A DNA stretch of 64,000 bases. Source: Oceanibacterium hippocampi (GTDB lineage Bacteria > Pseudomonadota > Alphaproteobacteria > Sneathiellales > Sneathiellaceae). Each line of letters begins with the position of its first letter. Position 1 is the stretch's first letter. The notes below the pieces were generated by a model. That model had not been told where the DNA came from, ran no database searches, and was given only the letters and a program-made list of their open reading frames with translations. Positions 1 to 64,000 of the stretch are shown here, in pieces. The stretch lies in contig NZ_FWFR01000004.1 in assembly GCF_900172325.1 (NCBI RefSeq), positions 1 to 64,000 of the forward strand, in the 5' to 3' direction. The translations under genes were made by a program, and so were the position numbers.

Positions 1-127
1 GCTGGTATAATCCCGCCAGGCGCCATTCCGCCCTCGGCTATCAGTCACCCATCAACTACGAAAGGAGCGCCCAAACGAGACTGGAATCCCCAAGCCCTTA
101 ACTGTCCACGAAACCGGGGGAACTCCA
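1..127 (+). mobile_element. Right end of an IS3-family insertion sequence
   Basis: The first 101 bases encode the C-terminus of an IS3-type OrfB transposase. The 26 bases after its stop codon end in CA at 126-127 and form a GC-rich terminal segment (TGTCCACGAAACCGGGGGAA at 103-122). IS3-family termini characteristically start TG and end CA, with the transposase stop a few tens of bases from the end. From base 128 the sequence is recognisably ABC-ATPase coding sequence, so the element boundary is placed at 127. The left end and target duplication lie outside the window. Confidence 0.8.
3..101 (+). CDS. IS3-family transposase OrfB, C-terminal fragment (5' end outside window)
   Basis: Reading from base 3 gives 32 residues and a TAA at 99-101. 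The segment WYNPARRHSALGYQSPINYE is the hallmark end of the integrase-core (DDE) domain of IS3-family OrfB proteins, whose usual form is YNxxRRHSALGYxSP. The DDE catalytic residues would lie upstream and are not visible. The fragment is too short for a group assignment within IS3. Confidence 0.85.
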   Translation, partial: WYNPARRHSALGYQSPINYERSAQTRLESPSP

Positions 128-1483
128 GACAAAGGCTCCATTACCGTCTTCGGGCGGCCGTACGCAGCCCGCTCATCGCTGGATGCCCATGCGGCGGGCA
201 TCCAGACGGCCTTCCAGGAATTGACGCTAGTGGAGGACCTGTCGGTCGTCCGAAACCTGCTTTTTCCATATGAGCCAAGCAGTCGCTTAGGGTTGGTCTC
301 GCGCCGCGCGTCCTTCCGCGCAGCTGAGCGTATTCTCGCTTCGTTTGACGTGACCTCGATCTCCCCTCACTCAGAGATACGTGATCTTTCGTTATCGGAC
401 CGGCAGAAGATCGAAATCGTGCGCGCTGCGGCACGTTCACCACGTCTGCTACTGCTAGACGAGCCCACGTCTGCGCTTTCTGCGAGCGACGTCGAGTGGT
501 TGTACAATCTTGTCAGTCGCTTGAAGGAAAACGGTGTCGTCGTCGTCTTTATTTCCCATCGAATTTCCGAGATTCGCGATTTTTGCGACTCGATCTCCAT
601 TCTGCGGAACGGGCGGCATGTCGCGACGGAATCCAATGAGGACGTCAGCGATGCTCAGATCGTGAGGCTTGTCATCGGCCGCTCGCTTGACAGTGCATTC
701 CCGGAGAAACTCAAAGCGGCGACCGAGCGCGGCGTCTCTCAGCCAGTTCTGTCTGTTCGGGACCTGCATGTCGGCACAGCTGTAAATGGCACGAGCCTGG
801 AACTGCGGCGTGGCCAGATCCTGGGGCTCGCGGCTTTGGATGGCATGGGGCAAAGAGAACTCTATTCAGCGCTCTTTGGCATGGCTGTCGCGTTTCGAGG
901 GGAAATCAGGGTCGGTGAGAGGGAATTCAGGCCGACTTCGCCTCTTGATGCCATTCGGGCAGGCATTGGCTATGTTCCCTCCGACCGGCGCCGTGAGGGT
1001 GTGCTCGTCCGGCAGTCTGGCGCGCTCAATATGTCGCTTCCGGTTCTCGACGACTATGCGCAGTTCGGCGTCATCGACTGGCCTCGCCTGCGCGAGGCAA
1101 TCGCTCTTTATCTTGAGAAACTCAAGATTCATCCGCGGGCGCTTTACCGCGACGCGGGATCATTCAGCGGTGGCAATCAGCAGAAGATCGTGATCGCGAA
1201 GTGGCTTCTGGCAGGCCCACCAATACTGCTGATGAATGACCCGACGCGAGGCGTGGATGTGGGCACGAAGCTCGAGATCTTCACAATAATGCGCGAATTC
1301 GCTGACTCGGGTGGGGCGATTCTCTTTCATTCCACCGAGTTAAATGAACTAATTAATATGTGTGGCGAAGTTGTTGTCATGTACAAAGGAAGGTCGGTTG
1401 AAACAATATTCGATGAAGAACTCTCCGAAGAATATTTGATGCGCAGCATGCTGGGCGAAAATGCTAATGAATCCCGTGCGTAA
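128..1483 (+). CDS. Sugar-type ABC transporter ATP-binding protein, 5' end lost to IS3 insertion (broken gene)
   Basis: This is a RbsA/XylG/MglA-type protein with two nucleotide-binding domains, normally about 500 residues. Homologous sequence starts right after the IS end, with a segment that normally follows Walker A by about 20 residues (DKGSITVFGRPYAARS, then AAGIQTAFQELTLVEDLSVV). The N-terminal Walker A is therefore missing. Still visible are the first-domain signature LSLSDRQ, Walker B LLLLDEPTSAL and switch ISHR, and the second-domain SGGNQQKIVIAKWL. The second Walker B reads LLMNDPTRGVDVG instead of the usual LLxDEPTRGxDVG. A TTG at 221 could start a 420-residue remnant, but it would lack the only canonical P-loop. 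The 3' end overlaps the permease gene. Confidence 0.75.
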   Translation, partial: DKGSITVFGRPYAARSSLDAHAAGIQTAFQELTLVEDLSVVRNLLFPYEPSSRLGLVSRRASFRAAERILASFDVTSISPHSEIRDLSLSDRQKIEIVRAAARSPRLLLLDEPTSALSASDVEWLYNLVSRLKENGVVVVFISHRISEIRDFCDSISILRNGRHVATESNEDVSDAQIVRLVIGRSLDSAFPEKLKAATERGVSQPVLSVRDLHVGTAVNGTSLELRRGQILGLAALDGMGQRELYSALFGMAVAFRGEIRVGEREFRPTSPLDAIRAGIGYVPSDRRREGVLVRQSGALNMSLPVLDDYAQFGVIDWPRLREAIALYLEKLKIHPRALYRDAGSFSGGNQQKIVIAKWLLAGPPILLMNDPTRGVDVGTKLEIFTIMREFADSGGAILFHSTELNELINMCGEVVVMYKGRSVETIFDEELSEEYLMRSMLGENANESRA

Positions 1484-3563
1484 TATTAGCAATCCCGGAA
1501 TGGGCCGGGAATCGGAGCTGCTAGCCGTTCGTGCTGCTTGGTTCGCGGTGAAGCCTGTGCTGCCAGTGTTGCTGGTGGCGATCTTGATGTTCGTCGCTGT
1601 CGTTCTACTCGGCGGGATCTCGCTGAGCTATTTTCAAGTCAGTTCCGCGGCTTCGGGCATGGCGCCGCTGGCGCTCGCTGCGATGGGTGAGACCGTAGTT
1701 ATCATCGTTCGTGGGTTCGATCTCTCAGCCGGAGCCATAGTCTCTCTGAGTAACGTGATTGTGGCGAGCCAAGCAGGCGACTCACCGGGCAATCAGATGC
1801 TTTGGTCGTGTCTGGCGGTTCTGGCGGCTGGTGGCGTCGGCGCTGTGAACGGCTATCTGATTGCCTATCGCCGTCTTCAACCGATCGTCGTCACATTGGC
1901 GACCATGTTCATGGTATCGGGAATCAACCTCATGATACTCCCGTTCCCGGGAGGGAACGTCCCGATAGGAACGTCGAACTTCTTTGCCGGCGATCTGGTG
2001 GAGGGCGTGGTTCCGGCTGCCGCAGTTCATGTCGTCGTCGCCCTTCTTATCTGGGCGGTAGTAAAGAAGACGCGCTTTGGCACCGCGCTGTACTCGGTGG
2101 GTGGAAACGAGGAAGCTGCCACGGCAAGAGGAATTCGAGCAGCTCGGACCAAATTCTTTTCATATGTCTTGGCGGGTCTGTTCTACGGTTATGGTGGGCT
2201 TCTGTTGTCGGCGAACACGGGTTCCGGCGACCCCCTGGGCGGAAACGCGTTGCTGTTGAGCATATTCGCTGCTGTTGTTATCGGCGGTACGCGACTTGGC
2301 GGGGGGCGAGGCGGATGCCTGGGAACCGTTCTGGCGGCCTTCATCCTAATGCAGATCAGTAGTCTCATGCTTGTTCTGAGTGTGTCGACAAATATTGCCC
2401 CGTTGTTTCAGGGTGTCATCGTGCTAGTGGCGATCGCGATCGCCTCGCTGCTATCAGGCAGTCCGGCGATGGCCACTTTAAGTGGTGTGCGTGCGACTCT
2501 CGCTGGAGCGTTTGGAGCACGTCGGTCGTTTCGCATGGAGCGTAAGATCAGAGTCCAGGAAGCGCTGAAACTGCCCGACAATGACGAACTGGCGGGGGGG
2601 CCGATACGGCGATTTCTGCTTCAGTACGGCGACAAGATGAAGATGATTGTGCCGGTCTATGTCCTTCTGGCGTGCGTGATTATTGCCAGTGCGCTGCTTC
2701 TTGGTTCGACCGTGCTGACTGTCAATTATTTCAACTCCCTGATGTTGTTGACGCTCATCACCGCGCTGCTGGCGCTTGGGCAGGGCATCGTCGTGATATC
2801 GGGTGGGATGGATCTTTCGGTGGGTCAGGCAGTGACCCTTTGCGGCGTGTTGGCCGCGGGCTTTTATGGCCAGTTCGGGCACATCGAGGGCATGGTTCCG
2901 CTGATATTTGTCGTGGTACTTGCTGTCGGGGCGCTGATAGGGGTGCTTAACGCCATCGGTGTCGTGTTTCTCGGCATCCCCGCCGTTATCATGACCATCG
3001 GTGCAAATGGCGTCCTGTCCGGCTTCACTCTCCTTTACACGAACGGCGTGCCCTCAGGAACCGTGCCCGAGTCGCTGCGTTGGCTGTTCGGTCGTGGATG
3101 GTACGGTTTCGCACCGGCGATCATGATTTTGTTCGCGCTTCTGGCCATCGGCTGGTTTCTAGTTTCGCGCACCCGTTTTGGCTGGCGCGTCCTGTCGGTC
3201 GGCAGCAATCCGGTAGTGGCCGGACTGTCGGGGGTTCCGGTTGCCCGCACCATAACGCTGGCGTTTGTTGTCAGTGGCCTGTGCTCTGCTTCAGCGGGAC
3301 TGCTTCTGATCGGCTACACCGGGTCAGCGGTCCTTAACATGGGCGAGGCGTATCTCCTGCCGGCACTGGCTGCCGTCTTTATGGGAGGTACGCTGGCGAC
3401 AGGCGGGAGAGGCCACTACCTCGGTATATTCGGTGGAGCCTTTCTGTTGACTGCTATCGGTATGCTGGTGACGGGGGCAGACTTGTCCCACGCTGTTCGT
3501 CAGATCGTTCTGGGCGCTGTTGTCCTGGCCGCAATACTGTTTCTCAACGAGAGTGAATCCTGA
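1461..3563 (+). CDS. Fused double permease of a sugar-type ABC transporter
   Basis: At 700 residues this is about twice the size of an RbsC/XylH-type permease. It contains two copies of the domain, at about residues 40-335 and 395-690. Each has the conserved permease signature: VRGFDLSAGAIVSLSNV in the first copy and VISGGMDLSVGQAVTLCG in the second. A hydrophilic linker at about 345-385 (RSFRMERKIRVQEALK) joins them. One polypeptide could thus supply both halves of the membrane channel. The ATG overlaps the end of the ATPase gene by 23 bases, which implies translational coupling; an in-frame ATG at 1467 is an alternative start. The solute is unknown because the binding protein is not in the window. 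Confidence 0.85.
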   Translation: MLMNPVRNISNPGMGRESELLAVRAAWFAVKPVLPVLLVAILMFVAVVLLGGISLSYFQVSSAASGMAPLALAAMGETVVIIVRGFDLSAGAIVSLSNVIVASQAGDSPGNQMLWSCLAVLAAGGVGAVNGYLIAYRRLQPIVVTLATMFMVSGINLMILPFPGGNVPIGTSNFFAGDLVEGVVPAAAVHVVVALLIWAVVKKTRFGTALYSVGGNEEAATARGIRAARTKFFSYVLAGLFYGYGGLLLSANTGSGDPLGGNALLLSIFAAVVIGGTRLGGGRGGCLGTVLAAFILMQISSLMLVLSVSTNIAPLFQGVIVLVAIAIASLLSGSPAMATLSGVRATLAGAFGARRSFRMERKIRVQEALKLPDNDELAGGPIRRFLLQYGDKMKMIVPVYVLLACVIIASALLLGSTVLTVNYFNSLMLLTLITALLALGQGIVVISGGMDLSVGQAVTLCGVLAAGFYGQFGHIEGMVPLIFVVVLAVGALIGVLNAIGVVFLGIPAVIMTIGANGVLSGFTLLYTNGVPSGTVPESLRWLFGRGWYGFAPAIMILFALLAIGWFLVSRTRFGWRVLSVGSNPVVAGLSGVPVARTITLAFVVSGLCSASAGLLLIGYTGSAVLNMGEAYLLPALAAVFMGGTLATGGRGHYLGIFGGAFLLTAIGMLVTGADLSHAVRQIVLGAVVLAAILFLNESES

Positions 3564-3582
3564 GAGGAAACGAGGTAATCCG

Positions 3583-4515
3583 ATGACGGGCGAAGTGGGC
3601 GACAAACGCGAACGTGACTTTCTGGGATACGGCATGAACAGGCCGGATCCGAAATGGCCGAACGACGCAAAGCTCGCGCTATCCTTCGTCGTGAATCTCG
3701 AGGAGGGCGCTGAGGATTCGTTCGAGGATGGGCAGCCAGTCAATGATAAACTGGGTGAATTCCAATCGATTCTTCCGGACGGTCAACGTGACCTGGCTAT
3801 CGAGCAGTTCCACGAGTACGGGCTGCGAGCCGGTGTCTGGCGCATACTGGATCTGTTCGATCGCTATGAGCGAAAAGTGACGTTCTATATGTGTGGCCGT
3901 GCCGTCGAGCGCACGCCGCAGGTGGCCGCGGAAATTGTCGCGCGCGGCCATGAGCCGGCACTTCACGGCTATCGCTGGTATTGCCACGCCCGCTTCGAGG
4001 ACTACGAGACCGAGAAACGAGAAATCGAAAAAGCGACTGAGATCATCGAGAATGTGACCGGCGAACGACCTCGCGGTTTCTACAGCATGTGGGCGCCGAG
4101 CTTGAACACGCGCACCATTCTGCAAGAGATGGACTTCGTTTACGACTCGAACGAATACAACGACGATCTGCCCTACTACCGGGCCGTTAGAGGCGGTCCC
4201 ATGCTGGTCGTCCCATACTCGCTGGACACGAACGATTTCAAGTTCATTGTCGGAGACCCGTTCGGGGCTCCCAGCGCTTTTCTTGAGTATCTCAAGCGTT
4301 CAGTTGAAGTTCTTATCGAGGAAGGCGAACGCGGCGGCCCCAAGTTGTTGAACATCGGGCTCCATTTGAGAATCGTTGGACGCCCCGGGCGGCTCTGGGC
4401 CATCCAGCAACTTCTGGAATACCTGAAGTCACTTGGCGACGACGTGTGGGTGGCGCGGCGGATCGATATCGCTCGCCACTGGCTGTCCACGAATCCGCCC
4501 GTCCAGGATACTTGA
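3583..4515 (+). CDS. PuuE-like polysaccharide deacetylase family hydrolase
   Basis: This 310-residue protein has the NodB-fold features of the allantoinase PuuE / cyclic-imide hydrolase branch: LSFVVNLEEGAEDS near the N-terminus, LHGYRWYCHA mid-protein and SLDTNDFKF downstream. Members of this branch act on ureide or imide C-N bonds rather than on sugars. I chose the ATG at 3583 because AGGAAACGAGG lies just upstream; an in-frame start at 3520 would run back into the permease gene. It sits 19 bases after the permease stop and 60 bases before the asparaginase gene, so it probably belongs to one catabolic unit that opens a ring and then removes the amide nitrogen. A paralogue is encoded at 35550-36440. 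Substrate unknown. Confidence 0.8.
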   Translation: MTGEVGDKRERDFLGYGMNRPDPKWPNDAKLALSFVVNLEEGAEDSFEDGQPVNDKLGEFQSILPDGQRDLAIEQFHEYGLRAGVWRILDLFDRYERKVTFYMCGRAVERTPQVAAEIVARGHEPALHGYRWYCHARFEDYETEKREIEKATEIIENVTGERPRGFYSMWAPSLNTRTILQEMDFVYDSNEYNDDLPYYRAVRGGPMLVVPYSLDTNDFKFIVGDPFGAPSAFLEYLKRSVEVLIEEGERGGPKLLNIGLHLRIVGRPGRLWAIQQLLEYLKSLGDDVWVARRIDIARHWLSTNPPVQDT

Positions 4516-4575
4516 ATACCCACGGGGCAGCGAGCGCCGCTCCGCCATTCCCGCAAACTCAGAAATGGCCATTTC

Positions 4576-5571
4576 ATGGGTTCGAAGATTGCAGTGTTGT
4601 CCCTTGGCGGGACGATTTCCATGACCGAGTCGAAATCCGGTGGCGTGGTGCCGACGCTTTCCGGGGAAGATCTGTTGAAGCAATTCGGCGTGGCCGATAC
4701 GCAGATTGAAGCGTCGGTGCATTCTGTTCGAAGCTTGGCTAGCGCGCAGCTTTCCCCGGCAGACTTGGTCGAAGTGGCTGCCAAAGCACGGGAAATCGCC
4801 CCCGAGGTTTCGGGTATAGTCATCACACAAGGCACGGATACAATCGAGGAAACCGCGTTCGCTCTCGACCTGTGGGGCCCGCGGGACATTCCGGTTGTGG
4901 TAACCGGTGCCATGAGGCACCCGGATGCACCGGGCTCGGATGGTGCTGCCAATTTTCGGGATGCAATCGTTGCGGCGTCCTGCAAGGAGTTGATCGGGCT
5001 TGGCACCGTCGTGGTCATGGACGGTGAAGTCCATGCCGCGCGGTTCGTAACCAAGAAGCACACGGCAACGGTACGGGCTTTCACCTCTTCCCCCATAGGC
5101 ATGCTCGGATGGGTCAAAGAAGGAGCGGTCGACGTCCTGGTAAACGGGCTGCGGCCCGAACTTCCCGCACTCGCGCCTCCATCTGTCGACAAGGCACTGC
5201 CGGACGTGGCGGTCCTGAAATCATGGCTCGGAGACGATGGCCGGTTGGCCGCGAGGCTGCCCGAGCTCGGATTTGCCGGAGCAGTCGTCGAAGGCATGGG
5301 CGGCGGACATGTCCATCCAGATATGGCCGAGCAGCTTCAGGCAGCGTCCCGGAAACTGCCCGTGATCATTTCCACGCGCGTCGTTGGTAGCCATGTCTTG
5401 GAAAGCACCTATGGATTTGTGGGCTCCGAGATTGACCTCCGTCGGCGTGGAATATTGTTGGGCGGCTGGCTTACGACGGGCAAGCTTCACCTGCTACTGG
5501 TCACGCTCCTCGCGACGGAGGCTTCAATCGATGAAATTCGGCAATCGCTGCAATGTTTCAGGGGAGGCTGA
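4576..5571 (+). CDS. L-asparaginase family protein
   Basis: This 331-residue protein carries both asparaginase catalytic segments: VLSLGGTISM with the first nucleophilic threonine, and VITQGTDTIEETAF with the second Thr-Asp pair. TGAMRHPDAPGSDG and TKKHTATVRAF supply further active-site residues, including the lysine. No signal peptide is seen, so it is probably cytoplasmic. Downstream of a PuuE-like hydrolase it may deamidate a half-amide rather than asparagine; that is an inference from position. It ends the lower-GC gene block. Confidence 0.85.
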   Translation: MGSKIAVLSLGGTISMTESKSGGVVPTLSGEDLLKQFGVADTQIEASVHSVRSLASAQLSPADLVEVAAKAREIAPEVSGIVITQGTDTIEETAFALDLWGPRDIPVVVTGAMRHPDAPGSDGAANFRDAIVAASCKELIGLGTVVVMDGEVHAARFVTKKHTATVRAFTSSPIGMLGWVKEGAVDVLVNGLRPELPALAPPSVDKALPDVAVLKSWLGDDGRLAARLPELGFAGAVVEGMGGGHVHPDMAEQLQAASRKLPVIISTRVVGSHVLESTYGFVGSEIDLRRRGILLGGWLTTGKLHLLLVTLLATEASIDEIRQSLQCFRGG

Positions 5572-5894
5572 TACGGTCAGGGACTGGTTCGATCGTGCCA
5601 TTGACGACCAGCAACATTTTCGGTGGCGCTGATAGTGACCCCGCATACGTCGTATCCCTAGTGGCATGTCGCATACGTAGAGATGCCGGTGTGGCTGCAC
5701 ACACCCTTTCCCGCTATCTCCGCCGAGGTTCCGAACGATTGGGCCTGTACCGTTATCAGGAGCGGGCCAAGGAAGCCACAGGCTGACTTCTGTTCGAGCG
5801 CGCGCGGATGATCCGTGTGCGGCGCTCGGACGTTGCCCCGTCTCTTCCACGCGCCTCGACTTTTATAAGCGAGTGCACAGTATCAACTCTCGCT

Positions 5895-5914
5895 GGTTGC
5901 GGGCCCCCGCAACC
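5895..5914 (+). other. Perfect 9-bp inverted repeat
   Basis: GGTTGCGGG and CCCGCAACC pair perfectly around two bases. No T-run follows. It stands 9 bases before the terminator-like hairpin, and the two could fold together. Confidence 0.5.
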
Positions 5915-5923
5915 ATCGACAGT

Positions 5924-5963
5924 GAACGCCCCGCAGGGAAACCCGCGGGGCGTTCGTCATTTT
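5924..5963 (+). terminator. Intrinsic terminator
   Basis: An 11-bp perfect stem (GAACGCCCCGC / GCGGGGCGTTC) with a 10-base loop is followed by GTCATTTT. It lies about 350 bases past the asparaginase stop and would end that transcript. The symmetrical stem could also work for transcripts from the right, but none is predicted from that side. Confidence 0.65.
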
Positions 5964-6087
5964 GCAGAACGGCTCAGTCCCGAGGTCGGATTGGCCTCGG
6001 CCCGCCTGATCTCCACTGGATGAAACCCGGGGGGCAGTTCAGTATGGGTGTCGCCGCGAACCGCACCAGGCTGCACCGTGAGGTCGG

Positions 6088-7179
6088 ATGTTTCTCGCTA
6101 TCACGACCGCAACCCTCCTGCTTCTGATCTGCACGCTATTGCCGTTGTGGCGAAATCCCCACTGGCTGGTGCGCGGCATGGATTTTCCACGCCTGCAATT
6201 CGGATTCTCGGCGGTCTTGTTGCTCGGTGCGCAGTACTTTCTGGTCCACGCGATCGAGTTCCGTATCGGCTTGATCGGCGTCACGCTTCTTTGCCTTGCC
6301 TGGCAGTTCTGGTGGATCCTGCCCTACACGCGGATCTGGCCCGCGGAGGTGAAGACGGCGGCGGACGCCGACGATAGCCGCCAGCTGAGCATCCTGACCG
6401 CCAATGTGCTCATGCCGAATCGAGCGGCCGGGAAATTGATCGCCCTCGTCCGAGAGCACCAGCCGGATGTGCTTGTCACCCTGGAGTCCGATCAATGGTG
6501 GGAGGACCAACTCTCTGCCGTCGAGAAGTTCATGCCGCACACGATCAAATGTCCACTGGATAACCTGTACGGCATGCATGTCTATTCGCGCTTGCCGATC
6601 CCGGAGGAGTCGATTGATTTCCTCGTGCAGGACGACGTTCCGTCCATGCATGCGTCAGTGACCTTGCGGAGCGGGGACAGCGTGCGTGTTCATTTCCTGC
6701 ATCCCGCCCCGCCCAGTCCGTCGGAGAATCAGGAATCTGCCGAGCGTGACGCGGAACTGGTCATCGTGGCCCGGAGCATCGCCGGGCGCGAGCCGGGCCC
6801 GGTTGTCGTCGCTGGCGATCTGAACGACGTCGCCTGGTCGGCAACCACGCGACTGTTCCGCAAACTGAGCGGGTTGCTCGATCCGCGCGTTGGCCGGGGC
6901 ATGTTCAATACCTATCACGCGGACTATCCGTTCATGCGCTGGCCGCTTGACCATCTTTTCCACAGCAAGCATTTCACCGTGCATTCGATCTCGCGCCTTC
7001 CGCACATCGGATCCGACCACTTCGCATTGTTGACGCGGCTCACGTTTTCACCGGCTCGGGGTGCCGATCAAGAGGGACTGGAAGCCGAGGCAGACGACCA
7101 GGCCATGGCGGACGAGATTGCCGATGAGAAGAATGTGGATGGTGCCGATGTGCCTCGACCTGGGGCCACGATACCATGA
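6088..7179 (+). CDS. Membrane-anchored endonuclease/exonuclease/phosphatase (EEP) family protein
   Basis: This 363-residue protein starts with about three membrane segments (residues 1-85, such as LGAQYFLVHAIEFRIGLIGV). The EEP domain follows at about 100-330: the metal-site start ILTANVLMPN, a glutamate in DVLVTLESDQ, VVVAGDLNDVAWS, and the terminal Asp-His pair in GSDHFALL. These are the usual Mg2+ and catalytic positions. The last 35 residues are acidic and low-complexity. Family members cleave phosphodiester or phosphoester bonds in DNA, lipids or small molecules; the substrate here is unknown. It is transcribed alone and convergent with the cyclase gene. Confidence 0.8.
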   Translation: MFLAITTATLLLLICTLLPLWRNPHWLVRGMDFPRLQFGFSAVLLLGAQYFLVHAIEFRIGLIGVTLLCLAWQFWWILPYTRIWPAEVKTAADADDSRQLSILTANVLMPNRAAGKLIALVREHQPDVLVTLESDQWWEDQLSAVEKFMPHTIKCPLDNLYGMHVYSRLPIPEESIDFLVQDDVPSMHASVTLRSGDSVRVHFLHPAPPSPSENQESAERDAELVIVARSIAGREPGPVVVAGDLNDVAWSATTRLFRKLSGLLDPRVGRGMFNTYHADYPFMRWPLDHLFHSKHFTVHSISRLPHIGSDHFALLTRLTFSPARGADQEGLEAEADDQAMADEIADEKNVDGADVPRPGATIP

Positions 7180-7294
7180 TGTCTCCGGCCCGCTTCGTTC
7201 ATGACGCACGGCGAGCGAAGACGGACTTGCACGCGGACAGCCGGGTCTTCGCGTCCTGTCTGGGCGAGGCCTGACGGTGGGTCACGCGCGACGC

Positions 7295-9070
7295 TCAGTC
7301 GGGCAGGCCGGCCTCGCGGAGGCTGTCGATTACCTTCTCGAGGGAATCGGGCGAGCGGATCGGCAGGGCCTCGCGAAGACCGGCGGCCGTGGCGCCCGGC
7401 GCGACTTCCAGGAACTTGGCCAGCGCCGCGCGCGCGTCGGGCAGGCGGCCGACCTGGGCGAGCGCGGCGGCCAGGACCCAGTACGACGATTCAGATCCCG
7501 GGTTGAGGGTCGCGGCCCGTTGCGCGGCCTCCAGGGCCTCTTCGGGGCGGCCGCGCAACAATTCCGCCGCGGCGATCAGGTTCAGGCACAGGTAATAGCC
7601 TGGTTCCTTCGGGCCGAAGGCCACGGACTGCTTCAGCAGTGGCAGCCCGCGCTCGAAATCCTCGCACCAGATCATCGCCGAGCCGGCCATGAAAACCACG
7701 AAGCTCGATGCCGGGTTGAGGTCGACCGCATGCCGCACGGCATCGAGCCCGGTCGTGTAATCCACCTTGAGGGTCACCAGTGAAAAGCCCGCCACCGCCA
7801 TCGACACCGCGTCGTCCGGCCCGGCGGAAAGCGCGCGGCGGGCGAGGGCCGTCGCCGCACCGATATCGTCCGGCCCGGCCGGTACCCAGGTAGGGCGTCT
7901 GACCCGTTGCACCCGGCACCAGGCCGCGAATGCCAGTGCCGGCGCGTAGTCAGGTTGCAATTCGATCGCCCGGTCGAGATAGCTGATCGCTTTCAGGTTC
8001 TCGTCCGGGTGAAGTGACAGCGCATGGGGCTGGGCCAGCAGATAGAGGTCATGGGCGTTGAGACTTCCGTCGGGCTTTTGCTGGACCCGCTTGATCTCGG
8101 CATTGAGAAGGGTCGGCTGGACGGCGCCGACGATGCTGGCAACGATCCGGTCCTGCAGGTCGAACGCGTCGTCGAGATCGCCGTCATAACGGTCCGCCCA
8201 AAGGTGGGTGCCGCTCGTCGCCTCGATGAGCTGGCCGGTAATCCTGATCCGGTTGCCGGATTTCCGGGCGCTGCCCTCCAGCACGTAGCGTACGCCTAGG
8301 ACGGTCGCAACCTTGCGGATATCGACCGCCTGGCCCTTGTAGACGAAGGTCGAGTTGCGCGCGACGACGGCGACATCCGGAAATCGGGCGAGCGCCGTGA
8401 TGATGTCCTCGACCATCCCGTCGATGAAGTAATCCTGCTCGGGATCGCCGGTCATGTTGGCGAAGGGAAGCACCGCGATGGCGGATTTTCCGGATGTCCC
8501 GGCGGCAGCGGCCACGGGTTCCGTCCGCGCTTCGGAAGGGACGGATGTCGCGACTTGCAGGGAGTAGACGTTGATCGCGTCCGCGATGTTCTTCAACCGC
8601 ACCGGACCGAGGTCCCTGACCGACAGGTCGAGCCGCGTCTTCACCTGGCGATAGGCATCCTCGGACAGGCAGATCGCGCCGGGCGTTGCAATGCCTTCCA
8701 GGCGCGCCGCGATGTTGACGCCGTCGCCCATCAGATCGCCGTCTCCCTCCTCGACGACGTCGCCCAGGTGAACGCCGATGCGGAACTCGATACGGCGATC
8801 GGGGGGGACACCGGCATTGCGATCCTGCATCGAATTCTGCAGTTCGATGGCGCAGCGGACGGCATCGACGACGCTGCGGAACTCGACCAGGACGCCATCG
8901 CCCGTGCGCTTCACGATGCGGCCGTTATGGACCGACATCGTCGGATCGATCAGGTCGCTGCGCAGCGCCCGCAACCGTGCCAGCGTGCGGTCCTCGTCGG
9001 CCCCCGCCAGCCGGCTGAAGCCGACGACATCGGCAACGAGAATTGCGGCGAGTTTGCGCTGTTCGGCCAT
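7295..9070 (-). CDS. Adenylate/guanylate cyclase, TolB-like and TPR domain protein
   Basis: This is a 591-residue soluble protein. Residues 1-180 form a class III nucleotide cyclase domain: metal-binding Asp in LVADVVGFSRL, the second Asp in KRTGDGVLVEF, and the following GVHLGDVV and GVNIAARLEG. At about 210-340 comes the TolB/FlgO-like module common in alphaproteobacterial cyclases (IAVLPFANMTGDPEQDYFID, VLEGSARKSGNRIRITGQL). The C-terminal 250 residues are TPR-like helices (AISYLDRAIELQPDYAPALA, AAQRAATLNPGSESSYWVLA). It probably makes cAMP and scaffolds partners. No neighbour suggests a partner, and the sensed signal is unknown. Confidence 0.88.
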   Translation of the reverse strand: MAEQRKLAAILVADVVGFSRLAGADEDRTLARLRALRSDLIDPTMSVHNGRIVKRTGDGVLVEFRSVVDAVRCAIELQNSMQDRNAGVPPDRRIEFRIGVHLGDVVEEGDGDLMGDGVNIAARLEGIATPGAICLSEDAYRQVKTRLDLSVRDLGPVRLKNIADAINVYSLQVATSVPSEARTEPVAAAAGTSGKSAIAVLPFANMTGDPEQDYFIDGMVEDIITALARFPDVAVVARNSTFVYKGQAVDIRKVATVLGVRYVLEGSARKSGNRIRITGQLIEATSGTHLWADRYDGDLDDAFDLQDRIVASIVGAVQPTLLNAEIKRVQQKPDGSLNAHDLYLLAQPHALSLHPDENLKAISYLDRAIELQPDYAPALAFAAWCRVQRVRRPTWVPAGPDDIGAATALARRALSAGPDDAVSMAVAGFSLVTLKVDYTTGLDAVRHAVDLNPASSFVVFMAGSAMIWCEDFERGLPLLKQSVAFGPKEPGYYLCLNLIAAAELLRGRPEEALEAAQRAATLNPGSESSYWVLAAALAQVGRLPDARAALAKFLEVAPGATAAGLREALPIRSPDSLEKVIDSLREAGLPD

Positions 9071-9172
9071 GTTACCCCGGGGATTGCCTCTTCCAGTTAT
9101 CGCGAGAGCCGACGCGCGTGCAAGCGTACTTCGCGATTCCCCTGATTGCAGGGCAGAGGTCCCGGCCGGCGG

Positions 9173-9796
9173 TCAGGCGGCGGCGGAGACCTTGTCCCAG
9201 AACTCGCTGCGGTCATTGGTGCGCGGGAACGGGCCCTCCGGCACCGGCACGCCGAGGAAGGCACAGAGCGGTTCCCAACCTTCCTTCACCTGGTAGACGA
9301 GGAGCTGCGAGGCGGGAATGGTTGCCTTGACTGTCGCGATATGGGCTTCGAACGCAGCGCACAGGCCGTCACGGTCGAGGCCGAGTGGAAAGCCGGTTTT
9401 CGCTATCACGGCAATCGTCATCTCAAGCCAGGGCCGCATCGGTTCGGGGGCGGCGTCGACGTTCGAGATCAGCTTGTAGATGGTGGACGAAAAACTCTCG
9501 TACCAACTTTCCGCGCTGCGGTGGGTCAGGATGAAGCGCGCCGTCGGATTGGCCGCGTAAAGCTCCCGGTGGAAGCCCGCGGTCGGCCAGTCCACGGCAG
9601 CGGGATAACCGTCATAAATCGCCTGCCAGTCCGCATTGCCCGCCACCGCCGCCTGCCAGAGCGGCAGTTGTCGGGGCATGTTGAGGATGACTTCCTCCAT
9701 GTGGTGGGACGGGCCGAGACCAAGCTGGTTGATGGCGAGCTTCAGCGAATAAGTGCCGGTTCGACCGACACCGGCGCCGATGACATCAAGGGGCAC
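9173..9796 (-). CDS. Small sulfotransferase family protein
   Basis: This 207-residue protein begins with VIGAGVGRTGTYSLKLAINQ, a glycine-rich loop matching the 5'-phosphosulfate-binding loop of PAPS-dependent sulfotransferases in the short bacterial/fungal branch. FILTHRSAESWYES is the conserved second PAPS segment with Arg and Ser. The acceptor cannot be inferred. It stands alone between the cyclase and iclR genes. Confidence 0.8.
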   Translation of the reverse strand: MPLDVIGAGVGRTGTYSLKLAINQLGLGPSHHMEEVILNMPRQLPLWQAAVAGNADWQAIYDGYPAAVDWPTAGFHRELYAANPTARFILTHRSAESWYESFSSTIYKLISNVDAAPEPMRPWLEMTIAVIAKTGFPLGLDRDGLCAAFEAHIATVKATIPASQLLVYQVKEGWEPLCAFLGVPVPEGPFPRTNDRSEFWDKVSAAA

Positions 9797-9967
9797 GTCC
9801 GTCTCCTATGCATTTTCTTGGCGGATAACGATCAGCCTATTGTCTTGCTGCCTCTATCTGCATCTGAGATTTACCTAATGTCCAGTCGGAATCCGGGCAG
9901 GAAACAGGTTCCGGCGGAACAGAAACTGCCGGCCCGTGACTTCGCGTGGCAGTCTTGATGCACGCAA

Positions 9968-10738
9968 TCATACCGGTCGGGGCATGGCTTCCCGGCCTTG
10001 CCAGAAGGGATCGCCGATCTCGGTCCCGATGCGCTGGAGCGTGGCCGTCAGTATGGCCGCGATTCGCTCCGGATCGCCCATCTTCTCCGGAAAGGACAGG
10101 CTAAGACCGATCGGGCAGCTCGAAACCGAGCCGAAAACGGCGCCGCCGATCGAGATGATGCCGGGAAACGCTTCCTGCCGCGACAGAGCGTAGCCGCGGT
10201 CGCGGACCGCGTGTACTTCCTCGATCAGTTCCGCCCGGCTGGCGATCGTATGCTCGGTCTCCCGGGCCAGGGTGTCGCCGTAGAGCCGCTCGATCTCCTC
10301 GTCGGGCAGGCGGCTCAGCAGCGCCTTGCCGATCGCCGTGGCATGCGCCGGAAGGGTCTGGCCGAGGCGAACCGAGAACAGCACCGGCGTCTGCCCCTGA
10401 TGCTGACGCAGCAGCACGATCTCCGTGCCATTCAGAACGGCCATCCATGAGGTCAGCCCGGTCGCGTGGCTGAGCGCCACCAGGGCGTCGGCGAGCAGAT
10501 CGGCATCGTAGCCAATGGGCCGATAGCGGATACCGAGGCGCCAGGCCAGCGGCCCGGCCGTGTAGCGCCGCGTCGCAGGGTCCTGTTCGATGAGGTCGCC
10601 GGACCGAAGCGAGGCCATCAGCCGCGACGCGCTGCTCCGCGGCAGGTCGAGCCGCTTGCCCACCTCGGCCACCGATACCGGCTGGTCGGAGGCGGCGATC
10701 ATCTCGAGAGCAACCATCGCGTTACGGAAGGTTTTCAT
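9968..10738 (-). CDS. IclR family transcriptional regulator
   Basis: This 256-residue protein has an N-terminal winged helix (residues 1-65, VSVAEVGKRLDLPRSSASRL) and a C-terminal IclR effector domain (about 75-250, such as GQTLPAHATAIGKALLSRLP). I prefer the internal ATG at 10738 because the start at 10762 has no ribosome-binding site. It is divergent from the ThDP-enzyme gene, and the intergenic region carries two copies of a 20-base motif. It therefore probably controls that gene, the amino-acid ABC genes and itself. Confidence 0.85.
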   Translation of the reverse strand: MKTFRNAMVALEMIAASDQPVSVAEVGKRLDLPRSSASRLMASLRSGDLIEQDPATRRYTAGPLAWRLGIRYRPIGYDADLLADALVALSHATGLTSWMAVLNGTEIVLLRQHQGQTPVLFSVRLGQTLPAHATAIGKALLSRLPDEEIERLYGDTLARETEHTIASRAELIEEVHAVRDRGYALSRQEAFPGIISIGGAVFGSVSSCPIGLSLSFPEKMGDPERIAAILTATLQRIGTEIGDPFWQGREAMPRPV

Positions 10739-10740
10739 GT

Positions 10741-10760
10741 GATGTCCCACAATATGAAAC
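10741..10760 (+). promoter_or_regulatory. IclR operator candidate, copy 1
   Basis: GATGTCCCACAATATGAAAC matches a second copy at 10848-10867 at 16 of 20 positions in the same orientation. This copy abuts the iclR start codon, so binding here would autoregulate the regulator. Confidence 0.5.
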
Positions 10761-10847
10761 ACATTAGGACATTAGCTAACCCGTCGAACTGAGCAATTCA
10801 AACAATTATTGACATGAATGGAGAATCGTTGCCTGCTACTTGCAACA

Positions 10848-10867
10848 GATGTCTCACATTATGGAGC
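10848..10867 (+). promoter_or_regulatory. IclR operator candidate, copy 2
   Basis: GATGTCTCACATTATGGAGC is the partner of the copy at 10741-10760. It covers the GGAG ribosome-binding site of the ThDP-enzyme gene and ends 6 bases before its proposed GTG start. Confidence 0.5.
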
Positions 10868-10873
10868 GTGTAC

Positions 10874-12601
10874 GTGAGTGAGGGGAATGCGCAGGGCGGG
10901 CTGAAGTCCGGCAAGGTCGCGGCGCTTATGGTCGAGACGCTCGAAGCCTACGGCGTCGAGTTCATTTTCGGCATGGAGGATCCGGTCCAGCTCTATCACC
11001 ACCTGAACCGCGAGCGGATCCGTCCGATCACCATTCGCGACGAGAAGCACGGCGCGATCATGGCGCACGGCTATGCCAAGACGGCGAAGCGTCCGGGCAT
11101 CTGCGCCGCGACGTTCGGGCCCGGTGCGACCAATCTCATTACCGGGCTTCTCGAAGCACAGAAGTCGTCGGTGCCTGTGATCGCCTTCATCCAGGAGATC
11201 CCGGCCAGCCAGCGCGACCGGCACGCCAGCAGCGAGATCGACCATGTGGCCGCGCTGTCGCCCTTCACCAAGAAGGTCTATCGCATCGACACGGCCGAGC
11301 GCTGTTGCGAGATCGTGCGCCGCGCCTTTCGCATGGCGACCAGTGGCCGTCCCGGGCCGGTCGCGGTCCTGTGCCCGGCTGACGTGATGACGCAACAGAC
11401 CGAGGCCGCGGTATACGCAGAGGCGGCGTTCGCGACCTTCCCGCCCTACCGTCAGCGGCCCGGGCGTGCTGAGCTGAACGCAGCGGCCGAGCTGCTTGCA
11501 AGCGCCGAGCGGCCGGTCATTATCGCGGGCGGCGGCAGCATCCTTTCAGGCGCATCCGGGCAGGTGATCGCGCTCGCCGAACGTCTGGGCGCCCCGGTCG
11601 CCACGACGATGACCGGGCGCGGGACCATTCCCGACGCCCATCCGCTGGCGCTGGGCGCGCTCGGGTCATCGACCGCCGGAACACTTGGCCGGGGCCGGAT
11701 CGCGAACGAGGCGGTCGCGGGCGCGGACGTGGTACTGATCTGCGGCTCGCGCACGGGCCAGATCTGCTACATGAACTGGCAGCAGCCGGGTCCCGCGACA
11801 AAGGTCATCCATCTCGACATCGACCCGGAAGAGCCCGGCCGAAATTTCCCGACGGCGCTGTCGCTGATCGGCGATGTGCGCGAGACGCTGGCGGAACTGG
11901 CCGAGCATCCGGCGACGGACCGGCCGGGCGTCGCCGCAAGTGTCGCGAAGGCCTACGCGGGGGCGAAGGCCGACTGGCGCACCGAGTTCCGCGCGGTAGC
12001 CTTCAACAACGCGACGCCGGCGCGGCCCGAACGCGTGCTGGCGGAAATCTCTGACCGGATGGACGAGAATACCATTCTCGTCAACGACGCCAGTTTCGTC
12101 ACCGGCTGGAGCTTCAGCCATGTCGACAATGTCGTCGCGGGCGCCGAGATCCTGTCACCCCGCGGCACCGGCGGCATCGGCTGGTCACTGCCAGCGGCCC
12201 TCGGCGCCAAGCTGGCGCGGCCGGATGCCCGGGTCGTTTGCATCGCCGGTGACGGCGCCTTCGGCTACGTCATGAACGAGCTCGAGACCGCCTCCCGCTA
12301 CGCCATTCCGGTCGTCATGATCGTGTTCAACAATGCCACGCTCGGCTTCCAGCGGCATTTCGAGAACAAGCTGTTCGGCTCGTACGGCGAATGCGACCTG
12401 TCCGACATCGATCATGCCGCCCTGGCCAGGGCGTTGAAATGCGAGGGCGAGCGGGTCAGCGACCCGGCCGACTTCGCCGCCGCCATCGAGCGCGGCTTCG
12501 CCTCCGGAAAGCCTTACGTCATCGACGCGGTCATCGACCCGGAGGCGATGGCACCGATCGTCGGACTCGACGATGTCGGCGTCGTGGGAGAGACGCACTG
12601 A
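10874..12601 (+). CDS. Thiamine-diphosphate-dependent enzyme (acetolactate synthase-like)
   Basis: This 575-residue protein has the three-domain layout of the ALS/POX/benzoylformate decarboxylase family: an N-terminal PYR domain with the catalytic glutamate in IRDEKHGAIMAHGYAK, a central domain (about 190-330), and a C-terminal PP domain with GDGAFGYVMNELETASRY and the closing VFNN. Start choice: GTG at 10874 has GGAG 8 bases upstream and begins just before the homologous part; the in-frame ATG at 10814 lacks a ribosome-binding site. Linkage to an amino-acid ABC transporter suggests a 2-oxo acid substrate derived from an imported amino acid. The exact reaction (decarboxylation, carboligation or lyase) is not readable. 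Confidence 0.85.
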   Translation: MSEGNAQGGLKSGKVAALMVETLEAYGVEFIFGMEDPVQLYHHLNRERIRPITIRDEKHGAIMAHGYAKTAKRPGICAATFGPGATNLITGLLEAQKSSVPVIAFIQEIPASQRDRHASSEIDHVAALSPFTKKVYRIDTAERCCEIVRRAFRMATSGRPGPVAVLCPADVMTQQTEAAVYAEAAFATFPPYRQRPGRAELNAAAELLASAERPVIIAGGGSILSGASGQVIALAERLGAPVATTMTGRGTIPDAHPLALGALGSSTAGTLGRGRIANEAVAGADVVLICGSRTGQICYMNWQQPGPATKVIHLDIDPEEPGRNFPTALSLIGDVRETLAELAEHPATDRPGVAASVAKAYAGAKADWRTEFRAVAFNNATPARPERVLAEISDRMDENTILVNDASFVTGWSFSHVDNVVAGAEILSPRGTGGIGWSLPAALGAKLARPDARVVCIAGDGAFGYVMNELETASRYAIPVVMIVFNNATLGFQRHFENKLFGSYGECDLSDIDHAALARALKCEGERVSDPADFAAAIERGFASGKPYVIDAVIDPEAMAPIVGLDDVGVVGETH

Positions 12602-12640
12602 GTTCCTGATTCCAACCGAAACGAGAAAAAGGGGAGCAAC

Positions 12641-13438
12641 ATGTTCAAGAAACTGGCCGGAATGGCGATGGCGATCTGCGTCGCCTCGACCGCAACCGCC
12701 GCAGTGGCGGGCGAGACCTTCGACAGGATCATGTCGGAGAACAAGATGGTCGTGGGCGTGGCGCCGTGGAACGGCTTCGTCGCCAAGAATCCGTCGACGG
12801 ACGAGTTCGAAGGTCTGATCGTCGACGACATCAAGATGCTGTCCGAACTGACCGGGATCCAGGTCGAACTGGTCAACACGACCTGGAGCGGCCTGATCGC
12901 CGGCCTGCAAGCCGGGAAGTGGGACGTCATCATGACCGGCATGGGGGCAACGCCGGAGCGCGCCAAGGCCGTCGCCTTCACGGAAGGCTGGGGCTTCCTG
13001 TCCCATGTCGCCGTGGTCCGTGCGGACAGCAAGGCGAACAGCCGTGACGACCTGAACCAGAAGGGTAACCGGATCGCCGTCGTTTCCGGAACCAGCGCCC
13101 ACCGCTTCGCGGAGCGCGTGTTCGACAAGGCGGAAGTGGCCTCGTTCAGCGATACCGGAGCGGCCGTTCTGGAGGTAATGAACGGTTCGGCGGCCGCCTA
13201 TCTGGGCGATTCCATCTCGAACACGAAGCGGGCGGCGGAGCGTGAGGAATTGCGCCTGGTCGAGTTTGCCGCCGATCAGACCGAATGGAACAGCCTGAAC
13301 CACGCGGTCCGCTACGAGGACCAGGATCTTCTTCTGTTCCTGAACACCTATATCCGCGCGATGCGCCTGCGCGGCTGGTACGGTCAGCTGGCCGACAAGT
13401 GGAGCATGCCGGCGTCCCTGGCGACCGGCCCCAACTGA
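12641..13438 (+). CDS. Amino-acid ABC transporter, periplasmic substrate-binding protein
   Basis: This 265-residue protein has a Sec signal (residues 1-23, ending TATAAVAG) followed by a family 3 solute-binding fold: MVVGVAPWNGFVAKNP, LIVDDIKMLSELTGIQVELV and the hinge-adjacent AGLQAGKWDVIMTGMGATPE. This family binds polar amino acids and related compounds in the periplasm. It is the first transporter gene, 39 bases after the ThDP-enzyme stop, and an intercistronic hairpin follows it. Confidence 0.88.
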   Translation: MFKKLAGMAMAICVASTATAAVAGETFDRIMSENKMVVGVAPWNGFVAKNPSTDEFEGLIVDDIKMLSELTGIQVELVNTTWSGLIAGLQAGKWDVIMTGMGATPERAKAVAFTEGWGFLSHVAVVRADSKANSRDDLNQKGNRIAVVSGTSAHRFAERVFDKAEVASFSDTGAAVLEVMNGSAAAYLGDSISNTKRAAEREELRLVEFAADQTEWNSLNHAVRYEDQDLLLFLNTYIRAMRLRGWYGQLADKWSMPASLATGPN

Positions 13439-13453
13439 ATCGCTGACGCGAGC

Positions 13454-13486
13454 GCGGGCGCAGCCGTCCTTCTTGGCTGCGTCCGC
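13454..13486 (+). other. Intercistronic stem-loop after the binding-protein gene
   Basis: GCGGGCGCAGCC and GGCTGCGTCCGC form a 12-bp stem with one G-T pair and a 9-base loop. No T-run follows. Such hairpins between binding-protein and permease genes usually stabilise or limit the upstream message so that more binding protein than membrane component is made. Confidence 0.55.
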
Positions 13487-13527
13487 GACTTGACTGGCAC
13501 AGGCGGCGTGGGAGAGAGCGGGCGCGC

Positions 13528-14196
13528 ATGAACTACAAGTTCGACTTTGGAATCCTGTTCAATTACGGGGACTACCTGGCGGGCGGTGTCTGGTACGCCA
13601 TCGTCATCGCCTTCCCGAGCATCCTGATTGCGACCGTCGTCGGCATGATCCTCGCGGCCATGCACCTGTCGCCGGTCAGGATTTTGCGGGTTGTCGGCGC
13701 GGCCTATGTGGATGTCTTCCGCACGCTGCCTGTGGTCGTGCTGCTGATCTGGATCCACTATGTGCTGCCGATCCTGACCGGCCTCTCCCTATCGTCGACG
13801 GAGAGCAGCATTCTCGCGTTGTCGATGAATGGCAGCGCGCTCGCCTGCGAGGCGTTCCGCGGCGGCCTGCAGGCGATTCCGGGTACCCAGCGTCAGGCGG
13901 CCTGGTCGCTTGGCCTGTCGAAGTTCGATATCCTGCGCTACGTGATCATCCCGCAGGGCTTCTTCTCGACATTGCCGGCGCTCACCAATGTTCACATCAC
14001 CATCATCAAGAACGTGACGGTCACGGTGCTCATCGCCGTGCCGGAAGTGATGTTCCGGGCGCAGGAGCTCACGGTCCAGTTCTTCCGTCCCCTCGAACTC
14101 TATACCGGGGCGGCGGTGATCTACGTGGCGCTCATCCTGAGCTTCACGCTGGCGATGAGGCGGCTGGAACGACTGCGAAAATGGGAAAGCGTATAA
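13528..14196 (+). CDS. Amino-acid ABC transporter permease
   Basis: This 222-residue HisM/GlnP-type permease has about five membrane segments. Its EAA loop reads IPGTQRQAAWSLGLSKFDIL and contacts the ATPase. Only one permease gene is present, so the channel is probably a homodimer. Its TAA overlaps the ATPase ATG in TAATG at 14194-14198. Confidence 0.88.
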   Translation: MNYKFDFGILFNYGDYLAGGVWYAIVIAFPSILIATVVGMILAAMHLSPVRILRVVGAAYVDVFRTLPVVVLLIWIHYVLPILTGLSLSSTESSILALSMNGSALACEAFRGGLQAIPGTQRQAAWSLGLSKFDILRYVIIPQGFFSTLPALTNVHITIIKNVTVTVLIAVPEVMFRAQELTVQFFRPLELYTGAAVIYVALILSFTLAMRRLERLRKWESV

Positions 14197-14945
14197 TGGC
14201 GGCCGAGGCATTTCTGACTGTCCGCAACCTGTCCAAGTCGTACGGCGAGGACCGGATCCTTCGCGACGTCTCGTTCGAGGTCGAGCGCGGCGAGACCATG
14301 GTCATCTGCGGGCCGAGTGGTTGCGGCAAGAGCACGCTGCTGCGCTGCCTGAACGGGCTCGAGCCGGTCGAGACGGGCACGCTGCGGATCGGCGAAAGGG
14401 AAATCGATCTTTCGAACGCCCGTGTCCGGGAAACCGCGCGGGATGGCACCGGGCTGGTCTTCCAGAACTTCAACCTGTTCCCGCACATGACGGTGCTGCA
14501 GAACCTGACCCTGGCGCCCAAGCGCGTGCGGAAGATGAGCAATGCCGAGGCCACCCGGCAGGCCGACGAACTGCTTGAACTGGTCGGGCTGACCGAACGG
14601 CGCGCCGCCTATCCGTTCGAGTTGTCCGGCGGACAGCGCCAGCGCGTTGCGATCGCGCGGGCGCTGGCGATGAAGCCCGACCTGCTGATGTTCGACGAGC
14701 CGACATCCGCGCTCGACCCCGAGAAGAAGGAAGAAGTTCTGGGGGTGATCGGCGATCTGAAGCAGCAGGGCAACGTGACGATGATCGTCGTCACCCACGA
14801 GATCGGCTTCGGAAAGAACGTCGCCGATTGGGCGATGCTGCTCGAGGAGGGCCGCATCGTCGAGCACGACCGGGCGCAATCGTTCTTCACCGCGCCGAAA
14901 TCGCCCCGGACCCAGCAATTCCTGAAGGCGATCATCAACGCCTGA
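14196..14945 (+). CDS. Amino-acid ABC transporter ATP-binding protein
   Basis: This 249-residue GlnQ/HisP-type ATPase has Walker A CGPSGCGKSTLLRC, Q-loop FQNFNLFPHM, signature LSGGQRQRVAIARAL, Walker B LLMFDEPTSALDP and H-loop VVTHEIGF. ATG 14196 overlaps the permease stop; ATG 14181 in the same frame would overlap more and lacks this coupling. It completes the binding protein-permease-ATPase set. Confidence 0.9.
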   Translation: MAAEAFLTVRNLSKSYGEDRILRDVSFEVERGETMVICGPSGCGKSTLLRCLNGLEPVETGTLRIGEREIDLSNARVRETARDGTGLVFQNFNLFPHMTVLQNLTLAPKRVRKMSNAEATRQADELLELVGLTERRAAYPFELSGGQRQRVAIARALAMKPDLLMFDEPTSALDPEKKEEVLGVIGDLKQQGNVTMIVVTHEIGFGKNVADWAMLLEEGRIVEHDRAQSFFTAPKSPRTQQFLKAIINA

Positions 14946-14996
14946 GACTGCGGCGTCGCAGCGATCGGGCCAGGCGCCGTGTCGGCCGGCCCCGGC

Positions 14997-15701
14997 TTAC
15001 GAGGGTCGCCAGTGGCCGGCGATCTTCCCGGCGAGCGCACCCAGATCCGGCGCCACAAGGTCCGGCATCGGGACGTCGGCCGCGGGGAGAACGGCATTGA
15101 GCGGCCGCGTGACGAGTGCGCCGCGGCAACCGGCGGCCTGTGCGCCGATCGTATCCCAAAGGTGACAGGCGACGAGGCATAGTTCCGATGTCGCGACGCC
15201 CATTTCCCCGGCGACAAGACGGTAGGTCTCGGGCGCGGGCTTGAATTTCCGGACCGCCTCGACGCTGAAGGAGCGTTCGAAGAACTCCCCCAGCCCGGCG
15301 CGCTCGAGCGGCGTCGGCGATTCGCCGCCTGCCGAGTTCGTCAGCGTCACCAGCCGGAAGCCTGCCTCGCGCAACCGGTCCAGGGCGGGTGCGGCGTCCG
15401 CATGTGCCGGCATCGCCGCCATGCGCGCCTTCAGTTCCTCGACGTCGTCGTCGCCGACCGATACGCCGCGGGTATCCGCGACCATGCGAAGGGTTCCGAC
15501 CGCCAGTGCGCCGAACGGCGTATAGAGGCCCGACAGGGTCATGGTCTGGGAATAGAGGATCAGTTGCGCGAACCATTCCCTGAGCACTGTCCCACTGCCG
15601 AAGACGCGCTGGAAGAGGGGCTCGAGCGTGGTGATGTCGAGCAGTGTTTCGTTCACATCGAAGACGATCATCGAAACCGGCTTTGCAAGGGGCATTGGCA
15701 T
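14997..15701 (-). CDS. Haloacid dehalogenase type II (HAD superfamily)
   Basis: This 234-residue protein has the nucleophile aspartate in MIVFDVNETLLD, motif II Ser/Thr in LVTLTNSAGGE, motif III lysine in RKFKPAPETY, and an aspartate in CLVACHLWDTIGAQAAGC. The last segment differs from the usual VSSNxWD of characterised L-2-haloacid dehalogenases, with Ala-Cys-His in place of Ser-Ser-Asn. The true substrate may therefore not be a halogenated acid. ATG 15701 has AGGAG five bases upstream, so the longer frame from 15749 is not used. It is convergent with the ABC operon and divergent from the first TRAP operon. Confidence 0.82.
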   Translation of the reverse strand: MPMPLAKPVSMIVFDVNETLLDITTLEPLFQRVFGSGTVLREWFAQLILYSQTMTLSGLYTPFGALAVGTLRMVADTRGVSVGDDDVEELKARMAAMPAHADAAPALDRLREAGFRLVTLTNSAGGESPTPLERAGLGEFFERSFSVEAVRKFKPAPETYRLVAGEMGVATSELCLVACHLWDTIGAQAAGCRGALVTRPLNAVLPAADVPMPDLVAPDLGALAGKIAGHWRPS

Positions 15702-15885
15702 CCACTCCTGGCGGTGACGTCGACGGCGACGGACGTCGACGTCGGGCATCCTCCCGAGGTGGGTATTCCGTCCGACAGCGGCATGGGAAAAACTGCGCGA
15801 TCACTCAAGCGTGACTATGCGGCAGTTACGGTGGCCGCGCATCGTCCCGCGTCGCACTCCGATAATATGTGCGTTGCGATCACCC

Positions 15886-15927
15886 TTGACAGGTTGTATT
15901 TCGGCTGACAATTTGTCCGGACAAATA
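15886..15927 (+). promoter_or_regulatory. Promoter and GntR operator A (first TRAP operon)
   Basis: A TTGACA at 15886-15891 is followed 16 bases later by GACAAT, a plausible -10. The perfect 16-bp palindrome ATTTGTCCGGACAAAT at 15912-15927 overlaps this -10 and the expected transcript start, a position typical of repression. It lies 80 bases before the dctP start. Confidence 0.75.
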
Positions 15928-16007
15928 ATGCTGTCGGCGGTTGATACCGAAGAAACGAGGTCGCCGCCGGCATCCGACAATCATGGAAATACAGAGGGTG
16001 TCGATAG

Positions 16008-17003
16008 ATGGGACATTTTCGTCTTAGTGGGGTCGTTGCCGCGGCGATGCTCGTGGCGCTGCCCGCGTCCGCCGAAACGCTGCGTCTCGGATCGGGTTTC
16101 CAGGCCGGTCATTCCAGCGCCAAGGCCGTCGAGGAGATCTTTACGCCGGCCCTCGGGAAAATCGACGGCATGGACTTCAAGGTCCAGAATTTTCCCGGCC
16201 TGCAGCTCGGCTCCGCCGAGGAGATCATCCAGCAGACCCGCGATGGCACCATCTTCGGCGCCTATATCTCGTCGGCCTATTTCAATTCCTATGTCGCCGA
16301 GCTGGGCGCGCTCAATCTTCCCTTCGCCTTTCCCTCCCGGGAAGTCGCCTTCGAGGTCCTCGACGGGAGCGTGCGCGATCTCCTGGCCGAGAAGCTGAAG
16401 GCGGAAGGCTTCCGTTTGCTCGGGGTCATGGAACTCGGCTTCCGGCATGTCACCAATTCGGCCAAGCCGGTCACCACGCCGGATGATCTCAAGGGGATGT
16501 CGATCCGGTTGCAGCCGAATCCGATCCATATGGAGACCTTCCGGACGCTCGGCGCCAATGCGGTGGCGCTCGATGCCAGCGAACTGTTCGCCGCGCTGGA
16601 GCAGAAGGTCGTCGATGGTCAGGAGAATCCCTACGCCGTCATCGATCTGTACAAGATCTATGAAAGTCAGCAGTACGTGACCGACACGGCGCATTTCTTC
16701 GACGTCATTCTTTTCGTCGCGTCGGAGAATGTCATGGCCGGTTTCCCGCAGGAGGTGCAGGACGCCATTGCCGCCGCCGCCAGGGCGACGACGCTTCGCC
16801 AGCGGGAAATCGCCGCCAGCGAGGATGGCGAGCACAAGCGGCATCTCGCCGAACTCGGCATGCAGATCACCGAACTGACCGACGCGCAGCGGGCGCTGTT
16901 CCGCGAGGCCGTTGCCCCGGTCTATCAGAAGATGCGCACCCAGATCGGCGAAGCGTATGTCGACGAGTTCCTCGCCGCGATCGATCGGGCCTCGGGAAAT
17001 TGA
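16008..17003 (+). CDS. TRAP transporter substrate-binding protein (DctP family), system 1
   Basis: This 331-residue periplasmic protein has a signal peptide ending ALPASA at about residue 22. The arginine that pairs with the substrate carboxylate in this family is in LKGMSIRLQPNPIH, and the ALEQKVVDGQENPY signature follows. It probably delivers an organic acid to the DctQM encoded directly downstream. Its stop overlaps the TTG start of dctQ. Confidence 0.9.
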   Translation: MGHFRLSGVVAAAMLVALPASAETLRLGSGFQAGHSSAKAVEEIFTPALGKIDGMDFKVQNFPGLQLGSAEEIIQQTRDGTIFGAYISSAYFNSYVAELGALNLPFAFPSREVAFEVLDGSVRDLLAEKLKAEGFRLLGVMELGFRHVTNSAKPVTTPDDLKGMSIRLQPNPIHMETFRTLGANAVALDASELFAALEQKVVDGQENPYAVIDLYKIYESQQYVTDTAHFFDVILFVASENVMAGFPQEVQDAIAAAARATTLRQREIAASEDGEHKRHLAELGMQITELTDAQRALFREAVAPVYQKMRTQIGEAYVDEFLAAIDRASGN

Positions 17004-17524
17004 CAGCCAGGCCCCAAGCCCTGCCGGCCTGGCTCAACGTCCTGAGCCGCCGGCTGAGGCAGGCGAACGAGTGGGCCGTGATCGCCATGATGGCGGTCAT
17101 GGTCTTCGTCGTGTCGCTCGAAGTGGTGATGCGATACGTCTTCGCCTCGTCGCTGATTTTCGCCAGCGAGCTGTCGCGGCTGCTGTTCGTCTGGGTCGTT
17201 TTTCTCGGCCTGGCGCTGGCCGCGGCGAGTGGCAAGGAAGTCGCCATCCGGCTGCTTCCTGATCTGTTGAAAGCGCATTTCCGGTCCGGTCTGATCCTCG
17301 CGCTGGTCACGCGGTCCGCCGGCATCAGCCTCATGCTCCTGCTGGCGGTCGTGAACTGGGAGTTCGTGGTGGCGAACTGGCATCGGCCCTTGAACAGCAT
17401 GCCCGGCAATGCCGGTCTGTTCCACCTGCCGCTCACGATCGGCGCGGTCCTGACTGCGTTCCACCTCGCCGTGGGCGCTGTTGAGGCGATGCTCTCCCGC
17501 GCCGTCGAAAGCCCCGCGCCATGA
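17000..17524 (+). CDS. TRAP transporter small permease (DctQ family), system 1
   Basis: This 174-residue protein has four predicted membrane segments, for example WAVIAMMAVMVFVVSLEVVM and SRLLFVWVVFLGLALAAASG. MRYVF after the first helix is typical of DctQ. It starts at a TTG overlapping the dctP stop and ends overlapping the dctM ATG, so all three are translationally coupled. Confidence 0.88.
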   Translation: MTARPQALPAWLNVLSRRLRQANEWAVIAMMAVMVFVVSLEVVMRYVFASSLIFASELSRLLFVWVVFLGLALAAASGKEVAIRLLPDLLKAHFRSGLILALVTRSAGISLMLLLAVVNWEFVVANWHRPLNSMPGNAGLFHLPLTIGAVLTAFHLAVGAVEAMLSRAVESPAP

Positions 17525-18795
17525 GCGGCATCATCATCGGGCTCTTTCTCGTCATTGCCATCTTCGGCGTACCGCTCGCCTTCGCGCTCGGGATCGCCGG
17601 GTTCGCCGGCCTGGTCATCGCCGACCTGCCGCTGCGCATCCTCGCCCAGCGGGCGATGTTCTCGGTCAATTCCTTCCCGCTCATGGCCATTCCCTTTTTC
17701 ATGCTGGCCGGGGAACTGATGGTGTCGGGCGGGATCATCGGCCGGCTGATCGACTTCGCGAACATCCTGATCGGGCGGGTTCGCGGCGGCCTCGCCCAGG
17801 TGACCGTTGGCGCCGGTATGGGCATGGCCTCGGTCTCGGGCGCGGCGATCGCCGACGCGACGGCGCTGACCTCGGTCCTCTATCGCCCCGTCGCCAAGCA
17901 ATACAACGGTCCCTTCGCGGCGGCGGTCATCGCCGCGTCGGCCAATCTCGGGCCGATCCTGCCGCCGTCCACCGCGATGATCATCTATGCGACGCTGGCG
18001 CCGGGGGTCTCGGTCCGTTCGCTCTTCATGGCCGGCGTCATACCGGGGCTGATGATCGGCGTGCTGATGATGCTCACGATCGCGATCATCGCCCATCGCC
18101 GGGGGCTGCCTCTGACCGGCGACCGACTGACCCTGGTACGCCTCGTCCGGGGTTTCTGGACGGCCCTGCCGGTCCTGCTGCTCCCGGTGATCGTGATCGG
18201 CGGAATCGTCGGCGGGATGTTCACGGCGACGGAGGGCGGCGCGATCGCGGTCGTCTACTCGCTCGTCGTCGGGCTGTTCGTGACCCGTACGTTGAAGCTC
18301 GCCGATCTGCCCGGCTGCCTGCTGCGGTCGGCCATCACCACCGCGATCATCGGTGTCATCATCGCCTTCGCGGCGACGATTACCTACCTTTTCACGATCG
18401 ACCTGCTGCCCCAGCGGCTGGCCGACTTCGCGCTCGCCTTCACCGACAGCCGGGTGATCTTCCTGGTCTTCATGATGGGCGCGCTGATGATCGTCGGCAT
18501 GTTCCTGGAGCCCAATGCCGCCTACGTGATGCTCGTCCCGGTACTGGCACCGCTGGCCAGCGAGTTCGGTGTCGATCCGCTTCACTTCGCCATTCTCTTC
18601 GTCCTCAACATGGTCGTCGGTCTGCTCACCCCGCCGGTCGGAACGCTTCTGTTCGTGGTTTCCGCCATGACTGAGGTGCGGATCGGGGAACTGGTGCGCG
18701 AGCTGCTGCCGTTCATCGGCATCCAGTACGGCGTCATGCTGGCCTGCCTGTTCCTGCCGCCGCTCGCGCTCTGGCTGCCGGGCATGCTGTCGTGA
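17521..18795 (+). CDS. TRAP transporter large permease (DctM family), system 1
   Basis: This 424-residue protein has about 12 membrane segments. Family markers include FPLMAIPFFMLAGELM, ASVSGAAIADATALTSVL, ILPPSTAMIIYATLAPGVSV and GLLTPPVGTLLFV. It is the Na+- or H+-coupled channel subunit working with the preceding DctPQ. Confidence 0.9.
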   Translation: MSGIIIGLFLVIAIFGVPLAFALGIAGFAGLVIADLPLRILAQRAMFSVNSFPLMAIPFFMLAGELMVSGGIIGRLIDFANILIGRVRGGLAQVTVGAGMGMASVSGAAIADATALTSVLYRPVAKQYNGPFAAAVIAASANLGPILPPSTAMIIYATLAPGVSVRSLFMAGVIPGLMIGVLMMLTIAIIAHRRGLPLTGDRLTLVRLVRGFWTALPVLLLPVIVIGGIVGGMFTATEGGAIAVVYSLVVGLFVTRTLKLADLPGCLLRSAITTAIIGVIIAFAATITYLFTIDLLPQRLADFALAFTDSRVIFLVFMMGALMIVGMFLEPNAAYVMLVPVLAPLASEFGVDPLHFAILFVLNMVVGLLTPPVGTLLFVVSAMTEVRIGELVRELLPFIGIQYGVMLACLFLPPLALWLPGMLS

Positions 18796-18871
18796 GGCGG
18801 CTTTCCCCCGATCGCGCGCTACGGGCGAGTTCCCGCCGAATACACGAATTCCCGCTGCAGGAGATCAGCCG

Positions 18872-19642
18872 TTGAACCTATCCGATACGCTCGGACATCG
18901 TGCCAAGATCGGCATCATCGTTCCGTCGACCAATACTGTCGTGCAGCCGGAACTGGACGACATGCGCCCGGTCGGCGTGACCAATCACGTCGCCCGGATG
19001 GCGATCGCGAATACCCCGTTGCGTTCGAACGCGGATTTCGAGGCGCTCGTTGCCGCGCTGCTCAAGTCGCAGGACGCGGCCATCGAGAGTGTCATGTCGT
19101 GCGCTCCCGACCACCTGGTTCTCGGGCTGTCGACGGAAACCTTCTGGGACGGGGCGGACGCCGGCCGCCGGGCGACCGATAGCCTGCGCGCGGCGCTCGG
19201 GGTCGGCGTCAGTGCGGCGGCTGACGCGCTGGTCGATCTGTTGCACGAGTCCGGCCTGCGACGGATCGCCATTCTCACGCCTTACCAACCGGTCGGCGAC
19301 GATCGGACAACCGGGTTCTTCACCCAGTCCGGCTTCGACGTCGTCAGGACGGTCGGACTGCGCTGCGGGAGCCCGGTGGAAACCGCGATGGTGCCGCGCC
19401 GGCAACTTATCGCGGCCCTGCACGAGCTGGCCGATGCGAAACCGGAGGCGATCGTCCAGGTGGGTACGAATCTGCCGATGGCAGGTCTGGCGCGTGAAGC
19501 CTGCGACTGGCTGGGCCTTCCGGTTCTGGTGGCGAACACCGTGCTGTACCGACACGCACTCAAGGCGCTTGGCCTGCTCGAGGCTGACAACTTTCGAAAC
19601 ATGTTCATGGGCTGGACCGCGCCGGGTGCGGGCGAGCGGTGA
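18872..19642 (+). CDS. Asp/Glu racemase-fold protein (maleate isomerase / arylmalonate decarboxylase-like)
   Basis: This 256-residue protein has the family's substrate-binding PSTNT at the N-terminus (IIVPSTNTVVQPEL), HLVLGLSTETFWDG in the middle and VQVGTNLPMAGLAREA near the C-terminus. Characterised relatives carry catalytic cysteines in the last two segments; here both positions read without Cys. This matches a TRAP-associated branch whose chemistry is not settled. It is 76 bases after dctM and probably in the same operon, so it may act on the imported acid. Confidence 0.75.
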   Translation: MNLSDTLGHRAKIGIIVPSTNTVVQPELDDMRPVGVTNHVARMAIANTPLRSNADFEALVAALLKSQDAAIESVMSCAPDHLVLGLSTETFWDGADAGRRATDSLRAALGVGVSAAADALVDLLHESGLRRIAILTPYQPVGDDRTTGFFTQSGFDVVRTVGLRCGSPVETAMVPRRQLIAALHELADAKPEAIVQVGTNLPMAGLAREACDWLGLPVLVANTVLYRHALKALGLLEADNFRNMFMGWTAPGAGER

Positions 19643-19685
19643 TCCGCCTGTCAGCACCTCGCGCAATTCGCCTCGTGCGGATGCA

Positions 19686-19733
19686 ATTTGTCCGGACAAA
19701 TACATTGACGGTGTCGGGTCGCGTCCCTATCGT
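19686..19733 (+). promoter_or_regulatory. GntR operator B and promoter of TRAP system 2
   Basis: The perfect palindrome ATTTGTCCGGACAAAT covers 19686-19701. Directly after it come TTGACG at 19705-19710 and, 17 bases on, TATCGT at 19728-19733. Here the operator sits just upstream of the -35, unlike sites A, D and E where it covers the -10. It is 69 bases before the dctQ start. Confidence 0.7.
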
Positions 19734-19770
19734 TCTCGCGTGAACCGTCAGGGATGAAGGCACGTACCAA

Positions 19771-20364
19771 ATGCCACCGAAAACCATGATAGAGACGCTC
19801 GCCTGGACCTGTTCGATATGGTTCGCCCGCGTCGGGGGCGCGTTGATCGTGCTGATTGCCGTGCTCGTGTCCGGCGACGTCGTGGCGCGCAACCTGATCA
19901 ATCAGACGGTCTTCAACTCCTTCGAGATCAGCATCTATCTGTTCGGTGCGGCGGTCACTTTCGGCTTCGCCCATACGGCACTGACCGGCGCGCACATCCG
20001 TATCGATGTCATCTACAGGCTGTTTCCGGTGGCCGTTCGTCGTGTTCTCGACTCGCTCGCCCTGTTGAACCTCGCCGCGCTGGCGATGTTCTTCGCCTTC
20101 CATGCCTGGAGCCTCGCGCTGGACAATCTCGGGCGCGGGGTGATGTCGAATTCCGCCCTCGCCGTTCCTCTCTACATCCCGCAGATGGCCTGGGCGCTCG
20201 GGCTGACGGCCTTTACCCTCAGCGCCATCCTGCTGACGGTCCAGCACGGGATGCTTTTGTCGCGGCGTGCCTTCGACGAGGCCGACCGCATCGCCGGTCT
20301 CAGCAGTGCGGCGGAAGAGGCGGGCAGCGAGGTTGCCGAGGCCTCGGGCCAAGGGCGGGGCTGA
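19771..20364 (+). CDS. TRAP transporter small permease (DctQ family), system 2
   Basis: This 197-residue protein has four membrane segments (for example VGGALIVLIAVLVSGDVVAR and FEISIYLFGAAVTFGFAHTA). GAHIRIDVIY is the usual DctQ motif between helices 2 and 3. Its TGA overlaps the dctM ATG by one base. The last 25 residues are polar. Confidence 0.88.
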   Translation: MPPKTMIETLAWTCSIWFARVGGALIVLIAVLVSGDVVARNLINQTVFNSFEISIYLFGAAVTFGFAHTALTGAHIRIDVIYRLFPVAVRRVLDSLALLNLAALAMFFAFHAWSLALDNLGRGVMSNSALAVPLYIPQMAWALGLTAFTLSAILLTVQHGMLLSRRAFDEADRIAGLSSAAEEAGSEVAEASGQGRG

Positions 20365-21653
20365 TGGTTGTCGTACTGATTGTCGTCCTGTTCGGCCTGC
20401 TGGCGCTCGGGCTGCCTGTCGCCGTGGCGTTGACCGCGCTGGCGCTCACGCTCGATCATTTCTATTCCTTCTTTCCGTTGCTGCCGGCGCTCGGCGAGAT
20501 GCTGTGGGGCGGATCGACGAACTTTGCCCTGATCGCGGTGCCGCTCTTCATCCTGACCGGCGAACTGCTGCTCGGGTCCGGCATCGCGCACGACATGTAT
20601 GACGCCATAGACCGTTGGGTCCGGCGGGTTCCGGGCGGGCTGCTGCACACCAATATCGCGTCGAGTGCGCTGTTCTCCGCGACATCGGGCTCTTCGGTTG
20701 CGTCTGCCGCGACGATCGGAACGGTAGCAATCCCGCAGATGAAGGCGGGCGGCTATCATCCGCCGCTGTTCCTGGGCTCGATCGCCGCCGGGGGGACGCT
20801 CGGCATCCTGATTCCACCGTCGATCAACATGATCATCTACGGCGTCCTAGCCGAAGTCTCGATCGGCCGTCTCTATCTCGCGGGTCTCATTCCGGGGCTG
20901 CTGCTTGCCGCGCTGTTCTCGCTGATGGTGCTGGTCCTCTGTGCGCTCCGGCCCGGGCTCGGCGGTAACCGGGAAATCCCGACAAGCTGGCGCGAGCGGA
21001 TTGCCGGCCTGCCGGCGCTGCTGCCGCCACTGATGCTGTTCATCCTGATGGTCGGCTCGATCTACCTGGGGATCGCGACCCCGACCGAGGCGGCAGGGCT
21101 CGGCTTTCTCGGCGCAGTCATCCTGACCGCCATGCGTCGCCGCCTGACCGTGGCGCTGCTGATGCACGCTTTCGAGCGGACCATGAAGACCACCTGCATG
21201 GTGATGCTCATCGTGATTGCCGCGCTGCTGGTGAATTTCGTCATGGTGAGCATCGGCCTGTCCGGCCAGATCCGCGACTTCGTGGGCAGTCTCGCGCTTC
21301 AGCCGATCGTCGTGATGCTGATCCTGATCGCCACATACCTGGTGCTCGGATGCTTCATGGAGACCCTGTCGCTGATGATCGCGACGACGCCGATCGTGGT
21401 GCCGATCATCGTGGCGCTCGGTTACGACCCGCTGTGGTTCGGTGTCCTGTTCATGGTGCTGATCGAGGCGGCCCTGATCACGCCCCCGATCGGTGTCAAC
21501 CTCTTCGTCGTCCAGTCGGTTCGCAGCGAAGGCCCGTTCCGCGACGTCACCATCGGCTCACTGCCGTTCCTTCTGATGATGCTCTGCCTCATCGGATTGC
21601 TGCTCGCCTTTCCCGAACTCGCCTCGTGGCTGCCCGCCGCGGTGCGTGGCTGA
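20364..21653 (+). CDS. TRAP transporter large permease (DctM family), system 2
   Basis: This 429-residue protein has FALIAVPLFILTGELLLGSG, ATSGSSVASAATIGTVAIPQ, GILIPPSINMIIYGVLAEVS and ALITPPIGVNLFVVQSV, all diagnostic of DctM. The ATG at 20364 overlaps the dctQ stop; the reading frame is open upstream to 19818, but that part is a shadow of dctQ. It works with the DctQ before it and the DctP after it. Confidence 0.9.
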   Translation: MVVVLIVVLFGLLALGLPVAVALTALALTLDHFYSFFPLLPALGEMLWGGSTNFALIAVPLFILTGELLLGSGIAHDMYDAIDRWVRRVPGGLLHTNIASSALFSATSGSSVASAATIGTVAIPQMKAGGYHPPLFLGSIAAGGTLGILIPPSINMIIYGVLAEVSIGRLYLAGLIPGLLLAALFSLMVLVLCALRPGLGGNREIPTSWRERIAGLPALLPPLMLFILMVGSIYLGIATPTEAAGLGFLGAVILTAMRRRLTVALLMHAFERTMKTTCMVMLIVIAALLVNFVMVSIGLSGQIRDFVGSLALQPIVVMLILIATYLVLGCFMETLSLMIATTPIVVPIIVALGYDPLWFGVLFMVLIEAALITPPIGVNLFVVQSVRSEGPFRDVTIGSLPFLLMMLCLIGLLLAFPELASWLPAAVRG

Positions 21654-21696
21654 ATACTCCAAAACCGAACAGAGTTAGAACAGGAGATCTGGGTAC

Positions 21697-22737
21697 ATGA
21701 AACGACTGCTTGCTGCCGCGATACTCGCCAGCGTTACCGGGGCGTCGCCTCTACTGGCGGCCGATCTGCCGAAGACGGCCGTCAACGTGGTCGGCAACCT
21801 GAGCATCACCACCCAGAGCCGGAACCTTGAGGCGCCGTTCTGGCAGGAGGGGGTCGTCAAGGCGTCGAACGGTGCCGTGACCGCGAACTTCCGCCCGTGG
21901 AACGAGATGGGGCTGAAGGGGCCGGAAGTATTCGGCTTCCTCGGCAAGGGGGTGATGAATATCGCCACTGCCCAGCTCGGCCATCATTCCGGCGCGGCGC
22001 CGATCAATGACGGCAACGATCTCGCCGGCCTGTCGAAGACCTTCGACGAGTTCAAGGCGGCTTCGGTGGCCTTCTTCCCGGCGCTCTCGGATTACTACCG
22101 GAAGGAACTCGGACTGCACCTGATCGCGCTGCAGTCCTACCAGAGCCAGATCATGTATTGCCGCGATCCGATTTCCGGCCTTTCCGATCTCAAGGGCAAG
22201 CGCATCCGCTCTTCCGGCGCTTCCCAGGCCGACTTCATCAATCACTTCGGCGGGTCCGGTGTCGATGTCGCGTTCGGCGAGGTCCAGCAGGCGCTGGAGC
22301 AGGGCGTGATCGACTGCGCCATCACCGGTACGCTCGGCGGCTATACCGCGCGCTGGCATGAATCGGCGCGCCATCTGTACACCTTGCCGATCAATTTCGG
22401 CTCCGGCGCGACCGTCGCCAATGCCGCCTGGTGGGACGGTCTCGATCCGGCAGTTCGCAGCTTCCTGACCGAGCAGATCGAAGCGCTCTCCGAAGAGATG
22501 TGGGCCCTCAATCGCAAGGAGAACGAGATCGGCATCAACTGCAACACGCAGGGTCCGTGCCCGCTCGGTGAGCCGGCCGGCATGACCCGCGTCGAGCCGA
22601 GCGAGGCCGATTTCGAACTGCGGCGGGAAGCGCTGGTCAACGCCGTCCTGCCCGGTTGGGTGGCGCGCTGCGGCGATGTCTGCAAGACCGCCTTCAACGA
22701 TCACCTTGCCGAGGTCACCGGATTGACCATCCAGTAA
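21697..22737 (+). CDS. TRAP transporter substrate-binding protein (DctP family), system 2
   Basis: This 346-residue protein has a signal peptide (residues 1-22, ending SPLLAA). The carboxylate-pairing arginine is in DLKGKRIRSSGASQADFINH, and the later motif reads ALEQGVIDCAITGTLGGYTA. Gene order is Q-M-P, opposite to system 1. A four-cysteine C-terminal half (INCNTQGPCPLG, RCGDVCKTAF) suggests disulfides. A strong terminator follows. Confidence 0.88.
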   Translation: MKRLLAAAILASVTGASPLLAADLPKTAVNVVGNLSITTQSRNLEAPFWQEGVVKASNGAVTANFRPWNEMGLKGPEVFGFLGKGVMNIATAQLGHHSGAAPINDGNDLAGLSKTFDEFKAASVAFFPALSDYYRKELGLHLIALQSYQSQIMYCRDPISGLSDLKGKRIRSSGASQADFINHFGGSGVDVAFGEVQQALEQGVIDCAITGTLGGYTARWHESARHLYTLPINFGSGATVANAAWWDGLDPAVRSFLTEQIEALSEEMWALNRKENEIGINCNTQGPCPLGEPAGMTRVEPSEADFELRREALVNAVLPGWVARCGDVCKTAFNDHLAEVTGLTIQ

Positions 22738-22760
22738 GGCACGCAAGACTTGTTGCGGCC

Positions 22761-22801
22761 AGGGCTCCGGCGCTCGAGAGAGACCGGAGCCCTTGTCGTT
22801 T
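22761..22801 (+). terminator. Intrinsic terminator of TRAP system 2
   Basis: A perfect 10-bp stem, AGGGCTCCGG and CCGGAGCCCT, surrounds a 13-base loop and is followed by TGTCGTTT. It lies between two convergent genes. Confidence 0.75.
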
Positions 22802-22822
22802 CGGCGCGAAAGATGAAGGGCG

Positions 22823-24181
22823 TCAGCGCAGTCCGCGATGCAGGTCGGCGGCGATGCCGAGAATGCGGGCTTCCCCGTAGGGGCGGCCAACGAGCTGGGC
22901 CGAACAGGGCCTGTCGCCGTCCGGCGCCGGCAGTGGAAAGGCCACCGCGGGAAGACCGGCGATATTGGCGAGTGCCGTGAAATCCGCCTGGTTGGCGGGG
23001 GCCGGAGTGCCGTGCGGGAAGGCCCGCTGGGGTGCCGTCGGCAGGACCATGACATCGATGCCGCGCATCGTTTCCAGGGCCGCGAGACGCAGTCGATCCA
23101 GTTCCCAGTAGGCGCGCGCAAGCTTCTCCGCTGGCGCCTTGCAACCATATTCGAGCATGCCGAGGAAGGCCCCGGAGAAGGCGGCGGGCGTGGCCTCGAT
23201 CCTGCTTCGTATCAGGCTGCCGCATTCGGCCTCGCTGATCAGCAGGCCGTAGCGGCGGGCCCGTCCCGGCTCCCAGCCCTCGACGGAGACCTTATGCAGC
23301 CGGTAGCCGGCCTCCCTTGCCCGCTCCAGCACGCTCTCGAACGCCTCGAGCACGGCATCCTCGCAGGTGGCGAGCGCCGCGATATCCGGGTAGCCGATGC
23401 GGATATCGGACGGGACCGGGCGGTTGTCCGGCGTCATCGACCAACCGGCGGGCGCAGTGCCGCTCGCCGCATCACGCGGGTCGGGTCCGGCGAGGATACC
23501 AGTATAGAGCGCGAGGTCGTTGGCGTTGCCGGCAAGGGGGCCGATGCTGTCCAGCGTCCAGGACAGATAGGCGAGCCCGCCGGTACCGATCAGGCCACGT
23601 GTTGGCTTCAAGCCCCAGACGCCGCAATAGGCGGCGGGAATGCGCACCGAACCCATCGTATCCGTGCCGAGTGTCGCAGCGACGATGCCACCGGCAACCG
23701 CCGCGCCCGAGCCGCCACTCGATCCGCCGGGCGTATGTCCCGGGGCGGCCGGGTTCTCGCAACGGCCCCAGAACGGGTTGTCGGTGGTCGCGCCGAGCGC
23801 GCCCTCGTGCAGGTTGAGCTTGCCGAGGATGACCGCGCCGGCGGCGCGCAGCCGGGCGACGACGGTCGCGTCCTGTCCGGCCGGGGCGGTTGCATCGCCG
23901 CGCGCGCCCATGGTGGTGGTAACGCCGGCGACGTCGATGTTGTCCTTGATCGCGACCGGAATGCCGTCGGCGGGGCCGAGCGTCGTGCCGGCCTCGCGCC
24001 GGGCATCGCTGCGGGCCGCCTCGGCGAGCGCCTCTTCCCCCTGGACCGAAATGAAGATCGCCGTCCGCGGATTCTCGGCGGCGATCCTCTCGAGGGCGGT
24101 CCGGGTCAGCGCCAGCGAGGTCGTTTCGCCCTGTTCCAGCGCCCGGCGCATGGCGCCGGCGGAAATCGGCCCGCCGTTCAC
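22823..24181 (-). CDS. Amidase signature family enzyme
   Basis: This 452-residue protein has the catalytic Ser-cisSer-Lys set: lysine in VAIKDNIDVAGV, the Ser-rich loop GGSSGGSGAAVAGG, and the nucleophile region LGTDTMGSVRIPAAYCG, where Met replaces a usual Gly. It hydrolyses an amide to a carboxylate and ammonia. It begins with GTG in a GTGA overlap with the upstream ligase gene and is third in the PrpD-ligase-amidase operon. A half-amide made by the PuuE-like hydrolase of the same regulon is a possible substrate; this is an inference. Confidence 0.88.
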   Translation of the reverse strand: MNGGPISAGAMRRALEQGETTSLALTRTALERIAAENPRTAIFISVQGEEALAEAARSDARREAGTTLGPADGIPVAIKDNIDVAGVTTTMGARGDATAPAGQDATVVARLRAAGAVILGKLNLHEGALGATTDNPFWGRCENPAAPGHTPGGSSGGSGAAVAGGIVAATLGTDTMGSVRIPAAYCGVWGLKPTRGLIGTGGLAYLSWTLDSIGPLAGNANDLALYTGILAGPDPRDAASGTAPAGWSMTPDNRPVPSDIRIGYPDIAALATCEDAVLEAFESVLERAREAGYRLHKVSVEGWEPGRARRYGLLISEAECGSLIRSRIEATPAAFSGAFLGMLEYGCKAPAEKLARAYWELDRLRLAALETMRGIDVMVLPTAPQRAFPHGTPAPANQADFTALANIAGLPAVAFPLPAPDGDRPCSAQLVGRPYGEARILGIAADLHRGLR

Positions 24182-25575
24182 GCCTCCGCGTCCCGCTTGT
24201 CGAGCAGGCGGATCGGCTTCTGCCGCATCTCGATCTGGGTGAGCGGGGCGAGCGCACCCGGCGCCGCCAGCGAAACCCCGATATCGACCCCGAAGCGGGT
24301 CCGCAGCAGCTGCTCGAACGCCGTCGTGGAGGAATTCAGATCGCCGCGGGTTTCGATGTGAACGACCATCTCGTCGCGGCCGTCCCGGCGCACGACCTCG
24401 CAGATATATTCGCTCATCAGTTCCGGGTGCGCTTCGGTCAGGACCGCGCCGATCCCGGTCGGGTAGATGTTGATGCCGCGCAGCTTGACCATGTTGTCGC
24501 TGCGTCCGAGGAAGCCGGCGATCCGCCGCAGGTTGAGCCCGAGCGGCGACGAGTCGGTCTGGAACCGCGACACGTCATGGGTATTGAAGCGGATGATGGG
24601 GAAGATATCGTCCTTGAACAGGCAGGTGCAGACCATGTCGCCGGTCTCGCCGTCCGCAACAGGGTCGCCCGTGGCGATGTCGAGAATCTCGAGGAACTGC
24701 GCGTCCTCCTGCACATAGAGACCGGACCGGTCGGGGCCTTCGCCGGCGATCGCGCCGGTATCGCCAACGCCATACCAGTCATACACCTTGGCCCCGCCCC
24801 AGGCCGCCGACATGCTCTCGGCGCTCTCCGCGCCAAGATGGCCGGAGATCGTCCGGATCGGCAGATCCTTGCCCGGCTCCAGCCCCATCTCGCGGGCGAC
24901 GTCCGACAGGCGCTTGATGTAATCGCCGAAGCCGATGATCGCGGTGGCGCGGAACTCCTTCATCAGTGTCACCTGGTTCGTCGAACGCGTTTCGACCCCG
25001 GTGCCGGCACTGAGCAGGGGAGCGCCGATCCAGTGCAGGATGGCTTCGCGGACATAGTGGCCGCCATTGACCATGCCGTGCCCGTAGACCGAGTGGATGA
25101 CGTCATCGCCGGTAATGCCCTGCAGGGCGTAAAAGCGCGCCAGAAGGAGGTTCTGGATCTCGCGGCTCTTCGGCCCGTAGAGCAGCGGCTGCGGTTTCCC
25201 GGTGGTCCCGCTCGTGGTCTGGAAAACGAGCGGCGGGCGATGCTGCTCGTCATAGGACGCGCGTCCGTCGAAATCGCCGATCGGCGGATGGGCCTCGACC
25301 GACTGCATCAGGTCGGACTTCGAATAGGTCGGCAGGCGGACGATATCGTCGAGGGACCGGATATCGCCCGGCTCGATTCCCGCCGCGCCCCAGAGGCGGC
25401 GATAGAAGGGAACCTTCCAGGCGCGTGCCATGACCGACTTGAAACGGGTCTCCTGGCGGGCCCGCAAGGCATCGCGGGACAAGGCGCGGAAGGCTTCCGC
25501 GAAGCTCTCGGGTCGCCCGTAGTCACGGATGATGCCCGGATAATCCATCGCGTCGAAATAGTTGGGTCGAGACAT
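24178..25575 (-). CDS. Phenylacetate-CoA ligase-like AMP-forming acyl-CoA ligase
   Basis: This 465-residue PaaK-type adenylating enzyme has the P-loop FQTTSGTTGKPQPLLYG, the adenylate-binding region KVYDWYGVGDTGAIAGEG, and the hinge/lysine region SDNMVKLRGINIYPTGIGAV. It activates an acid to its CoA ester with ATP. The substrate pocket cannot be read here, and an aromatic acid is not implied by the neighbours. It lies between a PrpD gene and an amidase gene and overlaps the latter by four bases. Confidence 0.87.
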   Translation of the reverse strand: MSRPNYFDAMDYPGIIRDYGRPESFAEAFRALSRDALRARQETRFKSVMARAWKVPFYRRLWGAAGIEPGDIRSLDDIVRLPTYSKSDLMQSVEAHPPIGDFDGRASYDEQHRPPLVFQTTSGTTGKPQPLLYGPKSREIQNLLLARFYALQGITGDDVIHSVYGHGMVNGGHYVREAILHWIGAPLLSAGTGVETRSTNQVTLMKEFRATAIIGFGDYIKRLSDVAREMGLEPGKDLPIRTISGHLGAESAESMSAAWGGAKVYDWYGVGDTGAIAGEGPDRSGLYVQEDAQFLEILDIATGDPVADGETGDMVCTCLFKDDIFPIIRFNTHDVSRFQTDSSPLGLNLRRIAGFLGRSDNMVKLRGINIYPTGIGAVLTEAHPELMSEYICEVVRRDGRDEMVVHIETRGDLNSSTTAFEQLLRTRFGVDIGVSLAAPGALAPLTQIEMRQKPIRLLDKRDAEA

Positions 25576-25613
25576 TGAACAACTTTCCTGCAGTACGGGG
25601 CGGTCCTGTTCGG

Positions 25614-26975
25614 CTAACTGGCGGCGCGGAGTGCTTCGCCGAGAAGGGTCTTGAGGCGCGCAACCGGGGCATCGTCGGCGAGGTCGAGCGCCGCTTCGAT
25701 CAGCCGGTCGCCCATCGCGGCGTCGAGGCCGGAATGGGCCATCAGCTGGCGGGATTTTCGCAGCACCGCGTCGCGCGACATCGGATTCTCGGAATCGCCC
25801 CAGGCGTCGTCGATGGTCCGTTCCAGGCGTTGGCCGTTCTTGAGCACCACGGTGACGGCGCTTCCGAAATGACGGGGATACGCGGCGGTGAACGCTGCCG
25901 ACCGCTGCACGGTCGCAAGGCGGCGGAGGGCCGCGACCGGCTCACGGCCCAGGGCGTCCGGGGCGAAGGCCTCCATCGCGGGGGGGCCGTCGACAAGGGC
26001 GACCGCGACCGAATGCTGGAGACTGAACTTGGCTTCCGTTTCGGTATGCGGTTCGGCGCGATCACAGAAGGTCACCGCGTCGCCGTAGGTCGCGATCTCG
26101 ATGGCGGCAATGGCGTCGAGCGGGGTGCTCCCGCGCAGTGCGAGGGCGGCGTCAATGGCGGGATGTGCATGACGGCAGGCCGGCCAGGGTTTGAAACTGG
26201 TGTCGTGGATCTGCCAGGGCGCATCAGGCTCGGCAAGCACGGCGGCGGGATCGCCGCCTTCACCGCACAGCGCCCGGAAGAAGCCCTGCGGTCCCTCGAG
26301 AATGAAGCGCGGGCCGGTCAGGCCGGCGTCCGCGAGCGCCGCTGCGGCGGCTCCGTTCCGCGAGGCTTCGGCGCAATGAAAGGGCTTGGTCATGACCGGT
26401 TCGTGCCGGCACTGCCAGAGCCCGCCGCTGACGCTGACGGCATTGCCTGCCGCCGAGACAAGTCGTTCATGCGAAAGCCCGAGAAGGCTGCCGGCGGCAA
26501 TCGCCGCGCCGAACCCGCCGCAGCTTGATGTGTTGTGGAAGTAAGCGTAATGGTCCGGTCCGACCGCGCGGCCGAGCCGGATCATCGCCTCGTAGCCCCG
26601 CACCACGGCGTCGAGAAAGGCCATGCCATTCCTACCGTTCGATGCCGCGAGCGTGGCCGGCAGGATGACGGGGCCGGGATGAAGCAGGGCGGTGCGGTGC
26701 ACGTCATCCATTTCGAGGATGCTGCCGAGGCCGCCGAGCCCGAAGGCCAGGGCGTTCATGTCGGCCAGCCGCGGGCGGCCGTGCCCGGCGAACAGCGAGG
26801 GGGCGAGCCCATCCGCCAGGATTGCCCCTGCTTCGCTCCCGTGGCCGGCGAGGGCGCAGCCCAGCCAGTCGACGAGGTGAAGCGCCGCGCGCGCGCGGGT
26901 GTCGGGTGCGACGGGGCGGCCGATCTGCTGCACCAACCGTTCGACCACTCCGGCCGATTGCCCGTCCACGTTCAC
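25614..26975 (-). CDS. MmgE/PrpD family protein, copy 1
   Basis: This 453-residue protein has the MmgE/PrpD fold: LHLVDWLGCALAGHGSEAGA at the N-terminus, AFGLGGLGSILEMDDVHRTA, and FKPWPACRHAHPAIDAALAL in the C-terminal half. Known members are 2-methylcitrate dehydratase and cis-aconitate or itaconate-related decarboxylases. It is first in the operon that also encodes the ligase and amidase, reading away from operator C. A second family copy is at 34160-35557. Confidence 0.85.
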   Translation of the reverse strand: MNVDGQSAGVVERLVQQIGRPVAPDTRARAALHLVDWLGCALAGHGSEAGAILADGLAPSLFAGHGRPRLADMNALAFGLGGLGSILEMDDVHRTALLHPGPVILPATLAASNGRNGMAFLDAVVRGYEAMIRLGRAVGPDHYAYFHNTSSCGGFGAAIAAGSLLGLSHERLVSAAGNAVSVSGGLWQCRHEPVMTKPFHCAEASRNGAAAAALADAGLTGPRFILEGPQGFFRALCGEGGDPAAVLAEPDAPWQIHDTSFKPWPACRHAHPAIDAALALRGSTPLDAIAAIEIATYGDAVTFCDRAEPHTETEAKFSLQHSVAVALVDGPPAMEAFAPDALGREPVAALRRLATVQRSAAFTAAYPRHFGSAVTVVLKNGQRLERTIDDAWGDSENPMSRDAVLRKSRQLMAHSGLDAAMGDRLIEAALDLADDAPVARLKTLLGEALRAAS

Positions 26976-27006
26976 AGCGATGGCGCTCCTGTATCAGGAA
27001 ATTGAC

Positions 27007-27035
27007 TTGACCCGAAAATTTGTCCGGACATATTT
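27007..27035. promoter_or_regulatory. GntR operator C between divergent operons
   Basis: ATTTGTCCGGACATAT at 27018-27033 differs from the perfect palindrome at one base. TTGACC at 27007-27012 and CATATT at 27029-27034 form a possible promoter toward the CoA-transferase and gntR genes, with the operator filling the spacer and part of the -10. It is 42 bases from the PrpD start on the other side, so it can control both directions and gives autoregulation. Confidence 0.7.
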
Positions 27036-27084
27036 ACCGAAAGGGCGGCGAGCCGCAAGACCGGAATTCGGGGAGTAAGCATTT

Positions 27085-28323
27085 ATGCGGATGATGACGG
27101 CTATCGAAGCGGCGAGGCTGGTCAAGCCGGGCGACACGGTCTTCCTAGCCGGGTGCTGCGGCGAGCCGGCCGCGGTGCTCGAGGCCGTCGAGGCCGATCC
27201 GGAACTCTGGCACGACGTGCATATTATCGGGGCCTTCATCCCGGGAGTAAACGTCCGCAACTACGCGGCGCTGGGGCGCGGCACGCGGGTCTCGACGACC
27301 TTCGCGACGCCGGCGCTCTCGGCGCCGGAGAATGGCGGGCGGGTCGGACATCTGCCCGTTCACTACAGCGATCTGGACCGTCTTCTCGCGCAGCCGGGTT
27401 TCGTCGATATCGGTTTCGTGCAGGTGCCGCCGCCGCGCCCGGACGGGAGGGTGTCGTTCGGACTGACCGTCGATTTCCTTCCCTCTGTCGCCCGGGCGGG
27501 CGCCCGGCTCGTCGCCCTGATCAATCCCGCGATGCCCGATCCGGTCGACGGCCCGACGCTTCCGGTCGACCGCTTCGAGGGTTTCGTCGCGGTCAACACC
27601 GATCTGCCCAGTTACGATGCGGGCCCGCTCGACGAGACGGTGCTGGCCGTCGCCGCCCATGTCGCCGGGTTGATCGAACCCGGGGATACGCTGCAGCTCG
27701 GCCTGGGCAAGATGCAGGCAGCGATCCTGCAGCGGATCGACGGCCATCGGGGACTCGGCTTCCATGGCGGGATGATCTCGACGCCGATCGCCGCGGCGCT
27801 GCGGAACGGTGTCTTCTCCGCCGGTATCACCACCGGTGTCGCCCTCGGGACGCCGGACTTCTACCGCATGATCACCGACTATCCCCGGATCGCCTTTCGG
27901 CCGGTCGGCGTGACCCATGGCCAGGCCGCGATCGCGGCCATCCCGCGCTTCACCGCCGTCAATTCCGTGCTCCAGGTGGACTTGTACGGCCAGGCGAACG
28001 CGGAGATGATGGGGCGGCGCCAGGTGAGCGGCCAGGGCGGGCTCGTCGACTTCGTCCGCGGCGCCCGTCAGTCGGAAGGCGGCAAATCGATCCTGGCGCT
28101 GCCATCGACCGCGAGCGGCGGAACCGTCAGCCGGATCCAGCCGACACTCGCCGCCGGCGCGCCGGTGACGGTGGCGCGTGCCGACGCCGACCTGGTGGTC
28201 ACGGAATTCGGCGTGGCCAGGCTCCGGCATGCATCGATAGACGAACGGGCGGAAGCGCTCATCTCCATCGCCAATCCCTCATTTAGAGATTGGCTTCGCG
28301 CGGAATGGCAGTCAAAACGATAA
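27085..28323 (+). CDS. CoA-transferase of the acetyl-CoA hydrolase / 4-hydroxybutyrate CoA-transferase family
   Basis: This 412-residue protein has an N-terminal domain with VKPGDTVFLAGCCGEPAAVL and a C-terminal domain with LGFHGGMISTPIAAAL, DLYGQANAEMMG (the expected catalytic glutamate) and VVTEFGVARLRHAS. It moves CoA between acyl groups through a glutamyl-CoA intermediate. RipA of the Yersinia itaconate pathway belongs to this family, so an itaconate-like C5 acid is a possible acceptor. It is cotranscribed with gntR 42 bases downstream. Confidence 0.87.
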   Translation: MRMMTAIEAARLVKPGDTVFLAGCCGEPAAVLEAVEADPELWHDVHIIGAFIPGVNVRNYAALGRGTRVSTTFATPALSAPENGGRVGHLPVHYSDLDRLLAQPGFVDIGFVQVPPPRPDGRVSFGLTVDFLPSVARAGARLVALINPAMPDPVDGPTLPVDRFEGFVAVNTDLPSYDAGPLDETVLAVAAHVAGLIEPGDTLQLGLGKMQAAILQRIDGHRGLGFHGGMISTPIAAALRNGVFSAGITTGVALGTPDFYRMITDYPRIAFRPVGVTHGQAAIAAIPRFTAVNSVLQVDLYGQANAEMMGRRQVSGQGGLVDFVRGARQSEGGKSILALPSTASGGTVSRIQPTLAAGAPVTVARADADLVVTEFGVARLRHASIDERAEALISIANPSFRDWLRAEWQSKR

Positions 28324-28365
28324 CCACCGACGGAAGAGACAGTTCGATGCGCAAGGAAACCAACG

Positions 28366-29139
28366 ATGGGTAAGACGACACCTGCTCAGGCCGCCACACG
28401 GGGCGAGTCGCGGCGCTATTATCAGGTGAGTAACATCCTCATGCAGCGCATCGAGGAGGGGGTCTACAAGCTCGGTGAACTGCTGCCGACCGAGGTCGAA
28501 CTGTGCGAGGAGTTCGAGATCAGCCGCTATACCGTGCGGGAGGCGCTGCGCCGGCTGATCGAGGCCGGCCTGGTGACCCGTCGGCAGGGTTCCGGGACGC
28601 AGATCATCGCGACCCAGAAATACACCAACTACGCCCACACGATGCGCTCATTGAGCGAACTGTTCGAGTATGCGTCCGATACGGTGATCAGTTTCGACCT
28701 GATCGAGGAACGCCTGCCCGCGCCCGAGCTCGCCCGCCATTTCGGCGACCGGGCGGAGGAAAGCTGGCTGTACATGGAAGGCGTCCGTACCGACCGGGAA
28801 GGCAAGCGGCCGATCTGTTTCACGCGCGTCTTCATCGACACCCGCTTCAACGGTATCGTCGGCGAACTGCAATCCCACGGCAGCGCGATCTACGCGCTGA
28901 TCGAGGACCGCTACAAGATCAATGTCGACGATGTCGAGCAGGAGATCCGGGCCTTGCCGATCACCAAGGCGGCGGCCAAGAAACTCGACGTGCCACAGCG
29001 GGAATACGCGGTCCAGATGGTGCGGCGCTATGTCAGCAGCGAAGGAAAACTGATCCTCGTCTCGATCAGCGATCACCCGAGCTCGCGCTTCTCCTACACG
29101 ATGCATCTGCGCCGCGAAGGCATGAAAGGGTCGAGCTAG
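28366..29139 (+). CDS. GntR family regulator, HutC/UTRA type; candidate repressor of the TTGTCCGGACAA regulon
   Basis: This 257-residue protein has a GntR winged helix (residues 15-85, LLPTEVELCEEFEISRYTVR, LVTRRQGSGTQI) and a UTRA effector domain at about 100-250 (SWLYMEGVRTDREGKRPICF, VQMVRRYVSSEGKLILVSIS). GntR proteins bind palindromes of the form GTnnnnAC, which fits TTGTCCGGACAA. It is the only GntR gene inside the 15.9-40.7 kb cluster and its operon starts at operator C, hence the proposed link. Assignment of the six sites is an inference. Confidence 0.85.
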   Translation: MGKTTPAQAATRGESRRYYQVSNILMQRIEEGVYKLGELLPTEVELCEEFEISRYTVREALRRLIEAGLVTRRQGSGTQIIATQKYTNYAHTMRSLSELFEYASDTVISFDLIEERLPAPELARHFGDRAEESWLYMEGVRTDREGKRPICFTRVFIDTRFNGIVGELQSHGSAIYALIEDRYKINVDDVEQEIRALPITKAAAKKLDVPQREYAVQMVRRYVSSEGKLILVSISDHPSSRFSYTMHLRREGMKGSS

Positions 29140-29152
29140 CCGCCCGAAGTCC

Positions 29153-30277
29153 CTACTTTCCCGGGATCTTACGTGGCGCGTAATGGTCGGTATCAGCGCC
29201 CAGTCGCGGCAATGAGAAATCGAGCTTCGCGGGTTCGTTGCGGAATTTCACCGGGCAGCCGATATGGAGATTTCCATCTTCGTCACGGAGCAGCATCTCG
29301 CGGTGTCGGACATGGTCGCGGTGAAACGCCTCGTGCAGGTCGAGGACCGGCGCGAAGCAGATATCCTTGCCGGCGAACCATGCTTCCCAGTCATCCCGGG
29401 TCCGTGAACGGAAGGTCGCCCGCAGGAATTCCTTGACCGGGTCCTGGCCGGGGCCGGGCGCGCCGCAGGCAGTCTCGATCAGGTCCTGCCGCTCAAGGGC
29501 GGTCAGGAGATTGACCGCGAACTTCTTCTCGACGCCACCCAGTACGATGTATCGGTCGTCAGCGGTTTCGTAGGTGTTGTAAAGCGCGTAACCGCCGAAG
29601 GAGCGTTCCTCCTTGACCCGCGGCGGCCGGTTCTCGGCAAAGACCGGACCGACCACGTTGGGCAGCCACGCCATCGTCGAATCCTGCATGGAGATGTCGA
29701 TATAATCGCCCTGGCCTGTCCGCTGGCGCCCGATAAGGGCCATCAGGACGCCGGCCAGCGCGGTGTAGGAACCGGCCATGTCCGCCACGGGCATGTGCGG
29801 GTTGGTCGGTTTGCCGTCGGCCCCCAGGTTGAGCGAGACCACGCCCGAGAGCGCCTCGATGGCGATGTCGTGGGCCGGGCGTTGCGCGTCCGGCCCGTCC
29901 TGCCCGAAGGCCGATATCGAGACATAGACAATGCCGGGATTGATCGCGCGAAGGTCATCGTAGCCGATGCCGAGCCGGTCCATGACGCCGGGCCTGAAGG
30001 CCTCGACCAGGACGTCGGCGGTCTTCGCGAGCGCCAGAAAGGCCTCGCGATCCGTCTTGTCCTTCAAATTGAGAACGATGCTCTTCTTCCCGCGATGGGT
30101 ATTGCGGAACCAGACGCTCTCGCCGTTGGCACGGTAGCCGACGCGGCGGACCGGTTCGCCCTCTCCCGGCGGTTCGAGCTTGATGATCTCGGCGCCCTGA
30201 TCGCCCATCATCTGGGTCAGCATCGGACCCGGCAGGAACTGCGACAGGTCGAGTACGCGGATACCTTCCAGCTTCAT
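29153..30277 (-). CDS. CaiB/BaiF family CoA-transferase, copy 1
   Basis: This 374-residue class III CoA-transferase has LDLSQFLPGPMLTQMMGDQG and IKLEPPGEGEPVR at the N-terminus, FRPGVMDRLGIGYDDLR, and the catalytic aspartate expected in MPVADMAGSYTALAG. It transfers CoA between carboxylic acids without a ping-pong release. It is the last gene of the seven-gene operon, 12 bases after copy 2. Pairs of CaiB genes may form heteromers or act on different acids. Confidence 0.88.
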   Translation of the reverse strand: MKLEGIRVLDLSQFLPGPMLTQMMGDQGAEIIKLEPPGEGEPVRRVGYRANGESVWFRNTHRGKKSIVLNLKDKTDREAFLALAKTADVLVEAFRPGVMDRLGIGYDDLRAINPGIVYVSISAFGQDGPDAQRPAHDIAIEALSGVVSLNLGADGKPTNPHMPVADMAGSYTALAGVLMALIGRQRTGQGDYIDISMQDSTMAWLPNVVGPVFAENRPPRVKEERSFGGYALYNTYETADDRYIVLGGVEKKFAVNLLTALERQDLIETACGAPGPGQDPVKEFLRATFRSRTRDDWEAWFAGKDICFAPVLDLHEAFHRDHVRHREMLLRDEDGNLHIGCPVKFRNEPAKLDFSLPRLGADTDHYAPRKIPGK

Positions 30278-30289
30278 GGTCGTTCCATC

Positions 30290-31525
30290 TCAGATGATCT
30301 TCCGGGCGCGGAGATCCGCGATCTCCGCGTCGCCATAACCGAGTTCATTCAGGATGCCCTTCGTGTCGGCGCCAAGCATCGGCGCCGGCCGGGCGGCGAG
30401 CCGCTCGCCGTCGACGCGGATCGGGTTCGATACCGCGCGGAAATCCGCCTTGAGAGGATGGGCGATCGTCTGGATGCCGCCTTGCTGCTGGAAATAGGGA
30501 TTGTCCAGCGCGCCGGCCAGGTCCAGCACCGGTGCGACAGGGAGATGACCCTGCATCAGCGCCATCCATTCCGCCGTCGTCTTCTCGCCCAGACGCGCGT
30601 CCAGGTGATCGACCAGCAGATCGCGATTGTCGAAGCGGTCACGCGGTGTGGTGAACCGCGGATCGTCGAGCCAGGCAGGACGCTCGATGATGGCGCAGAG
30701 CCGCTCCCAGAACTTCTGCTGGACGCACATGATGAAGATATGGCCGTCCCGGGTCGGGAACAGCTCGCAGGGGACCGCCGACGGGTGGCCCGAGCGCGGC
30801 CGGCGTCCGGTTGCCTCGCCGGCGTTCAGATACCAGGTCGCCGGATAGGTAAGCTGATGCATGGCCACGTCGTAGAGCGTGACGTCGATATCGCGGCCCT
30901 TGCCCGTGCGCGCGGCGCCGAGCAGCGCGGCGGTCATCGCGAAGGCGGTCGTGATGCCGGTCAGGTAATCGACGACGGACAGGCCCATGCGAGTCGGAAC
31001 CTGGCCCGGCTCGCCGGTGAGCGCCATGAAGCCGGCTTCCGCCTGGAGCAGATAGTCGTACGCCGGCCAGTTGGCGCGTTCACCGGTGCGGCCGTAACCG
31101 GACAGATGGGCGCAGATGATTCCGGGCTTGATGTCGCCGAGCGTCGCGTGGGTCAGGCCGAGCTTGTCGGGCAGATCGCCCCGCAGGTTATTGACCACCG
31201 CGTCGGCGGTGCCGACGAGGCGGTGAAAGATCGCCCGTCCCTCGGCCGACTTGATGTCGAGCTGCATGCTCTTCTTGCCGAGATTGAAGGCCTGGAAGAA
31301 CTGGCTCTCGTTGTCGCCCAGGAAATGGGCGCCGGCCTGGCGCGCGCTGTCGCCGCCGGGCGATCGCTCGGTGGCCGGCGGTTCGATCTTGATGATCTCG
31401 GCGCCCATGTCCCCGAGGTAAAGCGTCCCGAACGGGCCCGCCCCATACTGCTCGACGGCAATGACACGAATGCCGGCCAGCGGCAGTGCGCCCCTGGCCG
31501 GCTCGTTCGCGGACGTCCCCGTCAT
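30290..31525 (-). CDS. CaiB/BaiF family CoA-transferase, copy 2
   Basis: This 411-residue class III CoA-transferase has VIAVEQYGAGPFGTLYLGDM, IKIEPPATERSPGG and the probable catalytic aspartate in LSVVDYLTGITTAFAMTAAL. The ATG at 31525 shares the sequence TAATG with the stop of the acyl-CoA dehydrogenase gene, so I reject the longer frame from 31600. The succinyl-CoA:itaconate CoA-transferase of Pseudomonas aeruginosa is of this family and sits in a similar gene set. Confidence 0.88.
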   Translation of the reverse strand: MTGTSANEPARGALPLAGIRVIAVEQYGAGPFGTLYLGDMGAEIIKIEPPATERSPGGDSARQAGAHFLGDNESQFFQAFNLGKKSMQLDIKSAEGRAIFHRLVGTADAVVNNLRGDLPDKLGLTHATLGDIKPGIICAHLSGYGRTGERANWPAYDYLLQAEAGFMALTGEPGQVPTRMGLSVVDYLTGITTAFAMTAALLGAARTGKGRDIDVTLYDVAMHQLTYPATWYLNAGEATGRRPRSGHPSAVPCELFPTRDGHIFIMCVQQKFWERLCAIIERPAWLDDPRFTTPRDRFDNRDLLVDHLDARLGEKTTAEWMALMQGHLPVAPVLDLAGALDNPYFQQQGGIQTIAHPLKADFRAVSNPIRVDGERLAARPAPMLGADTKGILNELGYGDAEIADLRARKII

Positions 31526-32706
31526 TACGCCGGGTACCTTTCCAGCATCTGCTTGGCGATGATCATCAGCTGGATCTCGTTGGTCCCTTCGCCGATACAC
31601 ATCAGTGGCGCGTCGCGGAAATAGCGTTCGACGTTGTATTCCTTCGAATAGCTGTAACCGCCGTGGATACGCATCGCCTCGAGCGAGTTGGCGACCGCCG
31701 CTTCCGACGCGAAATACTTCGCCATGCCCGCTTCCATGTCGCAGCGCTCACCACGGTCGTAGGCACGTGCCGCGTCATAGGTGAGGAGCTTGGCCGCGCG
31801 CAGCCGCGTCGACATCTCGCCGAGCTTGAGCTGGATCGCCTGGTGCTGCGCGATCGGCTTGCCGAAGGTCTTGCGCTCCTGGGCGTATTTCAGGCTTTCC
31901 ATCAGGGCCGCCGAGGCGAGGCCGCAGCCGCGCGCAGCGATGTTGATCCGCCCGAGTTCCAGGCCGGACAGCGCGGCCTGCATGCCGCGCCCCTCTTCGC
32001 CGCCGATCAGGTTCTCGGCGGATATGCGGTAATTGTCGAAAATCAGTTCGGCACTGTCGACGCCCTTGTAGCCGAGCTTCTCGATCTTGCGGGAAACGCG
32101 GAAGCCCTCGTGCTTCTCGGCGATGAACATCGACATGCCCTTGTGGCGCGGCTCGGCATCGGGGTCGGTCTTGACGAGCAGCGCGAAGCAGCTGCCGTAG
32201 ATGCCGTTCGTGATCCAGGTCTTGGTGCCATTGATCACGTAGTCGTCGCCGTCGCGCACCGCCCGCGTCCGGATCGCCTGAAGATCGGTACCGGCGTCCG
32301 GCTCGGTCAGGGCGAGGCCGCCGCGGATCTCGCCGGTGGCGAAGCGCGGCAGGAAGCGGCTGCGCTGCTCCTCGGTGCCGGAGCGGTTGACGCAGGCGGC
32401 CATGATCAGATGGCTGTTCAGGACCCCCGACAGCGACATCCAGACCGCGGCGATCCGCTCGATGATCATCGCGTAAGTGGTCGCCGACAGGCCGAGCCCG
32501 CCGTAGTCGACCGGGATCGTCGCGCCGAACAGGCCGAGTTCCTTCATCTGCTCGACCATCTTGATGGGATATTCGTCGGCGTGGTCGAGGGCGCGGACAT
32601 GGGGGCGCACCTCGCGTTCGAGCCACTTGTCGATCGAATCGAGGATCATCTGGTCTTCCGGGGAGAGCCCGGACGTCGCGCTGTTGTCATCTGTCATGGC
32701 ATTCAT
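31525..32706 (-). CDS. Acyl-CoA dehydrogenase
   Basis: This 393-residue flavoenzyme has the FAD/substrate signature LTEPDAGTDLQAIRTRAV and a C-terminal helix with RIHGGYSYSKEYNVERYFRD, where the glutamate of EYNVER is the expected catalytic base. It oxidises an acyl-CoA to its 2-enoyl form and passes electrons to ETF. Next to CaiB, MaoC and CitE genes it could act on a branched dicarboxylyl-CoA such as methylsuccinyl-CoA; this is inferred from context only. Confidence 0.9.
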   Translation of the reverse strand: MNAMTDDNSATSGLSPEDQMILDSIDKWLEREVRPHVRALDHADEYPIKMVEQMKELGLFGATIPVDYGGLGLSATTYAMIIERIAAVWMSLSGVLNSHLIMAACVNRSGTEEQRSRFLPRFATGEIRGGLALTEPDAGTDLQAIRTRAVRDGDDYVINGTKTWITNGIYGSCFALLVKTDPDAEPRHKGMSMFIAEKHEGFRVSRKIEKLGYKGVDSAELIFDNYRISAENLIGGEEGRGMQAALSGLELGRINIAARGCGLASAALMESLKYAQERKTFGKPIAQHQAIQLKLGEMSTRLRAAKLLTYDAARAYDRGERCDMEAGMAKYFASEAAVANSLEAMRIHGGYSYSKEYNVERYFRDAPLMCIGEGTNEIQLMIIAKQMLERYPA

Positions 32707-32721
32707 CCTTCCGCGGCGGGG

Positions 32722-33252
32722 TCAGTATCCCGCCTTTTCCTCGACGTCATAGCCACGCTTGGCGATCAGCATCGAGCGCTCGAACTCGCACACGACCTTG
32801 CCGTCCTGGTTGAAGCCCGTCGTCTTGATGCTGACGATACCGGCATTCGGGCGCGACTTGCTTTCGCGCTTGTCGAGAACTTCCGACTCGGATGTCAGGG
32901 TGTCGCCGGCGAACAGCGGGAAGGTCATCCTGATTTCCTTCCACCCGAGATTGGCAATCGCCTTCTGGCTGACATCGGTCACGCTCATCCCGACCATGAT
33001 TCCCACGGTGAGGGGCGAGCAGATGATGCAGCGGCCGAACTCGCTGTGCTTGGCGTACTCGGCGTCGAAATGCATGGGGTGGGTGTTCATCGTCAGAAGC
33101 GTGAACCAGGTATTGTCGGTTTCGGTGATCGTCCGGCCGGGCCGGTGCTCGTAGACGTCCCCGACGGTGAAATCCTCGAAAAAGCGTCCGAAGCTTTCAC
33201 GGTAACGGTTGGGCGCAACTTCCTTGCTGGTCTTCACCATTTGATTCTTCAC
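32722..33252 (-). CDS. MaoC family enoyl-CoA hydratase (possible itaconyl/mesaconyl-CoA hydratase)
   Basis: This 176-residue hot-dog protein has FTVGDVYEHRPGRTITETDN and the hydratase segment LLTMNTHPMHFDAEYAKHSE. In the (R)-hydratase motif the aspartate position here reads Asn (MNTHP for GDxNP), a form I associate with MaoC proteins of C5-dicarboxylate pathways. The ATG at 33252 overlaps the stop of the CitE-like gene (ATGA). The MaoC-CitE pairing suggests hydration to a citramalyl-CoA-type intermediate. Confidence 0.83.
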   Translation of the reverse strand: MKNQMVKTSKEVAPNRYRESFGRFFEDFTVGDVYEHRPGRTITETDNTWFTLLTMNTHPMHFDAEYAKHSEFGRCIICSPLTVGIMVGMSVTDVSQKAIANLGWKEIRMTFPLFAGDTLTSESEVLDKRESKSRPNAGIVSIKTTGFNQDGKVVCEFERSMLIAKRGYDVEEKAGY

Positions 33253-34163
33253 TTCTTTTCATCTGTTTGACCGATGCCGTGGAGCGCGAGAATTCGCTCC
33301 ATGGCGCGAATGACCGGGCGTTCAACGAGCTTCCCGTCGACCACCGCGAGACCCGTCTCGCTCGCGCGATAGGCTTCCATGACCCGCTCTGCGGCGGCGA
33401 CCTCGTCCGGGGTCGGACTGAAGGTCGCGTTCACGACAGCGACGTTGGACGGGTGAATCACGCCCTTGCCGGTAAAGCCCAGCGCCTTGGCATGCCGGGC
33501 GTCGGCGCGGACCACCGCCTCGTCGCGGAAGGCCAGGCTCGGAACGTCGAGGACGTCGATTCCCGCGAGCTTGGCGGCGTGGACAACGCGCGAACGTGCA
33601 TAGAGCAGCGGTGTCTCGCTGATCTCGACGCCGAGTTCCGCCGAGAGGTCGGCGCCGCCGAACATGGCGAACACGATGCGCGGGCTTGCCGAGAGGATGG
33701 GAACGACATTCTCGAGGCCCTCGACGCTCTCGATCAGCACGCCAAGGCCGAGCGACAGTCCGGACTCCGACAACAGATCGTCGACCCAGCGGACCTCGTC
33801 GGCGGTCGCCACCTTGGGCAGGAAGATCACGCCGGCGTCGGGCCGGGCCGCGATCACGGCGAGCAGATCGCGCAGACCTTCCGCCGAGCGCGGCGAGTTG
33901 ATGCGCAATGCCCGCTCGACACGCGGGTCGGCGCGGAGGAACGGCACGGCGATGTCGCGGGCGATCGCCTTGCGGGTCGGCGCGACGGCGTCCTCGAGGT
34001 CGATGCAGACGATATCGGGTCCCGCCGCCAATGCCTTGGCATGGACTTCCTCGCGGTCGCCGGGCGCGAAGAGCAGGGACCTGCGTGCCCTCACGGGGCG
34101 GCCGGAAGCGGATTTGCCGTTGTCGTGCGTGATCGACCGGGGCGCGGGGCTGTGACTGTTCAC
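33249..34163 (-). CDS. CitE/HpcH-like CoA-ester lyase (citramalyl-CoA lyase-like)
   Basis: This 304-residue TIM-barrel protein has RRSLLFAPGDREEVHAKAL, IVCIDLEDAVAPTRK (metal and substrate residues), VLIESVEGLENV, MFGGADLSAELG and GKGVIHPSNVAVVN. This is the CitE/Mcl/Ccl family, which cleaves beta-hydroxyacyl-CoA esters. Start: GTG 34163 in a GTGA overlap with the PrpD stop; the open frame up to 35291 is a shadow of the PrpD gene. The likely products are acetyl-CoA plus pyruvate or glyoxylate, if the itaconate-like model holds. Confidence 0.87.
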   Translation of the reverse strand: MNSHSPAPRSITHDNGKSASGRPVRARRSLLFAPGDREEVHAKALAAGPDIVCIDLEDAVAPTRKAIARDIAVPFLRADPRVERALRINSPRSAEGLRDLLAVIAARPDAGVIFLPKVATADEVRWVDDLLSESGLSLGLGVLIESVEGLENVVPILSASPRIVFAMFGGADLSAELGVEISETPLLYARSRVVHAAKLAGIDVLDVPSLAFRDEAVVRADARHAKALGFTGKGVIHPSNVAVVNATFSPTPDEVAAAERVMEAYRASETGLAVVDGKLVERPVIRAMERILALHGIGQTDEKK

Positions 34164-35557
34164 GACCGTTCGTCCGCCTGCGTGAGATCGACGAGTGTGG
34201 CGACGTCGTCGAGGGTCTCGAGCCGGTCGACGGCATCGATCAGCGCATCGACTTTCGGCGCGGGAAGAGGTCGGCTGCCGTAGCCGGCGCAGCGACGGAA
34301 CTTGTCGACATTTTCCGCCGGGCTCAGCGGCGCGGCCGGATGGCCGTAGGCGAACGGCAGCGTGATCTGCAGATTCCGGCCGTCCCGGAGCGTCACCTCG
34401 ACGGTCTGCGGGTTCATGGCGTTGGCGTCGGGATTGGCGTCGAGCTTCACGTCGACGAGTCGGGCGTAGCGGTGGACATCCGCATCGGTCAGTGCGGCGC
34501 GTCCCATGAAATCGGGGACGTCGACGCGGCCCCTGGCGAGAAAGACCCCGGCGACGAAGCGCAGGCAGAGCTTGGCATAGTTCGCTTCCGGGGCGTCGGT
34601 CAGCGGACGCCCGACCAGCCTGTGAACCAGCGGCGGAACATGGCAGGTGACCCCGGCGACGTCGTCGGCGGAGAAGCCGTGCCGGGCGATCAACTGGCGC
34701 AGGGCATCGATCGTCCCATGCGTCAGCCGTCCGCTGGGGAACGGCTTGTGCGACATTTCCAGCATCTGCCAGTCTTCGCCGAGGCGCGCCAGGAACGGCT
34801 CGAGATCGTAGCGGTTCTGTTCGAAGAGCCGGAAATAGCCGTACTGGCCGGTCAGGATATCGTGCGGGCCGCGGAACCCGGCTTGCGCGATGTCGGCCGA
34901 AACGATGGCCGCGCGGGCATTGAAGCCAACCTGCATGCCGAGCAGCGGCGATCCTTCGACATGCGGCTGCAAGGTGCCGCTGGTCTGCGAATATTGCGCG
35001 CCGAGCGCGTTTTTGAGCGTGAGTCGGTCGAAGCCGGCGATCTTGCCGATGGCAGTGACCGCGCCAAACCCGCCGGCCGTCGCGGGGCGGAAGAATTCGA
35101 GCGGCGCATCGGTGACGACGCCGAGCATGGTCGAGACGTCGACGCCAAGTGCGAGGGCCGTGATCAGGCTCTTTCCGTCGACCTTCCCGCCACGGGCGCG
35201 GGCCCGTTCGCTCCAGGCCATGACGGCGGACAGAATGGTCGCCATCGGATGCAGGACGGCGGCCTCGTGCACGCAGTCGAATTCCAGGCAATGGGTCTGG
35301 TAGGCGTTGACGATTGCCGCCGCCTGGGCCGGCAGCCGTTCGCCGGTCAGCCAGACGCGTGCTTCGTCGCTGTTCCCCCAGCCGGCGGCGACCTGTTTCA
35401 GTTCGGCGATACCGGCGCCAGACGAGCCGGCGATTCCGACGCCGATCGTATCGAGCAGGAATGTCTTGACCCGGGCCGTGACCGCCGGCGGCAGGGCTTC
35501 GTAGCCGGTCGAGACGACATGGTCGGCAACCCTGTCCAGCGGATTGGCGTCAGCCAT
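34160..35557 (-). CDS. MmgE/PrpD family protein, copy 2
   Basis: This 465-residue protein has VKTFLLDTIGVGIAGSSGAG, LEFDCVHEAAVLHPMATILS and MSHKPFPSGRLTHGTIDALR, all typical of MmgE/PrpD. A family member also occurs in the Pseudomonas itaconate cluster. Its role here could be dehydration, isomerisation or decarboxylation of a di- or tricarboxylate. It overlaps the PuuE-like gene by eight bases and the CitE-like gene by four. Confidence 0.87.
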   Translation of the reverse strand: MADANPLDRVADHVVSTGYEALPPAVTARVKTFLLDTIGVGIAGSSGAGIAELKQVAAGWGNSDEARVWLTGERLPAQAAAIVNAYQTHCLEFDCVHEAAVLHPMATILSAVMAWSERARARGGKVDGKSLITALALGVDVSTMLGVVTDAPLEFFRPATAGGFGAVTAIGKIAGFDRLTLKNALGAQYSQTSGTLQPHVEGSPLLGMQVGFNARAAIVSADIAQAGFRGPHDILTGQYGYFRLFEQNRYDLEPFLARLGEDWQMLEMSHKPFPSGRLTHGTIDALRQLIARHGFSADDVAGVTCHVPPLVHRLVGRPLTDAPEANYAKLCLRFVAGVFLARGRVDVPDFMGRAALTDADVHRYARLVDVKLDANPDANAMNPQTVEVTLRDGRNLQITLPFAYGHPAAPLSPAENVDKFRRCAGYGSRPLPAPKVDALIDAVDRLETLDDVATLVDLTQADERS

Positions 35558-36440
35558 GAACGGCCTCCGAGGTCGGGGCAGGGACCTGGGCGGCGAAATG
35601 CCGGGCGATGTCGAGGCGCGGCGCGCACCAGACGTCCTGATGGCTCACGACATGCTGGATGAACTGCTCGAGCGCGGCGATACGGCCAGGCCGGCCGATG
35701 ATGCGCAGATGCAGGCCGAGCGACATCATCTTCGGACCGTCGGCGCCTTCCTCGTAGAGCCGGTCGAAGGTGGCGACCGCGTATTCCAGCCACTGCGCCG
35801 GCGTGTAGCCCGGCGCCAGCCAGAACTTCATGTCGTTGGTATCGAGGGCATAGGGGACGATGACCAGCGGCTTCAACCCGTCGGACGTCTCGACCAGCTG
35901 CCAGCGCGGGGTGTCGTCCGACAGGTCGTCCATGTGGTACTCGAAGCCGGCCTCGACCAGCAGGCGATGGGTGCGGTCGGTATGGAGATAGCGCGACAGC
36001 CAGCCATAGGGCCGGGTCCCGGTCGTTGCCTCGATGCTCTTGACCGCCTTGTCGATGAACTCGCGTTCGCGTGCCTCGTCGTAGGAGAACTGGTGGATCC
36101 AGCGCCAGCCGTGGCTGCAGGTCTCGTGCCCGCCCGAGGTGATCATCGTCGCCAGTTCGGGCGCGTTCTCGAGCGACATGGCAGCCGCGGTCACCGTGGT
36201 CGCGATCCGATGCTTCGCGAAGGCGCCGAAAATTCGGGCGGCGCCGGCCCGCACGCCGTACTGGTAGTTGCTTTCGTTCACATAGTTCCGGATCGGCGCC
36301 TTGAGCGCGACGCCGAGTTCGTCCACCGGTTCCGGCCCCTTGTCGCCCCGCGCGGTCGACATTTCCGAGCCTTCCTCGATGTTGATGACGAAGGACATGG
36401 CCAGGCGCGCATCATTCGGCCAGGTGAACGATCGGTTCAT
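35550..36440 (-). CDS. PuuE-like polysaccharide deacetylase family hydrolase, copy 2
   Basis: This 296-residue protein has MSFVINIEEGSEMS, CSHGWRWIHQFSYDEA and VPYALDTNDMKFW, matching the copy at 3583-4515 in order and spacing. Members of this branch include allantoinase PuuE and proposed cyclic-imide hydrolases. It is the first gene of the seven-gene operon controlled by operator D, so it probably makes the first attack on the substrate, with the regulon's amidase available for a resulting half-amide. The substrate is not readable. Confidence 0.82.
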   Translation of the reverse strand: MNRSFTWPNDARLAMSFVINIEEGSEMSTARGDKGPEPVDELGVALKAPIRNYVNESNYQYGVRAGAARIFGAFAKHRIATTVTAAAMSLENAPELATMITSGGHETCSHGWRWIHQFSYDEAREREFIDKAVKSIEATTGTRPYGWLSRYLHTDRTHRLLVEAGFEYHMDDLSDDTPRWQLVETSDGLKPLVIVPYALDTNDMKFWLAPGYTPAQWLEYAVATFDRLYEEGADGPKMMSLGLHLRIIGRPGRIAALEQFIQHVVSHQDVWCAPRLDIARHFAAQVPAPTSEAVHG

Positions 36441-36532
36441 TCGTGAGCACTCCGCTTATGCAAGATCGAGAGCGCCCGCCCCGTGGTAAGGACATCCATC
36501 CGGAACCGGCGCCATCATGCGAGCCGCATATG

Positions 36533-36574
36533 ATTTGTCCGGACAAATTCATCGGAGCGGGGAGGGTTTGTCAA
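36533..36574 (-). promoter_or_regulatory. Promoter and GntR operator D (seven-gene operon)
   Basis: The perfect palindrome ATTTGTCCGGACAAAT covers 36533-36548. On the minus strand TTGACA (36574-36569) is followed 17 bases later by TGAATT, which runs into the palindrome, so the operator covers the -10 edge and start site. The first gene begins at 36440. Confidence 0.75.
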
Positions 36575-36607
36575 GCCCGAGTTTACTCCCGCGCCGACAA
36601 AAGTCGC

Positions 36608-36647
36608 TTGACTTCGAGAGGCCCGCGCCGATCTTGTCCGGACAAAT
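36608..36647 (+). promoter_or_regulatory. Promoter and GntR operator E (enoyl-CoA hydratase)
   Basis: TTGACT at 36608-36613 stands 17 bases before ATCTTG. The 12-bp core TTGTCCGGACAA lies at 36634-36645, overlapping that -10; the outer bases deviate on the left side. It is 31 bases from the proposed GTG start and 99 bases from operator D, centre to centre. Confidence 0.7.
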
Positions 36648-36675
36648 TGACGGCATTCGAACACGGGAGCGCACG

Positions 36676-37479
36676 GTGGAACCGACGGACGGATGGGTGA
36701 CATTTGCTGATGGCGCGTTGCGCCTGATGCCCTCTCGCGTCGCCCTGCTCGAGATCAACGCGCCGGAAAGGCGCAATGCGCTCTCGCTGGCAATGTGGAC
36801 GGCGATCGAGGCCGTGGCCGAGCGGGTGGAGGCAGACGAATCCATCCGCGTCCTGCTGGTCCGGGGAGCGGGCGGAAAGGCCTTTTCCGCCGGCGCCGAT
36901 ATCGGCGAATTCGCCGACGTCTATGCGACGCCCGAAAGCACGGCGGACTACAATGCCCGGGTCCGTCGCGCACAGGCGCGGCTCCGCGACCTGCCGCGAC
37001 CGACGATCGCCGTCGTCGATGGCGTCTGCGTCGGCGGCGGATGCGGTCTGGCACTCGCCTGCGATCTGCGGTTCGCCGCGACCGATGCCCGTTTCGGCAT
37101 CACCCCGGCCCGCCTGGGGCTGGCCTACAGCTATGCCGACACCGCGCAGCTCGTCGAGAAGGTCGGCCCCGCACGCGCCAAGGACATTCTTTTCTCCGGG
37201 CGCCTTCTCGAGGCCGGGGAGGCGCTTGCCATCGGCCTTGTCGACAGGCTCGCGGCGCCGGAGGCGCTGACCGGGACGGTTGCGGACTATGCCGAGGGAC
37301 TGGCCGCCCTGTCGCAGACCTCGATCCGCGCGGCCAAGGCGATCATCAACCGGCTGGCGGATCGCCAGGCCGAATCCTCTGCGGACATGGATGCGCTTTT
37401 CTCGGACAGCTTCTCGGGGCCCGATTTCAGGGAAGGCTACGCGGCGTTCCTGGCGAAGCGCCGCCCGGTCTTCGGCTAG
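36676..37479 (+). CDS. Enoyl-CoA hydratase/isomerase family protein
   Basis: This 267-residue crotonase-fold protein has NAPERRNALSLAMWTAIEAV, the oxyanion-hole segment GGKAFSAGADIGEFA and VVDGVCVGGGCGLALACDLR. The usual catalytic glutamates fall near TDARFGITPARLGLAYSYAD, but I cannot fix which remain. GTG 36676 has GGGAG about 8 bases upstream and lies after operator E; the frame back to 36517 would run through the operator and is rejected. It stands alone and divergent from the seven-gene operon. Confidence 0.83.
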   Translation: MEPTDGWVTFADGALRLMPSRVALLEINAPERRNALSLAMWTAIEAVAERVEADESIRVLLVRGAGGKAFSAGADIGEFADVYATPESTADYNARVRRAQARLRDLPRPTIAVVDGVCVGGGCGLALACDLRFAATDARFGITPARLGLAYSYADTAQLVEKVGPARAKDILFSGRLLEAGEALAIGLVDRLAAPEALTGTVADYAEGLAALSQTSIRAAKAIINRLADRQAESSADMDALFSDSFSGPDFREGYAAFLAKRRPVFG

Positions 37480-37509
37480 CGATCCGGGCCGCCTGACCGG
37501 ACAGCGCGC

Positions 37510-39549
37510 TCAACTGTTGGGTAGCCAGAGCGCGATTCCCGGCAGCAGGCACAGCAACAGCACCGTCACCAGCATGGCGCCGATGAAGGGCAGCGTGCCG
37601 ACCGCGATCTGGCGCAAGGTCACGTTCCCGCCCAGCCCCTGCAGGATGAACAGGTTCATGCCGACCGGCGGCGTGATCAGCCCGATCTCGGCCATGATGA
37701 CGAGGATGATGCCGAACCAGATCGGGTCGAAGCCGAACTGCTGCGACAGGGGGAAGATCACCGGCAGGGTCAGTACGAGCATCGAAATCGAATCGAGAAA
37801 CATCCCGAGGACGAGGAAGATCGCCAGGATGATCGCAAGCACGACCCAGCGGTTGAGGTCTGCATCCAGCACGGTCGACATCAGCCGCTCCGAGACCCTC
37901 AGGAAGTCGAAGCCGAAGGTCAGGATATTGGCGCCGACCACGATCAGCAGGATGAACGAGGTCACGAGCACCGTCTCGGCGATTGCCTCGCGCAGCGCCG
38001 TCACCGTCATGCGGCCGCGCAGCAGGCAGGCGATCAGCGCCAGGATCGCGCCCAGGGCGCCGATCTCGCTGGGCGTCGCGACACCGCCATAGAGCGAGAA
38101 AATGATCATGAAGACGAGCCCGATGACGATCCCGGTATCGATCAGGCTGTCGCGGTTCAGCGGCAAATGCCGGCTCTTCGGCAGCATCGGCGCGGCCTTG
38201 CGGTCGAGCGTCGCCCACAGGGCGATCAGGAGCGAGAAGGCGCCGACCATCAGGATCCCGGGCATGATCCCGGCCATGAACAGCCCGGTGATCGGGACCC
38301 CGACGGTAATGCCGTAGATGATCAGCGGGACGCTCGGCGGAATGAGGATCCCGAGCGTGCCGCCGGCGGCGATGGTGCCGTAGGCGAGCCGCGGGTCGTA
38401 GCCCCGCTCGGTCATTTCCGGGCAGGCCACCTTGCCCATGGTCGCTGCCGTTGCGACGCTCGATCCGGAGACGGCGGAGAAGATCGCGCATCCGGCAATG
38501 CCGGCGTGGGCGAGGCCGCCCGGCAGGCGCGCGAGCAGGCGCGCCGCCACCGCGAAGAGTTCACGACTGAGACCGCTGCGGACGAGCAGGGCGCCCATGA
38601 GCACATACATCGGCACGGCCGTCAGCGCGAAGCTGTTCACCGAGTTCCAGGCGCGCTCAGCGATCGTGGCGGGGAACGGCACGGGGGTCACGAAATAGAT
38701 CGCGCAGATGCCGCAGAAGCTGAGCGCGAAGGCGATCCGGATACCGAGCGCCAGCGCGCCGATGATGAGAATGGCGAGGGCCGCGATCATCCAGTCGAAG
38801 CCGCTCATCCGCGCCAGCACCAGGCCGATCGAGCCGAGGGCGACCAGCAGCGCCACGCCGATGAAGACGCGGAACCCGCTGGCGACGGCGGCGCCGGTCA
38901 GGACGCTTGCCGCCAGTGCCAGGCTGCCATAATCGAACCGGGTTCCGGGAATCAGCGGCGGGCGCTGGCCCATGGCGATCAGCAATCCCGCCGTCGCGGC
39001 GAAGAGCAGATAGACCACGGCCATGCGCCGGCGCGGGCCGGCCTGTTCGATCGTGACCAGCATTGCCGCGGCCAGCGCCAGCAGCCCCGTTGCGACCGAC
39101 AGTTTCGGAATCCAGGCCGGGGTCAGGAGGAGGCTGAACAGGCGGCTCCCGGTCCGGAAGTCGGAGATCACCAGCAGACAGGCCTGCCAGGCGGCGATTG
39201 CCACCACCAGAAGCGCGATCCACTCGCCCACGAGGCTCAGCACCCGGCGATGATCGGCCGACAGGCGGGCCAGGACCACGTCGACCCGGACATGCCCGCC
39301 GGCAAGATGGGTATGGGCGGCGCCGAAGAAGACCGCCGCCGCGAGCGCGTAGGTTGATAACTCGGTCGCCCAGATCGTCGGGCTGTTGAAACCGTATCGG
39401 GCGATCACATCATAGGTGGTCGCCAGTGCCATGAAGGTGATCCCGAGCCCGGCGAGGATCGCGAATCCCCCGGAAACCCCAGTAATCATGCGGGCCGGAA
39501 GACTTTTCGGGCCGGCATTTTCGCCATCGTACGAGCTTGCTGCAGTCAT
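37510..39549 (-). CDS. TRAP transporter fused permease (DctQ-DctM), system 3
   Basis: This 679-residue membrane protein joins a DctQ-like N-terminus (about residues 20-165, with TYDVIARYGFNSPTIWATEL and GGHVRVDVVLARL) to a full DctM domain (about 240-679, with VSGSSVATAATMGKVACPEM, GILIPPSVPLIIYGITVGVP and GLITPPVGMNLFILQGL). Helices at about 170-235 link the two. It is divergent from its DctP gene across operator F. Confidence 0.88.
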   Translation of the reverse strand: MTAASSYDGENAGPKSLPARMITGVSGGFAILAGLGITFMALATTYDVIARYGFNSPTIWATELSTYALAAAVFFGAAHTHLAGGHVRVDVVLARLSADHRRVLSLVGEWIALLVVAIAAWQACLLVISDFRTGSRLFSLLLTPAWIPKLSVATGLLALAAAMLVTIEQAGPRRRMAVVYLLFAATAGLLIAMGQRPPLIPGTRFDYGSLALAASVLTGAAVASGFRVFIGVALLVALGSIGLVLARMSGFDWMIAALAILIIGALALGIRIAFALSFCGICAIYFVTPVPFPATIAERAWNSVNSFALTAVPMYVLMGALLVRSGLSRELFAVAARLLARLPGGLAHAGIAGCAIFSAVSGSSVATAATMGKVACPEMTERGYDPRLAYGTIAAGGTLGILIPPSVPLIIYGITVGVPITGLFMAGIMPGILMVGAFSLLIALWATLDRKAAPMLPKSRHLPLNRDSLIDTGIVIGLVFMIIFSLYGGVATPSEIGALGAILALIACLLRGRMTVTALREAIAETVLVTSFILLIVVGANILTFGFDFLRVSERLMSTVLDADLNRWVVLAIILAIFLVLGMFLDSISMLVLTLPVIFPLSQQFGFDPIWFGIILVIMAEIGLITPPVGMNLFILQGLGGNVTLRQIAVGTLPFIGAMLVTVLLLCLLPGIALWLPNS

Positions 39550-39578
39550 GCCGAGATCCGCCCTGTATCAGTTTTCCC

Positions 39579-39624
39579 TTGACTCGGGGTGGCCGGTACA
39601 CTGAAGAATTGTCCGGACAAATTC
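39579..39624 (+). promoter_or_regulatory. Promoter and GntR operator F between TRAP system 3 genes
   Basis: AATTGTCCGGACAAAT at 39607-39622, flanked as GAATT...AATTC, carries the perfect 12-bp core. TTGACT at 39579-39584 with TGAAGA 17 bases on may be the dctP promoter, the operator following the -10. It is 15 bases from the dctP ATG and 58 from the dctQM start on the other strand. Confidence 0.7.
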
Positions 39625-39637
39625 AAGGGGAGAGAGA

Positions 39638-40645
39638 ATGGGACACTGGAAAACACTACTCGCCACGCTGGCACTTTCGGCCAGTGTGGCGCTTCCGGCG
39701 GCAGCGGAAGACGCCAATTGGTCTGTCGGCTTTGTCAGGGCCACCGGCAGCAGCTACCTCGCGACGATCGATACCGTTCCGGACCGGATCGCCGCGGCGA
39801 CCAACGGGCGGTTGAAGATCACGCTGTACGATACGCTCGTTCCCGGCCCCGACCAGCCCGGCGCGGTCCGCGACGGCCGCCTCGACGCATCCTTCGCCGT
39901 CAGCCCGTGGCTGAGCGCGGAGGCGCCCTACATGAATTTCGGCCATCTCCCGGGCCTGCTCCCGGATGTGGGCGAGTATCATGAGATGCTCGATCCGCTG
40001 TTGCGTGGCGAGATGGCGTCGGTCTGGGCGGACAAGTACAATTCGGTCCAGCTCGCCACCGGTGTCTTCGAGACCCAGGGCATCATTTCACGTGATCCGC
40101 TGCGGACCGTCGAGGATTTTCGCGGCAAGAAGGTACGCGTTCACAACACCGAGGCGGCCAGCCTGATGAGCCAGCTCGGCGCTGTCCCGACGCCGCTGAA
40201 CTTCTCCGAGATCGTCCCGGCGTTGCAGCGTGGCGTGGTCGACCTGGTGATGACCTCTGTCGGCACCGCCAGCGGCATGGGTTTCCCGGAAGTCGCCAAT
40301 CATATCGGTCTGTGGCGCATCGGCACCGTGGTGCCGTGGTCATTCGTCGTGAACAAGGAGAAATGGGACGCGCTGCCCGACGATCTGAAGCCGATCGTGG
40401 AGGCCGAGTTCCGCGCTATCGAGGACGAGCACTTCGCCCAGCACGAATCCTTCAGCCGCGGCAAGATCGACATGCTGGTCAAGGCCGGCATGACGCTCTA
40501 CGAGCCGCCGCAGGAGGTTCTCGACGAGGTTTTCGCCGAAAAGAACGTGAAGCCGGTTTATGACAACTGGTATCGCCTGAACGAGCAGTCCGGCACGGAT
40601 GGCCGGGCCCTCGTGGAAAAGATCCGGGCACTCAAGGCGCAGTAA
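39638..40645 (+). CDS. TRAP transporter substrate-binding protein (DctP family), system 3
   Basis: This 335-residue protein has a signal peptide ending ALPAAA at about residue 23. The carboxylate-binding arginine is in FRGKKVRVHNTEAASLMSQL, followed by VPALQRGVVDLVMTSVGTAS. Its partner permease is the divergent fused DctQM. A strong terminator lies 16 bases after the stop. Confidence 0.9.
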   Translation: MGHWKTLLATLALSASVALPAAAEDANWSVGFVRATGSSYLATIDTVPDRIAAATNGRLKITLYDTLVPGPDQPGAVRDGRLDASFAVSPWLSAEAPYMNFGHLPGLLPDVGEYHEMLDPLLRGEMASVWADKYNSVQLATGVFETQGIISRDPLRTVEDFRGKKVRVHNTEAASLMSQLGAVPTPLNFSEIVPALQRGVVDLVMTSVGTASGMGFPEVANHIGLWRIGTVVPWSFVVNKEKWDALPDDLKPIVEAEFRAIEDEHFAQHESFSRGKIDMLVKAGMTLYEPPQEVLDEVFAEKNVKPVYDNWYRLNEQSGTDGRALVEKIRALKAQ

Positions 40646-40660
40646 TCAGTGGTGGGTGTG

Positions 40661-40695
40661 GACGCGGGGCCTGTTGGCCTCGCGTCGCTTTTCTT
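40661..40695 (+). terminator. Intrinsic terminator after TRAP system 3 dctP
   Basis: GACGCGGGGCC and GGCCTCGCGTC form an 11-bp stem with one G-T pair around TGTT, followed by GCTTTTCTT. It also decides the next gene's start: an in-frame GTG at 40649 would place this hairpin inside the coding sequence. Confidence 0.75.
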
Positions 40696-40714
40696 GCCGG
40701 GGGAACAGGCAGAT

Positions 40715-41320
40715 ATGCTCCAGAGCGATGCGGTCCTGAAATTGCTGGACGAGGGCGGTCAGGCTGCCCTCGCAGCGGACGGTCCGGAAGAGGCCATTCA
40801 CGCGCTCGTCTCGCGCTATTTCGACCTGCTCGGCGACCGCGAGGCGGCTGATCGCCCGGGGGCGCTGAAGGCGGGGGAGCGGCAATTCTTCGTCGCCGGC
40901 GCGTTCCTGGTCACGCCGGACGCGAAATATCACATGCTGGTCGGCAATGTCGGATTTCCGCCGGAGCAGAAGCGCCTGCTCGTGCCGATCGATGCCGGGC
41001 ATCCGGGATGGGTCTATGCCAACAAGAGCCGGCTGATCCTGAAGAATACCGACGACCACGGGGAATTCCGGCAGTATCTCAAGACCGCGCGCATGGGCTC
41101 GGCGATCTTCGCGCCGATGAACTGGAAGGGCCGGTTCTTCGGCCAGGTGATCATGGCCGCGCAGGCCCGTCACACAATGCGGGACGAGGATCTTGCCGTG
41201 CTCGTCGCGATATCCGGTCTCGCCGCCGCGCTCTGGATGGCGCATGACGGGCCCGGATGGCTCGAACACAGCTATCCGCCTGACGACGGCTTCTACGTCG
41301 ACCGGGAAGGCCTGCAATAG
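40715..41320 (+). CDS. GAF-domain-like protein
   Basis: This 201-residue protein, counted from ATG 40715, has a compact sensor-like fold: YHMLVGNVGFPPEQKRLLVP, the GAF-typical GHPGWVYANKSRLILKNTDD, and GSAIFAPMNWKGRFFGQVIM. It has no output domain, so it may bind a small molecule and act on another protein, or be an enzyme of unknown type. GGGGGAACAGG precedes the start. An alternative GTG at 40649 is less likely. Function unknown. Confidence 0.7.
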   Translation: MLQSDAVLKLLDEGGQAALAADGPEEAIHALVSRYFDLLGDREAADRPGALKAGERQFFVAGAFLVTPDAKYHMLVGNVGFPPEQKRLLVPIDAGHPGWVYANKSRLILKNTDDHGEFRQYLKTARMGSAIFAPMNWKGRFFGQVIMAAQARHTMRDEDLAVLVAISGLAAALWMAHDGPGWLEHSYPPDDGFYVDREGLQ

Positions 41321-41336
41321 CCGAGGCTGCCCGGAA

Positions 41337-42683
41337 TCAGAACACGCTCTTGAGATCGGCGGAGAATGTCGGGAAGGCGAACAGCGTCTCCTGCAGTTCC
41401 GTCGCGGTGATGCCGTGGCGCATGGCCAGTGCAAACAGGTGGATCAGGTCCTCCCCGTGATGGCCGATCATGTGCGCGCCGACGATCCTGTCGCTCTTCT
41501 CCTCGACCAGAACCTTCGACCAGGCGACCGTCTCCGCATGGGTCCGGGCGGCAAGCCAGTCCGTCATGTCGACGGTCTTGGCCTTCACCTTGATGCCAGC
41601 GGCGCCGGCCTCCGCCTCGGTCAGGCCGACCGCGCTCAAGGCCGGCACCGTGTACACGGCGCTCGGTATGACCGTGTAGTCGGGCTTCCTGACCGGCCCA
41701 TGCACGATATTCTGGCCGACGATGCGGCCTTCATAGGTCGCCAGCGGCGACAGCTGCGCCGAGCCGACGAGCGAGTCGCCCGCGACCCAGACGGACGGAT
41801 TCGAGGTCGAACGAAGGAAATCGTCGACGTCTATCCGGATCTCGTCATGCGCGATATCGGCCGCGTCCAGATCGAGCTCGCCGACATTCGCGATGCGGCC
41901 GGCGCCGTTCACCACCCGGTCGGCCCGAAGCGCGTGCTCATTGCCGTCCCGCTCGTAGGCGACGCTGAGTCCGTCGCCCGCTCGGGTGATTTCCTTCACC
42001 TCGACGCCGGTCTCGACCGTCACGCCGAGCCGCTCGGTTTCGCGATGCAGTATCGCCACGGCGTCAGCATCCATCGCCGGCAGCAACCGTGGTGTCGCTT
42101 CGAGGATCGTGACCTTCGCCCCGGCGCGGGCATAGACATGGGCGAATTCCATGGCGATGACGCCGCCGCCGATGAAGATCACTTCGCCCGGCAGGTCACG
42201 TTCCGTGAGCACCTCGTCGGACGTGATCATGTGCTCCGCGCCTGGAATCGGCAGCGGCCGCGGCTTAGAGCCCGTGGCAATGACGATGTTGTCCGCCGCG
42301 ATGGTCCGGCCGTCGACGCGGATCCTGTCGGGGCCGGCGAAGGTCGCCTTGCCACGGAAGACCGTCCCGCGCTTCTCGGCCGTTTCCAGCATGGCGCCGG
42401 GAATGTCGCTGATCAGGTCGTGCTTTCGATCGATCAGCCGGGCCCAGTCCAGCCGTGCCTTGCCAACCTCGATTCCGTGCACCGGCGCCCGCTCGATCCC
42501 GTGCATCGCCTGGGCCGCGGCAACCAGCACCTTCTTCGGCGTGCAACCGCGGTTCGGGCAGGTCCCGCCGAAGTCGCGTTCCTCGACGAAGGCGATGTTC
42601 CTGCCGGCCTCGTGCAGAATGGCGGATGCGCCGAAGCCGGCATTGCCACCGCCGATGATGATGGTGTCGAAGCTCTGAACCAT
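41337..42683 (-). CDS. Pyridine nucleotide-disulfide oxidoreductase (class I)
   Basis: This 448-residue FAD enzyme has the FAD-binding IIIGGGNAGFGASAILHEAG, the redox-active pair in FGGTCPNRGCTPKK, and the second nucleotide fold EVIFIGGGVIAMEFAHVYAR. The dimerisation end reads FAFPTFSADLKSVF; the usual His-Pro-Thr...Glu active-site dyad of glutathione reductase or lipoamide dehydrogenase is Phe-Pro-Thr...Ala here, as in some poorly characterised relatives. ATG 42683 has GGGAGGAA upstream, so longer frames from 42731 or 42782 are not used. The disulfide substrate is unknown. Confidence 0.85.
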   Translation of the reverse strand: MVQSFDTIIIGGGNAGFGASAILHEAGRNIAFVEERDFGGTCPNRGCTPKKVLVAAAQAMHGIERAPVHGIEVGKARLDWARLIDRKHDLISDIPGAMLETAEKRGTVFRGKATFAGPDRIRVDGRTIAADNIVIATGSKPRPLPIPGAEHMITSDEVLTERDLPGEVIFIGGGVIAMEFAHVYARAGAKVTILEATPRLLPAMDADAVAILHRETERLGVTVETGVEVKEITRAGDGLSVAYERDGNEHALRADRVVNGAGRIANVGELDLDAADIAHDEIRIDVDDFLRSTSNPSVWVAGDSLVGSAQLSPLATYEGRIVGQNIVHGPVRKPDYTVIPSAVYTVPALSAVGLTEAEAGAAGIKVKAKTVDMTDWLAARTHAETVAWSKVLVEEKSDRIVGAHMIGHHGEDLIHLFALAMRHGITATELQETLFAFPTFSADLKSVF

Positions 42684-42867
42684 GGAGTTCCTCCCGGTTT
42701 GCAATCGGTTCGCGTCTCCTGATACCGACATGAACCCGGAGCAGCCCGCTGCGTTCCGACCATAACAGTGCAGCGGGATCACATTTCCGTTCCGGGGGGG
42801 CGGAAACGATCACGCGAGGCGAGACGGGTCGCGTACCGGCGATGGGATCGGGGACGCGTCAGGTGCG

Positions 42868-43248
42868 TCAGGCCGCCTCGTGATCGCGCTGCGTGGTCTC
42901 CGTGGGCTTTCCGTAGAGACCGATATTCTCGTCACCCCAGACCTTCAGCGCCAGCAGGATCGATTCCATGCTGCGGCCGAGCGGGGACAGGCTGTACTCC
43001 ACCTTCGGCGGCACCTGCGCATAGACCTTGCGGTTGATCAGGCCGTCGGCTTCCAGCTCGCGCAACTGGTTGGTCAGCATGCGTGGCGTGACGTTCACGA
43101 TGTGGCGGCGGATCTCGTTGAAGCGCAGCGTGCCGGACAAGAGGTGGTAGAGGATGACCGACTTCCACTTGCCGTCGATCAGCCCGATCGCCGCTTCGAC
43201 CGAACAGCCGGGGCTGCAGTCGAACCGGGAGTGCCGCGCCTTGGCCAT
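42868..43248 (-). CDS. HxlR family transcriptional regulator
   Basis: This 126-residue winged-helix protein has an N-terminal cysteine pair (CSPGCSVEAA), IDGKWKSVILYHLLSGTLRF and the recognition region VNVTPRMLTNQLRELEADGL, typical of HxlR. The cysteines suggest sensing of electrophiles or aldehydes. It is divergent from a quinone-reductase-like gene across 104 bases, the usual target arrangement. Confidence 0.88.
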   Translation of the reverse strand: MAKARHSRFDCSPGCSVEAAIGLIDGKWKSVILYHLLSGTLRFNEIRRHIVNVTPRMLTNQLRELEADGLINRKVYAQVPPKVEYSLSPLGRSMESILLALKVWGDENIGLYGKPTETTQRDHEAA

Positions 43249-43352
43249 AACAGTATCCTTTTCGACACTATATGCGTTCGTTGTGCGTATTGCGTAGGTT
43301 CGACTATAGGGTCATTTCTGGCGCCTAGCAACTGCCAGCCAGGAGAACGACC

Positions 43353-44366
43353 ATGAAAGCCATCGGCTATACCCATCCCCGTTCCATCGACCAGGCGGAT
43401 TCCCTGATCGATTTCGAGGCCGAGAGGCCGTCCCCCGCCGGCCGCGACCTGCTGGTCGAAGTGAAGGCCGTATCCGTCAACCCGGTCGACACCAAGGTCC
43501 GGATGAATGTCGCGCCGGAACCCGGCGAGTACAAGGTGCTGGGCTGGGACGCGGTCGGCACGGTGCTAGCGGTCGGGGACGAGGTCCGGCTGTTTCAGCC
43601 GGGCGACGCGGTTTTCTACGCTGGCTCGATCACCCGGCCGGGCGCCAACAGCGAGTACCATCTTGTCGATGAGCGGATCGTCGGCCGCAAGCCTTCGACC
43701 CTGTCCGATGCCGAGGCCGCGGCCTTGCCGCTGACCGCGATCACCGCCTGGGAAATGTTGTTCGACCGCCTGGATATCCGCAAGCCGGTCGCGGGAGCGG
43801 CCAATGCGGTCCTGATCGTCGGCGGCGCCGGCGGCGTCGGTTCGATCGCCATCCAGCTCGTCCGCGCGCTCACCGACCTGACGGTGATCGCGACCGCGTC
43901 GCGGCCGGAAACCCAGGCCTGGGTCAGGACGCTCGGCGCCCACCACGTGGTCGATCACAGCCGGCCGCTGGCCGCGCAGGTGGCGGCACTCGGGATCGGG
44001 GCGCCGGCCTTCGTCTTCTCGACGACCGAGACCGAGCGGCACATCAAGGAAATTTTCGAGCTTGTTGCGCCGCAGGGCCGATTCGGCCTGATCGACGACC
44101 CTGTCGGTCTCGATATCAAGGGTTTCAAGAACAAGGCGGTCTCGATTCACTGGGAGTTCATGTTCACCCGCTCCATGTTCGAAACCGCCGACATGGAAGA
44201 GCAGGGCAAACTGCTCAACGAGGTGGCCGGCCTGATCGACCGGGGGGTCATCCGCACCACGGTGACCGAGGTGATTTCGCCGATCAATGCCGCGACACTC
44301 AGGAAGGCTCATGCGGTCATCGAAAGCGGTAAGGCCAGGGGCAAGATCGTGCTCGAGGGCTTCTGA
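43353..44366 (+). CDS. Zinc-type alcohol dehydrogenase family / NADPH:quinone reductase-like protein
   Basis: This 337-residue medium-chain dehydrogenase/reductase has a GroES-like N-terminus (KVLGWDAVGTVLAVGDEVRL) and the nucleotide-binding motif LIVGGAGGVGSIAIQLVRAL. The cysteine cluster of zinc enzymes is absent, so it is probably a quinone or enone reductase. It lies divergently next to hxlR and is likely induced by the same reactive compounds. Confidence 0.87.
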   Translation: MKAIGYTHPRSIDQADSLIDFEAERPSPAGRDLLVEVKAVSVNPVDTKVRMNVAPEPGEYKVLGWDAVGTVLAVGDEVRLFQPGDAVFYAGSITRPGANSEYHLVDERIVGRKPSTLSDAEAAALPLTAITAWEMLFDRLDIRKPVAGAANAVLIVGGAGGVGSIAIQLVRALTDLTVIATASRPETQAWVRTLGAHHVVDHSRPLAAQVAALGIGAPAFVFSTTETERHIKEIFELVAPQGRFGLIDDPVGLDIKGFKNKAVSIHWEFMFTRSMFETADMEEQGKLLNEVAGLIDRGVIRTTVTEVISPINAATLRKAHAVIESGKARGKIVLEGF

Positions 44367-44382
44367 GTCCGATATCGCGCGG

Positions 44383-44421
44383 CCCGGGCTGTCGGGGTGG
44401 TTCCTCCCCTGACAGCCCGGG
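44383..44421 (+). terminator. Strong hairpin between convergent genes
   Basis: CCCGGGCTGTCGGGG and CCCCTGACAGCCCGGG pair along 15 bp with a single bulged T and an 8-base loop. No clear T-run follows on either strand, so it may work as a bidirectional barrier or with Rho. Confidence 0.5.
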
Positions 44422-44508
44422 GTCGCGGTTGTCACGATGGAGGATGGTCGGCGAGGCGACCGGACTCGACAGGGCGGTAGCGGTCGCTGCCGGTGCCCGG
44501 GCGGTCCG

Positions 44509-46215
44509 TCAGCCGTCGAGGCGGCGCTCCGGCTCGCCGATCCTCTGGCGGGCTTCCCAGTCGGGCGCGAAGAAAGTCTCCACATTTGCCGGTGGGAGCG
44601 GGTCGCGCCCGAGGATGTGATCGGCCGCCTTCTCGCCGATCATGATCGTTGGCGCATTGATGTTGCCGTTGGTCAAGGTCGGCATGATCGAGGAATCGAC
44701 CACGCGAAGCCCCTCGATGCCGTGGACGCGGCATTCGGGATCGACCACCGCCTGGGGATCGGTTCCCATCCGGCAACTGCCGGCGGGGTGGTAGGCGGTC
44801 TCTGCCGTCTCGGCGACCCAGGCGTCGATCTCGTCGTCGCTTTTCACATGCGAACCGGGGGCGATTTCCTTGCCACGGTATCGATCGAAGGCGGCCTGCG
44901 CGAATATCTCGCGGGTCAGCCGCAGGCCGGCCCGGTACGCCGCCCGGTCGGCTTCCTCGCTCAGGTAGTTGAACAAGAGGCTGGGCGGTTCGGCCGGGTC
45001 TGCCGATTTCAGCCGGACGTGACCGCGGCTTTTCGGCTTGTTGGCCCCGAGGTGGACCTGGAAACCGTGCCCCTTGGCGGCGCTGGATCCGTCGTAGGCG
45101 ATCGCGCCTGCCAGGAAATGATACTGGATGTCCGGAAAGCGAAGGCCGGCCCTGCTGCGGATATAGCCGTTGGACTCGAACTGGTTGCTGGCGCCGAGAC
45201 CATTCTTGAACAGCAGCCAGCGGACCCCGATCCAGGCCCGCGCGAAAGGGTTCAGTGATCCGTTGAGCGTGATCTTCCGGGTGCATTCCTGCTGCACCCA
45301 TACTTCGAGATGATCCTGGAGGTTGCCGCCGACGCCGGGCAGGTCATGCGCGACCGCGATGCCATGTTCCTTCAGATGCGCCGCCGGGCCGATGCCGGAC
45401 AGCATCAGCAGCTTGGGGGAATTGAAGCTGCTTGCCGACAGGATGACCTCGCGTCGTGCCCCGGCCCGGACCACGCGATCGCCAAGGCGGTATTCGACCC
45501 CGATCGCGCGGCGCCCCTCGAGCAGGATCCGGGTCGTCAGGGCGTGCATCTTCAGCGACAGGTTCGGCCGGTCGAGGGCGGGCTTGAGATAGGCGTTCGC
45601 CGTCGAGCAGCGGACGCCGTCCCGCACGGTCATGTCCATGCGGCAGAATCCTTCCTGCCGCTCGCCGTTATAGTCCTCCGTCGTGCCGTAACCGGCCTGG
45701 CGCCCGGCCTCGATGAATGTCCGGTAAAGCGGATTGCGCATGTTGTTGCCGTTGCAGGTCGCCAGGGGGCCGTCGACGCCACGGTAATTGTCGGCGCCGT
45801 AGACGCAGTCCTCCGCGCGCATGAAATAGGGCAGCACGTCGGCATAGCCCCATCCTGTCGCGCCCTCGTCGACCCACTCCGCGAAGTCGCCGGCATTCCC
45901 GCGCACATAGGCAAGCCCGTTTATCGAGGACGAGCCGCCGATGACCTTGCCCCGCGCCTGGTGGATCGTACGGCCGCCCAGACCCGGCTCCGGTTCGGTG
46001 TGAAGCGCCCAGTCGAACTTCTCCATGTTGAGCGGGATCGAGAATGCCGTCGGCATCTGGATGAAGATGGAACTGTCCTTGCCGCCGAATTCGAGCAGCA
46101 GCACGCTGTTGCTGCCATCGGCCGTCAGCCGGTCGGCCAGGACGCAGCCCGCCGAACCGGCGCCGACCACGATGTAATCGAAGGTATCATCGAAGGTCGT
46201 CTCGTTCACTGCCAA
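44509..46215 (-). CDS. betA: GMC family oxidoreductase (choline dehydrogenase-like)
   Basis: This 568-residue flavoprotein has YIVVGAGSAGCVLADRL for FAD, the GMC signatures RGKVIGGSSSINGLAYVRG and ASSFNSPKLLMLSGIG, and the C-terminal active site YHPAGSCRMG followed by NINAPTIMIGEKAADHI (the His-Asn pair). It oxidises an alcohol, most likely choline to betaine aldehyde. The BCCT choline-type transporter gene 30 bases upstream on the same strand supports this. No betB or betI gene is adjacent. Confidence 0.82.
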   Translation of the reverse strand: MAVNETTFDDTFDYIVVGAGSAGCVLADRLTADGSNSVLLLEFGGKDSSIFIQMPTAFSIPLNMEKFDWALHTEPEPGLGGRTIHQARGKVIGGSSSINGLAYVRGNAGDFAEWVDEGATGWGYADVLPYFMRAEDCVYGADNYRGVDGPLATCNGNNMRNPLYRTFIEAGRQAGYGTTEDYNGERQEGFCRMDMTVRDGVRCSTANAYLKPALDRPNLSLKMHALTTRILLEGRRAIGVEYRLGDRVVRAGARREVILSASSFNSPKLLMLSGIGPAAHLKEHGIAVAHDLPGVGGNLQDHLEVWVQQECTRKITLNGSLNPFARAWIGVRWLLFKNGLGASNQFESNGYIRSRAGLRFPDIQYHFLAGAIAYDGSSAAKGHGFQVHLGANKPKSRGHVRLKSADPAEPPSLLFNYLSEEADRAAYRAGLRLTREIFAQAAFDRYRGKEIAPGSHVKSDDEIDAWVAETAETAYHPAGSCRMGTDPQAVVDPECRVHGIEGLRVVDSSIMPTLTNGNINAPTIMIGEKAADHILGRDPLPPANVETFFAPDWEARQRIGEPERRLDG

Positions 46216-46245
46216 TTCCTCCCGTGTGTCGCGGCCATTGTCTGC

Positions 46246-48312
46246 TCATTCGCCCGAGCCGGAGCGAGAGCCCGCGACGGATGTGCTTTCGTCGGGCATG
46301 ACCGTCGCTCCCGGCGTCTGCTGCTGCATGTGCAGGAAATGCAGATGCCGTTCGTACTGGTCGAGAATGTCCGCGATCAGCTGCTCCCGGGTATAGCCCA
46401 TCAGATCGTAGCCCAGTCCGCCTTCGAACAGATGCGCCTCGACGCGGTAGTAGGTCGGCGTCGCGCGCTGCGGACGAATGGCGAAGCTCGGCACGACCGA
46501 ACGCATCGGCCACATCTGGTAGGTGAAATCCTGGGCGCCCGACAATTCTATGTCGAGAGAGAGGTGCGGTTTCTCAGCCGGTCCCTCGTTGATCGCGACC
46601 GGCAGCCCCTCTTTCTCCAGGTGTTCGCGGATGGCTTCCATTGCCGGCCTGCCGACCCTGGCCAGGAAAGCGAGCGCCTCTTCGTGCGTCGGGTAGACGA
46701 AGGTTCGCGCGAGACGGCGGCTCCATGATTCCTGCCGGCCGCCGCCGGTGCGGCTTGAGAGATAAATCGACAGGCTGCGGCTGTGACTTTCGTCCTTCAT
46801 GGCCTCGACCTTCAATGCCTTGAACAGCCCTGCCATCATGAAGATGAGTACGATCGAGAATGGCAGGCCCATGATCACCGTCGTGCTCTGCAGGGCGGTC
46901 AGGCCGTCGGCGAAAAGCAGCGCCACGGTCACGACGCCGATGATGGCGGCCCAGAGGATCCGCATCCACACCGGGGCATCCTGGTCCGGATGGTCGAGGA
47001 TGGAGGTGAAGTTCGACAGCACGAGCGCGCCGGAATCGCCTGACGTGATGAAGAAGACGATCGCCAGGATGGTGACGACGATGGTGGTGATTCCGGTCCA
47101 GGGCATCTGTTCGAGGAACAGGTAGATCGCCGAACCCGGGCTGTTCATGGCCTGCTCGCCGAAATCGATCGCGCCGCCCATCACGAGGTCGATGGCGCTG
47201 TTTCCCATGATTGCCATCCACGCCACCATGAAGGCAAAAGGCAGGATCAGCGTTCCCGCGACAAACTGCGCGATCGTGCGCCCGCGCGAGATGCGGGCCA
47301 GGAACAGGCCGACGAACGGGCCCCAGGCGATCCACCATGCCCAGAAGAAAACGGTCCAGGCATTGAGCCAGTCGGTCGGCGGATCGAAAGCATATGTGTT
47401 GAGCGAGAGCGCGATGAAACTGGAGAGATAGTCGCCGAGATTCATCACCAGGGCGCTGAGAAGGAACACGGTCTCGCCTGCGAAAAGGATGAACAGCATA
47501 AGCGCGACGGCGAGAATCATGTTGAACTCGGAAAGCCGACGGATTCCCTTCTCGACGCCGGTTGCCGCCGAGATCGCGGCGCCCACGACGATGGCGACCG
47601 CCAGTGACGCCTGCGTGAGGGCGCCCTGGGGAACGTCGAACATGTAGGCGAGACCGAAGTTCAGCTGAATGATGCCAATGCCAAGGCTGGTGGCGATGCC
47701 GAAGACCGTGCCGAGCACGGCGGCGATGTCGACGCTGTGGCCGATCCATCCGTCGATGCGCCGGCCGAAGATCGGGAACAGGGCAGAGCGGATCGTCAAG
47801 GGCAGGCCGTGGCGATAGCTGAAATAGGCGAGCGACATGCCGACCAGGGTATAGACGCCCCAGCCGGAGATGCCCCAGTGGAAGAGGGTCAGTTCAAGGG
47901 CATGCCGGGCTGCCGCCTCGGTGCTGCCTTCGCCGACCGGCGGGGCGAGATACTGCGTCAACGGCTCGGCGACGCAGAAGAACAGGAGGTCGATGCCGAT
48001 GCCGGCCGCGAACAGCATCGCGGCCCATGTCAGCAACGGGAATTCCGGCCTCGAATGTTCCGGCCCCAGCCTTATCTTGCCAAAGCGCGACAGCCCGATG
48101 GCGATGACGAAAACCAGGTACAGCAGGATGGCGACGAAATAGAACCATCCGAAGCTGTCCGACACCCAGCTCAGCACCGCGCCGATCACGGCGTTGGCCG
48201 GCTCGGTGAAAACCATCACCCAGAGCGCAAATGCGACGATTCCTGTCGTGGATCCGTAGAAGACGATCGGATTGAGACGGCCGCTGTCGGCGTCCGCGGA
48301 CGGTTGAGGCAT
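46246..48312 (-). CDS. betT: BCCT family transporter (BetT-like choline transporter)
   Basis: This 688-residue protein has 12 membrane segments (about residues 12-505) with LTLFHWGISGWGVYTLVGMS and the BCCT signature TVFFWAWWIAWGPFVGLFLA. A long cytoplasmic tail (about 510-688) is typical of osmosensing BetT rather than of the short betaine carriers. It imports choline with protons. It forms an operon with the downstream GMC dehydrogenase. Confidence 0.85.
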   Translation of the reverse strand: MPQPSADADSGRLNPIVFYGSTTGIVAFALWVMVFTEPANAVIGAVLSWVSDSFGWFYFVAILLYLVFVIAIGLSRFGKIRLGPEHSRPEFPLLTWAAMLFAAGIGIDLLFFCVAEPLTQYLAPPVGEGSTEAAARHALELTLFHWGISGWGVYTLVGMSLAYFSYRHGLPLTIRSALFPIFGRRIDGWIGHSVDIAAVLGTVFGIATSLGIGIIQLNFGLAYMFDVPQGALTQASLAVAIVVGAAISAATGVEKGIRRLSEFNMILAVALMLFILFAGETVFLLSALVMNLGDYLSSFIALSLNTYAFDPPTDWLNAWTVFFWAWWIAWGPFVGLFLARISRGRTIAQFVAGTLILPFAFMVAWMAIMGNSAIDLVMGGAIDFGEQAMNSPGSAIYLFLEQMPWTGITTIVVTILAIVFFITSGDSGALVLSNFTSILDHPDQDAPVWMRILWAAIIGVVTVALLFADGLTALQSTTVIMGLPFSIVLIFMMAGLFKALKVEAMKDESHSRSLSIYLSSRTGGGRQESWSRRLARTFVYPTHEEALAFLARVGRPAMEAIREHLEKEGLPVAINEGPAEKPHLSLDIELSGAQDFTYQMWPMRSVVPSFAIRPQRATPTYYRVEAHLFEGGLGYDLMGYTREQLIADILDQYERHLHFLHMQQQTPGATVMPDESTSVAGSRSGSGE

Positions 48313-48646
48313 GTCGCGCTCCTTCTGCCAGTCCGCAATATTCGGCGCAGCAACACATCAGTTCGCAGGAGTTCCATGCCGCCGAAGCACGCGGGCGATT
48401 GGCATTCAGGTTCAGAATCAAACACAGCAACAGGACGACCGGGAAATTGCACTGTCAAAAATCGAACACTCCGTCGCCAACAGATTGAAAATTAGATACG
48501 AACGATTTTGATTAGTGAAGGAAAATGTTTTTGTTGATCGGGGGAACCAAATCCGTCTTCGTGACATCAATTATCACGATGGACACTTCTGTGTTCGAGA
48601 TATTTGGGCTTTCGCGTGAGAGCGGTGCTGCTGCCGGTCGGAGGCC
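48313..48646. other. AT-richer intergenic region before betT; no gene seen
   Basis: This stretch separates the start of the BCCT gene from the end of the MscS gene, both on the minus strand, so it should hold the betT promoter. Bases 48470-48600 are clearly richer in A and T than the surroundings. I could not identify a convincing BetI-type operator or terminator. Confidence 0.45.
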
Positions 48647-49462
48647 CTATCGCGGCCGGTCGATCTCCGCCATCGGGACTGTCGCGAAGGCGGCGCCGAG
48701 GCGTCCGATCGCCGCCTTTCCGCGCACGGTCAGGTCGGTCATGAAGCGGAACTGCTGGCGTGCATCGACCGGATAGGCCTTCAACTGGTACCACGTCCCC
48801 CAGGGCTTCTCGTGGATGATCACCGCGATAGGCTCGTCGAAATAGAGATAGGGGCTGGTCAGCGCGACGTCAGTGAGCGCTTCCCTGACCTTCGCCGCGT
48901 CGTGCATGGGATGCAGGTAGAAATCGGCGATGCATTGGAGCCTTGGTGAGCCGTCGTTCGAATTGACGATCGCGGTATCCCACAGGCGGGCGTGGGGAAT
49001 TGACACCACGTCGTCGCTGGGTGTCACGATCTGCACCGCCCGCATGCCGACATGGCGCACTTCACCATAAATACCGTCGATCCGGATCCAGTCCCCGTTG
49101 CGGTAGGGCATCTCGCCGACCGCAACGATGCCGGCGATCAGGCTGCTCGCCAGATCCTTGAGCGCGAACCCGATCGCCAGCCCGATGGTGCCGAACAGCG
49201 CCACCATGTTCTGCAGTGACGGTTTGATCAGCAGCGGCACGATGATGATGAAGGCACCGATGATCAGGAGCAGGCGAAGGACCGGCACGAGGGCGAGCAC
49301 GAACAGGCGCCGCTTGCCCTGCAGCCGGTTGCCGACCCAGGGCAGGGCCCGCTGCACGGCGGCGATCAGCAGTCCGGCAATCGCGATGACCGCGAGAATC
49401 TCGATCGCCATGGCCAGGTCGGGCGCCTTGAAAATGCCGGCTATCGGGGTGTCTTCGGACAT
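48647..49462 (-). CDS. MscS family mechanosensitive ion channel
   Basis: This 271-residue protein has three N-terminal helices. The pore helix reads LFGTIGLAIGFALKDLASSL, followed by the beta domain IRIDGIYGEVRHVGMRAVQI typical of MscS. It releases solutes on osmotic downshock, which fits its position beside choline uptake genes. It is encoded 36 bases after an unknown 428-residue protein on the same strand. Confidence 0.88.
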   Translation of the reverse strand: MSEDTPIAGIFKAPDLAMAIEILAVIAIAGLLIAAVQRALPWVGNRLQGKRRLFVLALVPVLRLLLIIGAFIIIVPLLIKPSLQNMVALFGTIGLAIGFALKDLASSLIAGIVAVGEMPYRNGDWIRIDGIYGEVRHVGMRAVQIVTPSDDVVSIPHARLWDTAIVNSNDGSPRLQCIADFYLHPMHDAAKVREALTDVALTSPYLYFDEPIAVIIHEKPWGTWYQLKAYPVDARQQFRFMTDLTVRGKAAIGRLGAAFATVPMAEIDRPR

Positions 49463-49498
49463 GGGTCCTGCTGGTTCTGGGACAGGTTGGTTTTCGGG

Positions 49499-50785
49499 TC
49501 AGAAATCGTCGATCAGGAAGTCGCGGGTGCGCAGCCATTCGCGGGTCAGCGTGTAACCGAGGGCCGATACGATCCAGCGCCCCTGTCGCCGTTCCAGCAG
49601 GTCGAGTGACCTGAGGCGTTCGGCGATGGCGTTGCTTCGGAACAGCGGCATCGGCAAGACTTCGTTCAACGCCTCCACCGTCAGGCCGTTGTGCAGCAAC
49701 AACGCGTGAAGGAAGAGGATCGTATCCTCGTCCAGCTTGAGCGACGGTTCCGGAAGATCGGCCGAGACCCAGACGACGACGGTGGCCGAATCGTCGGTCC
49801 CGTCCGGCCGCGAGGTTTCGCTGTCTTCGGAACGGGCCTCGGTTTCGGGTTCCGCTCTCAGACGTGCCCGCCAGTAGCTGCGCGCGGTGCCGGGGTTGCC
49901 GCGACAGTGGGCAGCCAGGCGGATGAGCTCGTCGCTCGTGTGGTTGTCGGCGGCCGGCACGGCCAGCGTTTCGCGGCCGGTTCGGGCGTGTCTGAAACTC
50001 AGTTGCCTTCCGCCCTCAGGTGCCGCCAGCAGGGAGAAGAGGCGCGCCAGTCTGGTGCCGTCGAAAGCCTCCAGCGTGAGCGCCTCGGGCTGGGGTATGG
50101 GCCATACATGGCGCAGGAAGGCCCAGGCCCAGCTGTCGCAGCCGATCAGTCCGCGGCCGGCCCGGCCACAGGCCACGTCCTCGAGCAGGCGGCGCACCAG
50201 AACCAAGCCGTTCGCATGGCGCAGGAAGCAATGTTCGAGGCGGGGGATGGCCCAAAGCTGCCCGGCTTCCGGCCAGGATGGTCGCCAACCCGGGTCGCCT
50301 GCCAGGATCTCCTCGTGCGATGGCGGGTCGATCACCTGGGCTCCATGCCGGGATGCCCAGGCCTCGACGATACCCGCGTGACCGCAGTGTGGCTGTCCGA
50401 TGACGAAGCTTGCAGACGACGTGCGCGCCGGGGCGGCTCTTTCCGTCAGCGCCGTGTCGAGGCCCGTCGAGACCTCGGTCCAGTCGAACGGGCGGACCAG
50501 ATGCTCCAGCCTCACTTCCGCCAGGGCACGAAGGGATTTTTCCCGCTCGGTCGGGGCGTTCTCGTCCCCGTCGCTCATCCTGAAGGTCGATTTGAGCGAG
50601 GACCAGGCATGCGCCGTGGCACTGGCCGTCGGGCGCTCGGGACGCGCATAGTCGCCAAGCGGCACGAAGCGCCACAACTCTGCCGGGTCGGTTTCGGGGG
50701 CCTCGCTCAACGAGAGGCTCCGGAAGCAGGCCGCGCATTCGCCATCGGCCGCTTTGGCAAAGGCCAGACTGAAGCGTGGCTCCAT
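49499..50785 (-). CDS. Uncharacterised 428-residue protein encoded upstream of MscS
   Basis: I do not recognise this family. Residues 125-150 (SASFVIGQPHCGHAGIVEAW) resemble a nucleotide-binding loop with the P-loop lysine lost. Then comes a conserved-looking block rich in Trp and His (QLWAIPRLEHCFLRHANGLV, IGCDSWAWAFLRHVWP). A low-complexity acidic stretch at about 310-335 leads to a C-terminal winged-helix-like segment (LFRSNAIAERLRSLDLLERR). No signal peptide or membrane helix is seen. The 36-base spacing to the MscS gene suggests an operon, so it may regulate or accompany the channel. An inactive AAA-like ATPase is one possible reading. Confidence 0.7.
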   Translation of the reverse strand: MEPRFSLAFAKAADGECAACFRSLSLSEAPETDPAELWRFVPLGDYARPERPTASATAHAWSSLKSTFRMSDGDENAPTEREKSLRALAEVRLEHLVRPFDWTEVSTGLDTALTERAAPARTSSASFVIGQPHCGHAGIVEAWASRHGAQVIDPPSHEEILAGDPGWRPSWPEAGQLWAIPRLEHCFLRHANGLVLVRRLLEDVACGRAGRGLIGCDSWAWAFLRHVWPIPQPEALTLEAFDGTRLARLFSLLAAPEGGRQLSFRHARTGRETLAVPAADNHTSDELIRLAAHCRGNPGTARSYWRARLRAEPETEARSEDSETSRPDGTDDSATVVVWVSADLPEPSLKLDEDTILFLHALLLHNGLTVEALNEVLPMPLFRSNAIAERLRSLDLLERRQGRWIVSALGYTLTREWLRTRDFLIDDF

Positions 50786-51168
50786 CGATCAAACCGCATC
50801 GTCCCGCTCCGGCGCCGCGCCAGGTTCCGCCTGACCAATCGGCAATGTTGTCAGGCCGACCGTCTCGCGCGGTTGCACATTATCACTATCGGGAAGCAGG
50901 ATCGAAGGCAAACGGGCCGTTCGACACCGACCGCGGCGGCGCTTTCACCTACAGGGCAGCGAAAGCGACCCGAGAGTCGCTGTTCTCGCGGCAGCCCAAG
51001 CAAGGCCGGCACCTGGCCAGTGCGCGGCACGTGCGGGCAGTCTCGGGTTGCGTCAAAAACACGCATTCTCCCGCGGGAATAGAATCGCGATTATCGGAGG
51101 CAGAGCGACAGGCGACATCTCGAGAGGGGCCGCCGCCGCTGACACCGTTTCAGTAGTGGACGGAAGCG
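50786..51168. other. Divergent intergenic region before cydA; no gene seen
   Basis: About 380 bases lie between the divergent 428-residue-protein gene and the cyd operon. Open frames such as 50776-51156 have a random-looking composition and overlap the neighbouring gene. It should contain both promoters, but no clear FNR- or ArcA-like site was found by eye. Confidence 0.4.
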
Positions 51169-52581
51169 ATGATGCCTGAATTCCCGGACGCCGTTGTTCT
51201 GGCCCGAGTCCAGTTCGCTTTCACCATCTCGGCGCACATTATCTTCCCGGCATTCTCGATCGGGCTGGCGAGCTATCTCGCGGTGCTGGAGGGGCTGTGG
51301 CTCTGGACCCGCGACGAAAGCTACTTGAAAATCTTTCAGTACTGGAAGGTGATCTTCGCCGTCGTCTTCGGCATGGGTGTCGTCTCGGGCATCGTCATGA
51401 GCTACCAGTTCGGCACCAACTGGAGCGTTTTCTCCGACAGGACCGGGCCGATCCTGGGGCCGTTGATGGGCTACGAGGTGCTCTCGGCGTTTTTTCTCGA
51501 GGCCGGCTTTCTCGGGGTGATGCTGTTCGGTCTGAACCGGGTTGGCCCGAAACTGCATTTTCTCGCCACATTGATGGTGGCCGTCGGAACACTGATTTCC
51601 GCGTTCTGGATTCTCTCTGTCAATTCCTGGATGCAGACGCCCGCAGGCTTCGCGATCAACGAGGTCGGGCAATTCGTCCCGGTCGACTGGTGGGCGATCG
51701 TCTTCAACCCGTCCTTCCCCTACCGCCTCGTGCATATGGTGCTGGCGGCCTATCTCACCACCGCGTTCGTGGTCGGCGGTGTCGGCGCCTGGCATCTGTT
51801 GCGCGACCGGCGGGACCGGGGCGCGCGGATCATGTTCTCGATGGCGATGTGGATGGCGCTGATCGTGGCGCCGTTGCAGGTGATCGCGGGCGATTTTCAC
51901 GGGCTGAACACGCTCGAACACCAGCCGGCAAAGGTTGCCGCGATGGAGGGCCATTACGAGACCCGCAAGGGCGCGCCCCTGATCCTTTTCGGCCTTCCCG
52001 ACGACGAGGCGGAGGAGACGCGCCATTCGGTCGAGATTCCGAAGCTCGGCTCGCTGATCCTCACCCATGACTGGGACGGCGAGGTCCAGGGATTGAAGGC
52101 CTGGTCGAAGGAGGACCGCCCGCCGGCGGCGATCCTGTTCTGGAGCTTCCGCGTCATGGTCGCCATTGGACTGGCCATGGTCGGTATCGGCTTGTGGAGC
52201 GCGTGGGTGCGGTTTCGCGGCAGACTCCACGACTCCGTTTGGCTGCAACGGGCCGCCGTGGCAATGGCCCCGTCGGGCTTCCTGGCCGTGTTGGCCGGCT
52301 GGGTGACGACGGAAGTCGGACGACAGCCCTGGACCGTCAGCGGATTGCTCAGAACGGCCGATTCGGCGTCGCCGCTCGACGCCGCCGCCGTGGGCGCCTC
52401 GCTCGTTGCCTTCGTCGTTGTCTATTTCGCCGTCTTCGGTTCCGGCACCTTCTACATCCTGAGGCTGATGTCGAAGCGCCCGGAAGCCGGCATTCACGAC
52501 GAGATCGGGCCGACGCGAGCGGCGGGTATCACCCCTGCGCCGGCGATCGATCCGGACCGCGTCATTCGCCACATGAAGTGA
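51169..52581 (+). CDS. cydA: Cytochrome bd-type (cyanide-insensitive) ubiquinol oxidase subunit I
   Basis: This 470-residue membrane protein has the heme-ligand histidine in FTISAHIIFPAFSIGL, PYRLVHMVLAAYLTTAFVVG (second His), and the conserved GRQPWTV near the quinol site. Its length and short Q-loop match the CIO/CioA type rather than the long E. coli CydA. It oxidises ubiquinol and reduces O2 to water without pumping protons. cydB follows 13 bases downstream. Confidence 0.92.
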   Translation: MMPEFPDAVVLARVQFAFTISAHIIFPAFSIGLASYLAVLEGLWLWTRDESYLKIFQYWKVIFAVVFGMGVVSGIVMSYQFGTNWSVFSDRTGPILGPLMGYEVLSAFFLEAGFLGVMLFGLNRVGPKLHFLATLMVAVGTLISAFWILSVNSWMQTPAGFAINEVGQFVPVDWWAIVFNPSFPYRLVHMVLAAYLTTAFVVGGVGAWHLLRDRRDRGARIMFSMAMWMALIVAPLQVIAGDFHGLNTLEHQPAKVAAMEGHYETRKGAPLILFGLPDDEAEETRHSVEIPKLGSLILTHDWDGEVQGLKAWSKEDRPPAAILFWSFRVMVAIGLAMVGIGLWSAWVRFRGRLHDSVWLQRAAVAMAPSGFLAVLAGWVTTEVGRQPWTVSGLLRTADSASPLDAAAVGASLVAFVVVYFAVFGSGTFYILRLMSKRPEAGIHDEIGPTRAAGITPAPAIDPDRVIRHMK

Positions 52582-52594
52582 GGAGCCCAAGAGC

Positions 52595-53599
52595 ATGGAA
52601 CTCGATTTTCCCTTCATCTGGGCCGCGCTGATTGCTTTCGCCGTCCTTGCCTACGTGGTTCTCGACGGCTTCGATCTCGGCATTGGTGTGCTGTTTCCGC
52701 TCCTGCCGGGCAAACACGACCGCGATGTCGCGATGAACTCGGTGGCTCCGGTCTGGGATGGCAACGAGACCTGGCTGGTGCTTGGCGGCGGCGGGCTCTT
52801 CGCCGTATTTCCGTTGGCCTACGCCACCATTCTGCCGGCGCTCTACGCGCCGATTATCGCGATGCTGATCGGGCTCATCTTCCGTGGCGTCTCTTTCGAG
52901 TTCCGTTGGCGGACGACGCGCGGGAGATTCCTCTGGGACTGGGGCTTCGCCTCGGGTTCGTTCCTTGCCACCTTTGCCCAGGGAATTGCGCTGGGCGCGC
53001 TGGTACAGGGGATCGAGGTCGTCGACCGGCAATATGCCGGCGGCTGGTGGGATTGGCTGACGCCCTTCAGCCTGCTCACCGGCCTCGGGCTGGTTTGCGG
53101 CTACGCGCTGCTCGGCGCGACTTGGCTGGTGATGAAATCCGAAGGCGACCTGCAGCATCGGGCCCGCAGGTTCGCCTGGGCAAGCGGCATCGCGACCCTG
53201 GCCTTTGTCGCCGCCGTCAGCCTGGCCACGCCGTTCCTCAACCCGAAGTTCCTCGAACGCTGGTTCGCGTGGCCGACGATGATATTCAGCCTCGTGGTCC
53301 CGGCGCTTGTCGCGGTCTGCGCCTGGGGCCTGTTTCGCGGTCTCTCGGAGCAACGCACGGCGCAGCCCTTCCTGGCGTCGCTCGGACTGTTCGTGCTGTG
53401 CTATGCCGGTATCGGGATCAGCTTCTACCCCTACATGGTGCCGCCGAGCGTCACGATCTGGCAGGCCGCGGCGCCGGATTCCAGCCTTCGCTTCCTGTTG
53501 GTCGGCGCGGCGGTCCTCATCCCCGTCATCCTCGCCTACACCGGCTATGCCTACTGGGTCTTCCGGGGCAAGGTCGATCCCTCGAAGGGCTATCATTGA
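52595..53599 (+). CDS. cydB: Cytochrome bd-type ubiquinol oxidase subunit II
   Basis: This 334-residue protein with about eight membrane segments has AYVVLDGFDLGIGVLFPLLP and SVAPVWDGNETWLVLGGGGL, the standard CydB signatures. It forms the heterodimer with CydA. Its TGA overlaps the TTG start of a small third gene. Confidence 0.92.
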   Translation: MELDFPFIWAALIAFAVLAYVVLDGFDLGIGVLFPLLPGKHDRDVAMNSVAPVWDGNETWLVLGGGGLFAVFPLAYATILPALYAPIIAMLIGLIFRGVSFEFRWRTTRGRFLWDWGFASGSFLATFAQGIALGALVQGIEVVDRQYAGGWWDWLTPFSLLTGLGLVCGYALLGATWLVMKSEGDLQHRARRFAWASGIATLAFVAAVSLATPFLNPKFLERWFAWPTMIFSLVVPALVAVCAWGLFRGLSEQRTAQPFLASLGLFVLCYAGIGISFYPYMVPPSVTIWQAAAPDSSLRFLLVGAAVLIPVILAYTGYAYWVFRGKVDPSKGYH

Positions 53600-53703
53600 A
53601 ACCCGGCGCGCGGCGCCTGCTGTGGTTCATCGGCCTCTGGGCCGGCGGTGTCCTGGCGCTATCGATCGTGGGCCTGGCCATAAAGCTCGCCCTCGGCGCA
53701 TGA
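53596..53703 (+). CDS. Small cyd-associated membrane protein (DUF2474-type)
   Basis: This is a 35-residue frame, below the size of most gene calls. It starts at a TTG within CATTGA, overlapping the cydB stop by four bases, and encodes a basic N-terminus (KPGARR) plus one membrane helix (LLWFIGLWAGGVLALSIVGL). Such one-helix proteins (CydX, and the DUF2474 family of CIO operons) stabilise cytochrome bd. Overlap with cydB and the single helix support it; the TTG start is the weak point. Confidence 0.72.
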   Translation: MKPGARRLLWFIGLWAGGVLALSIVGLAIKLALGA

Positions 53704-53727
53704 AGGCCGTGACCTGAGGCGTTCTTT

Positions 53728-53754
53728 GCGGCCGCTCGGGCCGCCGCCGGCCGC
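53728..53754 (+). terminator. Possible terminator hairpin after the cyd operon
   Basis: GCGGCCG and CGGCCGC pair around a 13-base GC-rich loop. A-rich rather than T-rich sequence follows, so termination on the plus strand is doubtful. Confidence 0.3.
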
Positions 53755-53818
53755 GCGAAAAACTCACCGATTGGCCGACCATGCTTGTCCGGAGCCCGGT
53801 TCCGCGTCTTCGTTCGAT

Positions 53819-53828
53819 GTGTATACAA
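53819..53828 (+). promoter_or_regulatory. Candidate GntR/FCD operator upstream of the SDR operon
   Basis: GTGTATACAA matches TTGTATACAA at nine of ten positions and resembles sites near the FCD-type regulator gene at 58769-58799. It is 92 bases before the SDR start, in an AT-rich promoter-like stretch. Confidence 0.5.
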
Positions 53829-53920
53829 AAACAGAAGAAAAAAATACACTTTTGAGAAATAGCTATTATGATCGCGGCTCGATCACCGCGGCGGGTGACT
53901 GACTGGAGGAGTCGTACGAG

Positions 53921-54703
53921 ATGGATCTAGACCTTGCGGGCAAGACCGTAATGATTACCGGCGCTTCGAAAGGCATCGGCCGGGCTGCCGCCGAAGCGTT
54001 TGCCCGTGAAGGGTGCGATCTCTGCCTTGCGGCGCGCTCGCGGGAGCAACTCGAATGCCTGCGTGACGGCATTGCCCGGGAACAGGGCGTCAAGGTGACG
54101 ATCTTCCCAATGGATCTGTCGGCGCCCAGCAACATGATCGAACTGGCGGCCGAGTGCGAGACGGCGGACATCCTCGTCAACAATGCCGGCGATATTTCCT
54201 CCGGGCCGCTCGATTCGCTCACGGACGACGACTGGCGGCGCGGGTTCGACCTCAAGGTCTTCGGATACATCACCCTGACGCGGGAGCTATACAGGCACAT
54301 GAAGGCCCGGAAATCGGGGGTTATCGTCAACGATATCGGGAATTCGGGCGAGAACTGGGACGCCAACTACATCGCCGGCAGTACCGGAAACGCGGCGCTG
54401 ATGTCGTTCACCAAGGCACTGGGCGGGGCCAGCCTGAACGACGGCATCCGGGTCGTCGGCGTCAACCCGGGGCCGGTCGCCACCGATCGCATGACCAAGC
54501 TCATGAAACGGCGCGCCGTCGACTGGTACGGCGACGAAGGCCGCTGGGAAGAGCTCTTCGAGAAATATCCGGGTGGGCGGCCGGCAACGCCGGAGGAAGT
54601 GGCGGACCTGATGGTTTTTCTCGCCTCGCCGAAGGCCGGCTATATCAGCGGAACGATCGTCACGATCGACGGCGGCATCGCTGCCCGCGGCTCCATCATC
54701 TAG
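53921..54703 (+). CDS. Short-chain dehydrogenase/reductase family protein with atypical active site
   Basis: This 260-residue protein has the NAD(P) fold KTVMITGASKGIGRAAAEAF, the NNAGD motif in ILVNNAGDISSG, and the C-terminal VNPGPVATDRM and GGIAARGSII. The catalytic segment reads NSGENWDANYIAGSTGNAAL. Aligned on the following TKAL, the usual Tyr-x3-Lys falls on Gly and Asn, so the standard catalytic pair is missing. It starts the operon with aminotransferase, hydrolase and M20 genes; GGAGGAG precedes the ATG. Confidence 0.85.
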   Translation: MDLDLAGKTVMITGASKGIGRAAAEAFAREGCDLCLAARSREQLECLRDGIAREQGVKVTIFPMDLSAPSNMIELAAECETADILVNNAGDISSGPLDSLTDDDWRRGFDLKVFGYITLTRELYRHMKARKSGVIVNDIGNSGENWDANYIAGSTGNAALMSFTKALGGASLNDGIRVVGVNPGPVATDRMTKLMKRRAVDWYGDEGRWEELFEKYPGGRPATPEEVADLMVFLASPKAGYISGTIVTIDGGIAARGSII

Positions 54704-54719
54704 GGAAAAGAGTAGCGCC

Positions 54720-55853
54720 ATGCGGCAGTTCGAAGAGAAGAACGCCTATTTCGACCAGCTGTTCTCGACCCCGGGGCTCAAGTGGCTCGGTCAGAATACA
54801 AACCATATGCCGATGCATCCCTCGGTCCGCCAGGCGCTCCTGCAGGCTGTCGAGGACGAGGGCTTCCACGCCTACGCGCCGCCCGCGGGTTTCGAGGCCC
54901 TGCGCCAGGGAATCGTCGCGGATCTCGACCTCCCGGGCGCGTCGGCGCTGGTGACCGACGGCGCGGTCGGCGGACTGTTCCTCGTCTGCCACGCGTTCTG
55001 CCGGCCGGGCACCAATTTCGTCACCACCGATCCGGGCTGGAAATGGCCGATGCAGTTCGCCCGGCAGGCCGGCGCCGAGGTTCGCGAGATCGCGATTTAC
55101 GATCCGGCGCTGAACTACCGGCTGTCGCCGGAGCAGCTGCGCGCGACGGTCGATCAGGATACGGCCATCATCTATATCGTCGATCCGAACAACCCGCTGG
55201 GAATCTGTTACACTCGGGACGAGATTTCGGCCTTCTGCGAGATCGCCCGTGGGGTCGATGCGATCCTGCTGCATGACTGCACCTATCGGGATTTTGCCTT
55301 CGACCACACCCTCGCCGCGACCTTCTATCCGGAAGGCACGGTGACCAGTTACAGCTTCTCGAAATGGCTTGGCCTTGCCGGTCTCCGGATCGGCGCCGTG
55401 ATCTCGAATCCCGATGTCGTCGAGACGCTGGCCGGCATATCGCCCTCGACCCTCGGAAGCAGTGTCATCGCGCAGCGCGGCGCGCTGGCCGGCCTCGCCG
55501 TCAAGGGTGCCTGGATGGAGGAGGTGTTGCGCGTCCAGCGCGGCAACCAGGATCGCATTCGCGAGGTGGTGGATTCCGTTCCGGGCCTGTCCCTGCCGGT
55601 ATTCCCGTCGAACGGCAACTTCCTGGTCGTCGAATGCGCCGAGCTCGGCATCGCGCCAGAGGCGCTGGTTGCGGCGTACCAGGAACGCGGCATCATGATC
55701 CGCCAGGGGCGCTATCACACGCCGCGCTTCGGTGACCGCTTCATCAAGGTCAGCACATCCGTGCCCGCGTCGTGGGTCGAGGAGTTTTGCGGCCTGCTGC
55801 CGGAGATGATCGAGACGGCGCGCGGCATGAACATGACCAGGCCACTGTTCTAG
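54720..55853 (+). CDS. Class I/II PLP-dependent aminotransferase
   Basis: This 377-residue protein has fold-type I features: AIIYIVDPNNPLGICYTR with the substrate-contact Asn, LLHDCTYRDFAF with the PLP-ring Asp, and the Schiff-base lysine in VTSYSFSKWLGLAGLRIG. The substrate amino group donor is unknown. It lies 16 bases after the SDR gene in the same operon. Confidence 0.88.
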   Translation: MRQFEEKNAYFDQLFSTPGLKWLGQNTNHMPMHPSVRQALLQAVEDEGFHAYAPPAGFEALRQGIVADLDLPGASALVTDGAVGGLFLVCHAFCRPGTNFVTTDPGWKWPMQFARQAGAEVREIAIYDPALNYRLSPEQLRATVDQDTAIIYIVDPNNPLGICYTRDEISAFCEIARGVDAILLHDCTYRDFAFDHTLAATFYPEGTVTSYSFSKWLGLAGLRIGAVISNPDVVETLAGISPSTLGSSVIAQRGALAGLAVKGAWMEEVLRVQRGNQDRIREVVDSVPGLSLPVFPSNGNFLVVECAELGIAPEALVAAYQERGIMIRQGRYHTPRFGDRFIKVSTSVPASWVEEFCGLLPEMIETARGMNMTRPLF

Positions 55854-55881
55854 CGGCCCGGCCAGCTTTCGGGAGGTGTCG

Positions 55882-56763
55882 ATGAGCTTTGCGACGACGG
55901 ACGACGGGGTTCGCCTTTACTTCGAGGAAGCGGGAGACGGTTCGCCGATCGTCTTCGTGCACGAATTCGGTGGCGATCACCGCAGCTGGGAGCCCCAGAT
56001 GCGCTATTTCTCGCGCCGGCACCGCTGTATCACCTTCGGCGCCCGCGGCTATCCGCCGTCGGATGTGCCCGAGGACGTCGAGGCCTATTCCCAGAAGCGC
56101 GCGGTGCAGGACATCGTCGCCGTCATGGACGCGGCGAAGGTCGACAAGGCCCATGTCGTCGGGCTTTCCATGGGCGGTTTCGCGACACTCCATCTCGGGC
56201 TCGAGCAGCCGGACCGGGCGCTCTCGCTGGTCGTCGCCGGGGCCGGATACGGGGCGGAGAAGGAATTCGAGGATTACTTCCGCGACGTGTCGCTCGAAGT
56301 CGCCCGCAACTTCGAGGCTCAGGGCAGCGAAGTCTTTGCCCGGACCTACGCGCTCGGGGCGTCGCGCGTGCAGTTCCAGAACAAGGACCCGCGCGGCTGG
56401 CGCGAGTTCGCGGAGCAGCTGGGCGAGCATTCCGCGCTCGGGGCCGCCAACACGATGCGTGGCGTGCAGGCCCGGCGTCCGTCCATCTACGACCTTGCCG
56501 ACGGTCTCGCCCGGATGACGCTTCCGACGCTCGTCGTTGTTGGCGACGAGGACGATCATTGCATCCAGCCGGGTGTGTTCCTGAAGAAGACGCTGCCTGC
56601 CTGCGGCCTGCTGGTGATGCCGAAAACGGGTCACACGCTCAACCTGGAGGAGCCCGATTCCTTCAATCGCGCGCTGGCGGAATTCATCGCCCAGGTCGAG
56701 GCGGGTCGCTGGTCGAGGCGCGACCCCCGGGCGACACCCGACCAGATCATGAAGACGTCATGA
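55882..56763 (+). CDS. Alpha/beta hydrolase
   Basis: This 293-residue protein has the oxyanion region IVFVHEFGGDHRSW, the nucleophile elbow VVGLSMGGFATLH, the acid in VVVGDEDDHCI and the histidine in PKTGHTLNLEEP. ATG 55882 has GGGAGG five bases upstream; the in-frame GTG two codons earlier overlaps that site. Its stop overlaps the M20 gene. It could open a lactone, ester or carbamate in the pathway. Confidence 0.87.
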   Translation: MSFATTDDGVRLYFEEAGDGSPIVFVHEFGGDHRSWEPQMRYFSRRHRCITFGARGYPPSDVPEDVEAYSQKRAVQDIVAVMDAAKVDKAHVVGLSMGGFATLHLGLEQPDRALSLVVAGAGYGAEKEFEDYFRDVSLEVARNFEAQGSEVFARTYALGASRVQFQNKDPRGWREFAEQLGEHSALGAANTMRGVQARRPSIYDLADGLARMTLPTLVVVGDEDDHCIQPGVFLKKTLPACGLLVMPKTGHTLNLEEPDSFNRALAEFIAQVEAGRWSRRDPRATPDQIMKTS

Positions 56764-58001
56764 GCCTGGCGCGGCCGTCCCGCTTCGTCGACCAGGACCG
56801 GCTGTGGCGGCGCCACGAGGAACTGGCGCGTTTCGGCGCGACCGCGCGCGGCGGGGTCAACCGGCAGGCGCTTTCGCCCGAGGATGCGGCGGCACGTCTG
56901 CAGCTTGTCGACTGGGCGCGACCGCTCGGACTGACCGCGAAATCGGATGCCGTCGGCAACCTCTTTCTCGTGCTCAAGGGCAGGGATGCTGCCCTCTCGC
57001 CGGTGCTGTCAGGCTCCCATATCGACAGCCAGCCGACTGGCGGCCGTTTCGACGGGGCCTACGGCGTGCTCGCAGCACTCGAGGCGGTCGAGGCGCTCCT
57101 TGCGGCCGGCCTCCGCCCAAGGCGCTCCATCGAGGTGGTCGCCTGGATGAACGAGGAAGGCTCGCGCTATGCGCCCGGCATGATGGGCTCCGCCGCCTTT
57201 GCGGGCGCGCGCAGCCTGGCCGATATCCTGGCCGTGCGGGACGCCGACGGGGTGTCCGTCGAGGCGGCGCTCGCCTGCATGCCGTCGTTCCCGCCGGTCG
57301 ATCTGCCCAGGCCGGTCCATGCCTATGTCGAGGCCCATATCGAACAGGGCCCGGTCCTCGAACGCGAAGGATTCCCGGTCGGGATTGTCACCGGCATCCA
57401 GGGCAAGCGCACCTATCGTGTCACGGTGACAGGGGAGGAAGCCCACGCGGGTACCGCGCCCCGGGGCGAGCGCCGGGACGCGCTGTTCGCGGCAATGGAT
57501 ATTGTTTCAGCCCTGCGGCGCCTGACCGACGATCCCGAGGGTCTGGTGCGATTCACGGTCGGCGCCTTCACGGTGCGACCGAACGCGCCCTCCGTGGTGC
57601 CGAGCTCGGTCGTGTTCTCGATCGACCTGCGACATTACGATGCCGGTATCCTGGCGTCGCTCGGCGACCGGGTCGAGACGGTTTGCGAGACCAATGCCGG
57701 TGTTTGTCATGTCGCCGTCGAGGAACTGAGCCGAGCGGACCCGAAAAGCTTCCCGGTCTCGATGCGGGACCGCATCCGCGCCGCCGCCGGGGCGCTCGGC
57801 ATACCGCACCGGGATCTGCCGTCCGCCGCGGGACATGACGCCGGCTATCTCCACCTGGCCTGCGAGACCGGCATGATCTTCGTTCCCTGTCGTGACGGCG
57901 TGAGTCACCGCGAGGACGAGTGGGCCGAGCCCGCGGCACTCGCCGACGGCGCGCGCGTGCTGACCGAGACGCTTGCCGGACTGGCGGATTGCGCGCCGTG
58001 A
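56760..58001 (+). CDS. M20 family Zn-dependent amidohydrolase (N-carbamoyl-amino-acid hydrolase / allantoate amidohydrolase-like)
   Basis: This 413-residue protein has the metal ligands in LSGSHIDSQPTGGRFDGAYG and WMNEEGSRYAPGMMGS, the dimerisation domain with GEEAHAGTAPRGERRDALFA, and SAAGHDAGYLHLACETGMIF near the C-terminus. The family hydrolyses ureido or N-carbamoyl bonds, releasing ammonia and CO2. The ATG at 56760 is inside the ATGA overlap with the preceding gene; the open frame to 56559 is a shadow. Confidence 0.86.
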   Translation: MSLARPSRFVDQDRLWRRHEELARFGATARGGVNRQALSPEDAAARLQLVDWARPLGLTAKSDAVGNLFLVLKGRDAALSPVLSGSHIDSQPTGGRFDGAYGVLAALEAVEALLAAGLRPRRSIEVVAWMNEEGSRYAPGMMGSAAFAGARSLADILAVRDADGVSVEAALACMPSFPPVDLPRPVHAYVEAHIEQGPVLEREGFPVGIVTGIQGKRTYRVTVTGEEAHAGTAPRGERRDALFAAMDIVSALRRLTDDPEGLVRFTVGAFTVRPNAPSVVPSSVVFSIDLRHYDAGILASLGDRVETVCETNAGVCHVAVEELSRADPKSFPVSMRDRIRAAAGALGIPHRDLPSAAGHDAGYLHLACETGMIFVPCRDGVSHREDEWAEPAALADGARVLTETLAGLADCAP

Positions 58002-58039
58002 CGGACGGGCCCGGAACAGCGCGATCCCTCAGCGACCGG

Positions 58040-58726
58040 TCAGCCGACCTTTTGCGGAGCCGTGACCTCGATCGGCAGGGACGCGATGAAGTCGGTCAGG
58101 TTCTCGCCCAGCAGGTTGACATGGTCGCGCATCGCCTTGCCAGCGGCCTCGGCGTCCCCTGCCAGAATGGCGTCGATCACAAGCTGGTGCTCGTGAATGG
58201 TCGCGGCCATCCGGCCCGGCCGATAGGTCACGTGACGACGATAGGGGCCGACGCGGTTCCGGATCTGGTTGGTCTGTTCGGCGAGAAATTCGCTCTCGGC
58301 GGCCTCGTAAATCAGGTGGTGGAATTCCCGATTGATCTCGTAGAACTTCGCCGGCTCGTTCTTCTCGAGCGCGGCGATCAGCCGCTTGTGAATATCCAGC
58401 AGCGCCTTGCGCTGCGGAACGGTCATGCGCCGCGTCGCAAGGCGCGTGCACAGGCCTTCGAGCTCGGCCATGACCTCGAACATCTGGATCAGCTTGGGGA
58501 TGGTGAGCGTCGCCACGATCGGCGTCTGACGCGAACGCATCTCGACCAGGCCGGAAGAAGCAAGCTGCCGCAGCGCTTCGCGGACCGGCGTGCGAGACAC
58601 TTTGTGGCGTATCGCCAGCGTCTGTTCGTCCAGGCGCATGCCGGGCGCAAGTTCGCCCGACAGGATCTCCCGCTCCAGCGCCCGCCGGAGGTCGTCTGCC
58701 CTAGTGGCCGTTGCCCGTCCCTTCAT
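58040..58726 (-). CDS. GntR family regulator, FCD type
   Basis: This 228-residue protein has an N-terminal winged helix (ELAPGMRLDEQTLAIRHKVS, RTPVREALRQLASSGLVEMR) and a C-terminal FCD domain (about 95-220) with EINREFHHLIYEAAESEFLA and EHQLVIDAILAGDAEAAGKA, which often bind a metal and a carboxylate. It is convergent with the M20 gene and divergent from the oxygenase gene, with GTATAC-type sites between. It probably represses both flanking operons. Confidence 0.87.
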   Translation of the reverse strand: MKGRATATRADDLRRALEREILSGELAPGMRLDEQTLAIRHKVSRTPVREALRQLASSGLVEMRSRQTPIVATLTIPKLIQMFEVMAELEGLCTRLATRRMTVPQRKALLDIHKRLIAALEKNEPAKFYEINREFHHLIYEAAESEFLAEQTNQIRNRVGPYRRHVTYRPGRMAATIHEHQLVIDAILAGDAEAAGKAMRDHVNLLGENLTDFIASLPIEVTAPQKVG

Positions 58727-58768
58727 CGTTTCCTACCGCGCTTTGGTTCCGCAAGGATGAGTTCTATC

Positions 58769-58799
58769 AAGTATACAAAATACGAATTTTTGTATATAA
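58769..58799. promoter_or_regulatory. Two candidate FCD-regulator operators
   Basis: AAGTATACAA at 58769-58778 and TTGTATATAA at 58790-58799 are 21 bases apart, two helical turns, in an AT-rich region between the regulator and the oxygenase gene. Both resemble TTGTATACAA, a form common for FCD-type GntR proteins. Confidence 0.6.
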
Positions 58800-58923
58800 A
58801 ATATGACGAGGCAATCCCGGGCGCCAGCATGTTGTTCCAGCCTATAGCACGGAGACCGGTGAATAGAAGCCTTTCGGGCTTTCCGCCGGCGATCGACGCA
58901 GTGCGAGACCGGGAGAGGGGGCA

Positions 58924-59919
58924 ATGACACGACACCTTGGCCTGCCCGTTGTCGATCTCGGCCGGTTGGACGGTGGCGGAGGCAGCACGTCCGACATCGC
59001 GCGCGCGATCCGGTCCGCCTGCGAGACGGCAGGTTTCTTCTATCTAGACGGTCATGGCGTGGACGCGCGGATCATCGCCGACGCGTTCGAGGCAAACCGC
59101 CGGTTCCATGCCCTGCCGATGGCGCGCAAGCAGGCCGTGGCTTCGAACCGGTGGCATCGCGGCTATCTCGGGTTCGGCGACGCCAAGCTGAAATCCTCGG
59201 CGCGGTACGCGCCTGCCCGCCAGGCCAATCGGCTGGAATCCTTCTTTGTCCGCCACGAGGTCGAGGAGGACGATCCTGATTTCCGCTCCGGCAAGCCCCT
59301 GCAGGGACCCAATCAGTGGCCCGACGATGCATTCTTCAAGGAAGCGGTGTCGGCTTACGATAAGGCGCTCCGCCGGCTTGGCATGCGGCTGTTGCCGGTC
59401 CTCTCGCTGGCCATCGGAGAAGAGGCGGGGTTTCTCGCTCGGCATTTCGCTCCGCCGTCGACCGCGCTGCGCCTCAACCATTATCCGCCGGCCGAGCCGA
59501 CGCCGGAGGATGACGTATTCGGCAGCCATCCGCATACCGACTACGGCTTCCTGACGCTGCTGGCGCAGGACGCAATCGGTGGCCTCGAGATCGAGACGAC
59601 GGACGGCTCGTGGCATCCGGTGCCCTGTCGCGAGGGGGCGTTCGTGGTCAACATCGGCGACATCTTCGCGCGCTGGACCAACGATGTCTTCAATTCGACC
59701 CGGCATCGGGTCGTCACGCCGGCGGGTGGCAGGGACCGTTACTCGATCGCCTATTTCTTCGACCCCAATCTCGACACGTTCATTGAATGCCTGCCGGCAT
59801 TTCAGGGTGGTGAGGCGCGTTACCAGCCGATCCGTTTCGTCGATTATTTCGCTGAGCGTCTGGACGCCAATTACAGCCGCCGCGATGCGGAGCCCGACGG
59901 GGGTTCGGATGCGTCCTGA
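58924..59919 (+). CDS. 2-oxoglutarate/Fe(II) oxygenase, isopenicillin N synthase-like
   Basis: This 331-residue protein has the N-terminal DIOX region (ACETAGFFYLDGHGVDARII), the iron ligands in SHPHTDYGFLTLLAQD (HxD) and FNSTRHRVVTPAG (distal His), and the RxS co-substrate motif in RYSIAYFFDPN. It should hydroxylate or desaturate a small molecule with O2. It is the first gene of an operon with the acyl-CoA and aldehyde dehydrogenase genes; its substrate is probably the regulon's unknown inducer or a derivative. Confidence 0.88.
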   Translation: MTRHLGLPVVDLGRLDGGGGSTSDIARAIRSACETAGFFYLDGHGVDARIIADAFEANRRFHALPMARKQAVASNRWHRGYLGFGDAKLKSSARYAPARQANRLESFFVRHEVEEDDPDFRSGKPLQGPNQWPDDAFFKEAVSAYDKALRRLGMRLLPVLSLAIGEEAGFLARHFAPPSTALRLNHYPPAEPTPEDDVFGSHPHTDYGFLTLLAQDAIGGLEIETTDGSWHPVPCREGAFVVNIGDIFARWTNDVFNSTRHRVVTPAGGRDRYSIAYFFDPNLDTFIECLPAFQGGEARYQPIRFVDYFAERLDANYSRRDAEPDGGSDAS

Positions 59920-59969
59920 GCGCCGCGACCGGTTCCCCAAGGCCCCCTGTTTCCAGAGGCGAGTTCGTC

Positions 59970-61760
59970 ATGCCCGAGTATAAGGCGCCGATCGCAGACA
60001 TCCGCTTTGTTCTCGAGGAGTATCTCGAGGTCAGCCGCTACGCGGCTCTGCAAGGCTTCGACGGTCTCGACGCGGATGACATCGCCGCGCTGCTCGAAGG
60101 CGCGGCGCGGATCTGCGAAGGCGTCGCGCAACCCCTCAACCGGGTCGGGGACGAGGTAGGCTGCCGTTTCCGCGATGGCGAGGTCACGACGCCGCCGGGT
60201 TTCCGCGAGGCCTATCGCGCCTTCGCCGAGGGCGGCTGGATCGGCCTCGCCCTCGACTCCCGCTACGGTGGAAAAGGGCTCCCCGGCGTTCTCTCGGAAG
60301 CCGTCTACGAGGTGCTGTCAGGCGCCAACATGGCCTTCAGCGGCTACATCGAGTTGAGCGAGGCGGTCTTTACCGCCATCCACGCCGCCGGCAGCGAGGA
60401 GCAGAAGCGCCTCTATCTCGGTAAGCTGTCAGGCGGCGAGTGGACGGGGGCCATGCACCTGACCGAACCGCAGGCGGGTTCCGACCTCCGTCTCGTGCGG
60501 ACCCGGGCCGAGCCGCAGGCCGACGGCACCTACCGGATCACCGGCAGCAAGACGTTCATCACCAACGCGGAGCATGACCTGGCGCCCAACATCGTCAATC
60601 TGGTCCTCGCGCGCATTTCGGGCGCGCCGGATGGCGGCGGCGGGCTCAGCCTCTTCATCGTTCCCAAGTATCTGCCGGACGAGAACGACGAGCCCGGCGA
60701 ACGTAACGCCGTCCGCTGCCTCTCGATCGAACACAAGATGGGACTGCGGGCGGCGCCCACCGGGGTCATCGCCTACGACGGTGCGACGGGCTTCCTTGTT
60801 GGCGAGCCGAACCGGGGTCTCGCCGCGATGTTCGTGATGGTCAACGACGCCCGGCTCGGTGTCGCCCTGCAGGGCCTGAGCATCGCCGAAGCGGCCTACC
60901 AGAACGCCGCCGCCTACGCGAAGGAGCGCCTTCAGGGCCGTCCGGTCGCGGGCGTGCCCGGCGGCAATCGTGACGCCGTTCCGATCGTCGATCACCCGGA
61001 CGTGCGCCGCATGCTGCTCGTCATGCGGTCCTTTACCGAGGGCGCACGGGCGCTGGGCCTCTGGGTGGCGTTGCAGATCGATCTGTCGAAGCGGGCTGCC
61101 GACCCGGCGGAGCGCGCCCGGGCCGACCGCCTGGTCGCGCTGCTCACGCCGGTCATCAAGGCGCATTTCACCGACGGCGGATTCGAGGTCGCCGATCTCG
61201 CGATCCAGTGTTTCGGCGGCTACGGCTATATTCGCGAGACGGGGATCGAGCAGTTCCTGCGCGACGTCCGGATCACGCGCATCTACGAAGGCACCAACGG
61301 CATCCAGGCGCTCGATCTCGTGCGCCGCAAGCTGACCCTCGATGACGGCGCGGCGCTCGCGGAATTCCTCGCGCTGGTGGCCGACGATATCGCTGCGGCC
61401 CGCGCGATCCCGGCACTGGAAAGCGAGGCGGCCGCGGTTGCCCGCGCGCTTTCCGACGCGCAAGAAGCGGCCGACTGGATGCGTGGAAGGTTGCCCGAAG
61501 GCCTCCTTGATCCGGCCGGCGGCGCGACCGATTTCCTTCGCCTCTTCGGTCTGCTGGCGATGGGCTGGACCTGGTTGCGGGTTCTCGTGATCACCGAGCG
61601 GCGTTCGGCCCGGCGCCCGGAGGGCGACCGCACCATGCGGGCCAAGCAGATGACCGGGCGTTTCTACATTCTCCGCATGCTTCCCGAGACGGACATGCTC
61701 AAACGGCGAGCAACGATGGGGGCGGCGGACCTCATGGCGCTCGCTGCCGAAGATTTCTGA
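59970..61760 (+). CDS. Long acyl-CoA dehydrogenase
   Basis: This 596-residue protein is about 200 longer than classical members. It has an N-terminal helical extension (VLEEYLEVSRYAALQGFDGL), HLTEPQAGSDLRLVRTRAEP, and YGYIRETGIEQFLRDVRITR before YEGTNGIQ with the catalytic-region glutamate. A C-terminal domain (about 465-596) closes it. This matches the AidB/long-chain-like branch. It oxidises an acyl-CoA with FAD. Confidence 0.88.
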   Translation: MPEYKAPIADIRFVLEEYLEVSRYAALQGFDGLDADDIAALLEGAARICEGVAQPLNRVGDEVGCRFRDGEVTTPPGFREAYRAFAEGGWIGLALDSRYGGKGLPGVLSEAVYEVLSGANMAFSGYIELSEAVFTAIHAAGSEEQKRLYLGKLSGGEWTGAMHLTEPQAGSDLRLVRTRAEPQADGTYRITGSKTFITNAEHDLAPNIVNLVLARISGAPDGGGGLSLFIVPKYLPDENDEPGERNAVRCLSIEHKMGLRAAPTGVIAYDGATGFLVGEPNRGLAAMFVMVNDARLGVALQGLSIAEAAYQNAAAYAKERLQGRPVAGVPGGNRDAVPIVDHPDVRRMLLVMRSFTEGARALGLWVALQIDLSKRAADPAERARADRLVALLTPVIKAHFTDGGFEVADLAIQCFGGYGYIRETGIEQFLRDVRITRIYEGTNGIQALDLVRRKLTLDDGAALAEFLALVADDIAAARAIPALESEAAAVARALSDAQEAADWMRGRLPEGLLDPAGGATDFLRLFGLLAMGWTWLRVLVITERRSARRPEGDRTMRAKQMTGRFYILRMLPETDMLKRRATMGAADLMALAAEDF

Positions 61761-61809
61761 ACAGCGTGTACCCGATGAAAGTCATCGGGAAAGGGAGGCT
61801 TTGCGGCCC

Positions 61810-63315
61810 ATGTCGGCATCGATACTGAACCAGATCCCGGAGAACCGGCTGCATTATGGCGGCCGCTGGCAGGCACCCTCGGGGAGCGGACGGCTCGCGG
61901 TGCGCAGCCCGGCGACGGGCGAGCCGATCGCCACCATCGCGCTGGCCGACGACGAGGATGTCGCCCGGGCCGCGGCCGCGGCGCAGACAGGCTTCGAGGC
62001 CTGGTCGGCGCTCGATACGGCCGAGCGCGCGCGGCACATGAACGCGCTCGCGGCGATCATGCGGGAGCGGATGCAGGATCTCGCCGAGCTCGAATCGCTG
62101 GTGACCGGGCGGGCAATCCGGGAGATGCGGGCACAAATGTCCCGGATCCCCGAATGGCTGGAGTATTTCGCGGCCATTGCCCAGGGCCTGGAGGGTGAAG
62201 CCAACCGCGTCAAGGGCGGTCTCGTGACGCTGACGCAGTACGAGCCGCTGGGCGTGGTCGGCCTGCTCACATCCTGGAACCACCCGGCCCTGATCCTCGT
62301 CAAGAAGCTCTCGGTTGCACTTGCCGCGGGCAATGCCTGCCTGGTCAAGCCGTCCGAGCTCGCGCCGCTGTCGCCGCTCCTCATCGCCGAATGGTGCGTC
62401 GAGGCGGGCCTTCCGGACGGCGTCGTCAACGTGGTGACCGGCGACGGCCGAGCCGGCGCGGCCGTCTGCGCTGCCAGGGAAGTCGGCATGGTCGACCTGA
62501 CCGGCGGGACGGCGACCGGTCGCAAGGTCGCGGCGGTCGCGGCGGAACGCCTGATCCCCTGCACGCTGGAACTCGGCGGCAAGGCGCCGGTGATCGTCTG
62601 GGACGACGTCCCGGTCGAGGAAGCGGCTGCCGGCGCGGTCTTTTCGGCCTTCGTCGCCTCCGGTCAGACCTGCGTCTCGGGCTCCCGCTTTCTCGTCAAG
62701 CGGAGCATCCACGACGCTTTCGTCGCGGCTCTGAAGGCCCGGGCCGACGCACTCCGCGTCGGCGATCCCGCCGATCCGGCAACCGACATGGGGCCGGTCA
62801 TCTCGGCGGCCTCGGCGGAACGATGCTTCGCCTATATCGAAAGCGCGAAGGCAGACGGCGCCCGGCTCGTCGCCGGTGGCGCGAAGCCGTCACTGCCGGC
62901 GCCGTTCGACGCGGGTCATTTCGTCCCGCCCACGGTGTTCGCGGATGTCGATCCGGCGCACAGGCTGTTCCGCGAGGAAATCTTCGGGCCGGTGATCGCG
63001 GTGACGCCCTTCGACGATGAGGATGACGCGATCCGGCTCGCGAACGACAGCCCGTTCGGACTCGGCGCCAGCATCTGGACCCGTGATATCGGCCGGGCCC
63101 ATCGCCTCGCGGCAACGGTCCGCGCCGGCGTGATCTGGATCAACGATCATCACAAGAACGACCCGCGGTCGATCTGGGGCGGCTTCGGCGAAAGCGGCTA
63201 TGGCAAGGAAAACGGCTGGGACGCCCTCAGGAGCCGGATGCGGAAGCGGAGCGTGGTCATCCGCACCGCGTCCCGGTTCGACGACTGGTTCGCCGGTGGC
63301 GCGCGCTATGGCTGA
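61810..63315 (+). CDS. Aldehyde dehydrogenase
   Basis: This 501-residue NAD(P)-dependent enzyme has LTSWNHPALILVKKLSVALA, the glutamate in CTLELGGKAPVIVWDD, the catalytic cysteine in ASGQTCVSGSRFLVK, and EEIFGPVIAVTPFDDEDDAI. It oxidises an aldehyde to the acid. ATG 61810 is preferred over the TTG at 61801, which is only two bases from the GGGAGG site. Confidence 0.9.
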   Translation: MSASILNQIPENRLHYGGRWQAPSGSGRLAVRSPATGEPIATIALADDEDVARAAAAAQTGFEAWSALDTAERARHMNALAAIMRERMQDLAELESLVTGRAIREMRAQMSRIPEWLEYFAAIAQGLEGEANRVKGGLVTLTQYEPLGVVGLLTSWNHPALILVKKLSVALAAGNACLVKPSELAPLSPLLIAEWCVEAGLPDGVVNVVTGDGRAGAAVCAAREVGMVDLTGGTATGRKVAAVAAERLIPCTLELGGKAPVIVWDDVPVEEAAAGAVFSAFVASGQTCVSGSRFLVKRSIHDAFVAALKARADALRVGDPADPATDMGPVISAASAERCFAYIESAKADGARLVAGGAKPSLPAPFDAGHFVPPTVFADVDPAHRLFREEIFGPVIAVTPFDDEDDAIRLANDSPFGLGASIWTRDIGRAHRLAATVRAGVIWINDHHKNDPRSIWGGFGESGYGKENGWDALRSRMRKRSVVIRTASRFDDWFAGGARYG

Positions 63316-63627
63316 CCGGGGAGGATCTATTGCGGGTATCTGTTCGACCTCAGTTTGTATGCAATTCTTTCAAAATTGTGCATCAAAAGAATTGTTCTGA
63401 ACACGATGACCGCGTAAGCTTTTGTTTAAGCAGGCAAGCCTGTCTCGGAAAAGCCGGAAACGAAAAATATTCCCGGCCCGACACGGCAAAAGACAGAAGC
63501 GGCCTGCAGGGGGCCGAACAGGCAAGCGATGCGACAGGATCCGGACGCATCGGTCGATCCTGGCCGACAGGAAACTGGCGGTCGGAGAAGGCAGATCCGG
63601 GGCTGTCCTAACCAGGGAGACAGGGTG
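63316..63627 (+). other. Leader region of the NMT1-type ABC gene, with a possible operator; no gene seen
   Basis: These 312 bases contain TTGTATGCAA at 63355-63364, one base off TTGTATACAA, and the related TTGTGCATCAA some 20 bases on. This suggests control by the FCD regulator. Open frames here show no recognisable motifs. The first 130 bases are AT-richer than the surroundings. Confidence 0.5.
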
Positions 63628-64000
63628 ATGCGAGTATCGGAGCGGAAGATATCCAGGCGGTTCATGATGACCGTTCTGGGGGGAGTTGCCACGGCGGCGG
63701 TCATGGTGTCGGGAATCAGCAGCGCGATGGCGCTCGAGAAAGTCTCGATGCGGCTGAAATGGCTGACGCAGGCCCAGTTCGTCGGCTTCTATGTGGCCAA
63801 GGCGAAGGGATTCTACGAGGAAGAAGGTCTCGACCTCACGATCAATCCCGGCGGACCGAACCTGAACGGCGAGTCGCTCGTCGCGTCGGGCGCGGAGAAC
63901 TTCGCGGTCGCTGGCGGCGCCGAGAACATGCTGAAGAGCCGCGCCAAGGGATTGCCGAACGTGGGCATTGGCATGATGCTGCAGCGGACCCCGTCCGCCT
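63628..64000 (+). CDS. ABC transporter substrate-binding protein, NMT1/THI5-like (3' end outside window)
   Basis: An open frame from ATG 63628 runs past the window end, giving at least 124 residues. It has a twin-arginine-like start (RKISRRFMMTVLGGVATAAV, cut near SAMA), then VSMRLKWLTQAQFVGFYVAK, KGFYEEEGLDLTINPGGPN and AVAGGAENMLKSRAKG. These are typical of NMT1/THI5-like binding proteins for pyrimidines, riboflavin, sulfonates or similar compounds. AGGGAGA lies upstream. Permease and ATPase genes would be expected to the right. Confidence 0.87.
   Translation, partial: MRVSERKISRRFMMTVLGGVATAAVMVSGISSAMALEKVSMRLKWLTQAQFVGFYVAKAKGFYEEEGLDLTINPGGPNLNGESLVASGAENFAVAGGAENMLKSRAKGLPNVGIGMMLQRTPSA

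Follow-up and report, generated by a model that had tools for sequence, protein, structure and literature searches.

A predicted GntR/UTRA operator shared by three phylogenetically separate TRAP carriers and a catabolic gene set in Oceanibacterium hippocampi

Genes and operator sites of the region

The window analyzed here is a stretch of 64,000 nucleotides of the Oceanibacterium hippocampi genome (contig NZ_FWFR01000004.1). It encodes three TRAP systems that are complete and uninterrupted, each possessing its P, Q and M parts as judged from Pfam and from the open frames. The gene order varies from one to the other: carrier 1 is arranged P-Q-M, carrier 2 Q-M-P, and carrier 3 consists of a fused QM gene and a divergent P gene. 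Like the DctP-type TRAP transporters SiaPQM, DctPQM and YiaMNO, these systems carry all of P, Q and M, one of them with QM fused; here, however, three phylogenetically separate systems are found behind one operator. The genes of the region are the following.

16008-17003, plus strand, DctP1, TRAP solute-binding protein (Pfam DctP, 8.7e-70; canonical pocket triad R146/R167/N207)
17000-17524, plus strand, DctQ1 (Pfam DctQ)
17521-18795, plus strand, DctM1 (Pfam DctM)
18872-19642, plus strand, Asp/Glu-racemase-superfamily enzyme, arylmalonate decarboxylase/EutA-like (Pfam Amdase, 6.8e-10; below NCBIfam cut-offs)
19771-20364, plus strand, DctQ2 (Pfam DctQ)
20364-21653, plus strand, DctM2 (Pfam DctM; inferred start codon, overlapping the dctQ2 stop)
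21697-22737, plus strand, DctP2 (Pfam DctP; pocket signature Q/R/T)
22823-24181, minus strand, amidase-signature enzyme, possible half-amidase (Pfam Amidase, 3.2e-92; core cluster member)
24178-25575, minus strand, phenylacetate-CoA-ligase-like (PaaK-like) AMP-forming ligase (AMP-binding_C_2; 56-67% identical to core-cluster counterparts in relatives)
25614-26975, minus strand, MmgE/PrpD protein 1 (family search; residue check)
27085-28323, plus strand, CoA-transferase of the acetyl-CoA hydrolase/4-hydroxybutyrate CoA-transferase family (Pfam; PDB 2oas, 4.5e-66)
28366-29139, plus strand, GntR/UTRA (HutC-type) regulator, predicted repressor for all six sites (Pfam GntR, 7.2e-21; UTRA, 2.5e-11)
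29153-30277, minus strand, CaiB-type CoA-transferase 1 (family search)
30290-31525, minus strand, CaiB-type CoA-transferase 2 (family search; PDB comparison)
31525-32706, minus strand, acyl-CoA dehydrogenase (family and PDB comparison; 63-79% identical in relatives)
32722-33252, minus strand, MaoC-type hydratase, mesaconyl-CoA-hydratase-like (Pfam MC_hydratase, 8.9e-25; PDB 8hgn, 1.8e-36)
33249-34166, minus strand, CitE-type lyase (PDB 3qll, citrate-lyase-like and presumably RipC, 5.5e-40; start uncertain, 34163 or 34094)
34160-35557, minus strand, MmgE/PrpD protein 2 (family search; PDB cis-aconitate decarboxylase, 3.7e-29)
35550-36440, minus strand, PuuE-like/polysaccharide-deacetylase-fold amidohydrolase (family search; 71-72% identical and operator-fronted in Tistrella)
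36676-37479, plus strand, enoyl-CoA hydratase (family search; inferred start, GTG 36676)
37510-39549, minus strand, fused DctQ-DctM, TRAP-3 membrane protein (Pfam DctQ and DctM)
39638-40645, plus strand, DctP3 (Pfam DctP; pocket signature Q/R/T)

The control regions of all three TRAP systems contain TTGTCCGGACAA. Three sites match the palindrome TTTGTCCGGACAAA perfectly (15912, 19687 and 36534) and three others deviate from it at one position (27019, 36633 and 39608), giving the operators listed below.

15911-15926, operator ATTTGTCCGGACAAAT before dctPQM-1 (motif search; 16-mer search)
19686-19701, operator ATTTGTCCGGACAAAT before dctQMP-2 (motif search; 16-mer search)
27018-27033, operator ATTTGTCCGGACATAT between the PrpD1-ligase-amidase and CoA-transferase-gntR operons (identical 16-mer in relatives)
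36533-36548, operator, exact copy, on the puuE-like side of a divergon (motif search)
36632-36647, operator TCTTGTCCGGACAAAT on the enoyl-CoA hydratase side of that divergon (motif search; 16-mer search)
39607-39622, operator AATTGTCCGGACAAAT between the divergent dctQM-3 and dctP-3 (motif search; 16-mer search)

When up to three mismatches are allowed, TTTGTCCGGACAAA has seven matches in the window against 1.17 ± 1.12 in shuffled sequence, and none of 100 shuffles scored as high. Across the 4.83-Mb genome, five of the six occurrences of TTGTCCGGACAA fall in the window, and a search for the 16-mer allowing up to two mismatches gives seven places, six of them in 24 kb of the window; the Poisson probability of at least five sites in 24 kb is about 1e-12, even with the background rate doubled. 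The seventh place (C7:160348) was rejected as a regulon member and appears chance-like, since it lies 3' of an MscS-type gene, by a terminator-like hairpin, with two mismatches in the 16-mer. The sequence-only reading had reported three complete TRAP systems, each beside the same palindrome, under a title range of 15912-22801. Pfam confirms the genes and the motif search the sites; carriers 1 and 2 lie inside that range, whereas carrier 3 lies outside it.

Every site of the window is intergenic or located just 5' of a start codon, and all stand in front of genes; for the 36633 site, a position before a start codon follows if the enoyl-CoA hydratase begins at GTG 36676, as the family alignment suggests. 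In addition to the carriers, the operator fronts two catabolic divergons, one at 27019 and the other at 36534 and 36633. Before carrier 1, a TTGACA -35-like hexamer is found at 15886 and the candidate -10 positions overlap the operator. The 19687 operator is located upstream of the best -35-like hexamer there, and simple promoter occlusion is therefore less obvious as the mode of repression at this site. The one-mismatch copy of carrier 3 (39608-39621) is common to dctQM and dctP and ends 16 bp before the dctP ATG. A literature search with the operator 12-mer matched only an unrelated Drosophila paper and none on a bacterial regulator, and no report of a comparable multi-TRAP regulon was retrieved.

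The GntR/UTRA regulator and its predicted operator in related genomes

The gene at 28366-29139 is the only GntR/UTRA gene of the cluster. It comes after the CoA-transferase gene, and the two likely form one operon with the 27019 site at its head. The GntR helix-turn-helix and the UTRA effector domain are common to this protein and to the HutC subfamily of GntR regulators (HutC, TreR, PhnF, NagR/DasR); the protein nevertheless scores below every NCBIfam equivalog cut-off, and its predicted operator is TTTGTCCGGACAAA.

Relatives of the regulator (E<=1e-25) and copies of ATTTGTCCGGACAWAT were sought in 385 genomes of the same class. The former were found in 38 genomes and the latter in 11, all 11 of which belong to the 38 encoding a GntR relative (Fisher p=2e-12). 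In nearly all of these 11 genomes the site lies at or near gntR; the exception is formed by G039 and G171, where it precedes CitE-MaoC-dehydrogenase genes at a second locus and not gntR. The divergent gntR/PrpD promoter carries the site in Tistrella and in genomes G217, G091, G198 and G293, and the asymmetric 16-mer ATTTGTCCGGACATAT keeps the same orientation at the divergent gntR promoter in eight of eight compared loci. Its odd half leads straight into a TATA-like (-10-like) box, TATAAT in G217 and TATACT in Tistrella, an arrangement consistent with a repressor that binds across its own promoter. In G184, the operator variant ATTTGTTCGAACAAAT adjoins a more diverged GntR. The regulator is absent from 25 genomes of the sister genus, three of which contain scattered single 14-mers, all without GntR. 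Comparative genomics strongly supports the 28366-29139 protein as the probable regulator acting on the operator, and the earlier proposal of one regulator for three carriers thereby acquires a predicted protein.

A recurring set of genes is observed in eight genomes (Tistrella, G217, G091, G198, G293, G184, G039 and G171). It comprises gntR, the CoA-transferase, PrpD, the PaaK-like ligase and the amidase and, further, the acyl-CoA dehydrogenase, the MaoC hydratase, the CitE lyase, two CaiB proteins, the enoyl-CoA hydratase and the PuuE-like enzyme, in operon arrangements that vary among the genomes and of which many are fronted by the operator. On Tistrella mobilis pTM2 (NC_017966), roughly 450 kb separate two parts of the set, and each of them has operators. 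Part one reads GntR/CoA-transferase // PrpD1-ligase-amidase. Part two, remote from gntR, holds puuE-like-dctQ-dctM-dctP-PrpD2 and then dehydrogenase-CaiB2-CaiB1, each preceded by the operator.

The Tistrella counterpart of carrier 2 is 61% identical in DctM and 58% in DctP, and the operator before it independently confirms carrier 2 as a regulon member. Counterparts of DctM2 are 58-62% identical in Tistrella, G217 and other relatives. In G217 the carrier-2 counterpart stands directly behind an operator, and the operator of the dehydrogenase is followed by what appears to be an operon that includes a second, different TRAP. Within the 38 GntR-bearing genomes, no relatives of DctP3 at E<=1e-30 and none of DctP1 above 36% identity were found; carriers 1 and 3 were not found in the other regulons, and the case for their membership rests on the sites of this window. 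MFS and TonB-receptor genes of G198 and G293 were rejected as operator-controlled carriers, the operators there fronting other genes.

Ancestry of the carriers and enzymes of the region

A maximum-likelihood DctP tree of 57 rows, including the other DctPs of this genome (36 in all), places DctP1, DctP2 and DctP3 on different branches. Pairwise identities among the three carriers amount to 24-27% for the DctPs and 30-39% for the DctMs. The separate branches and the low identity lead us to reject tandem duplication as the origin of the carriers, in agreement with the sequence-only reading, which had judged a recent event of this kind unlikely and had named a DctP phylogeny as one check. DctP1 groups with canonical DctPs. 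The sister of DctP2 is a 70% identical paralogue at the distant locus C6:850 kb, the only close paralogue that any of the three carriers possesses, and the Tistrella regulon proteins come next. The C6:850 kb locus holds a racemase-superfamily gene and CaiB, together with a lyase and an isochorismatase-type gene that were identified by reading their sequences and not through a family search; it has no operator.

DctP residues were mapped to SiaP numbering through motif spacing. The resulting pocket signatures are R/R/N, the canonical one, for DctP1 and Q/R/T for both DctP2 and DctP3, in which Q and T replace R and N: the Arg127-type position differs, whereas all three retain the Arg147-equivalent, which 33 of the genome's 36 DctPs possess. 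This arginine is described as a carboxylate selectivity filter kept in 96.8% of the family (PMC4646407). The kept arginine and the two signatures suggest that each carrier probably binds an acid and that there are at least two pocket types. DctP2 and DctP3 display weak similarity (3.3e-11 and 1.7e-15, respectively) to 2pfy, which, with 2pfz, we take to be the Bordetella pyroglutamate DctPs. Two Bordetella DctPs have been described with pyroglutamate bound (PMC5812351).

The racemase-superfamily gene at 18872-19642 is the last of the carrier-1 operon and has a counterpart inside the G217 cluster. It falls short of the curated cut-offs for the maleate isomerase, arylmalonate decarboxylase and EutA group (46.5 bits against 318 and 44.8 against 225), and no invariant cysteine column was found among seven relatives; a canonical maleate isomerase was rejected. 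The best PDB matches of CaiB are an entry annotated as formyl-CoA transferase and SUGCT, and the MaoC protein matches a beta-methylmalyl-CoA dehydratase and the mesaconyl-CoA hydratase family. Both MmgE/PrpD proteins were compared with the methylsuccinate isomerase residues H85, D or E88, H99, H150, K198 and K266 (IDS-epimerase numbering). The catalytic His and the K266 equivalent are present in both. Judged by residue spacing in an alignment of two sequences, counterparts of H150 and K198 are missing from PrpD2 and that of H85 from PrpD1, so that neither protein possesses all six residues and PrpD2 was rejected as a standard methylsuccinate isomerase. The 35550-36440 protein scores 261.5 against the 424.6-bit cut-off of TIGR03212 (NCBIfam PuuE), a domain equivalog, for which reason the lower score only weakens the PuuE assignment. 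Since it falls below this cut-off and is nearer PuuE than the HpPgdA-type imidases (1z7a, 9.6e-74, versus 3qbu, 4.4e-12), the opening of imides by this enzyme would be a guess.

The genes at 29153-35557 share five enzyme families, CaiB, MaoC, CitE, acyl-CoA dehydrogenase and MmgE/PrpD, with the itaconate/methylsuccinate cluster of C. necator and P. aeruginosa (Ict-Ich-Ccl-Mcd-Msi; PMC12290011), the likeness being one of families. The PrpD residues differ between the two, and the present region carries in addition a second CaiB, a second PrpD, the 4-hydroxybutyrate-type CoA-transferase, the PaaK-like ligase, the enoyl-CoA hydratase, the amidase, the PuuE-like enzyme, the three TRAP carriers and the GntR operator. 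The ligase and the enoyl-CoA hydratase have no role in the published five-gene pathway. A polysaccharide-deacetylase-fold amidohydrolase paired with an amidase-signature enzyme is also encountered in the cyclic-imide pathway of Aspergillus nicotinate breakdown (HxnM/HxnN; PMC9304392), but the enzyme here is PuuE-like and not HpPgdA/imidase-like. By analogy, the presence of the amidase and the PuuE-like enzyme suggests that amides, or small cyclic amides, are the form in which the acids reach the cell or are generated. By family membership, the co-regulated genes resemble an itaconate/methylsuccinate cluster supplemented with possible amide-opening enzymes.

A proposed regulon and its alternatives

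We consider it reasonably probable that the region constitutes one regulon, in which GntR acts on six operators controlling three independent carriers and enzymes of acid breakdown, and we infer the direction of regulation, the inducer, the substrates and the flux as follows. The GntR/UTRA protein would sit on the TTTGTCCGGACAAA-type operators at 15912, 19687, 27019, 36534, 36633 and 39608 and repress its own operon, two catabolic operon pairs and the three independently derived TRAP carriers until released by an inducer, for which the substrate or a CoA ester from early in the pathway is the probable candidate. The carriers would import small organic acids, DctP1 through a canonical pocket of the dicarboxylate/sugar-acid type and DctP2 and DctP3 through another type. 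The PuuE-like enzyme and the amidase would probably open cyclic or open-chain amides, and the resulting substituted C4-C6 dicarboxylic acids would be converted into CoA esters by the ligase or the CoA-transferases. These esters would be oxidized and hydrated by the acyl-CoA dehydrogenase and MaoC and finally cleaved by CitE, a logic that would parallel itaconate/methylsuccinate breakdown. A more specific version, which we advance tentatively and hold to be doubtful, is that this alphaproteobacterial GntR regulon, not described before, governs a CoA-dependent route by which alkyl-substituted succinates are used in the form of their cyclic imides or half-amides, the operator being a docking address at which lineages placed unrelated carriers, here from three TRAP families.

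The two pocket signatures are compatible with the suggestion, made from the sequence at first reading, that the substrates are several and related or come as a mixture; plain redundancy, or unrelated carriers recruited successively, would give the same picture. Under redundancy, a possibility we would not favor but take seriously, the three carriers move the same acid or acids at different affinities or under different conditions, each having gained the operator on acquisition. The variety of carriers placed behind the operator, namely carrier 2 in Tistrella and G217 and a TRAP of another lineage in G217, is in line with such a history, as are the Q/R/T signature common to DctP2 and DctP3 and a repertoire of 36 DctP genes to recruit from, but the R/R/N triad of DctP1 and its grouping with canonical DctPs speak for at least two ligand types. 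It is rather unlikely that the carriers serve unrelated substrates, with GntR as a shared control layer over a main regulator proper to each carrier: none of the three dct operons has a dedicated regulator gene next to it, and the operator density in 24 kb is far above background, even if relatives of the racemase-superfamily gene behind carrier 1 adjoin operator-less carrier-2-type TRAPs (C6:850 kb, L148), which implies that carrier and enzyme are usable outside the regulon. That the palindrome is some other repeated element (a restriction-type site, a mobile-element remnant or the site of an unlinked regulator) is very improbable, for although its core, TCCGGA, is a frequent palindrome and three of the 25 sister-genus genomes contain single 14-mers but no GntR, the 16-mer co-occurs completely with GntR relatives, is intergenic and before the same genes across genera, recurs as exact asymmetric copies at all eight gntR promoter loci and has a rare flank, with seven sites in 4.83 Mb.

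The reading of one regulator for three unrelated carriers, together with a conserved catabolic regulon, is well supported by these comparisons. The predicted regulon is new in its details and familiar in kind, with one operator before different carriers in different lineages. As a prediction, a regulator and an operator can now be named for a widespread, uncharacterized catabolic gene set, and one predicted repressor, one 16-mer and three binding proteins offer a direct handle on the substrate. The region also raises the question why three high-affinity carriers of separate ancestry should answer to a single switch in one cell.

TRAP and PuuE-like genes beyond the operator cluster

The genome of Oceanibacterium hippocampi is very rich in TRAP systems, with 36 DctP genes in its 4.83 Mb. 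One of these systems, at 845-851 kb of contig C6 (L146 4900-11450), is a paralogue of the second carrier of the window, DctQMP, which it matches at 70% for DctP and 71% for DctM. The paralogous locus also holds a racemase-superfamily gene, a CaiB gene, a lyase gene and an isochorismatase-type gene, and is devoid of the operator. Within the window but beyond the operator cluster, a second PuuE-like gene is directly followed by an asparaginase-family gene (3520-5571).

Counterparts of predicted regulon genes in related genomes

The counterpart of the CoA-transferase CaiB1 looks frame-shifted in the Tistrella mobilis pTM2 record since it is annotated there as two overlapping pieces (L111 18115-19210), unlike the single, continuous matches of G186 and G058. 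In the stretches compared from G198 and G293 (L070-L074), no counterpart of the TRAP genes of the window was found. There, a short gene (about 156 aa) and a gene for a small membrane protein also have an operator in front of them; MFS and TonB-receptor genes are found in the vicinity, none of them directly behind an operator.

Operator asymmetry and a variant site

At the gntR promoter, the copy of the operator (27018-27033) is asymmetric. Because the same asymmetry recurs in eight loci and a TATA-like -10 box adjoins this copy, the comparison suggests that the promoter maintains it. In G184, ATTTGTTCGAACAAAT replaces the CCGG form next to a diverged GntR relative (L047 10720-10737), which may reflect co-change of repressor and operator.
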